Source of the DNA: Sipunculus nudus
Taxonomy: Eukaryota; Annelida; Sipuncula; Golfingiida; Sipunculidae
DNA: 64,000 nucleotides
Assembly: GCA_026874595.1 (NCBI GenBank)
Contig: CM049317.1
Coordinates: 43,674,401 to 43,738,400, forward strand
Reading direction: 5' to 3'
Below, piece after piece: positions 1 to 64,000 of this stretch (position 1 is its first letter; each line of letters opens with the position of its first letter). The notes under the pieces are model-generated. The model did not search any database, was not told where the DNA came from, and worked only from the letters and a program-made list of their open reading frames with translations. Position numbers and translations under genes: made by a program.

Positions 1-474
1 AATACAATTAATTCTGTAACTTGATGTTACCTAATCAAACTATATAAATGTAACTGCTCTTATTTGTAAGGTCATTAGATATATCGATACACTACAGGAA
101 GATTTCACTAAAGGTTTAAAAAAATGTTGAATTTAAGAAAATATCAGTTCACACAAACAAACACTGAATTTATGATTATGTTGAAATATGTTTTGCATAT
201 ATTATATCAAGTAACAAAACACAAATTGGCCCTATAGCGATCATGTGCATGTGATCACTGTAGAGGAAAATGAGCATTTTTTTTTTTTCAAATAATGTGT
301 AAAAATAAAAGGCAAAACAACAGACATTTAATATTTTAATGATAATATGATAACGATAAGTAATGTTACAAGTATATGAAACGTTTATGCTGACTTTTAT
401 ATTTATACCTTTGTATGTAATCCCCTGAGTCATCGCTATTAATAAAACCAAAAACATCATTATGTCTCATTATA

Positions 475-640
475 AAGCATTAGGCCTACACAAGGTGAGC
501 ACCGGAGAGTCAAGACATAATCAAGCATTACACAAGGTGAGCACCGGAGAGTCGAGACATAATCAAGCATTACACAATGTAAGCCCCGGAGAGTCTAGTC
601 ATTATCAAGCATTACACAACGTGAGCACCGGAGAGTCAAG
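475..640. repeat. 42-bp tandem repeat, 4 units
   Basis: Four consecutive diverged copies of a 42-bp unit containing AAGCATTACACAA and GAGCACCGGAGAGTC. The unit is a multiple of three, so a plus-strand ORF (462-806, 114 codons) stays open across it with a 14-residue period (core HKVSTGES). I treat this as a repeat rather than a gene, because the ORF has no recognisable domain and its openness follows from the unit length. Confidence 0.85.
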
Positions 641-849
641 TACGTCACTCTGTCACGTGGTCAACGTGTTGCCGTTGTATTCAATTCTGACAAAAGCACA
701 AATGAGTGTAATACAAACAAATTCTAATAGAAAAATACTCGGCTACAAAGCTACGTTTACCAAGAAAATACAAGGGAACGGATTCATTTTTTCAACAAAC
801 CTTTAAACTATGCCAACAATAATTTTTAAGAATTTTCCTGAAGCCCCTA

Positions 850-855
850 TTTATT
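850..855 (-). promoter_or_regulatory. possible poly(A) signal of gene A
   Basis: AATAAA read on the minus strand, about 380 bases past the stop codon of gene A. The distance suits a 3' UTR, but the hexamer is common by chance in AT-rich DNA. Confidence 0.25.
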
Positions 856-1230
856 ATTATATATGTTTGATCAACTCTGTATAGTGGTGGACACTGCATG
901 GTCTACGACCATCTGAAGGTCCAGCATTAGTGACTGCATCACAGGCCTCTGCTTCAACCACCTGCTGGTCCGTCAGAAGGGTAACATTTTCGTTGTTGGT
1001 GGAGCGACCATAAATTGGAGAGTTTTCTTAAGGGGGGGGGGGGGGGGGCGATATATATTTGCTGCAGCCTTAAAAAACACCTTGGGTTGAGATGTTTTGT
1101 TCAAACCTCTCTCGATAAAGCCCTTTGAAGTTTACTTTGAAGTATGAACAACCATTAAACACATAAAATAATGCCTTGATAATGCGTTATAAACCATTAT
1201 AATAACAAACTACGGAAACGTAATGTCCAC

Positions 1231-1630
1231 CTAAGGTGAATATACGGGATTTGTCTCAAACGCAATAACGCTGTTGATACCCGGCGTGTCATTTCTGTGA
1301 GTGCGTGCGCACGTACATTGCTCACGTGTGACCGCATGTTTCTGCTCAGAAGCATCAAATGGTGGCGGGGGAGGCGGGAGGATGGCTTGGTCGTACACCG
1401 GCTGTACGTCCTGGGCACGTTTTAGTGAGGTGTGGATGGGATTCTTGAGGCACGTGGTATCCAGGTAGTGATACTCGTGAACCAAGTCCCTGGAGGACGC
1501 TGATGTTTTGTGAGACGGCACACGGCGAAAGGAACTCGTGGTGGTGAGGCTGTCGTCAACCTCCGAGTAATGGTCTTGCAAGTCCATCCTGAACCTCTCA
1601 ATCCCGTACCAGTTGACTCGCTTTCTTTTT
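1231..1630 (-). CDS. Gene A terminal exon: cytoplasmic signalling tail
   Basis: The acceptor follows AATGCCAG and the exon enters in phase 2, matching the transmembrane exon. It encodes a basic juxtamembrane stretch (KRKRVNWYG), then DHYSEVDD, HEYHYLDTT, QPVYDQA, a PPPPPP run and a C-terminal NPVYSP before TAG. NPxY is a known PTB-binding and clathrin-adaptor motif, and YxxV/YxxL can bind SH2 domains when phosphorylated. The two YxxL/V motifs are too far apart for a classical ITAM and lack the usual hydrophobic -2 residue of an ITIM. Phosphorylation and partners are inferred, not shown. Confidence 0.78.
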
Positions 1631-4600
1631 CTGGCATTAAAATGAAAAGAAACAGACGTGTCAGGTTAACAGATTATATAACTTAATTATTTCTTAAACA
1701 TAAATAATGAGCAACACAAATGTCAACTATCTGGTCAGGGTTACTCGCGGCGTTGTCTCAGTAGATCCAGTGGTCCAGTCACCCGTTAAAACCGCTGCCA
1801 TGATAACTTCACTGCTACAATTAATGTGTAAATAATAATCTAAATGAACTTTTTCCCCATAATAAGACCTACATTTTATTACGATAAATTAATATATGTT
1901 TGTTTGTCTTATTTTGAAACCCAACTTCTTTTTGGTCAGGAGCTATAGGCGTTGTCCTGCATGTCCATACATTACATTAGTTATATTTTACATTAATCTT
2001 TTGGTGGGCTGAGAATCAACTGAGTTGACACTGGTCACAGATTCTAAGCTTGGTATACCAAATGTGTAAACCAAAACATGTGGTGTGCCAATAAATCGAT
2101 TATATCGATGGTTAACCGTTTTCTTTCGTAATCTGTTAAACAGGTTGCTTGTTTTGTTGCCTTGGTGCAAAGCTGAGAATTACACACCAGGTGACCCGGG
2201 CTCCATACTCAGCCTTGAATATGTTCTTACGAAATATCGTAGCGGTCCTTCTGATTTATCAGAAGGAAAGAATAAAAATGAGTAATTAAGAATAAGATGC
2301 AGCTTAAACTATGTTCACTCTACCTATATATCCTTTATATATCAGTTTCCATACATGTGGAGTCTCCTGTTTATGTTATATATGATATAACAGCATTTTA
2401 TCATGAAGAGAAGAGCAGAAGACCATCACTGACACAGCCATGTTGCTGAGGCATGAACTCTGGACACCCATGACCTGACCTGTGACCTGACCTCTGGTGT
2501 ACCAGAGTAATTTATGGCTAATAAATCTATTAAAAAAATCTTATTTCATAAATAATACTTATGAGTAAATGATAATATATGCCTTCAATAAGTCCTTTAT
2601 AAGTTTATGGCTATATCTTTTAAGGTTTTAACAAATTTGCCTATGGAAGTTATGGAAACAATATTTACTGTAATTTATTTGGAACAATAATCAGAGGACA
2701 ACTTTTCTCATATCAATAAGGTCAAGGACAGGGTCATGTGACAAAAGATAAACATGACCGCATGGCAGGCAAAAAAAAAAAAACAACAGGAGTTGAAATC
2801 TTAACAATTTCCTTATATGGGCACTTCTACATAATTTATTTTTTACTCGAGAACAGTTTATTAGCCATTATTGGTAAGAAATTTGTTAAATTGCCTCCAT
2901 TTTCTCTGTTTATTTTGCAAATATCCCAATATACCCCTGCTACGCTTTTCCATAAGAGGATCCCCATAACTGAAATCTCATTTCAGTTATGAACCCATAA
3001 CAACTTGTTTTGCATACTCGATCAGAAACAATTATGTATGAACGCACAAAGAAGTCAGAAAAATATTCTAATCCTGCCAAATAGTTGTAAATTGCATTAA
3101 AACTGGACCTCGCGCAGGAAACAAGTTTGAACTACATAACAGCCATACTTTCTCCGTTCAGTGTGTATATAAGTAAGACTGACTTTTACTCTTTCAGTGC
3201 TGTATCGGTATATGCCTAATTCTATAAGTACAGCAGATTTCAGGGATATTTAGAAGTAACATAAAATAGTTGATTATTGATCGATCATCGATTATTATTC
3301 TCTCAGTCATCGACATTGTATAAAAACCAGATCCGCCCACTAACCATAACTTTATAAACTGATAAAATAGTGCAACAGTCGAACCTGTTTTGGGTGTTCC
3401 TCCCACAGCAAAAGCGCCCGACACAGCTCCCAAACAGGAAGAAGATGAATGCAGCGCCACCTACGGCTGCTGGCCACACCACTCCCACTACAAAAAAAAA
3501 ACCTCAGTTATTAATGCAACAATGAGGGTTAGTATAAATGTTTTTTTCTATGAAAACGGCTGTAATATTATGAAAGGAATCTGTGGCTGCGAAGTAAACA
3601 GGGCATTGAATTAAGCCTAATTGATTGTGTAGTGGGAATGAGGGCATATTCCATTCTACACCAGAGGTCGCTTTCGTGCTATCGATGTTTACCAATGATC
3701 CTGGGGAACTTTTTTATTTGCAGTTTAAAATAGGGCATTGTAGACCAACATATCCATACAATATTTAGTAATCAAACTGCATGACATGCCAAGAAACTAT
3801 AGTAACTTTGTATCGAGAATGTTTCGAGGTTGCTATCATAAGAATGTTCCAGTATAAATCTAAATGATCTGTGTAATACTGTATTGACAGCATGTTGTCA
3901 GAATCCCGTCAAACAGAGTCTGTAGCCTTAGACCTTGCACGGGGACTGTGACGTAAGCATGTAACGGTATGACTTCTGCACGAGATTCGGCATGTTTAAA
4001 AAATGTCAATCGTCAAGCGCCAAAGCCAAGGTCGGTGAAAGTTTACCTTACAGATTCTTGGACGGATATCTATCCAAATACGTTGCATGTAATAAATAAG
4101 TTCCTTTTGTAGTGTGAAGACAAAAATAAACCCTGCATATTATCACTTATTCAGATGTTTAGACTCCATTGTGACCAAAATTAGCTGAATGATCAGCACT
4201 TACTCTGAAGAAAATGGGATATTGCTTTCTGTTCCGCCTACCCGCTTTCAAGATATTTCTAGTCGTAAGAAACGATAAGAAAGAAGCATGGTTCTTAACA
4301 CCGCGACATATGATGGGAAAAATGCTTATGAAGGGTATCCTCCAAAGTGTGCTGCTAATGCAGGGGTGAGGTTCATTTGCATATTTTGCCCACCTACAAG
4401 GTGTACTGCATTCCTTTTCGGTCAGTTTCCTATTGCGCAAGCAGAGATACTACTCTCGCATGAAAAAAAACGACCGCAATTTAACTCTTTTTTAACAATT
4501 TAAAAAAGGTTGACGAAACATTCATAGACGTACATTAAGTTGATATATTAATGCAGTTTGATATGAGCTAAGTTTAAATAATATTATCAAAATGAATTTC

Positions 4601-7600
4601 TGTCACGCAACAAGCACAAGCAAGTTGCATAAGGCCTACATGTTGACTCAAGCTCTTATATAGAGTAAACTCTCACCGACCTGGGCTAGAACGCTTTACT
4701 TCGACCAAGCGCTTCAACACAGAAGCAGTTTAAAGATCAAGGTGATTGTAAATATCCAAACTTGCGATTGTTTGACAAATAACAATGTTAAAGACAAACT
4801 TAGGCTAGTTATGAGAAAGAGGCATACTGAATATAATAACACTTACTGTTCACGGAACATGGTGATTTTGTTGGAGTTCTCGGCATGTGATCCTGGAGAC
4901 TTTCTGCGAAGTAGTGGTTATATTTTAATTCAACATGGGTCTGATCGACACGTATCAGATATTTTGAAAACGTTTAATATCTAAAGTACGGTAAATGCCA
5001 GTTATGTAAACGATTTATAAGGCATTCAATAAAATGTAGAAATAAACCACGTATGCTTTCATATTTAAACCGTCTAATCGACATACAAGAGCCTGATTAT
5101 GCGTTGGCTTTGTTTTGCTTGTTTACCTTTGACACACACAACCGGTAGCTTCCCTGAGCACTCCACTGGCCGCCAATCAAGACCGCCATCTTCTGTCAGC
5201 CATAGGGCGCTACAGTTCAGGTCAGAGTTCATGTGTTTATTGCTGAATAGATACTCCGTGGGATAGTGATCTGTAAAAACAACACACGAGAGGGTAAAGT
5301 CGATCTACTACTGACGTGAAATACAAAATAGTCAATTTCCTGCAATATTGAAATTATACACAATTCTGACTGACGACTTGTGACGTTATGTAAGAGGAAA
5401 TGGGCGAAGAGAAGCTTTCACAGTAAGATATAAGCCAAAGCCTACGAGTTTCAGCTGATAGATTGGATTTAAAGTTCCTATCAAGTTAACCGGATTTTGT
5501 ATTTGTAATGAACTATGAACACATAGAGTAATCACGATTAATGTTAATTCTACTGCTGTTTCGTGCAATTTTACTTTATTCCACAAACCTGCCTCCACCT
5601 GTTTGGGGGGAAATTTCCTTCAACAGAAAAATTAATAAAAAAAAAAAAAAAAAAAAACAGAAATAGCCAGAGAAACCTTAATAACATACCTAATTTACAA
5701 CAAGGAAATAAAATACTCACCTTCCACCGTTTTAAATGTATCAAATTAAATAGGAAAAGTTTTGAGGAAAAGCGAATGCAGCACAATATCTCAAATTTTC
5801 GACAGTAAGTGTCATTGGTCACAAGCAAAAACAGCCACATTATACAGCTGCTGATTGGATGATGCTTTGTAAACATTCTGGAAAACAGAACCAGCTAAAG
5901 CATAGATGGCCATTCATGCGTTGACACATTCAGAACACGTGGAAGAGTCCCAAAAAGAAATGATACGTAAACTTGGGATTTAAAAATTCTTTAATGCCAT
6001 ATATGAAACTCCCATTTTAAGTTTTCCATGGAATTATACAAGATATATTAGCATCTTTGAATATTATATAAAAAGATTTATATAAAAAGCCTGAAGCAGG
6101 TTGGCGGAATAGAGATTAAGGCCCCTTTTCCATGCAAGCGGAAACGCGCGCGTTTTCCGCGCGCTGAAAAAAATCGCGCTGAATTGAGCTTTTCCATTTG
6201 CGCGGGTTTCCGCGGAATTCTCCATTCCCGTGACTTGTTTTTACAAGGGTTTCCCCGTCCCACAGCCTTCCAGGCATCATGTCAAGCATGTGTCTGTTAT
6301 GTACAATTAACTTTATGCATGTTTACATTTAAAATTTCGTTTAATTTGCATTAACGTACAGTTTTTATTACGGTAAAGTGTGTATATCGACAGGCGGGTT
6401 GGGGTCGTATATAGGCTATAGGCTATAAGAGATTATTCACTGTCCGTGATAAGATATTTAACACTACCGCAGCACATAAATATGGTTATAAAAAATATAT
6501 ATAATCATGCATTAAAGTAGACAAGCAGAACAGCAGTTAAGTATGATTTGTCGCCATGCATGATAGAGGCCTATGCTGGGGCGTCCTCAAGCAGACTGCA
6601 TTCGCGTCCTTGACCTCCACAAGAAGGCTTACCCGCGCGCGTTTCCGCGTGCATGGAAAAGGGACACATGATTTACACTGGTGCGACTTTTCCGCGCGCG
6701 CTGAAAAATCGCGCATCGCACGATGTCGATTTCACCCGCGCGCGGAAACGCCCGCGTTTCCGCGTGCATGGAAAAGGTATACCTGATTTACACTTGCGCG
6801 AATTTTTCAGCGCGCGGAAACGCGCGCGTTTCCGCGCGCATGAAAAAGCCCCCTAATACATTCGTTTATGCATGATCGTTTCTTTAAGTCTTAGATTATT
6901 TATAGGCCTACTCCAGTTTAACATGCCCTGGGGAATCAAACCTGATAGATTTGTAGGGTTAACCACGGTTTCATAATATCAACTATTAACTCTAGAACAA
7001 CAATAAATGTATCGCGACAGTCTTGTGGAGAATGGTTATGTACCTCAATGAGTTGTTCTTGATCTAAATGATCTTATTTCCCAGAGTCTGGGATCTGATG
7101 TGCAACAAAACTTTCATATATAATTTTACATTCTGAAGGCCGTAGTTAGTGTTACAGTTGTTGAAGATGTCAGTTGTTGTGCCGTTTGATTGCCAAAATA
7201 ACTGACGTTATTGCCACTTACTTTGACGTGTATGCGGTAATATCCAGTCCTCAGCGTGCCACGACACCCAGAACTCGACGTCCCCGGAGTCTGGGACCGG
7301 AAGTGCCGCTAAAGTGTTACTCCAGTCACCTCCCGGCTGCCAGAGGGCGCCACCTGCTCTCTGACACTCCACCCTGGCTTGAAACCAGCTTGGAATCCCC
7401 CGATGGATAACTAAACAACCCGAGTCCGCGAGGGGCAGACAGTTCCATTCTGAACATGTCTTACATTCTGCAATCACAAGTCAGATTATATGAAATTCAT
7501 CCTGTCACAGGTAGCTCGTTCATGCATTGGAAGGCAGTGGAAGATTCAGTTGTTCCCTCAGACGGACGTATAATGGTCGGCCAGCTAGGCTAGGAATACG

Positions 7601-7775
7601 GAAAATACTGGAACTAAGGACTCTCATGTTTTATTACATACAGATCGAGTCAAATGGGCAGATAAAACTTGAATATCAAATAGCACTGACTGTCATGTCA
7701 AAGAATTCTGGGATCAACGGACTGTTCGCCCATATAAATATAATATTGAACCTGTGATAGCCATATACAGGTTCC

Positions 7776-7826
<51 letters not shown>

Positions 7827-10800
7827 TTACGAAGACAAATTGCTCATGGGGAAAACATTGGGATGATCCCAGTTTCAAACCCATGTTGGTGGCGCACAAG
7901 GCTGGCTTCACTAGCGAGGCAATTCGGTCCGTTTTTATGTCAGCCCGTAACACACCCACTCTAAGAGCGTTCTGCTATCAGAACAAGACTAATAATCCCA
8001 GAAGTCACTCTCTGGTGAGCTTATTCCCTGGGCCACAAAGTTTACCGTCACGTTGGACGAGCCCCCATTTTGGTACGAAGACAAATTGCTCAGAGGAAAA
8101 CATTGGGCCGATCCCGGTTTCGAACCAATGTTGGTGGCGCACAAGTCCGGCGTACCAACCGCTTCGCTAGCAAAGCAAGCTTCATTAGCGAGACAGTTAT
8201 GTCACCCCGTAACAATATATAAATATATACACACGAATTATACTAATTCCTAAAAAATATGCAACATACTTTTCATGTAGCTTCACCTGGGCATCACTCG
8301 AAACTCGTATAGGTTAGCGGACATTGACTATTTCACACTTTGTACCTTATTTAGATGTTTTTGACCTTGTCCGCCATTTGCCATCAAGTTTCGGAGATCA
8401 GTGGGACATAAACCTTCTATCTATATCTGTTGAATTGATCTGACGAACAAGTCCATAACTCATGCTACCATCGTGAAAACCCTTCGTGTCAGGTTCATCT
8501 AAAAAATTTTATGTCGCTTAACATGTGGCAGATAGTAATTAACGTACTGTATGACACATACATATATTATTATATACCCGTAAGGCGGCAGACTGTCCCC
8601 GAGATTTTGTTCAGACAGTCGGTTGCCTTCAGGCCCTGCTTGGTGATGAACACACAGCGCTTCGTCCCCGAGGGCGGGCTCAGGTCCTCTGAAAACATAT
8701 GGGGATATATAAATATATAGATGAAATAAAAAGGTTTGTTTTTCAGGCAACACGACCGTCAATCCCCCCCCCCGCACAAAAAAATTGATGTTCACCACAA
8801 CTTAACCGGATTTGAGCTCCAGACACCTGAAGATTTCTTTCAAGAAAATAAAACAAAATTTCAATAAAGTTCCCTCCTTTATTTTGTGCATTTATTTGTT
8901 AAGCAAAGCGATTTTGATATTATCATGTTGTCCCCTGGTCATTTTTTATCAAAAACTTAAAATATATAAAAATAAAAAAAAAGAATAATAAGATGGGGAT
9001 TCAGTGGCGTAGCTAAGGGGGGGGGGGGGGTTGCATTTCGGTGGATCAGTATAATATAGTGATTAGTGCCATGAGGAGTTCTCAAAAAGTAGAACTTTTT
9101 AAGTATCATTTTTAAAGACTTGTGTAAAAATTCAAAATTATTTTTTTTTGCTCTGTTCTCCAATTTTAATTATCTCAGGAATTACAAAATGGGCAATGGA
9201 ACCAATGGAATGATGTCTCTATAGGCAAGCTACGCATGAAGAAACTTATTCAGATCTGGTGTTGGCATCCCCAAGGAAGGTTCACAATATTTATTATAAC
9301 GAAGATATCACCAAGGGGCACTAACCAGGGAGACCCTGCCAGAAGGCTCATCCCCCTTGATGGCAGGGGAGTGTCTCTTGCACATTAATATTGTGCGGTA
9401 AATGTTATGTCGAATTCTTTTGCTCTTTCCATGTAATGTATATAAATAGCTTTCCCATTGAATTCAATACAATACCATAATATCCAAAAAGCCTGAATTA
9501 ACCTTAAATGACCTTTTCCAATTAAGGTTTCCCGTATTCTTAAAACAGTCTCTTTAAAATACAAACGTTTACACTTTCCTGCAATTTTGAGAATGAATAT
9601 TGGGAACTACTTGAATTTCTGTCATGTCTTTTGATTAACCACTGGTTATAGAATTTGATGTGATTTGCCCTGGTCTTCCATGTAACATATGAATCAAAAT
9701 AAGGTCGCCCAGACCTTTATACATAGGCGTTATTTTGTCTTAAAGATGGCAGATGTTATTTTATTTCAAATAAAAATCTATTATAAACTCACAGTATGGC
9801 TGCATTGCCTCAAGTTCGATATACGTATCAAGTATCAGTGTAACTTTTAAGAGTTCAAAACAAAAATAATGCCTTTACTGTTATTGAAGAGGATGATCCA
9901 TTATCTACAGACAATTGTCGTATATCGTGTCAAATCATTTCAAGTTAATTTCTCAAGATATAATATAATAAACAATATATATTATAAGAAAATTATTATT
10001 GAAATATAATGAAATACTTTATTAAGTAACAAATAATCATTAGTTTACAGTCATTGGAACATAATCACTAATCCTTAAATGATGTAGCCTCGAACTGAAG
10101 CATAGTTTGTACTTTAAAGGTATTCTGATTAGACATAAAAATCACTGTTTATATCTGTAAACACTAAGCATGCCCTTGCACGCAAATATCTCATGAAATA
10201 AACTCTCGCGTTTCGAGTAAAGACTATGCATATCACGGAGCTCTATTTAGTGTAGCTGCTGTCACGTGTGATAACAAGAGGTTGAATTTCAAAAGTGACA
10301 ATGCATTTATATGCATCGAATATTGAATATCACCCACAAAATGAAGATTTACCATGTTGAGTTTAAGCTATCACAAACTGTGCATGTGCACGTGAAGAGT
10401 TAAGTTACCACATTATATGTGTATCCTGCAGTCCATTTTTTTTCTAATTATAATTCATTATTTTCTGTGCACTTCATAATGAAATACACTTGTTTGATTT
10501 ACATTAGCACACAGGTGACTTCTGTTTGGTGTGTGGCGAAATATTCCCTGCCAAGGAATTTACCGATATATTTGCGTTGTTGTAAACTTAAAGCGAAAAT
10601 CAAGAAAATGATAGAAATTTGACGTGATATGTTTCCATATTTTTCCATATGTTAAAATAGTTTGTTGGAGGGTGGTAATTTCTACGACTACACCAGGCGC
10701 AAAAAGGCTAGGTACACCGCTGTGGGGATTTAAAAAGTAAAATATGGATTCGTAAGATTTAAAACAAAATTATATAAAATTGGATATCTACATTTCACCA

Positions 10801-11060
10801 AAACATCAAAACAAAGAGAAAATAAGTGAAGAGAAAAAAAATTTAACCTGGATTATATGGTCGCCATGTTTGCGTCCTTGATCTCTTCAACGCCAGCCAT
10901 GCGTGGTCCAGCCTGGCCCGCTTCATGTGGTCTGTGACAAGCCCGCGGGCAGCCCGGCTGAGACCCCCTGGCAACTGTAGGCCCTTGGACCTACACATTG
11001 TTGACGCCTCATGAAGGCTTAATGCATCACGCTCCAACCACACCGGGGCCTCTTGTCTTC
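1231..11060 (-). CDS. Gene A: two-CTLD type I membrane receptor (5' end not found)
   Basis: Split gene with coding exons 10,848-11,060; 8,578-8,688; 7,222-7,467; 5,127-5,270; 3,385-3,487 and 1,231-1,630. Spliced together they read without a stop for about 404 residues. Exons 1-2 form CTLD1, exons 3-4 form CTLD2, exon 5 is a transmembrane segment and exon 6 a 132-residue cytoplasmic tail. Introns within the ectodomain and before the transmembrane exon are phase 1; the last is phase 2 on both sides. The tail has YSEV, YHYL, a six-proline run and a terminal NPVY, which suggests coupling to SH2, SH3 and PTB or endocytic adaptors (inference from motifs). Neither CTLD shows an EPN/QPD plus WND pair, so canonical calcium-dependent sugar binding is not predicted. 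The signal-peptide exon should lie upstream of 11,060 in phase 1; I could not find it. Confidence 0.8.
1631..3384 (-). other. Gene A intron 5
   Basis: AT-rich intron between tail and transmembrane exons. I see no repeat with clear ends and no further exon. Confidence 0.55.
3385..3487 (-). CDS. Gene A transmembrane exon
   Basis: The acceptor follows a run of T and TAG, and the exon enters in phase 1. It encodes a hydrophobic stretch of about 21 residues (core GGAAFIFFLFGSCVG) with small residues suited to helix packing. Cysteines and arginines then mark the cytoplasmic side (GRFCCGRNTQN), fitting a type I orientation. The donor after AACAG is GTTCGA, a weak match, but the phase-2 exit joins the tail exon perfectly. 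Confidence 0.72.
3488..5126 (-). other. Gene A intron 4
   Basis: Intron between the CTLD2 second-half exon and the transmembrane exon. AT-rich, with no recognised element. A short linker exon like the 30-bp one in gene B would fit here, but I did not find one. Confidence 0.5.
5127..5270 (-). CDS. Gene A CTLD2, second half
   Basis: The acceptor follows GTTTTTACAG and the donor is GTAAAC, both phase 1. It encodes the C-terminal half of a C-type lectin-like fold: LNCSALWL, then LDWRPVEC and LPVVCVK, giving the conserved cysteines and the aromatic residue before the penultimate cysteine. The WND calcium position reads WRP, so the sugar-binding signature is missing. Confidence 0.82.
5271..7221 (-). 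other. Gene A intron 3
   Basis: Intron splitting CTLD2. It carries an A-run (about 5,638-5,657) and the PIF/Harbinger-like MITE at 6,120-6,853. Nothing else was recognised. Confidence 0.6.
6120..6853. mobile_element. PIF/Harbinger-like MITE
   Basis: 734-bp element with imperfect terminal inverted repeats of about 33 bp (27 of 33 positions match by eye), beginning GGCCCCTTTTCC on the left. It is flanked on both sides by TAA (6,117-6,119 and 6,854-6,856), the usual 3-bp duplication of PIF/Harbinger. The ends are built from GC-rich modules around GGAAACGCGCGCG that recur in both orientations and would form strong hairpins. There is no transposase, so it is non-autonomous. Confidence 0.82.
7222..7467 (-). 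CDS. Gene A CTLD2, first half
   Basis: The acceptor follows TGTGATTGCAG; the donor is GTAAGT, phase 1. It encodes the long-form CTLD N-terminal half: paired cysteines (ECKTCSEWNC), then WFQARVECQRAGGALW, the usual helix pattern with its conserved cysteine, then VEFWVSWHAEDW, matching the WIGL-type strand. The exon joins 5,127-5,270 in frame. Confidence 0.85.
7780..7824. repeat. (TA)n microsatellite
   Basis: About 45 bases of alternating A and T directly before the first SINE-like repeat copy. Confidence 0.95.
7829..8215 (-). repeat. Pair of tRNA-SINE-like direct repeats
   Basis: Two related segments, about 7,829-7,960 and 8,076-8,213. They share ACGAAGACAAATTGCTCA, a GATCCC...TTTC-AACC block resembling a reversed tRNA B box, TGTTGGTGGCGCACAAG and ends near CCCGTAACA. 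The B-box orientation suggests a minus-strand tRNA-derived SINE present twice. The repeat is clear; its SINE class is inferred. Confidence 0.65.
8578..8688 (-). CDS. Gene A CTLD1, second half
   Basis: The acceptor follows ATGTTTTCAG; the donor is GTATAT, phase 1 on both sides. It encodes the C-terminal half of a CTLD: KRCVFITKQG, LKATDCLNK and ISGTVCRLT, with the three expected cysteines. The calcium/WND site is replaced (KATDC). The obvious longer ORF here is in another frame; this frame joins the neighbouring exons. Confidence 0.8.
8689..10847 (-). other. Gene A intron 1 with hAT insertion
   Basis: Intron splitting CTLD1, most of it occupied by the hAT element at 9,002-10,722. Removing the element would leave an intron of about 430 bp. 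Confidence 0.7.
9002..10722. mobile_element. hAT-superfamily element, non-autonomous
   Basis: The left end reads CAGTGGCGTAGCTAAGG followed by a G run; the right end reads GGTACACCGCTG. An 8-bp direct repeat, TGGGGATT, flanks both ends exactly (8,994-9,001 and 10,723-10,730), matching the hAT target duplication. The terminal inverted repeats are weak (about 11 of 17). The 1.7-kb interior is AT-rich with no transposase ORF, so this is a deletion derivative or decayed copy. Confidence 0.8.
10848..11060 (-). CDS. Gene A CTLD1, first half
   Basis: The acceptor follows GGTCCTTTCAG and the exon enters in phase 1. It encodes LSLHEASTMCRSKGLQLP, matching the CTLD helix-cysteine pattern, then DHAWLALKRSR, matching the WIGL strand. 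The donor GTTAAA is weak, but the phase-1 exit fits the next exon. This is the most upstream exon identified for gene A. Confidence 0.78.
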
Positions 11061-12217
11061 CTGAAAGGACCAACATTCATATGTGGAATATATGAACCAC
11101 AGGATTGCAGGACAAAAGCCCCGGGGACAAAAGTTGGACTGGTGGAAAACCTACCGGAAAAAAACCCAGCGGGTACAAGCCAACCTCTTAAATGTGCACA
11201 GAAGACAAAGGCCATAATTTTTCAGACCAGTAATAACTATTTTATCTTTAAATTTAATATATTTCACATTTTTTTATTGTCTTTAATTCTTTTATGTAAA
11301 CCGAAAATAGGAAACCGCCCCTTGGTCCTTTCAAAATATTAAAAAGGTTAAAAGTGTACTATATATTCGGAAAATGAAGTTAAAAGTATGCTTTAGTGCC
11401 CTAACAGACCGGAAAGGTCATTGGCAGGGTCGGAAGTGTGTTAGAGTAGGCAGGTATACCTTACCACCGTAACAGGGCAGGAATGAATAAGGGGAATCAC
11501 AAATGATACCCGACTATTTAGTTATTTGCAATTTCGATTGAAACAAATCCCAGTATTGGCAACAGGGTATAATGTAATAATAAGACTGTTACTGATATTA
11601 ACTGATCCTATCTAAGACTGAGGGATATCTTAAAATGATGTTTGTTGCTTGCAATTTTTTTAAAGATGTTGAAGTATTTGTTTATTTGTATACATGCAAT
11701 AAGTTTTATGTAAACACACACATACGCATTATAAATATATGAAATCTATATGTAAATTATACGTTTTTAAAGTGAATACACGTATATATGTATATATCTT
11801 TGAATACACTACATAAATATTTGTGAGCATACGCGTGAACATATGTGACAACAGATCTTTCAAGCCAGCTGGCGGTGTCTTGTTTAGGTGACGTCACAGC
11901 ATGAGGCGTACACAGCACTGTCGGGCTGTGTGTTGTATCTTATGACGGCTGACTGGTGTCCCAGGCTTTACTTCCCCTGTAACAGTCGGCATCTGTTATG
12001 ACAGTAACATCAGCCCAGTCGGCTGGATCATTATGTAGCCTGGCAGCGTGAATCATATGGTTGTGATCATGGTGACAGCAGGTACAGTGAATGTTGATTT
12101 GACGCGGCCACACCAGTCCTCTCACCAAACTCCAATGTTATGTAACACAGCGGGGATGATAAATATGAAATAATTTAACTTTACTCACATGCATTGTTGG
12201 TTGAAAGCAGAACTACA

Positions 12218-12693
12218 CTCCACTGTTGTGTAACACAGTGGAGATGAGTTGGCCTCTCACTGTTATGTAACACACTGGGGCTGAGTTGGCCTCTCACTGT
12301 TATGTAACACAGTGGGGATGAGTTGGCCTCTCACTGTTATGTAACACAGTGGGGATGAGTTGGCCTTTCACTGTTATGTAACACAGTGGGGAAGAGTTGG
12401 CCTCTCACTGTTATGTAACACAGTGGGGATGAGTTGGCCTTTCACTGTTATGTAACACAGTGGGGATGAGTTGGCCTCTCACTGTTATGTAACACAGCGG
12501 GGATGAGTTGGCCTCTCACTGTTATGTAACACAGTGGGGATGAGTTGGCCTCTCACTGTTATGTAACACAGTGGGGCTGAGTTGGCCTCTCACTGTTATG
12601 TAACACAGTGGGGATGAGTTGGCCTCTCACTGTTATGTAACATAGTGGGGGTGAGTTGGCCTCTCACTGTTATGTAACACACTGGGGCTGAGT
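12218..12693. repeat. 37-bp tandem array, about 13 units
   Basis: Nearly identical 37-bp units containing CACTGTTATGTAACACAGTG and GGGGATGAGTTGGCCTCT. The first part is a dyad (CACTGT...ACAGTG), so each unit can form a small hairpin. Single degenerate copies precede the array near 12,132. This is a minisatellite, not CRISPR: there are no unique spacers. Confidence 0.95.
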
Positions 12694-14224
12694 TGGCAGG
12701 CGTCCGATCAAGGAAATACGGTATATGTGTAAATGCGAAGATATTATGCCAAACTCCAATCGTTAATCATAAACACTCTTATAAATTATATCTTGAAAGA
12801 AATGTTGAACATAGAAATAAAACAAAATCTGTCAATTTTAAAACATGGAGCCCACATATATACAAGAAATTATCAGTTTTTTTTTAATCTTAAATTTAGA
12901 TATGTAATATATATCAAACAGTTCCCGCTTAACATAAATAACCAACTCTGCAGTAAGTTAGAGTGGGCATGGACGTCACTATATGAGTTATCACCAGAAG
13001 CATTGTATCGCATGTTTGCCATCATATTTTCATCGGTGAAGACGTAACTGCTTTTATACCATGATTAAACCACTTGGGGGTATAAGGGTAACCTTGAAGT
13101 ACAAAAGCGGTCATATCTCTCTACGGAAATAAAGTATTTCGTCAAAGTTCATTAAAAAACAGCTAAGATATTATAAAATGTATCACTGTATAACAAACAA
13201 CAATATGTGCATGGATTTAAGCTAGGGATGAGAGAGAAGCCTGTGAAATAACATAATAAATACACTATTTCTTAAGTAGAAAAAAAACCTTCTCCAAATC
13301 ATATTGTTATCCCAAATACATTTAATTTGACAACACTTTTAAGTATTTATAATGTTATAAAACCATTAGTTCTGCTTATACGTTAGTACCGCGATTTGAA
13401 CTGGTGTGACTGATATGACGATTTGTAATGTCATTTATTTCAAAATCTATAATATTTTTTTTTAAATTTGGACTCCGGGTAAAAGTAAAACCTAAAATAT
13501 TCATATTTCCCAATGGTTGTTCGGTAAACTTTTAGTATGTCAAACTGCATACCTTACGAAAATGCATTGTACAAACAGAAATTCTGTTGCAATTTTTTTT
13601 TTACCTTTAGTCTTTATTCTGATTAAATCTATTGGTCTAAATGCGCCTCCCCATGTCCTACCATCATACAAAGACTTCTAGACACACGTATTATGATTTA
13701 AACTTCCCGCCATTTCGGACTACTGACATGAAGGAGAAAAATTTTAAGGCGGTACAAGACGGTTCCCGGGCCTCCTCTCTCTCTCTCTCTATCTCTCCCT
13801 CTCCCTCCCCATATGTTTTTTTTTTATCAATAATTCGTATTAATAAAAACCGAAGCAATATAGCCTATGGAAAGGTAACAGATTATAGGGGAGATGCATA
13901 GGTATATGATTGACTTTTTTCTGCATTTGTAACTGTGTACTAGTATGTCCTATAATGCGTATAAGAACTTTCTCCGCCATGATAAACTCCATGAAATTAT
14001 GGAGGCCTTATTAATACCAAAGACTGCACAAAACATTTCCTGGATGAAGTGTTGAAAGGTATTTTTACTAATATTTTACTGTGTATAGATATAATATCGT
14101 CCTTAAGTATTATTATTCAAGTAGACGTTATCTTAAAGCACATGTCAGAATAGGCCTCATTGTTCAATAAACTAATTAAAAAAAATTGAAATTGTAATCA
14201 TAACTAATTAAGCAAAGTTTTCTA

Positions 14225-14445
14225 ATGTATGAAATGCGGGATGCGGGATGCGTTTTTTGAACCTGCATGGCGGGATGCATGTTTTCTATGCCCCTGGATA
14301 CCATGTGGAACCTTCAGAAATCGCTACATGTGGCGATTCATTTTTCCCGGATGCGCATTCCGCATGCCGGATCCGCACATAAGTAATCTCACCTTATTTA
14401 TTTAGTCAATACCGATTTGATGCGCATTTCGCATTTCATATATAA
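14225..14445. mobile_element. small inverted-repeat (MITE-like) element
   Basis: The left end has ATGAAATGCGGGATGCG and the right end the inverse complement pattern GATGCGCATTTCGCATTTCAT. Further GGATGCG/CGCATCC modules lie between. No target duplication was identified, so superfamily and exact ends are open. Confidence 0.5.
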
Positions 14446-15185
14446 GGAATCTTAGCTTTACGCAGTCATCACTATAGCTAGCCTAAAAGCATATAACTTA
14501 CAAGAGGTTACCCAAACAACAGTATGCGTCTCTTGTACTATCTATAATAACAACAAAGGAAGATTTCACAAAAACGACAAAAATTGGAACTTATTAGAAA
14601 TTACAGGAGATGAAAGGAGTTTGGTAGAATATAATTATTTTCAGATGGATCACCGTGCACCGCAGCCTGACAAAGCGTGCAAGGTGCGTCAGTTTTCGTC
14701 CAATATACTGAAACAACGGTTTTGCCCCTTCAATACTCCAATATGATATACTAGCTGATAAATCCGGTATACCGGGCTTTTTACCGGGGTTTGGGAGATA
14801 TATTTACTGAGATATTGAATGTTGGCTCATTTTTATTATAAAAGTTAAAAGAAAATATAGATTTTTAGTGGGATACTCTCGGAATACGATATGTAGGCCT
14901 AAAAATATTTTTTTACTGTTATTTTGTGGCGCTCTGCTCGTGGCAAAAATCAAACCCCGGTATGTTTACCTTGAAGACCTGGTCAGTGATGTTTTACATT
15001 GTGAACCGGAAGGAGACGCGGAGGCATACAGTGTGTTGTTGATATTTGACTGGTTTCTATCTTTGGACGTATAAAGAATAGGTTGATGTGAGGAACTCAT
15101 GAAAGATTAATTAAATGTAGGCCTACGTTGCAAGGAAACTCTTCCTGAAGAAGGAAACAGAAATTTTTGCAAACACTGTAAGTAG

Positions 15186-15372
15186 CAGAAGCGGACCCAG
15201 CGGGACTCCATGCAGTGGGTCCGTATCCCATTTTCAGCCACCGCAACCTTTTTTTCATCGTATCAGACAAATTTTGAGGCCTGAAACCCCCGCCACCACC
15301 CAACCCCACCCCAGCCCTGTTCCTGAAATTGGGACCTTTAATTAGGTTTTGTCATTAATCCTCCTGGGTAGA
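15186..15372 (+). mobile_element. hAT-like MITE of the GCGGATCC family, truncated
   Basis: It starts CAGAAGCGGACCCAG and shares interior blocks (CGCAACCTTTTTTTC, GAGGCCTGAAACCCCC, GTCATTAATCCTCCTGGGT) with copies at 28,841, 33,912, 55,448 and 60,310. The right terminus is degraded. Confidence 0.65.
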
Positions 15373-15927
15373 ACTCTCCATTTCATAAAGCGAGAAACAT
15401 GTGTTTTTTCTCTTTTACTGACAACGCACGTGGGTCAAATCCCTCATTAAAAGCAAGCGTTATTCACATGAACAATAGTCCTTAGTGTTAGAGGTTAAGT
15501 GACCACGATGCACGCATTCCGGTGATTGCCGAAGGCAGTTCGGCTGTGCTCGGTAAAAAAACCCGGAAAAATCACTCAAAATTATATGTATTTTAAAAAT
15601 TATTTATTTTCATATCGCCTATGTCACTGCGGGGATAATAACCTTTAAAATGATGTATGGCACAATATTGTACACAACGCGGTTTTAGAGAACATTGCGC
15701 ACAAACGTGAACCGAATTCCTTTTATAAGTATTAGATAGGCGATAGATAAACTGCAAGCTGTACCGATGACGGCTGTTATTCTGAGAAAAGACTTTCTTT
15801 CTTATATATAAATATATGCAAATATCTCATGGCTCACATTTATCAGCATCATGTTCTAGAAACAGATCAAACCTAGCAGTAAACATGTTTTTTCACTTTC
15901 TATAACTACACCCGTCATGCTTAGGAA

Positions 15928-16206
15928 CAGGGGCGTCAATATAGGGGGGGGGGGGGGGAGGGGGGCATGGCCAATGTAATCATCCCCCCCCACCACTTTT
16001 CAGAGAATAATATTATAATATCGCAAATGAAATATAAATATATTTAAAGACTTTGGATACATTTACTAAAAAATGTTAAATCTAAACCTTGCTTTGTATC
16101 ACAAAAACGTATTTTCTATTACAACATTATAATTAATTGAAATATGATTAACATTGGTATGTTTTTATATATATAATATATATATGTAAATATATATATA
16201 TATATG

Positions 16207-16261
<55 letters not shown>

Positions 16262-16362
16262 GAATATGTCACTCAGAGACGCAGAAAATGGTATATATAT
16301 GTGTGTGTGTATAAATATACAAAGTCATCCCCCCAACCCTGGAAGAAAAATTGACGCCACTG
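15928..16362. mobile_element. hAT MITE with expanded (TA)n core
   Basis: The left end is CAGGGGCGTCAAT and the right end ATTGACGCCACTG, an inverted pair differing at one base. The flanks CTTAGGAA and CTTGGGAA form an 8-bp target duplication with one mismatch, typical of hAT. The 435-bp body includes a G run and a long (TA)n tract (about 16,170-16,258). Confidence 0.82.
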
Positions 16363-19300
16363 CTTGGGAATAGTTTAAAATAAAAAGACCAAGCATATAT
16401 TTGTTTTATGTTGAATATGTGGGATGAATATATCTATAACGCATCCATTTAATGGTCACAACAATAAAAAGCATGTGTTTTGGAAAGTTAGAAGGCGACT
16501 TATCATAATATGCATTTAGGAATATAGGCTTTATTAAACCGATTAAGTGAGACTCCCCTTCAAGCATTCCCCCGCCCGCCGGCATATATACACAAACGTA
16601 AAACGGATCTCAGTCCCCTTCCAACAGAATCATTTATATTCAGCACGCTTCAATATTCATTTTATTGAGAAAAAAAACACGTTAGCAACTTCCCTACAAC
16701 ATAAATAAGATCTTAAAAAAAGAGAAAATGAATATGTTCAAATTTAATATGAATCAGAAAGGCCGGTAACTTTCTATACAGCTTTCCGGAACCTGTAAGA
16801 TCAATATTTATTTGGCTAATTTCTTCCACTGATGTGTCGAACTGTATACTAAATATCAGTACGAAAACTCTGCTGCATGCCAGTATAAGATATAATCAAA
16901 GGTTTCATATCACTTTGGAATTTCGAGATTTTCAAGCATTTTATACGATCATGTGAAACTCATTGCCCGACGGGGCCCCACTTGGCCCACCTGAGTAAAA
17001 CCTATATATACATAAGATAACTAACGAGTTTTTAGGCAATTACTGAGAATTACTGCTTTTGATCATGCATTTCTTGTATCTTGTTATTGTTAATTCCTGG
17101 GTCAAAGCCCACTTAGGCCTAATCCCTTCTTAGCGCTCATGATTAAATCTATAAAAGTTATAACAAAGACAAATCAAATTCCTTATTTTCAAGGATTTAA
17201 ATGTGCCTTAGGAACCCCCATAGTCGACCCGGGTCCGTTGAGCCCCCTTGTGGAAAGTTACTTATATGTAAGTTAACATGAAAGCCAAAAGAGACGTCCT
17301 CATTTTTAAGCAATTTCTTGTTCGCTTCAGGAAGCACTAAGCCTGCCCAAGTAGGCCCCCTTATTTATCTATAAAGGCTTTTCGAGATGGCCCCCGATTA
17401 CAAACTTTATGTTAGCTAACACAAATATCAAATGAGCTTATCTTGATTTTTCAGTCATTTAACTGGCCACTTTATGAAGCAACAAAACTGCCTTGGGCCC
17501 CGATGAAAAAAAAAAGCACAAAAGGAAAACTTTCGCATTTTCAATTGTCTTACAGGACAGTCCTGGCCGGCCAGGGCCCTCTCAGCTCTCTAGACACAAT
17601 TATATTAAAACGAAAATTGAGACCTTAGCTTTTTAAAGTATTTTTTGCTGCCCTAAAGGAAATAATTGGCCGGCCCGTGCCCCGTTTGGCGCTTCGGGTC
17701 CGGCTACGATGTACCGGCTGACCCCCCCCCCCCCCCCCCCCCGCCCCCTCTCATAGGGTCTGGGAGTCTGTCGAACTGACTGTCAAGTAAGGCTTACCAG
17801 TCCAATAGAAATGCTTACTGAGTCGTGTTGTCATGGCTAAATTTTAACTGTGACTGTTTCGTGACCAACATCAGTCAGTGACTTTGGACCAAAGACAAGG
17901 ATATTTTACTCGCATATCCTTTAGTTTAAATGTCTGAAAAACTTAATAGTACATGCACCATCCAACATGACCGACCGGCTCACGTGTACACGTTCACCAA
18001 GTCCAACCAATATGACACACGCGACGTTCCCTAACTTTTTTTTAACAGACTTCTCAAGAAATCCTGTTTTCTGAAACACATATAATGAAAGCCAGAGAAG
18101 CTACTACACTTTTAAAGGTCTTTAAAAAATATCGCGTAATTTGTTGAAATCGTTTGAGTTTTAATACCTTTATATATAATATACATTTGTATTACATTTT
18201 ATTTTATATTCTGCTATATAAATAGTTCTCTTTTTCTCATGATTGTCTTGTTTATTACGTTGCATGTCATAGTTATAAAATTTACTGTTAAATAACATAA
18301 CTTGCGTGATTCATGCTTGAAATGTGGAACATATTCCCACTTTCCCTTAACACAGTGGAATCCCTGGTCTCTTTTTACAAATGGCTTAAAACGTATATAT
18401 ATATATCTCCACTTGTGCATTTACCGTTAATTTTTTAACTTGTGTTTTACCTGTTGGAATGTCGAGTACATTGTAAGAAATGTGTCCGGTTACATAAATT
18501 ATTATATGGCTCTCTTAATAATGTATAATATTTAAATATTGTTGAGCGTTCTAGAGCAATATAACGATGTTGAATATGGCGCAATATAAATGCAGAGTAA
18601 ATAAATCTACAGGTGTCCCCCTAAATGTTCCTCCACTCGCGCCGCTTCATCACAACGCAGGAACTGTTCCTCGGCCGGTGAATCAACACACAATGTGCAA
18701 ACAGTTAAATTTACTATTAAAACAGACAAATCTGCATATACAGTTCCATCACAAAATATCCGAGGTGAGGTAATATAAACCCAGGTTATTCAGTATGAAC
18801 CATAAGTATTCTCAATAATAAAATGTATGTATGTATTTATTTTAATTATTAAAAATCTGTTATATGACACCCAATGTGTGCGTAAATTCAGGAATAGCCT
18901 TTTTGACAGACAAACAAAACCCTTGTCTATGATGTTTGTACAGCTAACGAGGGTACCAAACTCAAGATGACTTTTGGAAATGCGTCGGTATTACGGTGAA
19001 TGTGAAACCTATCACATAGAGCTGGTATGAGGGTAGGACGGGTGTTCTTATTCTCGGTAATGGGGATGAAATCCGGGGGCATTGAGCGCGCTTCCTTCCT
19101 GCCTGCAACCCGAGACCCGGTGATTACAGGCACAGTGCACAACTAACTCGACACCCGGTGATTACATGCTGAGTAGTGACAGTACACAACTTACACTGCA
19201 GGCTGATGTCATTGTAGCTTTCCATTGTGACCCCCCCCCCCCCTCCCCCGGAAGCCCACCCCTACTTGGTGTGTTAACTTTTATTGCGGTTTCAGTGAAG

Positions 19301-20263
19301 ATGTAAATGGACATTTCAGCAAGATGAGCTTGCCAAACCTCAACCTGTGATTACAATAAAATTAAGTGTATTACATAAAACCTCTACCACGTTAACAGCA
19401 GTATGTAGATTAACGACTTACCGTGGAGCGCAACAAACGATCTGCTTTATGCAGATATTATAATGTACATGTTATTGTAAGTCATTCAATCTGATTATGT
19501 TTATTATACGTGAATAAGCTCTTCTTGGAAAACAAAACCGTTTTAAATCATTGTAAAATGGACCTACCTATTTCAGATTCTGTCGCCACAAGATGAACAG
19601 CTACACAACACAAAAAGCTGATATAGTGATACACCGACATAACCTATCTTCGTATAATTTAGTCGTTTATGATGTGTAATGTGGTGTCCTCTCTCTATAC
19701 TCAGTCAGTTCAATGTGACAAGTGGTCTCTGGAACCAGAGTGGGATGGGAACAAAACGTTCACAAACGTCGGTCAGCACTGTAACAGCCACAGACACAGC
19801 CTAGCGTGGTGAATTGTCACACGGCCCACGTGACATCGCCAGATGTCAGGCATATGCGCATCATATATACGTCTTGTTTCCGCGGTTTTTGCAGTTTGCA
19901 TCTGATAGTAATATCAACAAGCAGCCCATGGAGCGGAAATCACAGAAAACAAACTGGTTGACCGTGTTTATCATGAAGGACATCGGGGAACCCCCGAATT
20001 GCATTTTGGGCCTGTCTGTAAAAACTAAAATTTTAATAATCCATACAAATGGATCCTAAGAAATATATCATTCCTCTAACGGGAGAAATTAACAAAGGAA
20101 GGCATGTTTATGTATTCAAAGTTCACAGAAAAGAAACTAATTTTGAACGATTTAAATAATGTTACTGCAGATCACTGAATGACTGTATTAATTTTAATGT
20201 CTAGAAGTACGATGGTCTTCAGTAGGAAACATGTCCTGGACAACACTACTGTAAAGTACTTCA

Positions 20264-20690
20264 AGGTACTTGTAGCTCAGCGTCAGTTCCTACATCAAAT
20301 CTGAGACGTACTGAATTCACGGAAGTTGTAGCTCAACGTCAGGTCCTACATCAAATCCTTAACGTACTTCACGGTACTTGTAGCGCAACGTCAGGTCCTA
20401 CATCTAATCTGTTACGCACTAAATTCACGAATTATAGCTCAACGTCAGGTCCGACATCAAATCTGTAACGTACTTCACCGTACTTGTAGCTCATCGTCAG
20501 GTCCTACATCAAATCTGTAACGTACTTCACGGTACTTGGAACTCAACATCAGGTTCTACATCAAATCTGTAACGTACTTCACGGTACTTGTAGCTCATCG
20601 TCAGGTCCTACATCAAATCTGTAACGTACTGAATTCACGGTACTTATAGCTCAACGTCAGGTGTTACATCAAATCTACAGTAGATAAAGT
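20264..20690. repeat. 52-57-bp tandem array, about 7-8 units
   Basis: Diverged head-to-tail units around GTAGCTCAACGTCAGGTCC, TACATCAAATCTGTAACG and TACTTCACGGTACTTG. Unit length varies because some units carry a GAATTCAC-type insertion. Confidence 0.9.
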
Positions 20691-23600
20691 CACAGGCCAA
20701 ACGTCCTCTATGAACCATGATGAACTGACCAATTTAAGGAAAATGTCATGAAGATCATGCAGAACGCGAATTCATACTGCTCAGTTATGGGGAGAATTGA
20801 ATACTCTTTAAAAATGTAAAAAAATGCGCCACTTTATGGCCTATTTTTTTCGATTATGAAACATTTTTTCGTGTTTCTTATAGCTGTTTAAGCGAACACA
20901 TGGTGTTGGCCGTAGAGATGTTGGTATGGTTCATGAACCGTAGAATCTTCATCCTTTCAAACATCCTTCCTTACACAAATCCCGATATAACATATTGTCA
21001 ATAAATGTCAATCATGGCTGTCCACAGCAGCTCAAACACAGACTGATAACCCTCATCCGACGGGATGTTAGTTAAACTGTTTATAATTGAAGGATTTTTG
21101 AAATCAAAATAATTTTATATTGATATTTACCTATTTTTGCCATTTCAGTCATTTTAAATAAATGAAATGCATTGACGAAAGGTTGTTTGGTAAACCCATT
21201 TTTTATTTACATGGTCTATTACGCTGAAAGAAATATATATTTTAACTTAAGATTTACTTTTAAAATGTTTAATTTCACCAAAACCTGTTCAGTAATGAAA
21301 ATTAGCACATTTTATGAAGATATTTTTGCACGCGTTTTGGGCTGAGCGTGAGAGCTCTGAATATTCACAAACAAGTAAATTTATCTTATATAAATCTTTC
21401 TCCGTAGACAAGTTCCCGTTTCAGTCATTAAAAAAATTGAAATTAAGATATTATTGATCTACTTTGGTTAATGATTGTTGGGAAATTTGTAGTAAGCTAA
21501 ATGTATTAAGGATGAAGGTTATTCCTGATTTTTTACAATTGATTAACTATTGGCAGGGGCATATATATATGAATCATGCACTATTATTTTAACAGTTTCT
21601 GGGGATTGATGAATACAAACTCTGTTTGTACGTTTTAATACCACATATGAGTGGTTTTATTGGAATGGTGGTTCCTGGTTCTCTACTTTGTGTTTTGAAG
21701 AAAGTTTACTTTTCTGTACAAGGCTATTTTCCTGTCGTGCGTTGGCTTTGCGTTGGCGTTACGCTCTTTACACAGCGCTTTACCTATAGGTCAACTTCCT
21801 ATATCGTAAGGCGCTGTTTGTTATGACCTCGTATCCTGCATTGCAACACCAGAGGGGAGCACTGTATTTTTGTCCAATCAGATGAGACCTTGTGCTGGAA
21901 GACAAAGCCAAGCGAGGAATACACGGAGCCAATCATATTCATTATTTTTTTAGTGACAGCTCATATCCCAGCGTAACCGTCTGAACAGGCCACAGGCTCA
22001 GAGAGAATTGCCCCTGACGTGGTTTGCTTAGGGCCTTGGGCACATAGGATGCTCGGCCGTTGAGCTGTAATTCAAACGAAACGTAACAACAAAGGCTGCG
22101 TGCACACCTCGCTGGCTGGTTTCAGTTCTGCAGACAACAGATACATGGCTACGCTAACACAGTCATAATGTCAAAATCGAATCGGTCGATGATGCGAGAA
22201 TGCAGAGGAAGCAATTTAAATTCGATCGGAAACACATCGAGCGGCCCTTGAAGCGCGACAATGGGCGGAGCCAGAATGCCTGTCGAGTGTTTGTTTATTA
22301 GCATCTGATTGGCTGCTTGTCACATCGTACGCACGTGTATTTCAGTGGACAACAAATCGCCATCTGGTGTCTAAATATATCATAAACAGTCAAAGCTGGC
22401 AGCGTGAAAATCAGTTGCTTCTTTAGAAGCGCAAGATTTCCGCTGCCTCGGCAGCGTACGTTGGCGTTACCTGGCGAGGATATACCCAGCGGAGCGTTAA
22501 GCGCCTGCCGTAGAAATCGCTATATGTGTAATTTTCACGGCTGGGAAACCCACGTACATGAAAAGATACATAATTAAAACACCTGAGTGATTCTGACCTT
22601 AAAAAATCGTGTTTTCACCGTACGGATGCCGCGAGAACGCATCGAGCTAATGGAAAGGCAGCCCATAACACTGGAAGGAAATTATTTTTTTAAAGCAGGC
22701 GAACAGGGCTTTTTATCATCAAGAGGTCATATTTTTTTCAACATTGTTACACATTAATAACAAAATGTTGTTTAAAACTTGAAAAAGCCCAGGATGGTTG
22801 CTTCTTTAAGAAAATTATATATACGGGAAACGTTTTGACAGTATTTTTCCAAATGATATAGACTTCAGCAATAATAGATAACATTTAGCAAAAAAAAAAA
22901 AAAACTTTATTGTTCTAACACAATTTTCTATTTCTTACAACACTACTTCAAATTAATTTACTAACGGTGGCGGATCTCGCATGCTTTCTAAGCCTGATGA
23001 ACATAACCTTAGAAATTTAAAACTATCGCTTCATTGTTCATATGTCACAAAATCTTGAATTTATCCCTGATCAGAGTGATTCTTAGTGTAAAGATAAAGA
23101 TTAAGAGGAAGGATTGGGTTAATGATCTGATCGTCTCATCCGACTTTACACTTTGCCTTCCTTGTTTTTCTCACCAACACTCCAAGTGGCACATATGATT
23201 TGGAGCGCATGTGCATGTAGCTCCAGAACGTTCATATCACATATATTTTGCCACATCATCTTTAGTAAGAAAACATACATAATTCAAGATGACATCTCTA
23301 TTTTTATGTAAACAAATTATCTGTCATTTTTTCGTCTTTTTTTATTCAAAAGAATTCTGTCATTTTTTTCGTCATCTATTTGGACTGTTTATTTAAAGCC
23401 GGCCATTTTGTTTGATGGCCAGCCATATCCGATAAATTGTCGAAAGAGGCAAAAGAAACAGCTTCTATTGAAGTTGTTTTATTTACCTTATACATTTAAG
23501 GTAAATAAATCAAATTTCAAGAGAAGGTGTTGCTTTAAGTGTCACATTACTACAATTACTGTTTAAAGTTTTCACCAGCCGCATGTTGTTTTTGAGATTT

Positions 23601-24699
23601 CATAGCCGCCATCTTGGATTATGGCACCAACACAAAGATACCACACGGATGACATGGTGGCATCCTCCTCATCCATGATCAATGAACCATTAGTTACTAT
23701 TTTTAGAAATAAAATTGTAATCATACAGAGTTAAAGCTGCATTTTAATCAATTATATACATTTATTCAATATTTACAGAAGCGATTTTGGATTTCGGCGC
23801 AAAAAAATTCCCAGGGGTGATAAGGTATAGCATCACTTTGATTCATGATCTATGAGGCAACATTTACCATTTTATGCAGTCAATGTCACACCTTTATTTT
23901 GGTGTCCCTCTGGCTTAAATCCTGGTTTTAATCTGGATGGTCATGACAATGTGTCCATTAACGTTTTACTTTCAAAATCAAAACCGACTCTTTCGGGTGT
24001 TTACTGTAAATTGTTTATAATACATTGCAGAATTCTTTTATAAATTCACTTAAGATTACCCAGCAAGAATATAACATATAATAAGACTTACCACTGAGGT
24101 GACAATTAATGCCTATGAGGAAAATTGCTTACTTATTTCTTTTTATGAATAGTTGTAATTTTTGTCAGTTGAGATACAAATATAGAAGATTTACGGATAT
24201 AAGGGCGCAAGTATAATTGATTTGATTCTAGTTTCAGATAATGATCTTGTTAATCAGAGTAGTGTATTATCTGGTGATCAACTGTACAAGACAGGACAGG
24301 AAGGATTAATATGGCAAACATAAGATTTGTACAATCATGGGTATGGAAATGAGACATTCTTTGACAAGCTTAAGGAAATCGCTGGGATGCAGGAATTAAC
24401 TATTGATGGGAATGACTGGAATTTAGGAAATTGTTTTTATCTGTCATACATTATCTTGCTCCTTTCAAAGGGGTAAGGATGAAACATAAGAGTAAATCAT
24501 GTTTTTTTGGTTATCGAAGTCGAGCATTAGCTAAACTTAGAAAAAAAACATGCAGAACAGACTTACTTTAATGAATATAAACGATTAAGAATTCATACTG
24601 AAAGGGAAATTACGGGGCAAATGAAGTTTATATTAAAAGTCAAATTAAAGAAATTCAAAATTTGCCCAGAAAAAGAATGAGTACTCTTAAATTGGTGGG

Positions 24700-25009
24700 G
24701 ACCTGTACAGCCGCCTTCGCTGACAACCCGGGATTGAACCCAGTTGCTGCCTTGAGAGCGGGTTTTAGTGGCCCGTCCAAGGGTAGTGTTTCTCTCCGGG
24801 TTTTCCGGCCTCCTCCACCTCTCTCACCACGATCTTCAACTCTATCAGTGTCTTTTACTTTCGCCATAAATATCTAATTTAAAACCAACCCAATCTGTCA
24901 GACTTTATCGTTGCTGAGGGAGCCAGTGCGGGCCGGATTTTCCGGAGACCTGTTACTGGCTCGAGCGCCGACATCACTTTCAGTCAGTCAGTCAGTCAGT
25001 CAGTCAGTC
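24700..25009 (+). mobile_element. tRNA-derived SINE nested in the LINE
   Basis: It begins with a tRNA B-box-like block (CCCGGGATTGAACCCAG), followed by GCCCGTCCAAGG and TCTCCGGGTTTTCCGG, and ends in a (CAGT)n tail at 24,981-25,009. The copy at 57,917-58,105 (minus strand) shares the same order of blocks. Confidence 0.65.
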
Positions 25010-26390
25010 TTAATTGGGTTGTAATTGGATTGGACTAGTCTTAAAAAGTTTATCCTCAAATGATTGCTTTGATAAACAGGATTGTAAAAACCAAATGTAT
25101 AAAATTTAATGAGAAATGTGTTGCAAATACATTAAATATATCCTCATGTAAAATTGCATCAAAGCTAATTTAGAAATTACTACGAAAGGATTTTATTTCT
25201 AATACTATTGACCATTTTTATAGCAAAAAAAGGTGTTAACCTTGATTCTTTAAAATATTCTGATGTATCAGTGGAAGAGGTAAGTTAATGAGGTCTCTAA
25301 ATGGAGCAAAGGTAACAAGTTTATTTAGTATAAGTGCAATGTTCTTAAAGTATGGGGCAGAAGCGATTGTTTTTCCTACCTCTTTTATAAATCAAACCAT
25401 ACAAACATCAGCCATACCAGATGAATTGAGGTAGGCAAGAGGTCTTCCATTATACAAGAAAGTAACTCTAATTGTGAGGGAAATAATAGTCCAGTTTCTA
25501 TTTTTTCTGTGGTATAAAAAATTATAGAATATTCAGTTGTTAAAATCCTTTTGAATGGCCATAAATTATTGTATAACCTTCAGTCTGGCTTTCGAGAATC
25601 CGTATTCTGCAGGTACTGCTCTAACGTATCTGGTTGACACAATAAGATGTAATATGGATAAAGGTCTCTATACCGTTGTCGTCATGCTGGGTCTCCGAAA
25701 AGCATTTGATATAGTAAACCATGAAAGTGTGTTAAACAAACTTAAGGAAATAGGACTGGATTCTTTGCCTATAGACGGTTTAGGTCATACATCACTCTCA
25801 GGTTCCACAGTGTTGATATAAATATCACTTTGTCTTCCAAAATACCTATCAGTTGAGGATTTCCACAGGGCTCTACTCTTTGGCAATTACTAATTTTGAT
25901 CTATGTAAAGTCTGTAGCTTCCAGTGATGTTCTTTCATATGCTGATAATTCTGCATTAATTAAAGCCGGAGAGTATATTAAGAATTGAAAACATTCTATG
26001 TAAGGAATTACTGTAAGTGAATGGTAGGAAATGAAAAAACTTTCTTTACATTTGGGTAAAATGGAGAGTATACTATTCGAATCTAAATACTACCTTAAAA
26101 ATGTCTCTCAGCTTAACATACCATGTAAAAAAATATTACAGGTGTAAATGAAGAAGAATACCTATAGAGCAACTCTAGAACAAGACCTATCTTGCAAGAT
26201 TTTGGGTTATAAGGTAATAAATAAAATATATGCAAGGGTTAGATTCTAAGATGTGTTTTTTTTTTATCTCCTACGGATACAAAAATGGTGTCATGATCAA
26301 TACTACAACCTCATTTTGATTACGCATGTAACATAGGTTTAGAGGTCAAGATATATAAATATAATCAGAAAAAAAGTCAGGCTTCAGAGA

Positions 26391-26970
26391 CAATAATAAT
26401 AATAATTTATTCTTATAATGCGCACATATCCAGAATACATGACCCTGCTCAAGGCGTATAAAAGTAAAATATATAAATAGCAATCATATACATTTAAAAT
26501 AAATTACAATAATAAGTATATATTTAAAACATAATGCCAGTGTTAAGATCAGTAAAATGTCATAATACTGAATACTAAATCATTGCATATAATCTAACAT
26601 TTACATTAAATATTATCATAGCCTTGCCTAAAAAGGTGAGTCTTCAGTGCACGTTTAAATATATCAATGAAATCTGATTTCTTTCTACAATCCGGCAAAC
26701 TGTTCCAGAACACAGGAGCACAACAAATGAATGCTCTTTCCCCATATGTAGATATTTTACTCCTAGGTTCACAAAGACGCATTTACTTATTGCTTTATCT
26801 TAATGCATGAGGTGTAAAATGTAACTTGAGAAATTCTGTGACATAAAGAGGTGTTTTCTCATTTAGAGCCTTATATGTAAGCAGCAATATTTTAAATCTA
26901 ATACGAAATTCTACAGGTAGCGAGTGCAACTCGAACAAGATGGGTGATATATGATTACGTTTTGGACCTC
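26391..26970 (-). pseudogene. Antisense LINE 3' fragment (L2/CR1-like)
   Basis: Read on the minus strand it encodes LHSLPVEFRIRFKILLLTYK, then YGERAFICCAPVFWNSLP and FKRALKTHLF, the standard C-terminal blocks of L2/CR1-type ORF2. It ends in (ATT)n at the 26,391 side, as expected for a LINE 3' terminus. It carries stops and is inserted into the plus-strand LINE, so it is younger than its host copy. Confidence 0.75.
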
Positions 26971-27440
26971 TGGATACAATGGATTAACATTAGATCTGGA
27001 TACAATCGATTAACATCTGGATCAAGGTGATAAGATGTATATTGGATATGCATTACAGGGATCATTTAAACTATAATTGTTTTAATAAAATTAAATAGTT
27101 GAATGTTTAACAGAGGGTAAATTATTCGACAATATCGCAAATGTATAATATTTCGAATGGAATTGCGCCTGTGTATATTACAGACTTTTTAAAATCAAAT
27201 TATAATAGAAGGTATAACACTAGGAGCAGGAATATGTCTTTCAGCTTACCAGCTGTGAAGGGTCATTGTCTTTCTTTTACAATGCTATTAGGATGTGGAA
27301 TTATCTACTCTTCCAGGTTTTACAATGATCATGTCAAACAAAAGAAGAATTTAAAGTTAAATGTAAAAATAAATTATTTCAAGATATGTATAATCAGAAT
27401 GGTAAATATCTTTTACCATTCTAAACTCTGACAGGCATTG

Positions 27441-28215
27441 GGGGTTCAGTATGGAAATAAGTATATATTTATAGACACTTTCATTCCTCCCCTTTCAGTA
27501 CATTTTTATTTATATATACTAAGTATATAATGACATGTGACTATACTCACCTGCTGTCTTTCTAGATGTTAATTGATATACATACAACATTATTATTTAT
27601 TAGATATTAGGGTAACAAATTGCTCACATGCAGTCCTACATATGTCCATATATTCACATCAGGAAGAATATACAGTCATGTTTAGTGCAAGAAAGTGTTA
27701 ATTGACTTATTTGTTATATATTAGGGTAATAAAGAGCATAAAATACTTTGTTAATATATAAAAGGCCACTTTTGGGCAGCAGTATTAAATTGAAAGTCTT
27801 ATTTTTGCCAATAAACTGACCATTGATTTGAATAACATGGCTTTATATCGTAATTTTATATTTTAAAATCTGTATATACATTTGAGATATTTTGGAAAAT
27901 GCAATGGAACAACATGTCCTTTGTCCATTTTTTAGTTTAGAATTGATTTCAAATTTCAAGTCTTATATTAATATATATGCATGAAATTTGTTTATTCATG
28001 CATTTATTATTTATGTATCACATGACTACCTTTACTATGAATAAGATAAAAAATAATCAATCAAAGACACGAAAATCAACATGGATTGTTACAATGTAAT
28101 TGTTTGTCCTCCGCTTTTTTCCCCACAGACACTTCTTGTAAACAACGTTTCCTAATTGGAACTTGGCTTTTTCTTTTCTTCTTCCAGCAGCTAAAACATA
28201 AAACGTTTATAAACC

Positions 28216-28257
<42 letters not shown>

Positions 28258-28840
28258 CCAATCATCACCAAATATATACGATATTTAGGTGAGCATCGCC
28301 AAAAAATTAATATCGCAATATATATCTGTATTTGGTAGAGAATGGTGATCGTTTAATTGTATCAATTTACAGTAAATAATGTATAGCATCATGTCGCGGA
28401 TGGTCTGTTAAGCCGACTTGAATACTCCCTACATATACTGAACGTGCGGAAGTGTCCATACACACGGTAGAGGCTTGCACATTCGGTGTTTCACTAACCC
28501 TATAAACCATTCAGATGTCTAACTTTATAATATAAACCTTATTTTTATATGTATGTCTATGTATATGTATGGGTGTGTATGTATGTTTGTGCCACAAACA
28601 CAACATTGATCATACAGTGATACAAACATATTGCCCGTCTTGCGTTTGGACAGGCCGCGCCACTTTAGCGGGAATGGTCCAAGATGGGTTTTCCGTGTGC
28701 CGAGTTGACTGGCTTACGTAGTCCATGACAGGTGCCGCTGCGTCAGACACTGGGCGAAACTGCCCAAAATATTTAAAGTCCGTTACGACTTGTTTATAAC
28801 TGGTGGCTTTTGTATGCTATAGTGAGTATTGTTACTATTG
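27441..28840. other. AT-rich spacer, no gene recognised
   Basis: LINE 3' remains, then AT-rich DNA with a (TA)n tract at 28,218-28,256. No coding signal was recognised. Confidence 0.55.
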
Positions 28841-29042
28841 CAGAAGCGGATCCGGGGGGGGGGGGGTCCGGACCCCCCCTTTTTCACCCGAAGCAACCTT
28901 TTTTAAGGGGTTTTAGACGTAATTTTGCGGCCTGGACCCCCCCCCCCCTTTTTCTAGACGTGATGACCTTTTTTTTTTAGGATTTTCATTAGTCCTCCTG
29001 GGTTGGACCCCCCCCTTTTCCTAAATCCTGGATCCGCCCCTG
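28841..29042. mobile_element. hAT-like MITE, GCGGATCC family (fullest copy)
   Basis: The ends are CAGAAGCGGATCC and GGATCCGCCCCTG, an imperfect inverted pair starting CAG and ending CTG as in hAT elements. The interior alternates G/C runs and T runs. The 8-bp flanks TACTATTG and TATTGCTG match only partly. The same family recurs at 15,186, 33,912, 55,448 and 60,310. Confidence 0.7.
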
Positions 29043-30150
29043 TATTGCTGCTGTATTTTGGTGCCGGATTTTGTTATTTTCTCCATGCATGTGTGTATCT
29101 GTCGAAACTTACCGATTTGTCAGCATTTCCTTGGTCCTTACCAGCTGTGTCTTTGCATGATTTCTGTAATTACAAGTATGCAGTAAGACGAAAAAAAATT
29201 AGGACAGACACGGGTAAACAGTGTAAAACAAGAGGAAACCATGTATATGTACATATAATAAACATAAAACGATACAGTAGCTGGAGTTCCCAGCTGGCTT
29301 TCGTATTGAACTACTTACCAGTTTTATAACGTGCTAGGGTCTAACCGAATGTAACGGTCATAATCATGAAAGAGAATTAGATTTGCGCCGATTTTTATGA
29401 CGTCAGTTAGGACGATTTAGAGGTGAAATTCTTCTTGTCTCGAGAGTTATAAGTTAGTACCAGGGGTAACGGAGAGGCACTGAATCCGGTAGACTGATAC
29501 CCGGCGCTATCCCGGCCCGCTGTTCTCAATCTGTTAGACTTGCTCAACCCTTCTACCCAATCATATTTCATAATACTTCACTCAAACCAGTTCCCATTGG
29601 AGCAGGTCATATTCGTATACATAACGATAATAACATGCAACACATATACATGCATATGTCTCTTCTTGATTGCCTTCGCCAGTAGGGTATGCGTTCATTC
29701 CCGGTCGTGTACTCACGAAGATATGCTCGGAATCTCATGAACTTTCAGGGAGTTACGGAAATAGGCCTAGGAAGAATCGATTAGAATTTGGTGTGCATAC
29801 AGCAACTTCTCCGGATTCAGGAGCGTCATCAAGGATTATTCACGAATGTACAGTTTTAAATGGCAAAGTGCTATATGGCTGGCGAATTTAAGTCGGTGGA
29901 ATATCCTTTTAACACTAAACATTAATTTTGACTTTTCCTTAATAGATTAATTCTTTATATTAGCTTAATTTAAGCTCTCACAATCAGACCTCAAGTTTGT
30001 TTGTTTGCTCCTTCGCAAAACAAAAAGTGAAAATCTGACCAGCTTATCAGCATTTTTTTAAATATTTTTGGTGGAGGTAAACGCCTCCTTTTATTTAATG
30101 CTTGCTTAACTATTCTTATGTTCATCTGCAGAGTTCCATTTCGGTTTCGG
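29043..30150. other. Spacer, no gene recognised
   Basis: Several short ORFs but none with domain features or convincing splice context. A 15-base match to a conserved 18S rRNA motif at about 29,420 is isolated and not taken as an rRNA gene. Confidence 0.5.
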
Positions 30151-30455
30151 ACTACGTGACAGGGGCTTAAACCCGGTTATCCTGGTGTCAGCCAGGCTCG
30201 GTGTACCACTTCTGCGGGTCCTGGGTGTGTGTCATCCCTATTGTTCGGTCATACCACCGAGGAACCCCCGAAAGGCGCACTTGTTTGTGAGTGAAACATG
30301 ACTGTTAGGGCAGTCTACCCATTAAGCCTGCAGAGCACTCACCTTGGGTTGGGGCCAACCGTGAAAAATCTCACCGCCTCGGCTGAGATTCGAACTCACG
30401 ATCTCCCGGCTTTGAGTCCTCAGCAACGGGAGCCGGTTAATCAGCAGTTCTAACT
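30150..30455 (-). mobile_element. tRNA-derived SINE-like element
   Basis: On the minus strand, GTGAGTTCGAATCTCAGCC is a good tRNA B box preceded by GGACTCAAAGCCGGGAGATC. It is followed by a tRNA-unrelated body running toward 30,150. A complete cloverleaf could not be folded by eye, so I call it a SINE rather than a tRNA gene. Confidence 0.5.
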
Positions 30456-30703
30456 TAGTGATAACAGGGTGTTTGACCATCTTTAATCATGGGATGAAAG
30501 TTTCACATTTGGACCCTGTGACTATAGCTAGACTGGCAAGAGTAATAGGAGACATCGACAGTACAAGTTATAATAACTAACTAAGAGTTTAAAAAATGGA
30601 CTCGACATTCCTGACCGTACATCGTCATGTTTTCCTGTCTTTATAATTTTTATTTTCACAATTATGATAAATAGACACTTAATCCGGTATAAAGAACTAA
30701 AAA

Positions 30704-31011
30704 TGTCACATCTTACAGGGACCTAATCACCTATTAAGCATGTTAAATTACATGAAAAATGCCTTTTCCCTTTTCAAATAAATCTGTACCTGCCATAACA
30801 TTGTCTTGAAACCGTTTGCTTACTCCTCTAAACGAGTGTTAAAAACAGTGGACCTGGCGCGATCACAGATGTCAACATAAACACAGCGCGTGGGCCGTGT
30901 GCATTGCGGAGCCACCGCACTTTTCATTCAAGAGATGCCCTGACTGACGGTGTCAATAAACTTGTTCAACTTGCTCGTCTGCTCTATTAACGTTTCGAAC
31001 CTATACAAACA
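30704..31011 (+). repeat. 5' LTR of Ty3/gypsy relic
   Basis: It starts TGTCACATC and ends AACA immediately before a primer-binding-site-like TGGTATCAGAAGCGGGA (31,012). An AATAAA lies at about 30,954. A diverged copy of the same sequence occurs at 51,209-51,495, supporting its identity as a dispersed LTR. Confidence 0.75.
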
Positions 31012-31764
31012 TGGTATCAGAAGCGGGATTCACGAGCACAGATGTCTGAGAACTGTACGTAGTGCGTAATTTCATGGATAACAGGGCATAAAACTGCCAA
31101 AACAGTCATGGTTGAATCGGTATTCTCTCGGCCGGCCCCACTATCGTTTGTTCGCGCATATTTGAACAAGAGTTTGACATTTCCATCGCCGCTGCCCATA
31201 GTAAAAAGCCAAAACGTATACAGGTGTACATTCTTCTTAATCTTGCGGACAGTGAGGCGACAGAAAGAGAACGTTCATTCATATATAACTAAGCTGTCAC
31301 TAATGAAAGCGTCAATATTATCACTCCAGCAAAGAGCCGGGAAGATCCAGATACGCTGAAACGAAGATCCAGAGAAATGGCAACCCAAGATCTAATGTGA
31401 CATTAGAACGCCATACATTTAACACTCGCTCCCAGAAACCTGATGAGTCCATCCAGGCGTATATTGTCGATCTCGGGAATAAAGCTAGTACCTGCCAGTA
31501 TGGCGAGCTTGAAGATTACATGATCCGTGACAGGCTTGTATGTGGCACTTTAAAGGACAATATTCGTAAACTGCTCCTAAGAGAATCAGACCTTACACTT
31601 GCTAAGGCCATTAGCCTTTGTCAGATACATAAGCTGTCAGAGCAACAAAATGATCAGCTGACTGCTCAACCCACAGTGGTTACTGTCATCTCGCATAAAT
31701 ATAAGGGAAACAGACCTAACTGTCGAAACTGCAGTCGAACCCAAACAGAACACGAATGGCACAG

Positions 31765-32320
31765 CACTGCTCTCAAAACAAACCAGCTTTCCAGCAAAGT
31801 CAAATGGGTCAAAACCACAGAACCCTTCAAGAACTTTATCTTCATGTAATTATTGTGGCCGACAACACATGATGCCACTTGAAAAAAACTGTCCCGCGTT
31901 TGGCCGATTTTGCCGCTCATGCCACAAATGGAACCATTTTATTCGTTGTTGCATGTCAAACAGGCCAAAGTTCAAGCAGCAGTCACAACCACAAATTCCT
32001 AGACAGATACATGGCCTTGATGAACAAAACAAGCTTAGTCAGAATGGTACACTTTCAAAACAAACCAGCTTTCCAAGCAAAGTCAAATGGGCCAAAACCA
32101 CAAAACCCTTCAAGAACTTTATCTTCATGTAATCATTGTGGCCGACAACACATGATGCCACTTGAACAAAAATCTTCTGCGTTTGGCCGACACTGCCGCT
32201 CATGCCACAAATGGAACCATTTTGATCGTTGTTGCAAGTCAAACAAGCCAAAGTTCAAGCAGCAGTCACAACCACAAACTCCTAGACAGATACATGGCCT
32301 AGATGAACAAAACGAGCTTA
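31765..32320 (+). repeat. Tandem duplication of the gag zinc-knuckle segment
   Basis: Two consecutive copies of about 280 bp, both containing ACCAGCTTTCCA, GTGGCCGACAACACATGATG and GATACATGGCC. Each encodes a CxxCGRxH...FGRxCRxCHKWNHFxRCC double-knuckle pattern. The copies differ at scattered positions. Confidence 0.88.
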
Positions 32321-33911
32321 GTCAGAATGGTACATTCCTGAATGAATCTGTAGAGAACTATTCTATCAATTTCAAGAATGAGATACACTGTACCGTCTCA
32401 GTGCATGGAAATGGCATTGAACTGAAAGTGGACTCTGGTGTTAAGTGCAATGTCCTCCCTTATTCCCTTTCCCAACACATACTAGTATCTCATGATGAGC
32501 ACATTGATGAACAAGAGGCCGTGACCTTAGTTGCAAACGGCGATGACAATTTATACTCAAGGCAAAGTGCAGTTACCATGTCAAAAGAACAATGACATTT
32601 AAACACAATCTTTTTTTTTCATTTTGGACAAACCTTTTACACCACTGATTGGCCTGGAAGTCTACTAAACTTACACCTCATATCCCTTCATGACGTCAAT
32701 AGTGGCAGTACTATACCAGATACTCAAACTCTCTATATCACGGCCGAATACAGTGACCTCCTCGCGGGTGAACTTGGCACCCTGCCAGTACAGTACAAGA
32801 TGCATCTGGATCCTAATGTTATTCCTGTAGTTTGACCACCACGTCGCATGACTGTCGCTATGCAAGACAAAATTTAGGAGCTCGATCGTAAGGTCGATCA
32901 ACACGTGATTGCTCCAGTCACCGAACCGACTGAATGAGTTCCGTCCATTGTTGCAGCCTCGAAAAAGAACGGAAAAGATGCCCGTATCTGTATCGATCCA
33001 AAACACTTAAATCGAGCAATATTAAGACCACACCATGCGGCAAGAACAGTTAATGAAGTATTAACCCGAATACCTGATGCCCAAGTTTTCAATGTGCTTG
33101 ACGCTTCCAGTGGACTTCAGTGGACAGTCGGCTTCAGAGATCTTCCAGAAAACGATTGACCATCTCTTCGCAACTCTGCCATGTGAAATTATCGTTGACG
33201 ATATCCTAGTTTGGGGACGCACACAGGCAGAACACGATACTCACCTTCGCAAAGTTCTTGATCGTGAGCTTGCAGTTAATTTTCAGCTCAATGCTGCTAA
33301 GTGCCAGTTCCGTATAAGTGAGGTACCATATGTTGGACACATACTGACGGGTCTAGGTCTTAAACCTGATCCAGAGAAAGTCAATGCGATCACAAACATG
33401 TCTGAGCCAGATTCTGTTCAAACACTACATCAATTTTTAGGCATGACTCAATATGTTGCCAAATTCATAACCCACCTGGGTGATTTAACTGTTTCATTGG
33501 GTGAACTGATTCATAAAGATACCCTTTGGGAATGGAACGATTTGCACCGCAAGGCATTTAATGACATCATGCATATATGATCAGCACCAAACCTGTCCTT
33601 GCTTACTACGACGTTTCAAAACCTGTAACACTAACGTGTGACGCTTGCAAGTCCGGCCTAGGAGCTGCTTGCACCCAGAATGACAAACCAATTGCCTACG
33701 CCTCAAAAGCTCTACTGAACCACAATCACGGTATGCACAAATCGAAAAAGAATTGTTGGCTGTAGTCTTTGCACGCCACAAATTTCATGATTTTTTTTTC
33801 GGCCGAGACATTTATGTTGAAACTGATCATCAACCTCTTGTGTCTAATATCAAGAAACCGCTACAAAGTGCCACTTTGCGCCTGCAAAAGATGCTACTAA
33901 AGCTGCAACTA

Positions 33912-34122
33912 GGGGGCGGATCCAGGATTCAGGAAAGGGGAGGGGGTCCAACCGAGGAAGACTTATTAAAATCCTAAAAAAAAGGTCCCCAGGTCTGAAA
34001 AAGGGGGGTCCAGGCCGTAAAATTTGGTCTGAAAGCTTAAAAAAAGGTTGCGGCGACAGGAAAAGGGGGGGGGGGGGGGTTAAGACCTCCTGGAACCCTT
34101 ACCCCCCCCCCATCCCCTTCTG
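33912..34122. mobile_element. GCGGATCC-family MITE inside the gypsy RNase H region
   Basis: It interrupts the gypsy reading between LQKMLLKLQL and NIILVYKK. It starts GGGGGCGGATCCAGGATT, has the family's G/C and A runs, and ends CCCTTCTG. The gypsy sequence resumes directly after. Confidence 0.7.
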
Positions 34123-34269
34123 AACCATATAACATCATTCTGGTCTACAAAAAAAAGGATCAGACCTGCACCTAGCTGACGCTTTGTCCCAAGATTATCT
34201 ACCTAACTCAACAAGTAGCATGTTTTCCAGACTGCCTTGCGCTACACTGTAAAAAGTAGATTGCGATTG

Positions 34270-34730
34270 AACGCCTTGCAGTGTTCTAAAATATAACACT
34301 TGTGTTCAAATTTATAACGCTTGCGTTCATATATCAACAAGATACACCAATGTTACTTAACATGAGTGTTCATTTTTTTAACACATGCATTCATGAGCCT
34401 TACGTGAAGAAAGAGACCTTATATTCCACAAAATTTGTCAACTCTGGGGTTGTTTCTGAATTGTATTTAGCAAATCAAGCATTTGTGAAACTCATTTGTA
34501 CTGATTACTGTGGACGAATAACACCCAGACACGTATGGTAATAAAATGTTAATGCCAGCAACCCAAGGTGTTGATTCCCAGTTAACTGAGTATCTTTATA
34601 CACTGAAGGTGCTATAAATAATAATTTGATGTTTGAAATAATTTATTGGATTCTATATTTTAATAACTTTATTGGTTTCTCAGTTCTAACATGACCGGAA
34701 TGAACACTGGTGTTCATGCACCACGCGCTC
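34270..34730. repeat. Left subterminal repeat zone
   Basis: Repeated short palindromic motifs of the type AACACTTGTGTTCA, AACGCTTGCGTTCA, GAGTGTTCA and GAACACTGGTGTTCA. The same motifs crowd the right end of the unit. Confidence 0.75.
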
Positions 34731-34850
34731 GTTTTTACTTCTTGGTTGGTGCGGTAGAGGGCGCGGACGTGGAGCGCATGCGTAGAGCGTAGATTACCAA
34801 ATACCGGCAGCGTTCTTTCCAGAACTGTCGACCATCTTGGTGAGATAAAA
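34730..34850 (+). promoter_or_regulatory. CpG-rich promoter-like segment
   Basis: A locally GC/CpG-rich stretch in AT-rich surroundings. It contains GGAGCGCATGCGTAGAGCG (close to the NRF-1 palindrome) and ACCATCTTGG (YY1-like initiator) followed by GTGAGA, which could be the donor of a non-coding first exon. It faces the SAMD3-like gene. Assignment is by motif only. Confidence 0.45.
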
Positions 34851-36467
34851 TTTTGACTTTGTGCTTAATTTACCAAGCCTTAAATTAATAATAGTATTTG
34901 CTTTTGTAAACATTTACTTCCGAACACTTGCAAATATTTAGTCTATGTCGAATGGTGTATTTTGATAAGAGAAAAAGCCAGCGTTCTGTAACATGTAGTC
35001 AGTGTAGAAATCGTGTCAGCCGGTCACATGGGGGCCCGTTGACACGGGCGGGTATCTTCGAGGTGGATCAGACAACCAGTTCTCATGATATGTTTTCATG
35101 TATTCCAGCGTCTGAAGTTGCATTATGCCAGCCTAAAAACTGTCATAACGTTTCTGCCATGTTACTTTTAATTCTAATTGTTCTGTAATTTTGACAAGCG
35201 CCCCCCCCCCCCCCCCCCCCCCCCCCCGGCTCGGCTTGTCTTGCTTTTGGAATGTCCCATTGTTACAATGTTTCTGTTTCGCTCCGGCCTGCATGCTCCC
35301 TGATTCTGTGTTTCTGCACAGAACTTGAGACCTCAGTAACCCTGCCTCCAGCATTTTTGTAACAGATGACTGAAAGTCATCTGAGCTAACCCTTACCCCA
35401 TCATCACTACATCAGAATTACATTCTCATCAAATTCATGCATAGTTAATGAGGTCAGAGGTCACCAGATACACTATGGGCATATTATGCAGGTTTGCAAT
35501 GCTCTTGTTCACTTTCATGCACATATGTCAGTAAATAAGAATACTTTAGCCTTCAAATCATATGGAAGGTTTCTTTGGAGCTAAGTGAATGCAATGGATA
35601 CTATATTGAACAGAATTATTTCAGATTGATGATTCTATGGGAGATCAAATTTTGCTGATTGGAAAATTTCTGATTTCCTTCAGTCCTTGAAAAAATTGTC
35701 CAGCCCATTATTTTACCCCATTTCTCTAAGACATTACCTGCTTTTTTTCACCAAATTTTACACACTCAGCACATGGCTCACATGTGATTTTTACCTGCAG
35801 GTGGTGCCACCTTTCTGTGCACTAGATTGTCCTTACCACTTTCGTTCAGATAACTCCGTAAATAAAAACACTTTTAAACCATATCCAAGGATTCCTTGGA
35901 GCTATAGGAATTCAATGAATACTATATTGAAAAGAATTATTAGATGGATTTATCCCATACATAAGACAGGTGGGGCCTTGGATAATCATTTTACACACAT
36001 GCTTTTCTGCTTCAGTTACTTTAATGACACAAAACACATTTTGATCCAGAATTATCCTATTTCAGCCAATCCCAAGGAAAACACGTCACAAAAATGCCCA
36101 TATTTGAGTTATGCATGCGACGGGGGACTATTTGTGCCTCTAGGCCCTTGTTGGTCTCTTCACCTGATTACCATTCTGTCACATCTGAATTACTTTGTGA
36201 ATTTTCAAATTTTACTTCTGTTTCATATGTCATTCAGTTTATAGTATCCACCAATAATCAATAACATGTATATCGTATTAATCTCCATGTCTTATTCAAT
36301 TTATATCCATTTTCAAGTAACTTTCTCCAACTTCTCATGCTATCAAATCTGCAAGATTACACATTTCTCAAATTCCCATATGGTGGGGGATCCAGTCCTC
36401 TGGACATTTTCAAGTTTTGTATAAAGATGGTTTTATTTGATGTTTAATGATTCACATTATGAAATAG
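34851..36467. other. 5' intronic region of the SAMD3-like gene
   Basis: It holds a 27-base C run (35,201-35,227) and a minus-oriented copy of a dispersed repeat (35,690-35,945). An ATGTCGAATG followed by GTGTAT at about 34,944 would give a start codon in the right phase for the 36,468 exon, but the donor is poor. Confidence 0.4.
35690..35945 (-). repeat. Dispersed repeat, inverse of 49,620-49,945
   Basis: It shares, in inverse orientation, GGTGGTGCCACCTGCAGGT, AAAATCACATGT, GTGTAAAATTTGGTGAA and a CCAAGGAATCCTTG palindrome with the copy at 49,620. An ORF of 185 codons overlies it and is discounted for this reason. Confidence 0.75.
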
Positions 36468-36587
36468 GTGATCAGCTGATTACACCAATCCTGCTGCATA
36501 CTTCTGGTCAAGGTGACGAGGCAGAGCCAGAAGGCAAGGCTGAAGAGGAACAATCACAGAACAAAGCAGATAGTGCAGATGAAGATG
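36468..36587 (+). CDS. SAMD3-like gene, acidic N-terminal exon
   Basis: It reads DQLITPILLHTSGQGDEAEP and a Glu/Asp-rich low-complexity tail; donor GTAGGT in phase 1. The acceptor (GAAATAG) has a poor pyrimidine tract, so the start is the weakest part of the model. Confidence 0.5.
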
Positions 36588-36757
36588 GTAGGTAAATTAA
36601 TATATATATATATATAAATATATATATTACATACACACACTGAACTCCCGCCTGATGACCCACCCGTCAACACACAACCATCCCACTAACACAACCACAT
36701 TGCTAACATGACCAATTTGCCAGGTCCCACAGGTGGTCATGTTAGCAGCATTTTAAT

Positions 36758-36788
<31 letters not shown>

Positions 36789-37303
36789 CCATCCATCCAT
36801 TAACAGCTTTACTCAGCAGCTGCTGGACCATGGACTGATTCTCACAAAATTGTGTATGGATGTGTGCATCACAAACTCGCCCCACCTGCTCTGTTCATTT
36901 TTGTGTATTTAGGGCCCAATAAAAAATGTTGAACAGTCATGAAATCCAAAACAAAAAAATGTGTGCAGCATCCTCACATACATCTCTGTCATCACGCAAT
37001 ATTTAAAAAAAATTGGCCCAACCAATTTTCACTTTGGTGGAATGACTTGGTTTACTTCTCATTTTAGTGAGTACAGACAAAACTGATAGCTTTTCTGAAG
37101 CAATGCTTCATGGGTTTTCACTATATGTTGTAAATCTGACATAATGTATTTAATCTTGGTGATAGCTGGTCACTCAGTAAATTTTGTGGTGTAATTTCCA
37201 TTTTTGACAATTTAAGGAGTTTTTATGTTTTCAGCATTTAACAATCTTTAAGTGTAATCAAGCCTGCTTCACAGACATCTGTAATTATTTGATTAAAGTG
37301 AAA

Positions 37304-37352
<49 letters not shown>

Positions 37353-40300
37353 CCTGTCATTATGCAAAATCTGAAAAAAATTATTAACTAGTTTTTTTCA
37401 AGATCATAGCAGACCGCTATGGAAATTTATATTGGAAGGCTTTGAAGATTTTTTTTACATTTGGTGGGTGGTTTCCACCTGGGGATATATTGTTTGTATC
37501 CAGTTCGGGTCACTGTATATTCTCTTCACCAGGCTTTTCCTCAATCCTTTCACCATTGTGTTAATAGGGCATGATCAATTGTTCTTAACTCTTTGTCTCA
37601 TTTTTATATGACAACTTTTATAAAATTTTTATAATTTTCTTTTTCTTTTCATTTAATGTATTTAAACTTTACCTGGATATTTTTTGGTCAGATGTGTTCA
37701 AATTATTCCATTTTCAATATTGTATATATAAACATCTATTTAAAAAGTTTTCTGCATGAAACAGAATATTTCTTGCTTTTCTAGTATTTTCATATGGGCA
37801 ATGTTCACAGGTATGCTTTAGGCCTTTGTTTTACACCTATGTATTTATTTCTTTGCTAGCTTCTACCTTAGAACTAGAGAGGGCGCCTTTGCCCATCTTC
37901 ACTGGTCTGGTGAAAGAGGCCCTCGAACAGAGGGACCCAAGCACTGTTTGGAACAAGTTGGTGCTCCAAACTGCCAAGCATTTCTTCCCCATGTTGCAGA
38001 ACCCTACCTCCTTCCACTATAAGATAATTGGGCAAAGAATGTACAAGCGATACCCTTGCATTGGGCTGCCAGGTGCTGGAAACCCATGGGTGAGTTTTGT
38101 TTTGTATTTATCCAGTCAAGTTAGCTCAGCTGACTTAAAGTCCACTGAGCAATAGGAATAGTTTGTCTGTCAACCATCTGTCCAGACAGCCGTTAACAGA
38201 GCACAAATCATAACCATGTAAGGGCTGGGATCATGAATCTGTGTGGTCTCCGACGTCCAAAACAGATCTCTAAGGATACCTGCATGAGGTTGTGTGATCT
38301 ATACTCCCCAAGTTACGGGGTGTGTTTGAGCACACAAGAAATACAGTTTCTTGTCAGTAAACTCTATACAAAATTTCTCAGGAAGGGTAGGATAGATTGT
38401 AATGAAATTTGGTAGGCTTATAGATCTTGATAATTGTTATCTGCTGCAAGTGACTTATGGTACCACTTGTATTATCTTAATTATACAAAATTTAACCTTT
38501 ATTTTTAGAAAGCAAAAATGCGGCTTATAACAGGCCACAAGTCATAAATATTGAAAAGATGGCTCCTGCTTCACATGGACACAGGCCTGATATAATGACC
38601 TAAGACCTGAAATGCGGTGGAAGTGACTTATATTCAACAAATTATGGCCTACCTTTTTATTTAAAAAAAAATTATCCATATAAACAAATTCAGTTGAGTG
38701 TTGTCACCCCTGGGACTCTAGTTTAGATGATGAGATTCTTAAACAGCAATTAATGGAAAACCAAAACTGATTTTTGCTTTATAACATTAATTTCTTCACA
38801 ACCATGTCAAAACTAACTGGTCTGTGGAAATCATTACTGATTTTTACTTTTCCACTGTTCTGTTACATGGGGGGGGGGGGGGGGCAAGTTTACTCTCAGC
38901 ATATTCTGAGGATATGAAAATCATTTTTGTGTATGAACTAATATCTATGCTTTCAGATGGCTTTCAATAAGACGTTGGCACAGAAAGTACGCCACATGAA
39001 ACATGATTTAAAAGCCCGTTCCAAAAAGGCCAAGCCACATCCACTTAAGGAGGTACAGCAGTATTGTGTTGGGCCTCAAGCTAACAAGAGACAATACTCT
39101 CTCAAATCTCCAGGTGAACTTTTAAATTTTGTATTCAAAGATGAAATTAGTAGGGAATTCTCCTGCAGGATTCCCTCTAGTCAATCTGTTAATGAGTATA
39201 GTTAATAATCAGCATATAATTTCTGTATTTTATGGTTTCCCAGACAAAAAGAATTAAATACTATGGTTTTGAACCAGTCGTTCCATGGCATTAGACTGAC
39301 AACTGCATGGTCACAAGAGCAAGAAGCCTATTTTAAATGGTTGCTGTTTGGCCTTGAATGTGCCCTGTAACCTCATGCATACCCTAACATGCATTTTAAA
39401 GGCCACTGCACAATGACCACAGGATCCATAAACTTCTAAATGGGGAACATCTCACAGTTGAAATAGACTCATTATAACTTAATTGAACTGGCTTTTGACC
39501 CCATTTATAACCTCGAGTCATATCCAGGCCACTGTATGGTAACCACTAGACCTAGAATTTGGGAGAATCTCATATTTAACGTAAGAATTTGCCATTATTA
39601 CCTATATATTTTTAGAAATCAATATATATAGCCTTCAGCAGAAGCTGACCTGCTTTTAACGGGGTATATCCAATGTCTAGGGATACCACTGTATGGCCAT
39701 TGCTAGTAATTCTATTTTTAAACTTGTTACAGCACTGCAGGTTGATGACAGCCAACAGGAAGAAGATACGGAAAGCCACCTGCAGGTCTTAAGAGAGGAG
39801 TGCAGGAAGGATCCTGACTGCCACAACACTGCCCATCTTAGGACTCTACTGAAGCACACACATGCCTTCAGACAGGATCTATTGAAGAACCACCATGGGG
39901 GTGACGTACAGCCCATCCTGGAACACTTTCCATGTTTGGACCAAATCGACTTTGTGAGTAATGTTTATGTAATGTTTCATCTTTTGCATGCATCTAACTA
40001 TAAACATGCTGTGGTTCCCTTTGATTTTACCAATTAGTGTGATCTTGCTAACCAGCTAATCATCATAGTCTTCTGAACAGTTTAATGAGAACTTGCTACA
40101 TCAATACACCAAATTATTCTTTCACAACTAAGCCTCACACTGAATTTGAAGAAAAAATACAAGTTGATCAGTGTCCTACATGAGATTTCTTCAAATACAA
40201 TGACAGGGTTACATTACTCTGATGAGCTCTAACCATGGAATACTAAGTAGTAAGATTAATTGTGGCCAGTTTATTGGGCTTTCAGTTAAGCATGTCTTTT

Positions 40301-43273
40301 GTTCTTATTCAATTGTCACAATGATTCAAACTTACATTAAATAACTGATCAGGGCTATGGTAAATATTAATTTTTGTTTGATAATATACATATATACATG
40401 AACCAGTAGATCTACATATGGATAAGTCAAACATAAAGTAAGTTAAAAACACTTTTCTTTAGGTAATGTACGACCTTGGACTAAAGTTTGGGCCAGAACG
40501 ATATGAAGAAATGTTTGAGAAAATCACTTGCTTGAGGGAGATGGCAGTGAAGTCCATGAAGAGTAAAGATGCTGTAGGCAGTTTTTAATAATATTTGTGA
40601 AATCCTTATAGAGACATTTGTTTTTTTAACACTTTTTAGCTCAGCTGACTGTAAGTCGACGGAGGTATAGGAATGGCACTTTGTCCGTCCGGCTCTCTGT
40701 CTGTCCGTTAGCAGGGCACAAATTGTAACTGCTGGACCTAGTATCTTATCACTTGACATCCAGGGAGGTCCATGAAAAATTTCCTTGGAAACCTGAAACA
40801 AGGTCTCTGTTACCTATATTCTTTGAGCTTTGGGGCTCTGAAGTACCCCCCCCCCCCCCCCCCCCCCCGGAATAACGGAAAATGTACCTGAACAACTAAT
40901 GCATTGATCACCATGACTCTTTGCGTGGAGGTTCACCATAGTGTTTCATCAGTTCCTGCAGACTGGTGGCACCACCTGTATTTTTTTTATTTTTTATGAT
41001 TCTTTTTCTCTATTTTTGATACCTTTAAAGATGTGGTCAGCAGTTAACAGGGCACAAATCGTAATGACTGGACCTAGAATCTTCTATCTTGACATGTAGG
41101 GAGGCCCATGAAAAGTTTCCTTGGAAACCTGAAATAAGGTCTCTGTTACTCATATATCCTTTAAGCTATGGGGCTCCCTAAGTATCGCCCAGAATAATGG
41201 AAAATTTGATACAAAATCTCAAGTATCTTAACAATTGTTGCATTGATCACCATGATTTTGTGCATGAATATTGTTCTTTGAATGTTTCATCAGTTTCTTT
41301 AGACTGGTCAGGCCAACTGTATTTTTTCGATTTTTTACGATTTTTGCTGGTCAGCTGACTGTAATCCACTGGTTCTAGAAGTACATAAATATCCTTACAA
41401 TCAAATTCAGCTGAGCATTGAGACCCATGGGTCTCCTAGTTTTATTCGTCTCACAGAAGAGTCAAGACTCGCACACTGCATGATGTCTGTAAACAGGTCT
41501 ATAATGGTGCATGTAACTCAAATTGCCTTTTACCATCATATAAAATCTGAACTGTAAACTTTGAATTTAATTCTGTAAGATGGCATTGACTTGAATATAA
41601 GTTACAATTACAGAAAAGTATTGTTTCTGTTTTATGTTGGAATGAATTTGAAGATTTCCCTGCAATCTCTTCACAGGACACATGCACAGACGAACTGACC
41701 AGCTGGAGAAGAATTGAGGACATAGTGCGTTTCACAAAAGGAAAAAGCAGGTCCAGCAGTGTGATTAAGATAATTGAGGTAAATATATATTTACTTATGA
41801 AAAATATATGTATGAATTAACATTGCAAAGAACTGCACTATGTTTTTACAGCCGCAGCAATGTACAATATTTAGGGACAAGTGTATCAGCAAGACCAGAT
41901 GGACTTCAAACAAACATTTTAGACTTTTTAACTCAGCTGTATTATAACTGTGAGTCAGATCTGAGCTATAGTGACATCCATCTTCTGTCAAGCTTGCTGT
42001 ACAGAGAGTACAAGTTGCAGCTGTTGGACCTAGGAACTTCTAACTCAAATTAAGGGAGGTCCTGGGGAAATCTGCTTGGAGACGTAAAATTAGGTCATGG
42101 TGACCTATTTTCTGCCAGCTATGAGACAAAAAACCATTTTCAGCACTGAAAGGTAGACTTTTCTTAGTATTCCAGGTTCTTCAACAAAATTTGTGTTGGT
42201 TCATAACATTATAGAATAATGTGCCTCATTAACATCTTTAAGACTATCACTATGCACAGTTTGAACAGAATCCCCCCTACTCCCAATTTCAAGTTCTTCA
42301 GAAATGTCACTTAAACTCGTTCATTTTTTTTGCAAATAGTCCATTTTGTCCATTTCATACAAATCTCTAGCATCTCCGTAATTTATCCAAGGGTTGCTAT
42401 GAAATTTGCTTTGCATGCTGACCTTAAATAGCTTCATTTTTTACATTAGGCTATTTTTTTAAATTTTTCATGCAAATTTTTGAGAACTGCTAATTATCAC
42501 AAATGTGTCAGTTATCTCAGCTATTGGCTGATGCATTTTACATTCCTACTTGTTTTTTCAACTGCCAGAATGAAACATCTGAGTTATAAGGATGGCCCTA
42601 TGCCACCTTCTATCTGTCTGGCTGCCAAGCCAGTTGCAGATGGTAATTATAAGGGCTGGTTCCTCAGATTTTGCAGTCGGGCATTATCTCGATTGTCTGT
42701 ATTGGCAATATGCTGTTCAAGCAAATATTAATTCTTGCTCCTATTAAAAAATCACTACTGCTTAAGAAATTGTGCTCTTTTGGTCCAAAAACCTCTTTCT
42801 GGTCATAATTTTAATGCTCCCGCAACCCAAGGAAGGCTGGGGGGGGGGGGGGGGCATTAAGTGTTAGCTTTTCATTAAGTCCATACGTACGTACATCCGT
42901 TCGTCACAGAATGTTGACCCATGGGTCACTTGTGTAGTGATGATATTTGTTTAATTGCTTTAAATTTTTGTATCTGTAGGAGGAGATGCTGCATGATGCT
43001 GTGGAGAAGAAACAGTACGTTGGACCCTCAATGCTTTTGGTCGAAAGAGAAGGGGCCATAACTGACATCAAGGTTGCTGTTGACAGTTCCTTAATCAGTT
43101 GTGCCACAACATCAGTTGACAATGCTTTAGTGCACCTCATTTGTGTATATTATAACTTTGATATCGAGTACCCCAGGGTGTACAGCCAGGTCCTCGACCT
43201 CATACACCCGTTTAGGGGTGTAACTTCACAGGGGTACAAGTTCCTTTTGAAAAACATTGAAAATACTTTGTGA
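36468..43273 (+). CDS. SAMD3-like multi-exon gene (cargo of the CACTG unit)
   Basis: Seven coding exons: 36,468-36,587; 37,860-38,089; 38,957-39,113; 39,733-39,953; 40,463-40,573; 41,677-41,778; 42,980-43,273. Phases agree at every junction, giving about 410 residues to TGA. An acidic N-terminal part (EAEPEGKAEEEQ) is followed by LPIFTGLVKEALEQRD, a basic block (QKVRHMKHDLKARSKK), an acidic-to-helical middle, and a C-terminal block (GPSMLLVER... IEYPRVYSQVLDLIHPF). These resemble the large, poorly characterised family annotated in fish and invertebrates as sterile alpha motif domain-containing protein 3-like; I saw no SAM domain in the part found. Function is unknown. The initiating exon is unresolved. 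Introns contain several host-type dispersed repeats. The reading frame looks intact, unlike nearby transposon genes. Confidence 0.72.
37860..38089 (+). CDS. SAMD3-like gene, exon with LPIF...NPW block
   Basis: Acceptor CTTTGCTAG, donor GTGAGT, phase 1 in and phase 0 out. It encodes LPIFTGLVKEALEQRD, HFFPMLQNPTSFHYKIIG and RYPCIGLPG, ending NPW. This is the part that looks most like the SAMD3-like family. Confidence 0.75.
38126..38430 (+). repeat. Dispersed repeat (AGCTCAGCTGACT family), copy 1
   Basis: It shares AGCTCAGCTGACTT, a CTGTC-rich stretch and GCACAAATCATAAC with copies at 40,636, 41,040 and 41,934. All lie in introns of the SAMD3-like gene. Confidence 0.65.
38957..39113 (+). CDS. 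SAMD3-like gene, basic exon
   Basis: The acceptor follows TGCTTTCAG; the donor is GTGAAC. It begins MAFNKTLAQKVRHMKHDLKA and is rich in Lys/Arg. The Met is internal to the spliced protein. Confidence 0.75.
39733..39953 (+). CDS. SAMD3-like gene, exon 4 found
   Basis: The acceptor follows TTGTTACAG; the donor is GTGAGT. It encodes a Gln/Glu-rich start (QVDDSQQEEDTES), then LRTLLKHTHAFRQDLL and PILEHFPCLDQIDF. Phase 1 in, phase 0 out. Confidence 0.75.
40463..40573 (+). CDS. SAMD3-like gene, exon 5 found
   Basis: The acceptor follows CTTTTCTTTAG. It encodes VMYDLGLKFGPERYEEMFEK and CLREMAVKSMK. The donor GTAGGC is acceptable, and the phase-0 exit fits the next exon. Confidence 0.7.
40636..41440 (+). 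repeat. Dispersed repeat, copies 2 and 3
   Basis: Two consecutive related copies (about 40,636-41,030 and 41,035-41,440) sharing GGGCACAAAT, GACCTAG, CATGAAAA-TTTCCTTGG and AAGGTCTCTGTTAC. The first contains a 23-base C run (40,846-40,868). Confidence 0.75.
41677..41778 (+). CDS. SAMD3-like gene, exon 6 found
   Basis: The acceptor follows TCTCTTCACAG; the donor is GTAAAT. It encodes DTCTDELTSWRRIEDIVRF and a Ser-rich stretch. Phase 0 on both sides. Confidence 0.7.
41934..42120 (+). repeat. Dispersed repeat, copy 4
   Basis: A diverged copy with CAGCTGTTGGACCTAGGAAC and GGGAGGTCCTGGGGAAA in intron 6. It has no G/C run. Confidence 0.55.
42980..43273 (+). CDS. SAMD3-like gene, terminal exon
   Basis: The acceptor follows TTGTATCTGTAG. 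It encodes EEMLHDAVEKKQYVGPSMLL, then TSVDNALVHLICVYYNFDIE and YPRVYSQVLDLIHPF, ending IENTL and TGA. The hydrophobic VDNALVHLICVYY...EYP pattern matches the conserved C-terminal block of the family as I recall it. Confidence 0.78.
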   Translation, partial: EEMLHDAVEKKQYVGPSMLLVEREGAITDIKVAVDSSLISCATTSVDNALVHLICVYYNFDIEYPRVYSQVLDLIHPFRGVTSQGYKFLLKNIENTL

Positions 43274-43389
43274 AATTGAAACATGTTTATGTTTTATTGG
43301 TTAAGATATATGATACAATTGGTCCCATCGGTCACACATGAGAACTGAGATATGAAGCTGCAAACTGTTTTACATACATGTTATTGATT

Positions 43390-46083
43390 CATGACATGAT
43401 ATGATACATGATACGATGTATGATACAATACATGATACGATGCATGGTATGATGTGTTTTAAGATGCATGATACGATGTATGATACAATACATGATATGA
43501 TGCATGGTATGATGTGTTTTAAGATACATGATACGATGTATGATACAAAACATGATACGATGCATGGTATGATGTTTTAAGATACATGATACGATGTATG
43601 ATACAATACATGATACGATACATGGTAGGATATGTGATACCATACATGATAAGACACATGATATGATATATTTAAGACAAATGATACGATGTATGATACA
43701 ATACGTGATACGATGCATGGTAGGATACATTATACGATGTATGATACAATACATGATACGATGCATGGTAGGATACATGATACCATACATGATAAGACAC
43801 ATGATATGATATATTTTAAACACATGATACGATGTATGATACAATACGTGATACGATGCTTGGTACGATGCGTTTTAAGATACATGATACAAGGCATGGT
43901 ATGATACATGACACGATGCATGGTATGACACGTATACGATTAGTGATACGATGTGTTTTAAGATGCATGATACAATGTATGATACAATACATAATACGAT
44001 GCATGGTATGATGTGTTTTAAGATACATGATATGATATATGATACAATACATGATATGATGCATGGTATGATGGGTTTTAAGATACATGATACGATGTAT
44101 GATAAAATACATGACACGATGCATGATACTTTACATGATATGATGCATGGCATGATATATAATATGATACTTGATACGATGTGTTTTAAGATACATGATA
44201 CGATGTATGATACAATACATGACACGATCCGTGATACTTTACATGATATGATGCATGGTATGATGTGTTTTAAGATGCATGATACGATGTATGATATAAT
44301 ACATGATACGATGCTTGGTACGATGCGTTTTAAGATACATGATACAAGGCATGGTATGATACATGACAAGATGCATGGTATGACACATATACGATTAGTG
44401 ATACGATGTGTTTTAAGATGCATGATACAATGTATGATACAATACATAATACGATGCATGGTATGATGTGTTTTAAGATACATGATATGATGTATGATAC
44501 AATACATGATATGATGCATGGTATGATGGGTTTTAAGATACATGATACGATGTATGATAAAATACATGACACGATGCATGATACTTTACATGATATGATG
44601 CATGGCATGATATATAATATGATACGTGATACGATGTGTTTTAAGATACATGATACGATGTATGATACAATACATGACACGATCCGTGATACTTTACATG
44701 ATATGATGCATGGTATGATGTGTTTTAAGATGCATGATACGATGTATGATATAATACATGATACGATGCATGGTATGATGTGTTTTAAGATACATGGTAA
44801 AATGTATGATACAATACATGATACGATGCATGGTATGATGTGTTTTAAGATGCATGATACGATGTATGATACAATACATGATATGATGCATGGTATGATG
44901 TGTTTTAAGATGCATGATACGATGTATGGTATGATGTGTTTTAAGATACATGGTACAATGTATGATACAATACATGATACAATGCATGGTATGATGTGTT
45001 TTAAGATGCATGATACGATGTATGACACAATACATGATATGATGCATGGTATGATGTGTTTTAAGATACATGATACGATGTATGATAAAATACATGACAC
45101 GATACATGACACTTTACGTGATATGATGCATGGCATGATATATGATATGATACGTTATACGATGTGTTTTAAGATACATGATATGATGTATGATACAATA
45201 CATGACACGATCCGTGATACTTTACATGATATGATGCATGGTATGATGTGTTTTAAGATACATGATATGATGTATGATACAATACATGATACGATACATG
45301 GTAGGATACGTGATACCATACATGATAAGACACATGATATGATATATTTAAGACACATGATACGATGTATGATGCATTACATGATACGATACATGGTGGG
45401 ATACGTGATACCATACATGATAAGACACATGATATGATATATTTAAGACACATGATACGATGTATGATGCAATACATGATACGATGCATGGTATGATGTG
45501 TTTTAAGATGCATGATATGATGTATGATACAATACATGACATGATACTTTACATGATATGATGCATGGTATGATGTGTTTTAAGATACATGATACAATGT
45601 ATGATACAATACATGATACGATACATGGTAGGAAACGTGATACCATACATGATAAGACACATGATATGATATATTTAAGATACATGATACTATGTATGAT
45701 ACAATACATGATACGATGCATGGTATATGTTTTTTTAAGATACATGATACGATGTATGGTACAATACATGATACGATGCATGGTAGGATACATGATAAGA
45801 CGCATGATATGATATATTTAAGACACATGATACCATGTATGATGCAATACATGATACGATACATGATACGATCTATGAAACAATGCATGATACTATACAT
45901 GATACTATACGTTTTAAGATACATGATACAATGTATGATACAATACATGATACAATGCATGGTATGATACATGATATGTTTTAAGATACATGATACGATG
46001 TATGATACAAAACATGATAGTTTTAAATACATGATACTATGTATGATACATTACAGGATACGATACATGATACGATTCATGTT
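43390..46083. repeat. 2.7-kb satellite of 60-bp units
   Basis: Head-to-tail 60-bp units containing GATACATGATACGATG, TATGATACAATACATG and GCATGGTATGATG, usually ending TGTGTTTTAAGAT. Higher-order blocks and partial units are mixed in. Because 60 is a multiple of three and stop codons are rare in some frames, long ORFs run through it on both strands (up to 343 codons). These have a 20-residue His/Met/Asp-rich period with no domain and should not be taken as genes. The array starts about 117 bp after the SAMD3-like stop codon. Confidence 0.95.
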
Positions 46084-46339
46084 AGTACACATCATATCGA
46101 GTGTAGCAAACAGTTTTACATATATGTTATTGTGTAGATCTGTAACATTAACAGATTTGCAAGTTCTATATATTTTTATAATCTTATTTTTATAATTATT
46201 TTGTATGTAGCTCATTCATCCAGTTTATACCTGAAAGACGTTCCAAATTTAAGATTTTATGCATGAGTGAACAGAATTGTTTTCAGATCAAAATACTATT
46301 TTTTTCTTCCACTTGAATATATTATTAGTATTAGACAAA

Positions 46340-46635
46340 CTTGAATGGAAGTGTTCAAGGGGTGAACAATGAACGCTTAAAAGTGTTCATTTTTCAAAAT
46401 GAACACCTTAAAGTGTTCAAATTCTGTTTCACGGTTTGAACACTTTCAGGTGTTCATTTTTTGAACACTTCAACAGTGTTCATAATGCTGTGTATAAAGT
46501 GTTCAGATGAAATAAACACGAGGGTTTATTATTTTAACACAGGCGTTCATTTTATTTTTGAACACATGTGTGCTAAAACTGTTTCAGATAAGTGTTCAAA
46601 AAAGTGTTCAGAAGAGCTCCCTAGATTTTACAGTG
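46340..46635. repeat. Right subterminal repeat zone
   Basis: At least ten copies of GTGTTCA/TGAACAC in both orientations, leading to the terminal CTAGATTTTACAGTG. The counterpart of the left zone. Confidence 0.8.
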
Positions 46636-47246
46636 TACGTTCACGGAGGCCTGGAACAAGGCCTTACGTCATCGTCCCACAGTATACCGCGCTAAATAAC
46701 AACAGAACCACGTGTAAGGATGTTTACGCGTGTTAGTTTGCATGCTCACTTCGAAACACCGTGATTTAATACTCGTCAGTTGTTGGCAAATTTAAGAATA
46801 ATGCTTATTTTTTCATGCAGTGCCTTAAAATATGCCGTAATGGGATTTTCTTGACGGTTTCTGAACAAAAATAAGCATATTTAAAGCGGTTTCTACACCA
46901 TTAAAAACAAAGTCAAGACGCGGGGCATTGCATGGCATTGGAAAGCGACACATTTACCCATGTTAGATGTCTGCGTTTCGGAAGTTCCTTCTGCGGCATT
47001 TTAATAAGACATGTCACTTAACTGCTTTGGTATGTGAACAATCACTGTGCCTAACGATTTTGATATGCCGCGCCTATGAGTATATTTAATTTGACATCGA
47101 GATGTCTGCATATTTGCTATTTCGAGCCGGGTATTACCCGAGCCGGGTATCTGCCAAAGATATTTTGATGGAGTTTTGTTGTTTTACATTAAAACAAGGG
47201 GGGGGGGGAGGGTAATAAATAGTCTTTTTCGACCATCCAAAGGATC

Positions 47247-47289
<43 letters not shown>

Positions 47290-50200
47290 TAATAAACCAA
47301 ACAAAAAAAGTCTTATCTGTCATGTATAATCTTGAGGTCAAATGTTCTTCAATTTGGACTCTCTTTGAATTTTCTGCTATATAATATTTCCATTCACGAT
47401 GGGGGGGGGGGGGGGGGGGGCAGTATGAGTATAGCTGGCAGTGGTTCACAACAATACAGTTCCACCTGCTCCAGGTCAAACGTCTACTATCAGCAGTATA
47501 TTATTGACAGTTATCGTTTTGCGGAATTAACTCATTTATATTTAAGAGATATATGTGACCCGATGACATTAAAGGATCATTATAGGTTCAGTTGAACATA
47601 TATGGTGTACGATTTTTTAAAAAGAGCTGGTTTAGGGTGTCCCTTTCGAGCAGTTGCGAAAATGTCAAAGGAATATATTATATCAGTAAAGAGGAATTCT
47701 CTCACAAATATCCGGCGAAGTGAAATCGTCATTAAACTGGAAATACAATAGGATTTCGTTCATCTGCATCTGTCTCAATCAATCGCCATTCACACTGACC
47801 AGTACTTTAGAACCGTCATGCAAACTTGGCTTACAATACTTATAAAAATCATTAATGTCTTGAAATTTTTCACAACTCCATCCACAGCTCAATATGATAC
47901 TGAAAAGGAGAGCAAAACTAATTTGATAACAAGAGATTATACCATTAGTGAAGTTAATTACGTGTTTTCTTTTTCAGTGTATTTGGATTCTTTGGCCAGT
48001 CCCCAATCATGTCAGCCAAAGTCCCGATTTCCTGATAACAACGACTACCTCTCCTGTCAAATCAAGTTTACAGCCATCCAGACCCCCTGACCCAGCTAAT
48101 GACTTGTCTAAGATTTGAACAGTTGTATGATTTTTAATTACTCAAATGAATGGGCTGCCTATTCTTTCTTTGTTATTTTGTATGTTCACAATCCGAATCA
48201 GGATTTGGGCTGGTATTCTGATGAATTTTAGACTTTTAAAAATTATATGTTGAGAACAAAAGTTTAACTTTGAATATTGTATTTTATTCCAAAATGTAAA
48301 AGGAAATGAAAAAAAAGACCTTATGTATTCTGTCCAAGTCTTGCAGAATACTTGGTATTAATATATATACTCCAGATAAATATATATACTCTAGAAGATT
48401 TCTATCAAATATAAACAGTGTTTTTAATTAAAATTTGAATGTCTGAGCTAAAAATGCCATTAAAAATATATTTCAAATGTTTTAATTTAAAAATTATGAG
48501 TAGACGGTCTACTATGGTCCTTTTTATGTTTAAATTACAACAATGCATGCAAATCCTCATATTCAGATTTGTTTTATGGAACTAAAAATTACTTCGCCTC
48601 CCAGTGGTTTCAGCCAAAGAAGGGTATCCCCAGTTTGGTTGTCTTCTTTTTAATTTATTTTTCAGACTTTAGGGCTGTATAATTTAAGCGATGACTTTTG
48701 ACGCGCCACTTTACATTATAAAAGTTAGTTCTTTTTATCTCAGGTAATGCCTGTGTAACAAAACTTATAAAATCAATAAAAAAACATATATACAAATTTT
48801 ATGAAGTTTTATTTACTTTTATTTTAAAAGTTAAAGCTTCAAGTTTACTTATGTAACTTCATTTAAGTCGCATTAAAGAGTACACGACGTATTGCCCCTT
48901 GTCGTTTACATGGAATCTTAACATCAAAGTTTTACTCTGCCCCTAAAGCTGATGTATACCCTAATTAAAAACAAAATATTCACTTATTCAATAACATGAA
49001 GAAGCTTTAAATTGTTAACTAATAGGCTGAATGACAAACTAACGTTTTCAATCGATTTGGCTCATCAAATTAATGATTAAAACTAATCTTGCCTCTTTAC
49101 ATCCCAAATAACTTTTACGTCTTAAATTTATATACCTTTATATATTTTAAACTTTTAATTTTATAATTTGAAGGTAAAACATTCTAAATAGAGTTTTGAA
49201 ATTAATTTTAATGGATTAAGCACATCATAATTAGGTAATGGTAGCTCTGATTGAATTTGGTAGTAAAAATGTCTCCACATAACAATTTCATAGAGTGAAC
49301 CTCTGACATTAACTCATACATATTTTCAAGAAGTTATGTACCGAGATAAGATAATAAAATTGCCGATTTCATGCCTTTTGGACATTTTTCCAGAGGGGTA
49401 ATGTTTTGATATATGATCTCCATGAATCACTTTAACAGAAAATGGCATCAAACCTAATAACGAAGGGGTTGCAGCAAAACTTAAAATTACAGGATTGGTC
49501 CCGGGACTACTCAGAGAAATGTGGTAAATGAATTATGCGGGACGGACGGACTGGAGGGAAATCAGAAAATTACACGATCAGCAAAACTTGAGCTCCCGTG
49601 GAAACATCAGTTTGAAAATAATTCTATTCAATAAAGTATGCATTGAGTTAAACTGGATCCAAGGAATCCTTGCATATGATTTCTAGGATAAAGTTTTCTT
49701 ATTTACTGACTTATCTGATCAAACGTGAAAAACATAATTTTGGAAAGCAGAAATTCCTAAAACATAGGTGGTGCCACCTGCAGGTGAAAATCACATGTCA
49801 TTCATGTGCCGAGTAAGTGTGTAAAATTTGGTGAAGAAAGCAGCAAGGGTCTTAGAGATATATGGTAAAAGAATGGAGCGGGGCGGACGGACGGACAGCC
49901 GTACGGACGGACGCGGACCATTTTAGTAGTCCTCCCTCATATGGCCAAGGACTAAAAAAGTGCGAAAAATGCCTATAGATCCTGAAACCATTGCCAAACA
50001 ATGTTTGAATTTGATATCTTGAATAGTTTGTTGGTGTTGTCTAGATACTCAAACGAACAGTACTTGTAGGAAAAATAAGAACTTGCACATTGTGTTATAA
50101 TAATACAAAATGCGAAATTATGTATATAGTTTCTTTCATGTACTGTGTGCTGATACGAATATTTGTATTGATAAATTGCTTTCCTGTTCTATATTAATGA

Positions 50201-50426
50201 AGTTTTTAAGTAACTTAAGTATTCCGCGCAAGCATTGATAACGATATAATGTTACAAATGATGCGATGGTACAAACGTGCTTTTCATTGTTGACGGGGTC
50301 GGGGTGGGGGGGGGGGGGGGGGGGGGGAGCTGGTTTAGCCTGGATATTCTCTTCACGAACTTGTGAGTGCCAAGTTACATTGTTACAAGCATGCTGGAGC
50401 TGACATGATGACGTGTACAATCTTAC
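46636..50426. other. Region between the CACTG unit and gene B
   Basis: AT-rich. Contains (TA)n at 47,250-47,286, a 20-base G run (47,401-47,420) and a dispersed repeat (49,620-49,945). A plus-strand splice-acceptor-like TTTCTTTTTCAG before 47,978 opens a Pro/Ser/Thr-rich frame, but no partner exon was seen. The cytoplasmic exon of gene B would be expected here and was not found. Confidence 0.5.
49620..49945 (+). repeat. Dispersed repeat ending in GGAC repeats
   Basis: Inverse-oriented relative of 35,690-35,945. It ends in a GGACGGACGGAC-rich tail and CTCCCTCATATGGCC. Probably a SINE or MITE; class unresolved. Confidence 0.7.
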
Positions 50427-50521
50427 CTTGCCGTGCCACCACAATATGATGAAACCCGTCGCACACAGACCCAGCAATAACCCGAGAACGGCTGTCCCCA
50501 CCTTAAAGCCCAAACACGGGT
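50427..50521 (-). CDS. Gene B transmembrane exon
   Basis: The acceptor follows TCGTTGTAG; the donor is GTAAGA. It encodes GFKVGTAVLGLLLGLCATG and FIILWWHGK: a 20-residue hydrophobic helix followed by a basic end, consistent with type I topology. It exits in phase 0. Confidence 0.8.
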
Positions 50522-53500
50522 CTACAACGAGTGCTACTGATACTTACAACCAAGACAGTTTGATCAAACATAGAAGTATATTAAAATTCATTCTTTGAAT
50601 AATTAGAAAATGATATAATCATGTAACTCTTTTTCATGATGGCTGTCAATTATTCTATGTCCATAATATTATTTTGCTTATTGATATCGGACAAGTTATT
50701 AATATATTATTTTTAACAAAATAATCAGAGGCGTATTAAATTTTTTGAATTGGTAATGTATACATCGTACTGTTGTAAATACCATGACGTGTACCTCACA
50801 TGTTTTACCCATGTTTGTGTTATATAAATGTGCTCTAAATGAAACACAGAGTTGTGTGTTGATGTTTACAAGTGGTGTGTCGTTATAACGCATACATACC
50901 ATGTTGCGAGTCCTGGGGTCCTGGCTTCTCTGAGAAACAGACGTGGCCGTAAATGTAAGCAGCAGGTTATAATTAAAACATGAACATAATGAAACAAAAC
51001 ATTAAAAGGCAGCACATGCAGATTGATTGAAAATTTATAAAGCAACAGCGCCCATTAAAACTGCAATAATACTAACCACAAACTTTTATCAAGTTCTCTA
51101 GAGTTTTAGCAAACAGTGCAGTCTGGTTTGCCGCTATCTTTGAACGACATTCGATTATTTACATATTATAACTGACCGCTTATATAGAAACTCATGAATG
51201 TTATACGGTGTGCTTAAAGGGGCTAATCAACATTAAAGCGTAATGAACTGACACGAAAAATAGCTTCTTCTCTTTACAATAAATGTGTACCTGCCAATAT
51301 ATTGTCCTGAATCCGTTTGCTTATTAAGTACTGTAAACAAGCGTTAAAATAGTGCACCGAGCGCGATGATAGGCGTCAACATAAACGCAGGGCGTGCAAT
51401 GCGCATAGCCCACAACAGCTTGTCAATCAGGAGATGCCCTGACTGCCTTGGCCATGTAAAAATGTAATACGTGTTCCTGCTTGCTGAATTATCGCGTGTG
51501 CGGGTCACAATAAGTTCTACTGTCACGCGGCCTTATTATGGTAAGCAGACACATTTGCACTGCGTTTAATAACACGCAGAACAATAACAAGCTGTTAAAC
51601 AGCCGTATGCGGGGTACTGAGACTGTGTGCTGGAATGGTTTTGCTGGGGAACTTTTGTATTATGCAAAAGTGAACTGATACTTTGAAAAAATAGGCATAA
51701 TATTGCTCCTGATTACGGCCCTTCAATTTCCCTTTGATCATTTGTTTGGTACATCAAAATGTGGTAGTATTTCAGTACTTCTACTCATCCGGTCACTACC
51801 CGGTGTAGAAAGATGATAGTATCTAGTAATTAAGCAACATGCACGGATAGGTCGACGCCTTACCTCTGCACACAAATCGATGACTTTGACCGCAGGGTGC
51901 GGCTCGCCATCCGTATATGACGTCATGATACTTAACAGCGCATTCCCCTTCCCTTGGCGAAGGCTCGTCTAACCCCCAGAGGATTACGTTACCAACGGTA
52001 CCTGCATAAATAAGAAAAAAGACAATGACACTAAAGATCAGGTAAAATATGGTTTTGCATATTTATTACAGTTAATATATTCAGCATGTAAATTTGGTGA
52101 ACTATAGACATAATACTTATTTGATGATGTACACTGAGGCTTTAACATCATAATATCATCATACTAACATTATTTTAGTCTTGTTCCCTATTTGTCTAGT
52201 TTACTTGTATTATTATTGCTCATTGTATGCAAATGTTTAACACTATGTGACCTCGGCGGAAGTCCTGAGGTACATCGAATTTTATTTTAAATCAAATAAA
52301 CACCATCTGCTATTGAATTAGACTGAGAACGACGGATGAAATTTAAGCTGTTTCCTTGTGATATATTTTCGCATTTGTCAAACTCTGCTCTCAGGTTTAA
52401 TGGCATGGTCACTTTAAATAGTTAATTCTGAATACTGTATATCTACCGTTTTCAGTCTCCTTCCATTCTTCCCGTCTCAATCCGACCCAAACCTTCATGC
52501 ATTTATTTCCGGCATGAAAAGCTTGAGCAATGGCCCTGGTGAGAGAGTCGGTTTTGACTACAGCGAGGTTCATCCCTAGGCCATGACACTGCTGTCTGGC
52601 ATGGAACCAGTTTCTTGCATCACAGAAGTAAGTATAAACGGTCTGGTTAAAGTTGAAGCAGGACATGCTTGGAAGACCAAGGTTCTCACACGTCGGGCCT
52701 ACAAGAAGCAGGTAAGCACATCTAGCTAAAGATGAAACAGATCATTCTTGGAAGACCCAAAAGCTCACACGTCGGGCCTAAAAGAAGCAGGTAAATACAT
52801 CTAGGTAAAGATGAAACAGAACATGCTTGAAGGACCAAGATTCTCACACGTCGGGCCTAAAAGAAGCAGGTAAATACATCTAGCTAAAGATGAAACAGAA
52901 CATGCTTGAAGGACCAAGATTCTCACACGTCGGGCCTAAAAGAAGCAGGTAAATACATCTAGCTAAAGATGAAACAGAACATGCTTGAAGGACCAAGACT
53001 CTCACACGTCGGGCCTAAAAGAAGCAGGTAAATACATCTAGCTAAAGATGAAACAGAACATGCTTGAAAACCAAGATTCTCACACGTCGGGCCTAAAAGA
53101 AGCAGGTAAATACATCTAGCTAAAGATGAAACAGAACATGCTTGAAGGACCAAGATTCTCACACGTCGGGCCTAAAAGAAGCAGGTAAATACATCTAGCT
53201 AAAGATGAAACAGAACATGCTTGAAGGACCAAGATTCTCACACGTCGGGCCTAAAAGAAGCAGGTAAATACATCTAGCTAAAGATGAAACAGAACATGCT
53301 TGAAGGACCAAGATTCTCACACGTCGGGCCTAAAAGAAGCAGGTAAATACATCTAGCTAAAGATGAAACAGAACATGCTTGAAGGACCAAGACTCTAACA
53401 CGTCGGGCCTAAAAGAAGCAGGTAAATACATCTAGCTAAAGATGAAACATAACATGCTTGAAGGACCAAGACTCTCACACGTCGGGCCTAAAAGAAGCAG

Positions 53501-56500
53501 GTAAATACATCTAGCTAAAGATGAAACAGAACATGCTTGAAAGACCAAGACTCTCACACGTCGGGCCTAAAAGAAGCAGGTAAATCCATCTAGCTAAAGA
53601 TGAAACAGAACATGCTTGAAAGACCAAGACTCTCACACGTCGGGCCTAAAAGAAGCAGGTAAATACATCTAGCTAAAGATGAAACAGAACATGCTTGAAA
53701 GACCAAGACTCTCACACGTCGGGCCTAAAAGAAGCAGGTAAATACATCTAGCTAAAGATGAAACAGAACATGCTTGAAAGACCAAGACTCTCACACGTCG
53801 GGCCTAAAAGAAGCAGGTAAATACATCTAGCTAAAGATGAAACAGAACATGCTTGAAAGACCAAGACTCTCACACGTCGGGCCTAAAAGAAGCAGGTAAA
53901 TACATCTAGCTAAAGATGAAACAGAACATGCTTGAAAGACCAAGACTCTCACACGTCGGGCCTAAAAGAAGCAGGTAAATACATCTAGCTAAAGATGAAA
54001 CAGAACATGCTTGAAAGACCAAGATTCTCACACGTCGGGCCTAAAAGAAGCAGGTAAATACATCTAGCTAAAGATGAAACAGAACATGCTTGAAAGACCA
54101 AGATTCTCACACGTCGGGCCTAAAAGAAGCAGGTAAATACATCTAGCTAAAGATGAAACAGAACATGCTTGAAAGACCAAGACTCTCACACGTCGGGCCT
54201 GAAAGAAGCAGGTAAATACATCTAGCTAAAGATGAAACAGAACATGCTTGAAAGACCAAGACTCTCACACGTCGGGCCTGAAAGAAGCAGGTAAATACAT
54301 CTAGCTAAAGATGAAACAGAACATGCTTGAAAGACCAAGACTCTCACACGTCGGGCCTAAAAGAAGCAGGTAAATACATCTAGCTAAAGATGAAACAGAA
54401 CATGCTTGAAAGACCAAGATTCTCACACGTCGGGCCTAAAAGAGAACATACTTGGATGGCCAAGACTTTCCCACATCTCTCAACCAGCCGGTCAGATACA
54501 TGCATTTCGTCTATTATTCGTGGTAACGTCAGTCACACACTGGGCACATCTCCAAAACTCAGTAAGTTTAGACATATTTTGTGTGAAGGTAAAAAAAATC
54601 ACCATCTTGAAACCAAAGCTGCCGTAAGAAGTAAGTTTACATGTCTGGTTAAAATCGAATAAAAGTCTCAGTGGGACGACGCTCCTTTATACGAGAGATT
54701 CCGTTATTTATAACAATGCTGAAGTTGGAAAATCATCCGTTTAAGGTTTTCCAAAGATGAGTCATGTGTTAAGCCGAGTTCGTTTCCGGAGATCTCCTCT
54801 GAGATCCCTTTATTGATCTTTCTAAAACCCGGCATAATTATCGGGTCACATGTTAACTGGTACCAAACAAAGGTTGGTGGCGCCCCTGCAATTAAAGTAT
54901 TTAGGAACGTAAAAGAGCTTAGTTGATTCTTAGTGGTCTTTTTGATGGGTTTCTGTGGATTTCGGTGGTTTTCTGTGAATAGTCCGACCGTTGATGCCTA
55001 TTTCCCAGGAGCTGTTTCCGTATCCGATTGAGAATTGGCATGTCCATAGATCTTTGATTCCTCAGTTAGTGAAGTCTGCTATTGCAAGGGGAACCTTCTA
55101 TAGTGGCGCCGAGCAGTCAGGATGTAAATTTGACGTCATGAAGCGATCAAGCAATCTCTTTGCATAAACCTACGGTAGTGTTCACCTTCTGAAACTCGAA
55201 TCGAAACCGAAAAGCTGGCCTCAGGAGAACACAGCTTTTTCTGGAACGGGGAAAAGAAAGTATTGAAATTAATTTATCATATCCTGCGAGTATCAACGGA
55301 TTGGCGGGGGTGGTCAATAGTGTAAAACTATTGGAAGAACAGTACAAGTTTGTATTTTGCCATAGAGAGTATAGCCAGGACTAAATTATCCCATGGTAGG
55401 GATGTGAAATAGAATGACACAGGAAGCATCAAGAGTTTATGAAAAGGAGGAGTAAAACCTAGGAGGACTAATGATAAAACCTAAAAAAAATGGTTCGCAG
55501 GTCAGGAAAGGAGGGAGAAGGGGATGCAGTCCGCAAAAAATGGTTTAAAACAAAGATTATGGCGGATGAATATAAGGTGTGTGGGGGGGGGGGGGGGGGG
55601 TCCGGACCCCCTGGACCCCTCCCCTGAATCCGCTTCTGTGAAAATCTCACATTAAACGCAAAATTTTCAGCTGGCAGAGCTTGAGGTTTAGACAATCTAA
55701 CTGAGGAACATATATAATATGCCAACCTCTATATAGCCAAGCTTCTCTCTATGTTGTTTTCCTGTATTATGATACATGGTTATTTACTTTAGACTTCAGC
55801 ACGAAGTGTTATAAGCAAATATTTAAAAGTAAAATGCTGCTCTGCGAATAACGAGGTAAAATACAGATCCATTGCACTGTTGCCAGTTGTCTCCAAATTA
55901 TTTGAAATGTTATTATATTTAAGGATGGTTGCATGATTATCTGTACACTACTGATAATCAGTTCGGCTTTTAAGAAGAACTCGGCACTGTACTTTGTATT
56001 TACACAATTAAAGAATGTACTTATTAGACGTTATTATACTAATATGGATGCCAGTAAGTTTGTGTGTGCTCTTGACGCTATAGTGGTCCTTAACAGGTTG
56101 TCATTTACCACTCTGCTTAAAAAGCTTCTATGATCTACCACTGCCTTTGCTATGTTACTGGTGGAACTTCTTACTATGTTACTTTACTATGAACTTTACA
56201 GATAATGAAATGTTTAAGGTTACAAACGGAGTACGGCTAAACGGGATGGTCTTCAATATAAAGCCAATGGATCCTGTATTATTAATGTAAATTATATAAT
56301 CATGTGATGTACGCGGATGATGTCGTCCTGTTTTCTCCCTCTGTGAATCGGCTACAGGTATTGGCAGATGTCAGTCATGAATGCTGTATAACAACGCCTT
56401 TTACAAAACTAATACAATGTGTGTGCATGTTCTTTCAAACAACAAAAATCTGGAGTTAGTATTCCGTGTATCAATTCAGGTCAAGAGAAAGTATCTTTTG

Positions 56501-59500
56501 TCAAAACCATAACCTATCTAGGTTATACTAGTATAATATCTGAAGACTTGTCTGGTGACAATGACGATCGTTATATCGTTAAGCCTATACATTGATCAGT
56601 AAATTCTTTCACCGCTTTGAAAATTTAAGAATATATATATTTCAAATGTGACCTCATGACAAGATTAGAGTAGCATACAATAATGCTTTAGGATTTAATG
56701 TTTCTGCCAAATGGTGTAGTGCATCCAACATGTTTGGAATCAGAAGAGGCACTTTTACCTTTATGCCTTTATACGAGAAGCAATGGCATTCGCTGATGAC
56801 TCCCATAAATAATGCTAATGACTGACTAAACAGTACCATGTGTAATTTTGATATATTGTGTAATCGAATCTATACAAACGATATTGATTATCTACATAAA
56901 CATAACTAATTATGTTATCACGTGTCAGTGGATACATTATATTCACCTTCGTCAACATGAATGTCTCTTAACTATTGCACTGTTATTGCTGTACAATTAG
57001 TCATAGTGAAGATCAGTATATATATGGACATTATATGTGTCTGAAATAAAACATTTATTTATTTATCTATTAGTAGGAAATATAAACTGACGCTATATCT
57101 ATAAATATAATGTATAAACTATATTTATTAAAAAAGGATATGTAAACTGTCGCTATATCTATCAATAGGCAATACCTCATACTGGCTTGCAAACTTTACA
57201 CTCGACGTACCATGAATACGTTTATCTGCTGATCTTGTACAAAAACTACATCCGGCGCATATATATATATAGCAACCAAGTTATAGGCACGACAAGTCTG
57301 GCCTGACGATTCATGTAATGATGAAACTCATGGTTGCCTAAGTTGTGAGTTGGCTTGATTCTTGAATTGTATATATAAACATATATACTCACAATCTCAC
57401 AACTCTCAGGGGAAAAAATGAATAATTTCTGCGTCATTTTAATCTCGGACATTCAAACGTGTGTATAAATATTTAGATAATTTTTACGAAAACCTTCATG
57501 TAAATATCATAAATCTTATGATTTGAACATTGTTCAGACCGATGCCGTCCACTAAATTTCCGCTCTCTCACATACTCTCTGCCGTTACCTCTACTTTCAC
57601 AGATATATCCGTGAGTAGGAAAAGAGCACAAGTCGACTTCCATCGCTCTCTGGTCCAAATCCAGCACTCCACAGTTCCTGTCTTCACCCCACGGCTGGTC
57701 AGCAAACGATGCTCCTGAAATGGGCACAGCAAGGCCTGAATATGTTTTTAAGCGGGAGGAATTCCTTGAAACACAAATGACGAAGGCAATTACAAAGTGG
57801 GCGAATTTCACGTTTACCATTCGTAGCGCCCTTTGCACGCCTTAGATAAAAATGACATTTAATATAAACTTATTTATTTTACATGGATTGTACAAATAGT
57901 TATCATAACTAATCGAGGCACTCTCTGTGGCTCCAGTGATTGCGTTCGGTAGTCTGCAGAGGTTGAGGAAACCGGAGTACCCGGAGAAAACCACCGGCCT
58001 TGGACGGGCAACTACAACCCACTCTCATAACCTCGCCGGGGATCGAACCCGGGTCGCCAGCGGAGAGAGCCAAGCGTTTTACGACTCAGCTGTCCAGAAC
58101 CCCATTTCTATTATAATTTTCTATTATAATTATTATAATAATTAACAATGAAAATTCAAAGTGACCTCATGCTTCTGGTCCGAGCAATGCAAGATCTTAC
58201 AGCATGTTTTCGCTTCTTTCACGATGTAGAATTTTCCCCACAGATAAAAAAGAACAACGCGACAATGTAAGCTTTAAATCACGAAATAGCCGAAAGGTCT
58301 GTCCGTATCATGATTGATTGTTATTACTAAGTCAAAACATATAATGCCAGAATATTAATTAAAGGTAATAGTCATGGGGCTAAAACAAGCGCGGCTGGCA
58401 CTAAAATATTTCCCCTTATTTCGATGACAGTTTACCCCCTTAGCACGTCAAAGTGACAAAACCAAGTGCTGGCCCAGTCGTCGGCTGCAAGGCCTACGTC
58501 TGGATCGCCCACGTGTTTATCACTCCGGCACCAGAGAATAAGTGACGTTTCTTTACCTTGCCCGAAGGACGGCCTACTTTACAAACTCCACTTTCAGTTA
58601 AGAAAGGTGGTAGGTAGCGCTGATAGCTTACAACTTTACACGCGGCTTCCTGTGTATCAAGGTAGACGAGGCTTCTTCGTTTGTATCACGGGACATGAGG
58701 CTTCGTTTGTATCATGGGACACGAAACTTTGTTTGTATGACGGTACACGAGGCTTCATTTGTATGTCGGCTGGGGCATGTTCAGAGGGGAGCGCAACAGG
58801 CGCCCCCTCCTAAAATCTGTTCAACAAATTTTTATGGGCCTCCAATTTTGTAAATAGTCAGGGAGTGCCTAAGCCTTTTGCAAAAAAAGCTCACAAAGTT
58901 GCATTTGTAAGTACCAGGCCCTAGTTAAAACTGTTTCAATTAAGTAACAGTATTAGATGACAGCCTCTATAGTAGCTATGATGGACTAAACAAAATCCTC
59001 ATTGGAAGCTGCTGCTCATGCACAGGTAATGTCGTGTTATGCATGGGGCAAGACAGTCCTATATAGGACGAAAGAAATGCGCATTCCATTCGTCATTTGT
59101 ACACGAGGCTTCATTTGTGTGACGGTACACGAGGCTTCGTTTGTATGACGGTACACAAGGTTTCGTTTGTATGACGGTACACGAGGCTTCGTTTGTATGA
59201 CGGTACACGAGGCTTCGTTTGTATGACGGTTCACGAGGTTTCGTTTGTATGACGGTACACGAGGTTTCGTTTGTATCACGGTACACGAGGCTTCGTTTGT
59301 ATGACGGTACACGGGGCTTCGTTTGTATGACGGTTCACGAGGTTTCGTTTGTATGAAGGTAAACGAGGCTTCGTTTGTATGACGGTACACGAGGCTTCGT
59401 TTGTATCAAGGTACACGGGGCTTCGTTTGTATCATGGGACACGAAACTTCTTTTTATATGACGGTACACGAGGGTTCATTTGTATGTCGGTACACGAGGT

Positions 59501-61192
59501 TTCGTTTGTATGACGGTAAAGGAGGCTTCGTTTGTATCACGGTACACGAGGTATCGTTTGTATCACGTTACACGAGGCTTCGTTTGTATCACGGTACACG
59601 AGGCTTCGTTTGTATCACGGTCCACGAAGCTTCGTTTGTATCACGGTAAACAAGGCTTCGTTTGTATCACATTACACGAGGCTTCGTTAAAATGTTTTCA
59701 CGGTACATGAGGCTTCGTTTGTATGACGGTAAACGAGGCTTTGTTTGTATGACAATAAACGAGGTTTCTTTTTTTATTGCAGTAAACGAGGATTTTTTTT
59801 GTATGACGGTAAACGAGGCTTCGTTTGTATGACGTTAAACGAGGCTTCATTTGTATCACAGTACACGAGGTTTCGTTTGTGGTACATTACACGAGGCTAT
59901 TTGAGGTGTCATTGATATAGCCCGGTAAGAATGAAAGTATTATGGTTTTATTATGGATGTATGGTTTTTATAGGTAGACAGAATTTTGCGATAAAAATGA
60001 GAATTCTGAATTAAGATAATCTTGCCGAGCCGAAGCGAGTGGTTTGTCCTTACCTACATCATCACCGTCCAACCAGCGCCACGTGGGGAAGCGCTGTCGT
60101 TTGTACGGCAGCCATGTCGGCAATGACGTGGCGCCATCTACCGGCTGATCTGCGATGACTCTACCCAGGTCCCGACATTTCTTCTCTGCATCAGCGTATG
60201 TGACGCCTGTAACCAAAGAGACAAAATGAAGCATCAAAACATGTTGAATCGTGCCTTAAATACCCTGAAGCATTCTCAAGACAAATCGGAAACGTTTCTT
60301 TATGTGTGTGGGGGTGGGGGATCCTTTTCCTAAATCCTGGATCCGGCCCTGGAATGCGCTTGTAGCTTTCATTCACGACACTGGAGAAAAAAAACCACGA
60401 CCATTTGGAGATAATATTGAGATATTCGCGCAAATTTCCCGCCCGTTGGATAAATGAGCCGATATGTTGGTCGTGCCACTGAGCCTGACCGCGTCTATCA
60501 GGTTTGTATGAAACTGAAATTTCGTTCAATAAGTAGACAAATAAAAGTTGTAAACATTCACAGTTCTTATAAAAACATTATTGATCTTGGGCTGATTTTC
60601 AAATATGGTTACGGCATTATACACGGCATAACCAGAAATGATTAATCCACGAAAGTGTTATAACCCCACATTCAGTGCTTCATGTCAAACCACGTAATGC
60701 TAAACCCACGATAATTTATGATTCCACATTGTACACCAGTCCATGTTGTCATAAATGTCACTGATCCAACCAGTCTTATAAATTTTAATTTTATCTTAAT
60801 ACACATAGCAATTCTGCACCTGGTCCATAATGTAAATGTCCCTGTCGTTCTCGTGACAGTTATGTAAAGGACTCTAGAGGGAAAGTTAATAAACAAGACC
60901 TGTTTGAAGGTACATGTCACGACAGCGATAATGAGCAGGTTATCAGGTCGTAACGATTTATATCTCTCTGCAAAAAGTCCCACATTAAAACAATTCCAGA
61001 GTTTGCATATTGTACCAGAACGCCTACCTTAAAGGGCCAATTAAGTGTCAGCAGAGACGAGGTGATCGACTGAGATACGATACACAGGTAATAAACGAAC
61101 TATACATACCAGGATAAAACCCTATTTTGTGTATATGTGTGAGTGTGAGTGAGAGACAGACAGACAGGCAGACAGACAGACAGACAGACAGC

Positions 61193-61224
<32 letters not shown>

Positions 61225-61439
61225 GACAGCTAGAGAAAGGGTTAAAATGCTTAACGCAAATCAAGAAAATGTATGATCTTTAACTGGCTAATAGTTTGAC
61301 ACTGGAAAGAGAGACGGTGTTTACACCTGATTGATAAAAGTTTTTATCTCGTAATGATAAAATAATCGTACATACCGGCTTCAGGATGTGCCTCTGTAAT
61401 GGAGAGCAGCAAGACAAGAACTGTACACACGCTAAACAT
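50427..61439 (-). CDS. Gene B: two-CTLD type I membrane receptor (tail exon not found)
   Basis: Seven exons: 61,376-61,439; 60,054-60,206; 57,589-57,714; 52,447-52,698; 51,864-52,001; 50,900-50,929; 50,427-50,521. Spliced, they give exactly 286 codons without a stop. Order: signal peptide; CTLD1 (exons 2-3); CTLD2 (exons 4-5); 10-residue linker; transmembrane segment. All introns are phase 1 until the exit from the transmembrane exon (phase 0). CTLD2 is the more canonical domain; its calcium motif reads EPS instead of EPN, and WND reads WRA. CTLD1 lacks the N-terminal hairpin of the long form. The layout parallels gene A, so the two are probably tandem paralogues. Ligand and signalling are unknown. 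Confidence 0.82.
50900..50929 (-). CDS. Gene B 30-bp linker microexon
   Basis: The acceptor follows CTGTTTCTCAG; the donor is GTATGT. It encodes EKPGPQDSQH between CTLD2 and the membrane. Phase 1 on both sides, so it can be skipped without a frameshift. Confidence 0.65.
51209..51495 (+). repeat. Solo LTR relic of the 30.7-kb gypsy family
   Basis: It parallels 30,704-31,011 through GTACCTGCCA, CCGTTTGCTTA, GTCAACATAAAC and GAGATGCCCTGACTG with many substitutions. No internal region flanks it. It lies in a gene B intron. Confidence 0.65.
51864..52001 (-). CDS. Gene B CTLD2, second half
   Basis: The acceptor follows TTTATGCAG; the donor is GTAAGG. It encodes ILWGLDEPSPREGECAVKY, then YGWRAAPCGQSHRFVCR. 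This is a textbook CTLD end: the EPS triplet sits at the EPN position, three cysteines are in place, and Phe-Val-Cys closes the domain. Confidence 0.88.
52447..52698 (-). CDS. Gene B CTLD2, first half
   Basis: The acceptor follows CTTCTTGTAG; the donor is GTAGAT. It begins GPTCENLGLPSMSCFNF, then NWFHARQQCHGLGMNLAVV and MKVWVGLRREEW, covering the CTLD helices and the WIGL-type strand. The first 38 bases of this exon plus its acceptor are the source of the 79-bp satellite next to it. Confidence 0.88.
52661..54440. repeat. 79-bp satellite derived from an intron-exon junction, about 22 units
   Basis: The unit consists of GAACATGCTTGAAAGACCAA, GACTCTCACACGTCGGGC and CTAAAAGAAGCAGGTAAATA, then CATCTAGCTAAAGATGAAACA. 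The first unit (52,661-52,739) overlaps the real acceptor of gene B exon 4. Read on the minus strand, each later unit keeps CTTCTTTTAG followed by GCCCGACGTGTGAGA. Most units are 79 bp and nearly identical, with C/T variants that group neighbouring units. One unit (near 53,066) is 1 bp short. Confidence 0.95.
54441..55447. other. Gene B intron 3, part without recognised elements
   Basis: A diverged partial satellite unit at about 54,441-54,475, then sequence with no repeat or exon that I recognise. Confidence 0.5.
55448..55638. mobile_element. GCGGATCC-family hAT-like MITE, inverse copy
   Basis: Shares AAACCTAGGAGGACTAATGA with the family in inverse orientation and ends CCCTGAATCCGCTTCTG. 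Contains a 17-18-base G run. Confidence 0.65.
55780..57075 (+). pseudogene. Second degenerate LINE
   Basis: Broken plus-strand fragments of a reverse transcriptase ORF. They include FGFKKNS-like text near 55,965, HVMYADDVVLFSPSVNRL with the YADD catalytic box at about 56,300, TYLGY near 56,510, and AYNNALGFNVSAKWCSAS near 56,670, a block found towards the end of several LINE ORFs. It ends near a short TTTA repeat (57,050-57,068). Many stops and frameshifts; distinct from the LINE at 24 kb. Confidence 0.68.
57589..57714 (-). CDS. Gene B CTLD1, second half
   Basis: The acceptor follows GCCCATTTCAG; the donor is GTAACG. It encodes FADQPWGEDRNCGVLDLDQ and MEVDLCSFPTHGYICES. QPW sits where QPD/EPN would be, and the WND tryptophan is missing, so sugar binding is doubtful. 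Confidence 0.87.
57917..58105 (-). mobile_element. tRNA-derived SINE
   Basis: On the minus strand: CTGAGTCGTAAAACGCTTGG, a B box GGGTTCGATCCCC, then GCCCGTCCAAGG and GGTTTTCTCCGGGTACTCCGG. The same block order occurs at 24,700. It is flanked at 58,105 by AT-rich DNA. Confidence 0.72.
58106..58650. other. Gene B intron 2, part without recognised elements
   Basis: No exon or clear repeat recognised between the SINE and the 26-bp tandem repeats. Confidence 0.5.
58655..59900. repeat. 26-bp tandem array (two blocks)
   Basis: Units of about 26 bp based on CGAGGCTTCGTTTGTATGAC plus GGTACA. A short degenerate block lies at 58,665-58,770; the main block of roughly 30 units is at 59,096-59,900. Three units make 78 bp, so ORFs with a 26-residue period stay open on both strands; they are repeat artefacts. 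Confidence 0.93.
60054..60206 (-). CDS. Gene B CTLD1, first half
   Basis: The acceptor follows TTTGGTTACAG; the donor is GTAAGG. It encodes GVTYADAEKKCRDLGRVIA and FPTWRWLDGDDV, the CTLD helix with its cysteine and the strand leading to the calcium loop. It follows directly on the signal peptide, with no N-terminal hairpin cysteines. Confidence 0.85.
60310..60360. mobile_element. Terminal fragment of a GCGGATCC-family MITE
   Basis: Contains CCTTTTCCTAAATCCTGGAT and CCGGCCCTG, matching the right end of the copy at 28,841-29,042; the rest is missing. Confidence 0.6.
60361..61375 (-). other. Gene B intron 1
   Basis: AT-rich intron between signal-peptide and CTLD1 exons. Contains a (GACA)n microsatellite (61,154-61,228). 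No exon recognised. Confidence 0.6.
61154..61228. repeat. (GACA)n microsatellite
   Basis: About 75 bases of GACA repeats with a single GCTAGACA interruption. Confidence 0.95.
61376..61439 (-). CDS. Gene B first exon: signal peptide
   Basis: An ATG at 61,439 opens MFSVCTVLVLLLSITEAHPE: a short n-region, a nine-residue hydrophobic core and a plausible cleavage after TEA. The donor is GTATGT in phase 1, matching exon 2. The context just before the ATG is TCTCGTC. Confidence 0.85.
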
Positions 61440-61546
61440 GACGAGACTCAAACCTCTGCCGTCGCACAGAGTGATCAGGTAATACCCACCAGGTAACCAT
61501 CGTAATTGATCTTTAATCTCAGTGCGACCTCCCGCTACTAGGCCGG

Positions 61547-61556
61547 CTATAAAATC
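61547..61556. promoter_or_regulatory. TATA-like element upstream of gene B
   Basis: CTATAAAATC on the plus strand, reading GATTTTATAG on the minus. It lies about 110 bp upstream of the gene B ATG, but the better match is in plus orientation, so its target is uncertain. Confidence 0.25.
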
Positions 61557-62270
61557 TCCGTGCTCGTTTATCGTGTGAGATTACCAGGCAAACAGACAGG
61601 CATTATTGTGTATCTGCGTCGATTTACTAATTAACCATTTGTTCTTAGTTGAGTTAAATGTACCTGTCACAGGATTCCCACTTTTAAGACGTGTATACGT
61701 CCGATGCGTTAGCTTCGTGTAGTTGGCGATATACGCGGTTTTCGGATTGCGGCAGCGCAACGTGGCATGCACAATGCGGTATAAATTTACATGGAGTATT
61801 TATTGGGAGGGCGCCGTCCTGTGGCTGAGGACGTATACCGCTTACCACATATCTCGTGCCGAGTGAACGCTGCTTCACGAACACAAAATAATTCAAGTTT
61901 AGGATATGTCAGTATTGTTGTGATGACACCACTACATCTGAGTGACAGAATGAGTCATGTTGAAAACCGCGGTCAAAATGAAAATAACAAAAAAAAAAAA
62001 ATCCATATTATTTTATATCGTCTTGTCAGTCCAATTAGCCGGACCAATGGTTTTATTTTGTTTTATTTTAAATTTCAACCCAAACCTGTCATTACCATGG
62101 TCTGCGGTTGACCTTAATTCACATACATGTTTAGACAGGGCCAGTTTTTTTGGTATTATCTGGCCGTGCTCCAAGCTAGATGTAAGCTGAGTTGCACAAA
62201 ACCAGCAAAAGAGAGAATGTAATAATAAACAAGTGTATTTAAACATAGTAAAACAAATATATGAACTCAC
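61557..62270. other. Upstream flank of gene B
   Basis: No confident feature. An A run lies at about 61,989-62,000. Confidence 0.45.
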
Positions 62271-62386
62271 CAGGTACCTGGCATCCTGTCTAGCTGGAGC
62301 CATCTTCACTTTGATAATAACATATATGTAACCCGAAGTCATAGTATGCACCATTAAACGTTCCGTACAACACACTGTGCTAAATC
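62271..62386 (-). CDS. Possible orphan exon
   Basis: Bounded by a good acceptor (ATATTTTTCTAG) and a perfect donor (GTGAGT). Open in phase 1 in, phase 0 out; it would encode FSTVCCTERLMVHTMTSGY and KVKMAPARQDARYL. No domain recognised. It may belong to a minus-strand gene lying to the right. Confidence 0.3.
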
Positions 62387-62506
62387 CTAGAAAAATATCA
62401 TCAGTTAAAAGTCTGTATTATTCCAGTATTGACAGTAAGACGAAAATGTAACAAAGGTTGAATGTTTGATTACTGGTACATCCAAATCATCCAAAGCTGC
62501 TGTCTG

Positions 62507-62989
62507 TTACAGGTGAACAGAATGATAATGATATTCGTCTCCCACTTTGTGAAGATGACCATGACCATCAGGATTTTGTAATTGATCTACGTTTGAGTGT
62601 CCGCCCGGAGATGACTTGTCAGGCCAATTCGGGCACAGAAGAATGTTGGATACGTGATCGGTGGTTGCTGTTGAGGTAGTTGATATCCTCGCCCTGCGGA
62701 CCTCACGTTTCCTACTGGACTCCGCCAGTCGTGCTATCTCACCGTCTGCTACACCTTTGTATGTACATGCACGTATTGCCGTTCGTTCTAGACTCTCCCA
62801 CGTATCTGTGTTGATGGATCTTTTACCAAATCTATGAACGAACAGCGAGACAGCTGATTTTGATCTACTGAACCTAGCCCACCCTATCAATTCATGACAA
62901 TCGTGATAAAATACATTTTCCAGAAAATTGTCATCTGTTGGTCCTAATCTAACCACACAAGTCTGGTCTATCAGTAACTCCCCCCCCCC
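62507..62989 (-). CDS. Hypothetical coding segment, possible last exon of a third minus-strand gene
   Basis: Open for about 160 codons on the minus strand to TAA at 62,507. It includes HELIGWARFSRSKSAVSLF, then DTWESLERTAIRACTYKG and SSRKREVRRARIS, ending DEYHYHSVHL. The composition looks coding and the basic middle would suit a cytoplasmic tail. EYHY also occurs in the gene A tail, a weak hint of a paralogue. There is no ATG, a G run (62,981-62,994) sits at its 5' side, and the acceptor is unclear. I do not recognise a family. Confidence 0.35.
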   Translation of the reverse strand, partial: GGGELLIDQTCVVRLGPTDDNFLENVFYHDCHELIGWARFSRSKSAVSLFVHRFGKRSINTDTWESLERTAIRACTYKGVADGEIARLAESSRKREVRRARISTTSTATTDHVSNILLCPNWPDKSSPGGHSNVDQLQNPDGHGHLHKVGDEYHYHSVHL

Positions 62990-63189
62990 CCCCCGACTAA
63001 AAAATTCCTCGACATGACATCATATGGCGGCCCCTCTACTCATGTCTGGATGCCGTAAGTAAAAAAACAGACGGAAATCCTTGTATTGAAAACATAATAT
63101 GACACATGTCTTACTATGAACCTATTTAAAGTGAGTGCTATGTTATAACCCAATAATCAAAACAAGACGACCGGAGGTCACGTGCTTGC

Positions 63190-63905
63190 CGAAAAAACTC
63201 TGGTCCAGATTAGAAGACAGATAACTAGTTCTTTATGTAATAAAGAAGACAAAGAGGAAGAAAATGAGCCAAAGTTTGTAAAGATTGGACCAATATTGAC
63301 ATTGTAACGATGAAAATAATAATTTGACTTGTTTTCAAAATACACATACTACTTCATGGAATCATTCCGATATAAGATAGGTAAAAGTTACAAAGTGATT
63401 CCTTGTAAACTTTCGCTTGTAGAATGCTATATAACAGAGACAAGAACCAGCAAGGAGGCAAAATTGAGGACAACTGACAAACAGACAGACATATTGACAA
63501 GTGACACATAGCTGAAGACGAATGTGAAAAAATGGGCCAGGTTTGAGAAGATAGGACCAAATTGACAAAGTTATGAGGAAAATAACATTTTGAGGTGACA
63601 GACATACTGACCAAGTGACACAAAGCTGAGACCAGATGACTTGACCAAGTTAAGACCAAGTTAGAGGGAAAAAAATACGCTATAGTTTATGTAATTATGT
63701 TTATAGTTTCGGAGATATGGCCCAAAAATGATCTGTTGTAATGTTTCAACAACTAACAGACAAACAGACATACTGACAAAGTGACATAAATCTGACACAA
63801 GATGAAGAAGACGGAGAGAAAGAAAATGAGCCTAAGTTTGTAAAGATAGGACCAATATTGACTAAGTTATGATGAAAACAAAATTTCGAGGATTTTTGAT
63901 GACTT
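63190..63905. repeat. Diverged tandem repeat at the right edge
   Basis: Three to four related segments sharing GAAAATGAGCC, TTTGTAAAGATAGGACCA, ATATTGACTAAGTTATGATG and ACAAACAGACAGACATA-type blocks, spaced about 150-300 bp apart. The repeat probably continues past the window. Confidence 0.7.
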
Positions 63906-64000
63906 TGACCTTTTACCTATGATGACCAAAACAAAAGGCTTCCACGACTTTTGACTTTCAATCAACCCTGTAAGTCTCTATTATGTGTTAGTACTATTGA

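Follow-up and report, generated by a model that had tools for sequence, protein, structure and literature searches.

DNA transposons of the CMC/EnSpm group duplicate 2-4 bp of the target site, with 3 bp in plants. In maize En/Spm, the transposase reading frames lie inside the first intron of tnpA, and tnpA occupies a downstream position. Pack-TYPE elements (Pack-MULE and Pack-CACTA) consist of termini around a captured host gene or gene fragment and carry no transposase, and SAMD3-like genes are annotated as ordinary host genes. Plant CACTA elements such as maize En/Spm and soybean Tgmt* are large and are described with CACT- termini of 13-15 bp, motif arrays with few copies on the left and many on the right, a transposase with a second multi-exon product, and deletion derivatives (PMC2613891). 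TNPA binds the subterminal repeats, transposase and TNPA are both required, and the accessory proteins vary among CACTA elements (PMC2613891, PMC1636069). SmTRC1 of Schistosoma and its relatives encode a CACTA-type transposase together with another product for which a TnpA-like role is assumed, and the same report gives the second proteins of Schistosoma no similarity to other animal or fungal element sequences (PMC1636069). In fungi, DNA transposons with TET/JBP genes have been described (PMC12730594).

The stretch analysed here, referred to as the window, was 64,000 nt of Sipunculus nudus DNA (GCA_026874595.1, CM049317.1:43,674,401-43,738,400, + strand). The termini at 34245 and 46635 of the window belong together as the ends of a single mobile element, a 12.4-kb unit (copy C12) of a family that we call A. 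The left terminal inverted repeat, CACTGTAAAAAGTAG (34245..34259, + strand), and the right one, CTAGATTTTACAGTG (46621..46635, - strand, given in + strand letters), matched at 13 of 15 positions, with CACTG at both ends and the target TA outside both (34243-34244 and 46636-46637), as the preliminary description had stated; a 3-bp target duplication was absent. This was the best of 1283 CACTG/CAGTG pairs spaced 0.3-20 kb in the 64-kb window, and among the 20 pairs listed with at least 11 of 15 bases matching, it alone had TA at both flanks. The motif GTGTTCA/TGAACAC was dense at the two ends, again in line with the first description: of the 20 occurrences in 64 kb, 4 fell within 480 bases of the unit's left end and 12 within 300 bases of its right end, with 1 between and 3 outside the unit. 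The left sites (34264..34720) comprised 4 exact matches and 9 matrix sites at a looser threshold, and the right array (46348..46614) comprised 12 exact matches and 15 matrix sites, some as palindromes. When a weight matrix was trained on the right end alone and then used to scan the remaining window, with 200 dinucleotide shuffles as the control, the left end was the top-ranked place. At a stricter threshold it had 5 sites in 160 bases, equalled anywhere in 0 of 200 shuffles, and at the looser threshold 6 sites, equalled in 2 of 200.

The same genome, in which a search for both termini around SAMD3-like genes had been recommended, holds a copy of ~17 kb on C7. It has both ends (CACTG and CACAG), subterminal repeats, all seven SAMD3-like exons and TA on either side. 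The C7 copy and two C5 copies had the same left start as the window unit, each preceded by CTA, and the right end in C7 was identical bar one changed base. Segments 92-97% identical between the window and C7 extended from 34242-34245 through to 46635, and the C7 flanks (1 kb per side) showed no similarity to the window. Both ends and the gene thus recur together at an unrelated site, as expected of the paired ends of one unit. C5 holds a duplicated pair of A copies, equivalent to one insertion, in which all seven SAMD3-like exons are kept and the frame is broken. Altogether, 4 of 4 long A copies seen, which represent three insertions, had the SAMD3-like gene. Further, more diverged relatives of the left end were found on C9, C3 and C17, and 20 kb from each showed neither a transposase nor a SAMD3-like gene.

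The C7 copy and the C5 pair carry a transposase-coding stretch that is absent from the window copy. In C7, two ORFs (208 and 654 aa) share a single frame with one stop between, and the same gene is broken in both C5 copies. Of these three transposase-bearing copies in the assembly, C7 has both ends, and the gene was intact in 0 of 3. The A transposase has a C2H2-like N-terminus and a CACTA-like core, and the motifs that it shares with a second element, B, around HDPMHILLEG and PKMHYAVHLP..GPL..W.MRFE.KH resemble those of CACTA transposases. The sole Pfam match of the transposase cores was DUF4218, below the cut-off in both elements (E 0.1 for A and E 0.029 for B). The A transposase had no match to Transposase_21 in Pfam and none in PDB; relatives were not found in viral contigs, and 25 pattern matches in prokaryote contigs gave 0 confirmed. 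For one transposase piece compared between C7 and C5a, dN/dS was 1.9 (2 synonymous and 14 non-synonymous changes). Judged by the CACTG ends, the 2-bp target duplication and the subterminal motifs, the element looks CMC/EnSpm-like, the class to which it had been assigned.

The gene within the unit, which we take to be SAMD3-like, is open and phase-consistent over seven exons (36468-43273), as first reported, with a predicted product of 410 aa and a provisional start codon and 5' leader. The first coding exon found, E2 (36468..36587), has a GC donor in C7. Exons E3 (37860..38089), E4 (38957..39113), E5 (39733..39953), E6 (40463..40573) and E7 (41677..41778) are present in C7 and C5, and the last exon, with the stop (42980..43273), has 18 bases (6 codons) less than in C7 and C5; all are on the + strand. 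An eighth exon-like segment (42569..42642, + strand) is conserved in 4 of 4 copies, with a phase that fits neither neighbouring exon. Upstream, the sequence and a CpG table point to a putative CpG-rich promoter- or leader-like segment (34696..34839, + strand), and a possible first splice donor, CTTG/GTGAGA, is at 34839/34840, with the same donor in C7. A 12/60-bp minisatellite within the element (43394..46081) has corresponding stretches in C7 and C5. The product presumably shares its C-terminal region with SAMD3 of vertebrates and with SAMD3-like proteins from fish and invertebrates; it had 0 matches in Pfam or PDB by which to identify it as SAMD3, and no SAM domain was matched by Pfam in the 410 aa, from which an upstream exon may be missing. 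No DNA-binding domain was found, and for the last exon a one-sequence structure prediction gave a fold of too low quality to judge (mean pLDDT 53). Relatives of the protein in viral contigs amounted to 2 pattern matches, 0 confirmed. The coding sequence was constrained between C12 and C7 (dN/dS 0.21; 11 of 20 changes synonymous; one-sided p 0.0009). Against the frame-broken C5 pair, dN/dS for C12 was 0.38-0.43, so that constraint was not uniform, and in the copy comparison divergence was 1.5% in exons and 2.0% in introns.

Element B (C5:48207275-48219363, 12,089 bp) has CACTGAAAA at both ends (CACTG) and AG on either side. The ends were picked by eye and match at 10 of 15 bases; another place matched at 12 of 15, but without CACTG. 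The motif TTAGTC/GACTAA occurs 3 times in the first 160 bases, 13 times in the last 300 and 5 times between. Both A and B thus have a reiterated subterminal motif at both ends, and the motif differs between them. All 3 elements seen with both ends had a target duplication of 2 bp (TA/TA in C12 and C7, AG/AG in B). The B transposase is 29% identical to that of A (E 4e-73), its gene has two stops, and a SAMD3-like homologue lies downstream of it on the same strand. When the A and B SAMD3-like proteins were compared, the score was reached by 0 of 2000 shuffles for the C-terminal part, 1 for the N-terminal part and 3 for the whole, and the middle part was no better than shuffles (500 of 2000 reached it). 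No second copy of B was seen. The linkage of transposase and SAMD3-like gene comes from few cases, since the two transposase-bearing lineages seen, A and B, are 0.3 kb apart on C5.

These results make it fairly probable that A is a cut-and-paste EnSpm/CACTA-like DNA transposon with two genes, one for a transposase and a SAMD3-like one in a TnpA-like role. Our proposal is that the element encodes the SAMD3-like protein as a second protein of its own, similar in this to TnpA in maize En/Spm; the two genes are linked in both elements, and we infer the function from this comparison. The gene hardly looks like a passenger carried along by chance: the C12-C7 comparison shows constraint, and a homologue stands beside B's diverged transposase. 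In C7, the longest copy with both ends, a CACTG terminus and subterminal motif sites are followed by the putative promoter and leader, then by the transposase and the multi-exon SAMD3-like gene; the minisatellite, a dense subterminal array and the second terminus complete the order. Both products may be spliced from one promoter. The SAMD3-like protein would most likely bind the element's own subterminal repeats, bring both ends together and regulate the promoter, and would be, or have been, active in transposition.

We consider it unlikely that the gene is true cargo, taken from the host by an ancestor of the transposon and carried and expressed with no part in transposition. The family is named after a host gene, the long introns are host-gene-like, the left-end relatives on C9, C3 and C17 show no such gene in their 20 kb, and host use could likewise explain the constraint. 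However, the gene is found in four long A copies (the C5 pair being one insertion) and also in B despite the low transposase identity, so its association with the transposase is probably old, and in both elements it follows the transposase in the same orientation. For the same reasons, capture from the host is improbable, and the gene seems to be a permanent part of these transposons. Of the preliminary reading, a DNA transposon mobilising a host-type gene, the transposon is supported, and the gene, found in transposase-bearing copies and in B, is probably the transposon's own.

The arrangement in C7 suggests that the transposase is placed as in En/Spm. In contrast to plant CACTA elements, A has CACTG and not CACTA, 2-bp and not 3-bp target repeats and no Transposase_21 match, and its SAMD3-like second gene has no known relation to TnpA of En/Spm. 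The window copy resembles Pack-TYPE elements in that termini enclose a host-like gene without a transposase. Unlike a gene captured by a transposase-less member, however, this gene has an open frame, shows constraint in the C12-C7 comparison, and is also present in transposase-bearing copies. A shares with En/Spm and Tgmt* the CACT- termini, asymmetric arrays, size, transposase with a multi-exon second product, and deletion derivative (PMC2613891). A and B resemble SmTRC1 as animal elements with a CACTA-like transposase and a second product, and differ from the Schistosoma elements as reported in that A and B, though diverged, have homologous second proteins (PMC1636069). Like the fungal TET/JBP transposons, A links a host-type gene family to transposases; the gene and hosts differ (PMC12730594). 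A link between SAMD3-like genes and transposons appeared in none of the titles and abstract openings of the open-access papers listed by the searches, which does not imply absence from print.

It is possible, though we hold it tentatively, that the SAMD3-like families of aquatic animals are mostly TnpA-like second genes of EnSpm/CACTG transposons, each fitted to its own element's motif, and vertebrate SAMD3 would then be perhaps a domesticated transposon gene or the source. If SAMD3-like genes are transposon parts, their copy numbers count transposons and not adaptive expansion, and annotations need to change. Animal CACTA-like elements would then have a recurring second protein, as opposed to the Schistosoma second proteins, for which no detectable relatives in other elements are reported (PMC1636069). 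The A protein with GTGTTCA and the B protein with TTAGTC are directly testable pairs.

As the preliminary description had noted, no transposase was found in the window unit (tblastn of the window with the A and B transposases, best E 0.62); for Pfam, 16 of 39 open pieces of the unit interior were given, one shortened, and tblastn with the A and B proteins is the firm test. The window unit is an internal-deletion derivative of a longer element, because C7 and the C5 pair hold the transposase stretch missing there. The scar is at 35367..35368, where ~4.0 kb (4,010 bases counted) present in C7, including the transposase gene, is missing, and the junction shows ~1 bp of microhomology. Deletion through 22-bp direct repeats was rejected, the apparent repeat being alignment overlap. 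The loss took the transposase from a place ahead of E2, the first coding exon found in the SAMD3-like gene, and left the rest, so the window copy would be mobile only with transposase supplied in trans, which agrees with the mobilisation suggested before. That the window copy is instead ancestral, with another element having entered C7 and C5 later as the 4-kb segment, is very improbable: the window copy is shorter, and the segment edges, CAGAT and CAGCT, form a near repeat, but C7 and C5 are separate insertions with an identical junction, the edges have no exact target repeat beyond one base, and B has a related transposase at the corresponding place. Least probable of all, and rejected, are two separate MITEs of one family standing by chance around an ordinary host gene, for which the diverged left-end relatives on C9, C3 and C17 could speak, but C7 has the end-to-end stretch with the gene at another site between unlike 1-kb flanks, no inner partner terminus (at most 1 mismatch in the first 10 bases) was found near either end in the window, and this reading survives only if C7 is a segmental duplication.

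The left flank of the unit is a decayed gypsy-type gag-pol remnant (31300..34244, + strand; gag part identified by eye), with Pfam matches of its pol to RT_RNaseH (E 6.8e-12) and, slightly short of the cut-off, RVT_1 (E 1.1e-6). The pol reads as far as the A junction, as described for a gypsy cut by the unit, but the right half expected beyond 46637 was not found by Pfam on 46638-51250 (17 of 33 open pieces of at least 45 aa given, those on the + strand with low-complexity runs cut; 0 matches) or in the translations read by eye. A complete gypsy split by the unit was thus not demonstrated, the rejoining of flanking halves is so far unsupported, and the gypsy argument for insertion is only half confirmed because of the missing right half. 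Separately, 30712-30946 and 51213-51445 are similar on the same strand (73%) and may or may not be the two LTRs of the gypsy.

The unit at 34245..46635 had been proposed to be a single inserted element, and the sequence bears out the features claimed for it: two CACTG termini, TA on both sides and a subterminal GTGTTCA/TGAACAC motif. The inverted termini matched at 13 of 15 bases, which in 64 kb is weak evidence alone, so the combination of features was tested. The unit's pair was the best match among 1283 CACTG/CAGTG pairs spaced 0.3-20 kb in the window, and among the 20 pairs listed at a match of at least 11/15 it alone had TA on both sides. A weight matrix for the subterminal motif, trained on the right end only, ranked the left end densest among the other places in the window. 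Five sites were counted there at the stricter threshold, a number reached by 0 of 200 dinucleotide shuffles, and six at the looser one (2 of 200).

The 1.43-Gb assembly, in which the window is C12:43674401-43738400, was then searched with the left 236 bases of the unit. This gave seven matches: the window, one on C7, two on C5, and one each on C9, C3 and C17 that were diverged and partial. The C7 copy (C7:19435505) and the C5 copies (C5:48219657 and C5:48595621) started exactly at CACTG with CTA directly before it. The C7 copy matched the unit as far as the right terminus at 46635, ended at C7:19452467 and was followed by TA, and its flanks, 1 kb on each side, had no match to the window. Because this copy runs end to end between flanks that do not match the window, the proposed pairing holds and, as far as sequence can settle it, both termini are the ends of one element, here element A, which has moved. 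The C5 copies, taken together with 1.5 kb of sequence to either side, were 99.6% alike and were counted as one insertion; they lie in duplicated stretches 376 kb apart (C5:48218157-48221379 and C5:48594121-48597343, 99.6% alike). Both are interrupted by later insertions, by which the duplicates also differ from each other, and lack the right end past unit position 46209. The relatives on C9, C3 and C17 had neither a transposase nor a SAMD3-like gene in 20 kb each. C9:47216332-47217864 contained 13 matches to the left terminus, with two mismatches each and spaced by multiples of 63 bp, and is terminus-like sequence within a tandem repeat.

Compared with the window copy, the C7 copy had an extra ~4.0 kb (4,010 bases counted) at 35367/35368, and the C5 pair had its counterpart plus one further insertion. 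The edges of this stretch have exactly one base in common (CAGAT vs CAGCT), so its loss from the window copy would fit an end-joining deletion. In C7 it contained two open stretches (208 and 654 aa) that share a frame and have a single stop between them. The first had a C2H2-like region, recognized by eye (best Pfam match ADNP_N, E 4e-4, below cut-off), and the second a CACTA-like core (Pfam, DUF4218 only, E 0.1, below cut-off). Three copies of A carry the transposase, C7 with both ends and the C5 pair, and it is broken in all three.

The multi-exon gene of element A is here called SAMD3-like; its product had no SAM domain, Pfam match or PDB match. In the window, its seven exons are phase-consistent and encode ~410 residues, with the last exon 18 bases shorter than in the other copies and the frame intact. 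All seven exons were open in C7, with a GC donor after E2, and the frame of the C5 pair was broken by a 4-base loss in E6. Of the 20 changes between the coding sequences of C12 and C7, 11 are synonymous and 9 non-synonymous, which gives a dN/dS of 0.21 (one-sided binomial p 0.0009). The ratio was 0.38-0.43 between C12 and the frame-broken C5 pair and 0.28 between C7 and C5a, one of the pair; pieces of the transposase, again C7 against C5a, gave 0.36, 0.40 and 1.9. In two alignments of C12 and C7, noncoding divergence was 2.0% (98/4885) and 3.3% (59/1792), and exon divergence 1.5% and 2.5%, so the two copies separated recently relative to the decayed gypsy remnant on the unit's left flank. An exon-like segment at 42569-42642 was conserved and fitted no phase, and a 27-bp direct repeat (93%; 43360-43386 and 46106-46132) lies either side of the element's 2.7-kb minisatellite.

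A second element, B (C5:48207275-48219363, 12,089 bp), was located 0.3 kb upstream of a C5 copy of A. Its ends (CACTGAAAA), both flanked by AG, were chosen by eye from CACTG and motif clusters and match at 10 of 15 bases. The subterminal motif TTAGTC/GACTAA occurs three times in the first 160 bases, 13 times in the last 300 and five times between; no second copy of B was seen. The B transposase (Pfam, DUF4218 only, E 0.029, below cut-off) shared 29% identity with its counterpart in A (E 4e-73), and two stops interrupt the part that aligned. It is followed on the same strand by pieces of a SAMD3-like gene; these were selected among open frames by eye, which leaves their exon borders approximate. 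In the last exon, identity with A was 39% over 38 aa (E 0.002). When the B and A proteins were compared, the C-terminal part scored above all 2000 shuffles, the N-terminal part was reached by 1, the whole by 3 and the middle part by 500 of 2000.

The gene stands beside the transposase in the same order and on the same strand while the transposases have diverged this far, which argues that it is more likely a component of the transposon than passing cargo. A review describes accessory and cargo proteins as sometimes difficult to distinguish (PMC6431247). In En/Spm, the account in PMC2613891 has the subterminal repeats bound by TNPA and transposition requiring both proteins; it also gives 4 left and 24 right repeats for soybean Tgmt*, an asymmetry much like the one here. 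The same source states that CACTA accessory proteins vary from element to element, and the second proteins of a Schistosoma CACTA element are reported to lack detectable relatives in other elements (PMC1636069). From the association with the transposase, the role of TNPA and this variability, we infer that the SAMD3-like protein is probably an animal counterpart of TnpA by function, not by descent.

The preliminary description also placed the insertion within a gypsy element. The remnant was confirmed on the left, but no continuation was found on the right. Just upstream of the primer-binding-like site of the remnant is a same-strand 73% repeat (30712-30946 and 51213-51445), possibly its two LTRs; if this is a true LTR pair, the transposon would lie inside the gypsy after all. 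The remnant also contains a G-rich insert (33913-34071) with relatives at 28873-29040 and 15227-15291. Two long, very regular tandem arrays were present, one of 79-bp units at 52648-54443 (97% matches) and one of 37-bp units at 12221-12697 (95% matches). Open frames on the minus strand included 52409-52741 and 50136-50543, among others; one exon-like frame matched the C-type lectin domain Lectin_C marginally below cut-off (E 3.6e-4) and another had, by eye, a membrane-like segment. At a guess, these frames could be parts of a single gene on the minus strand, in which case the transposon may lie in or beside it.
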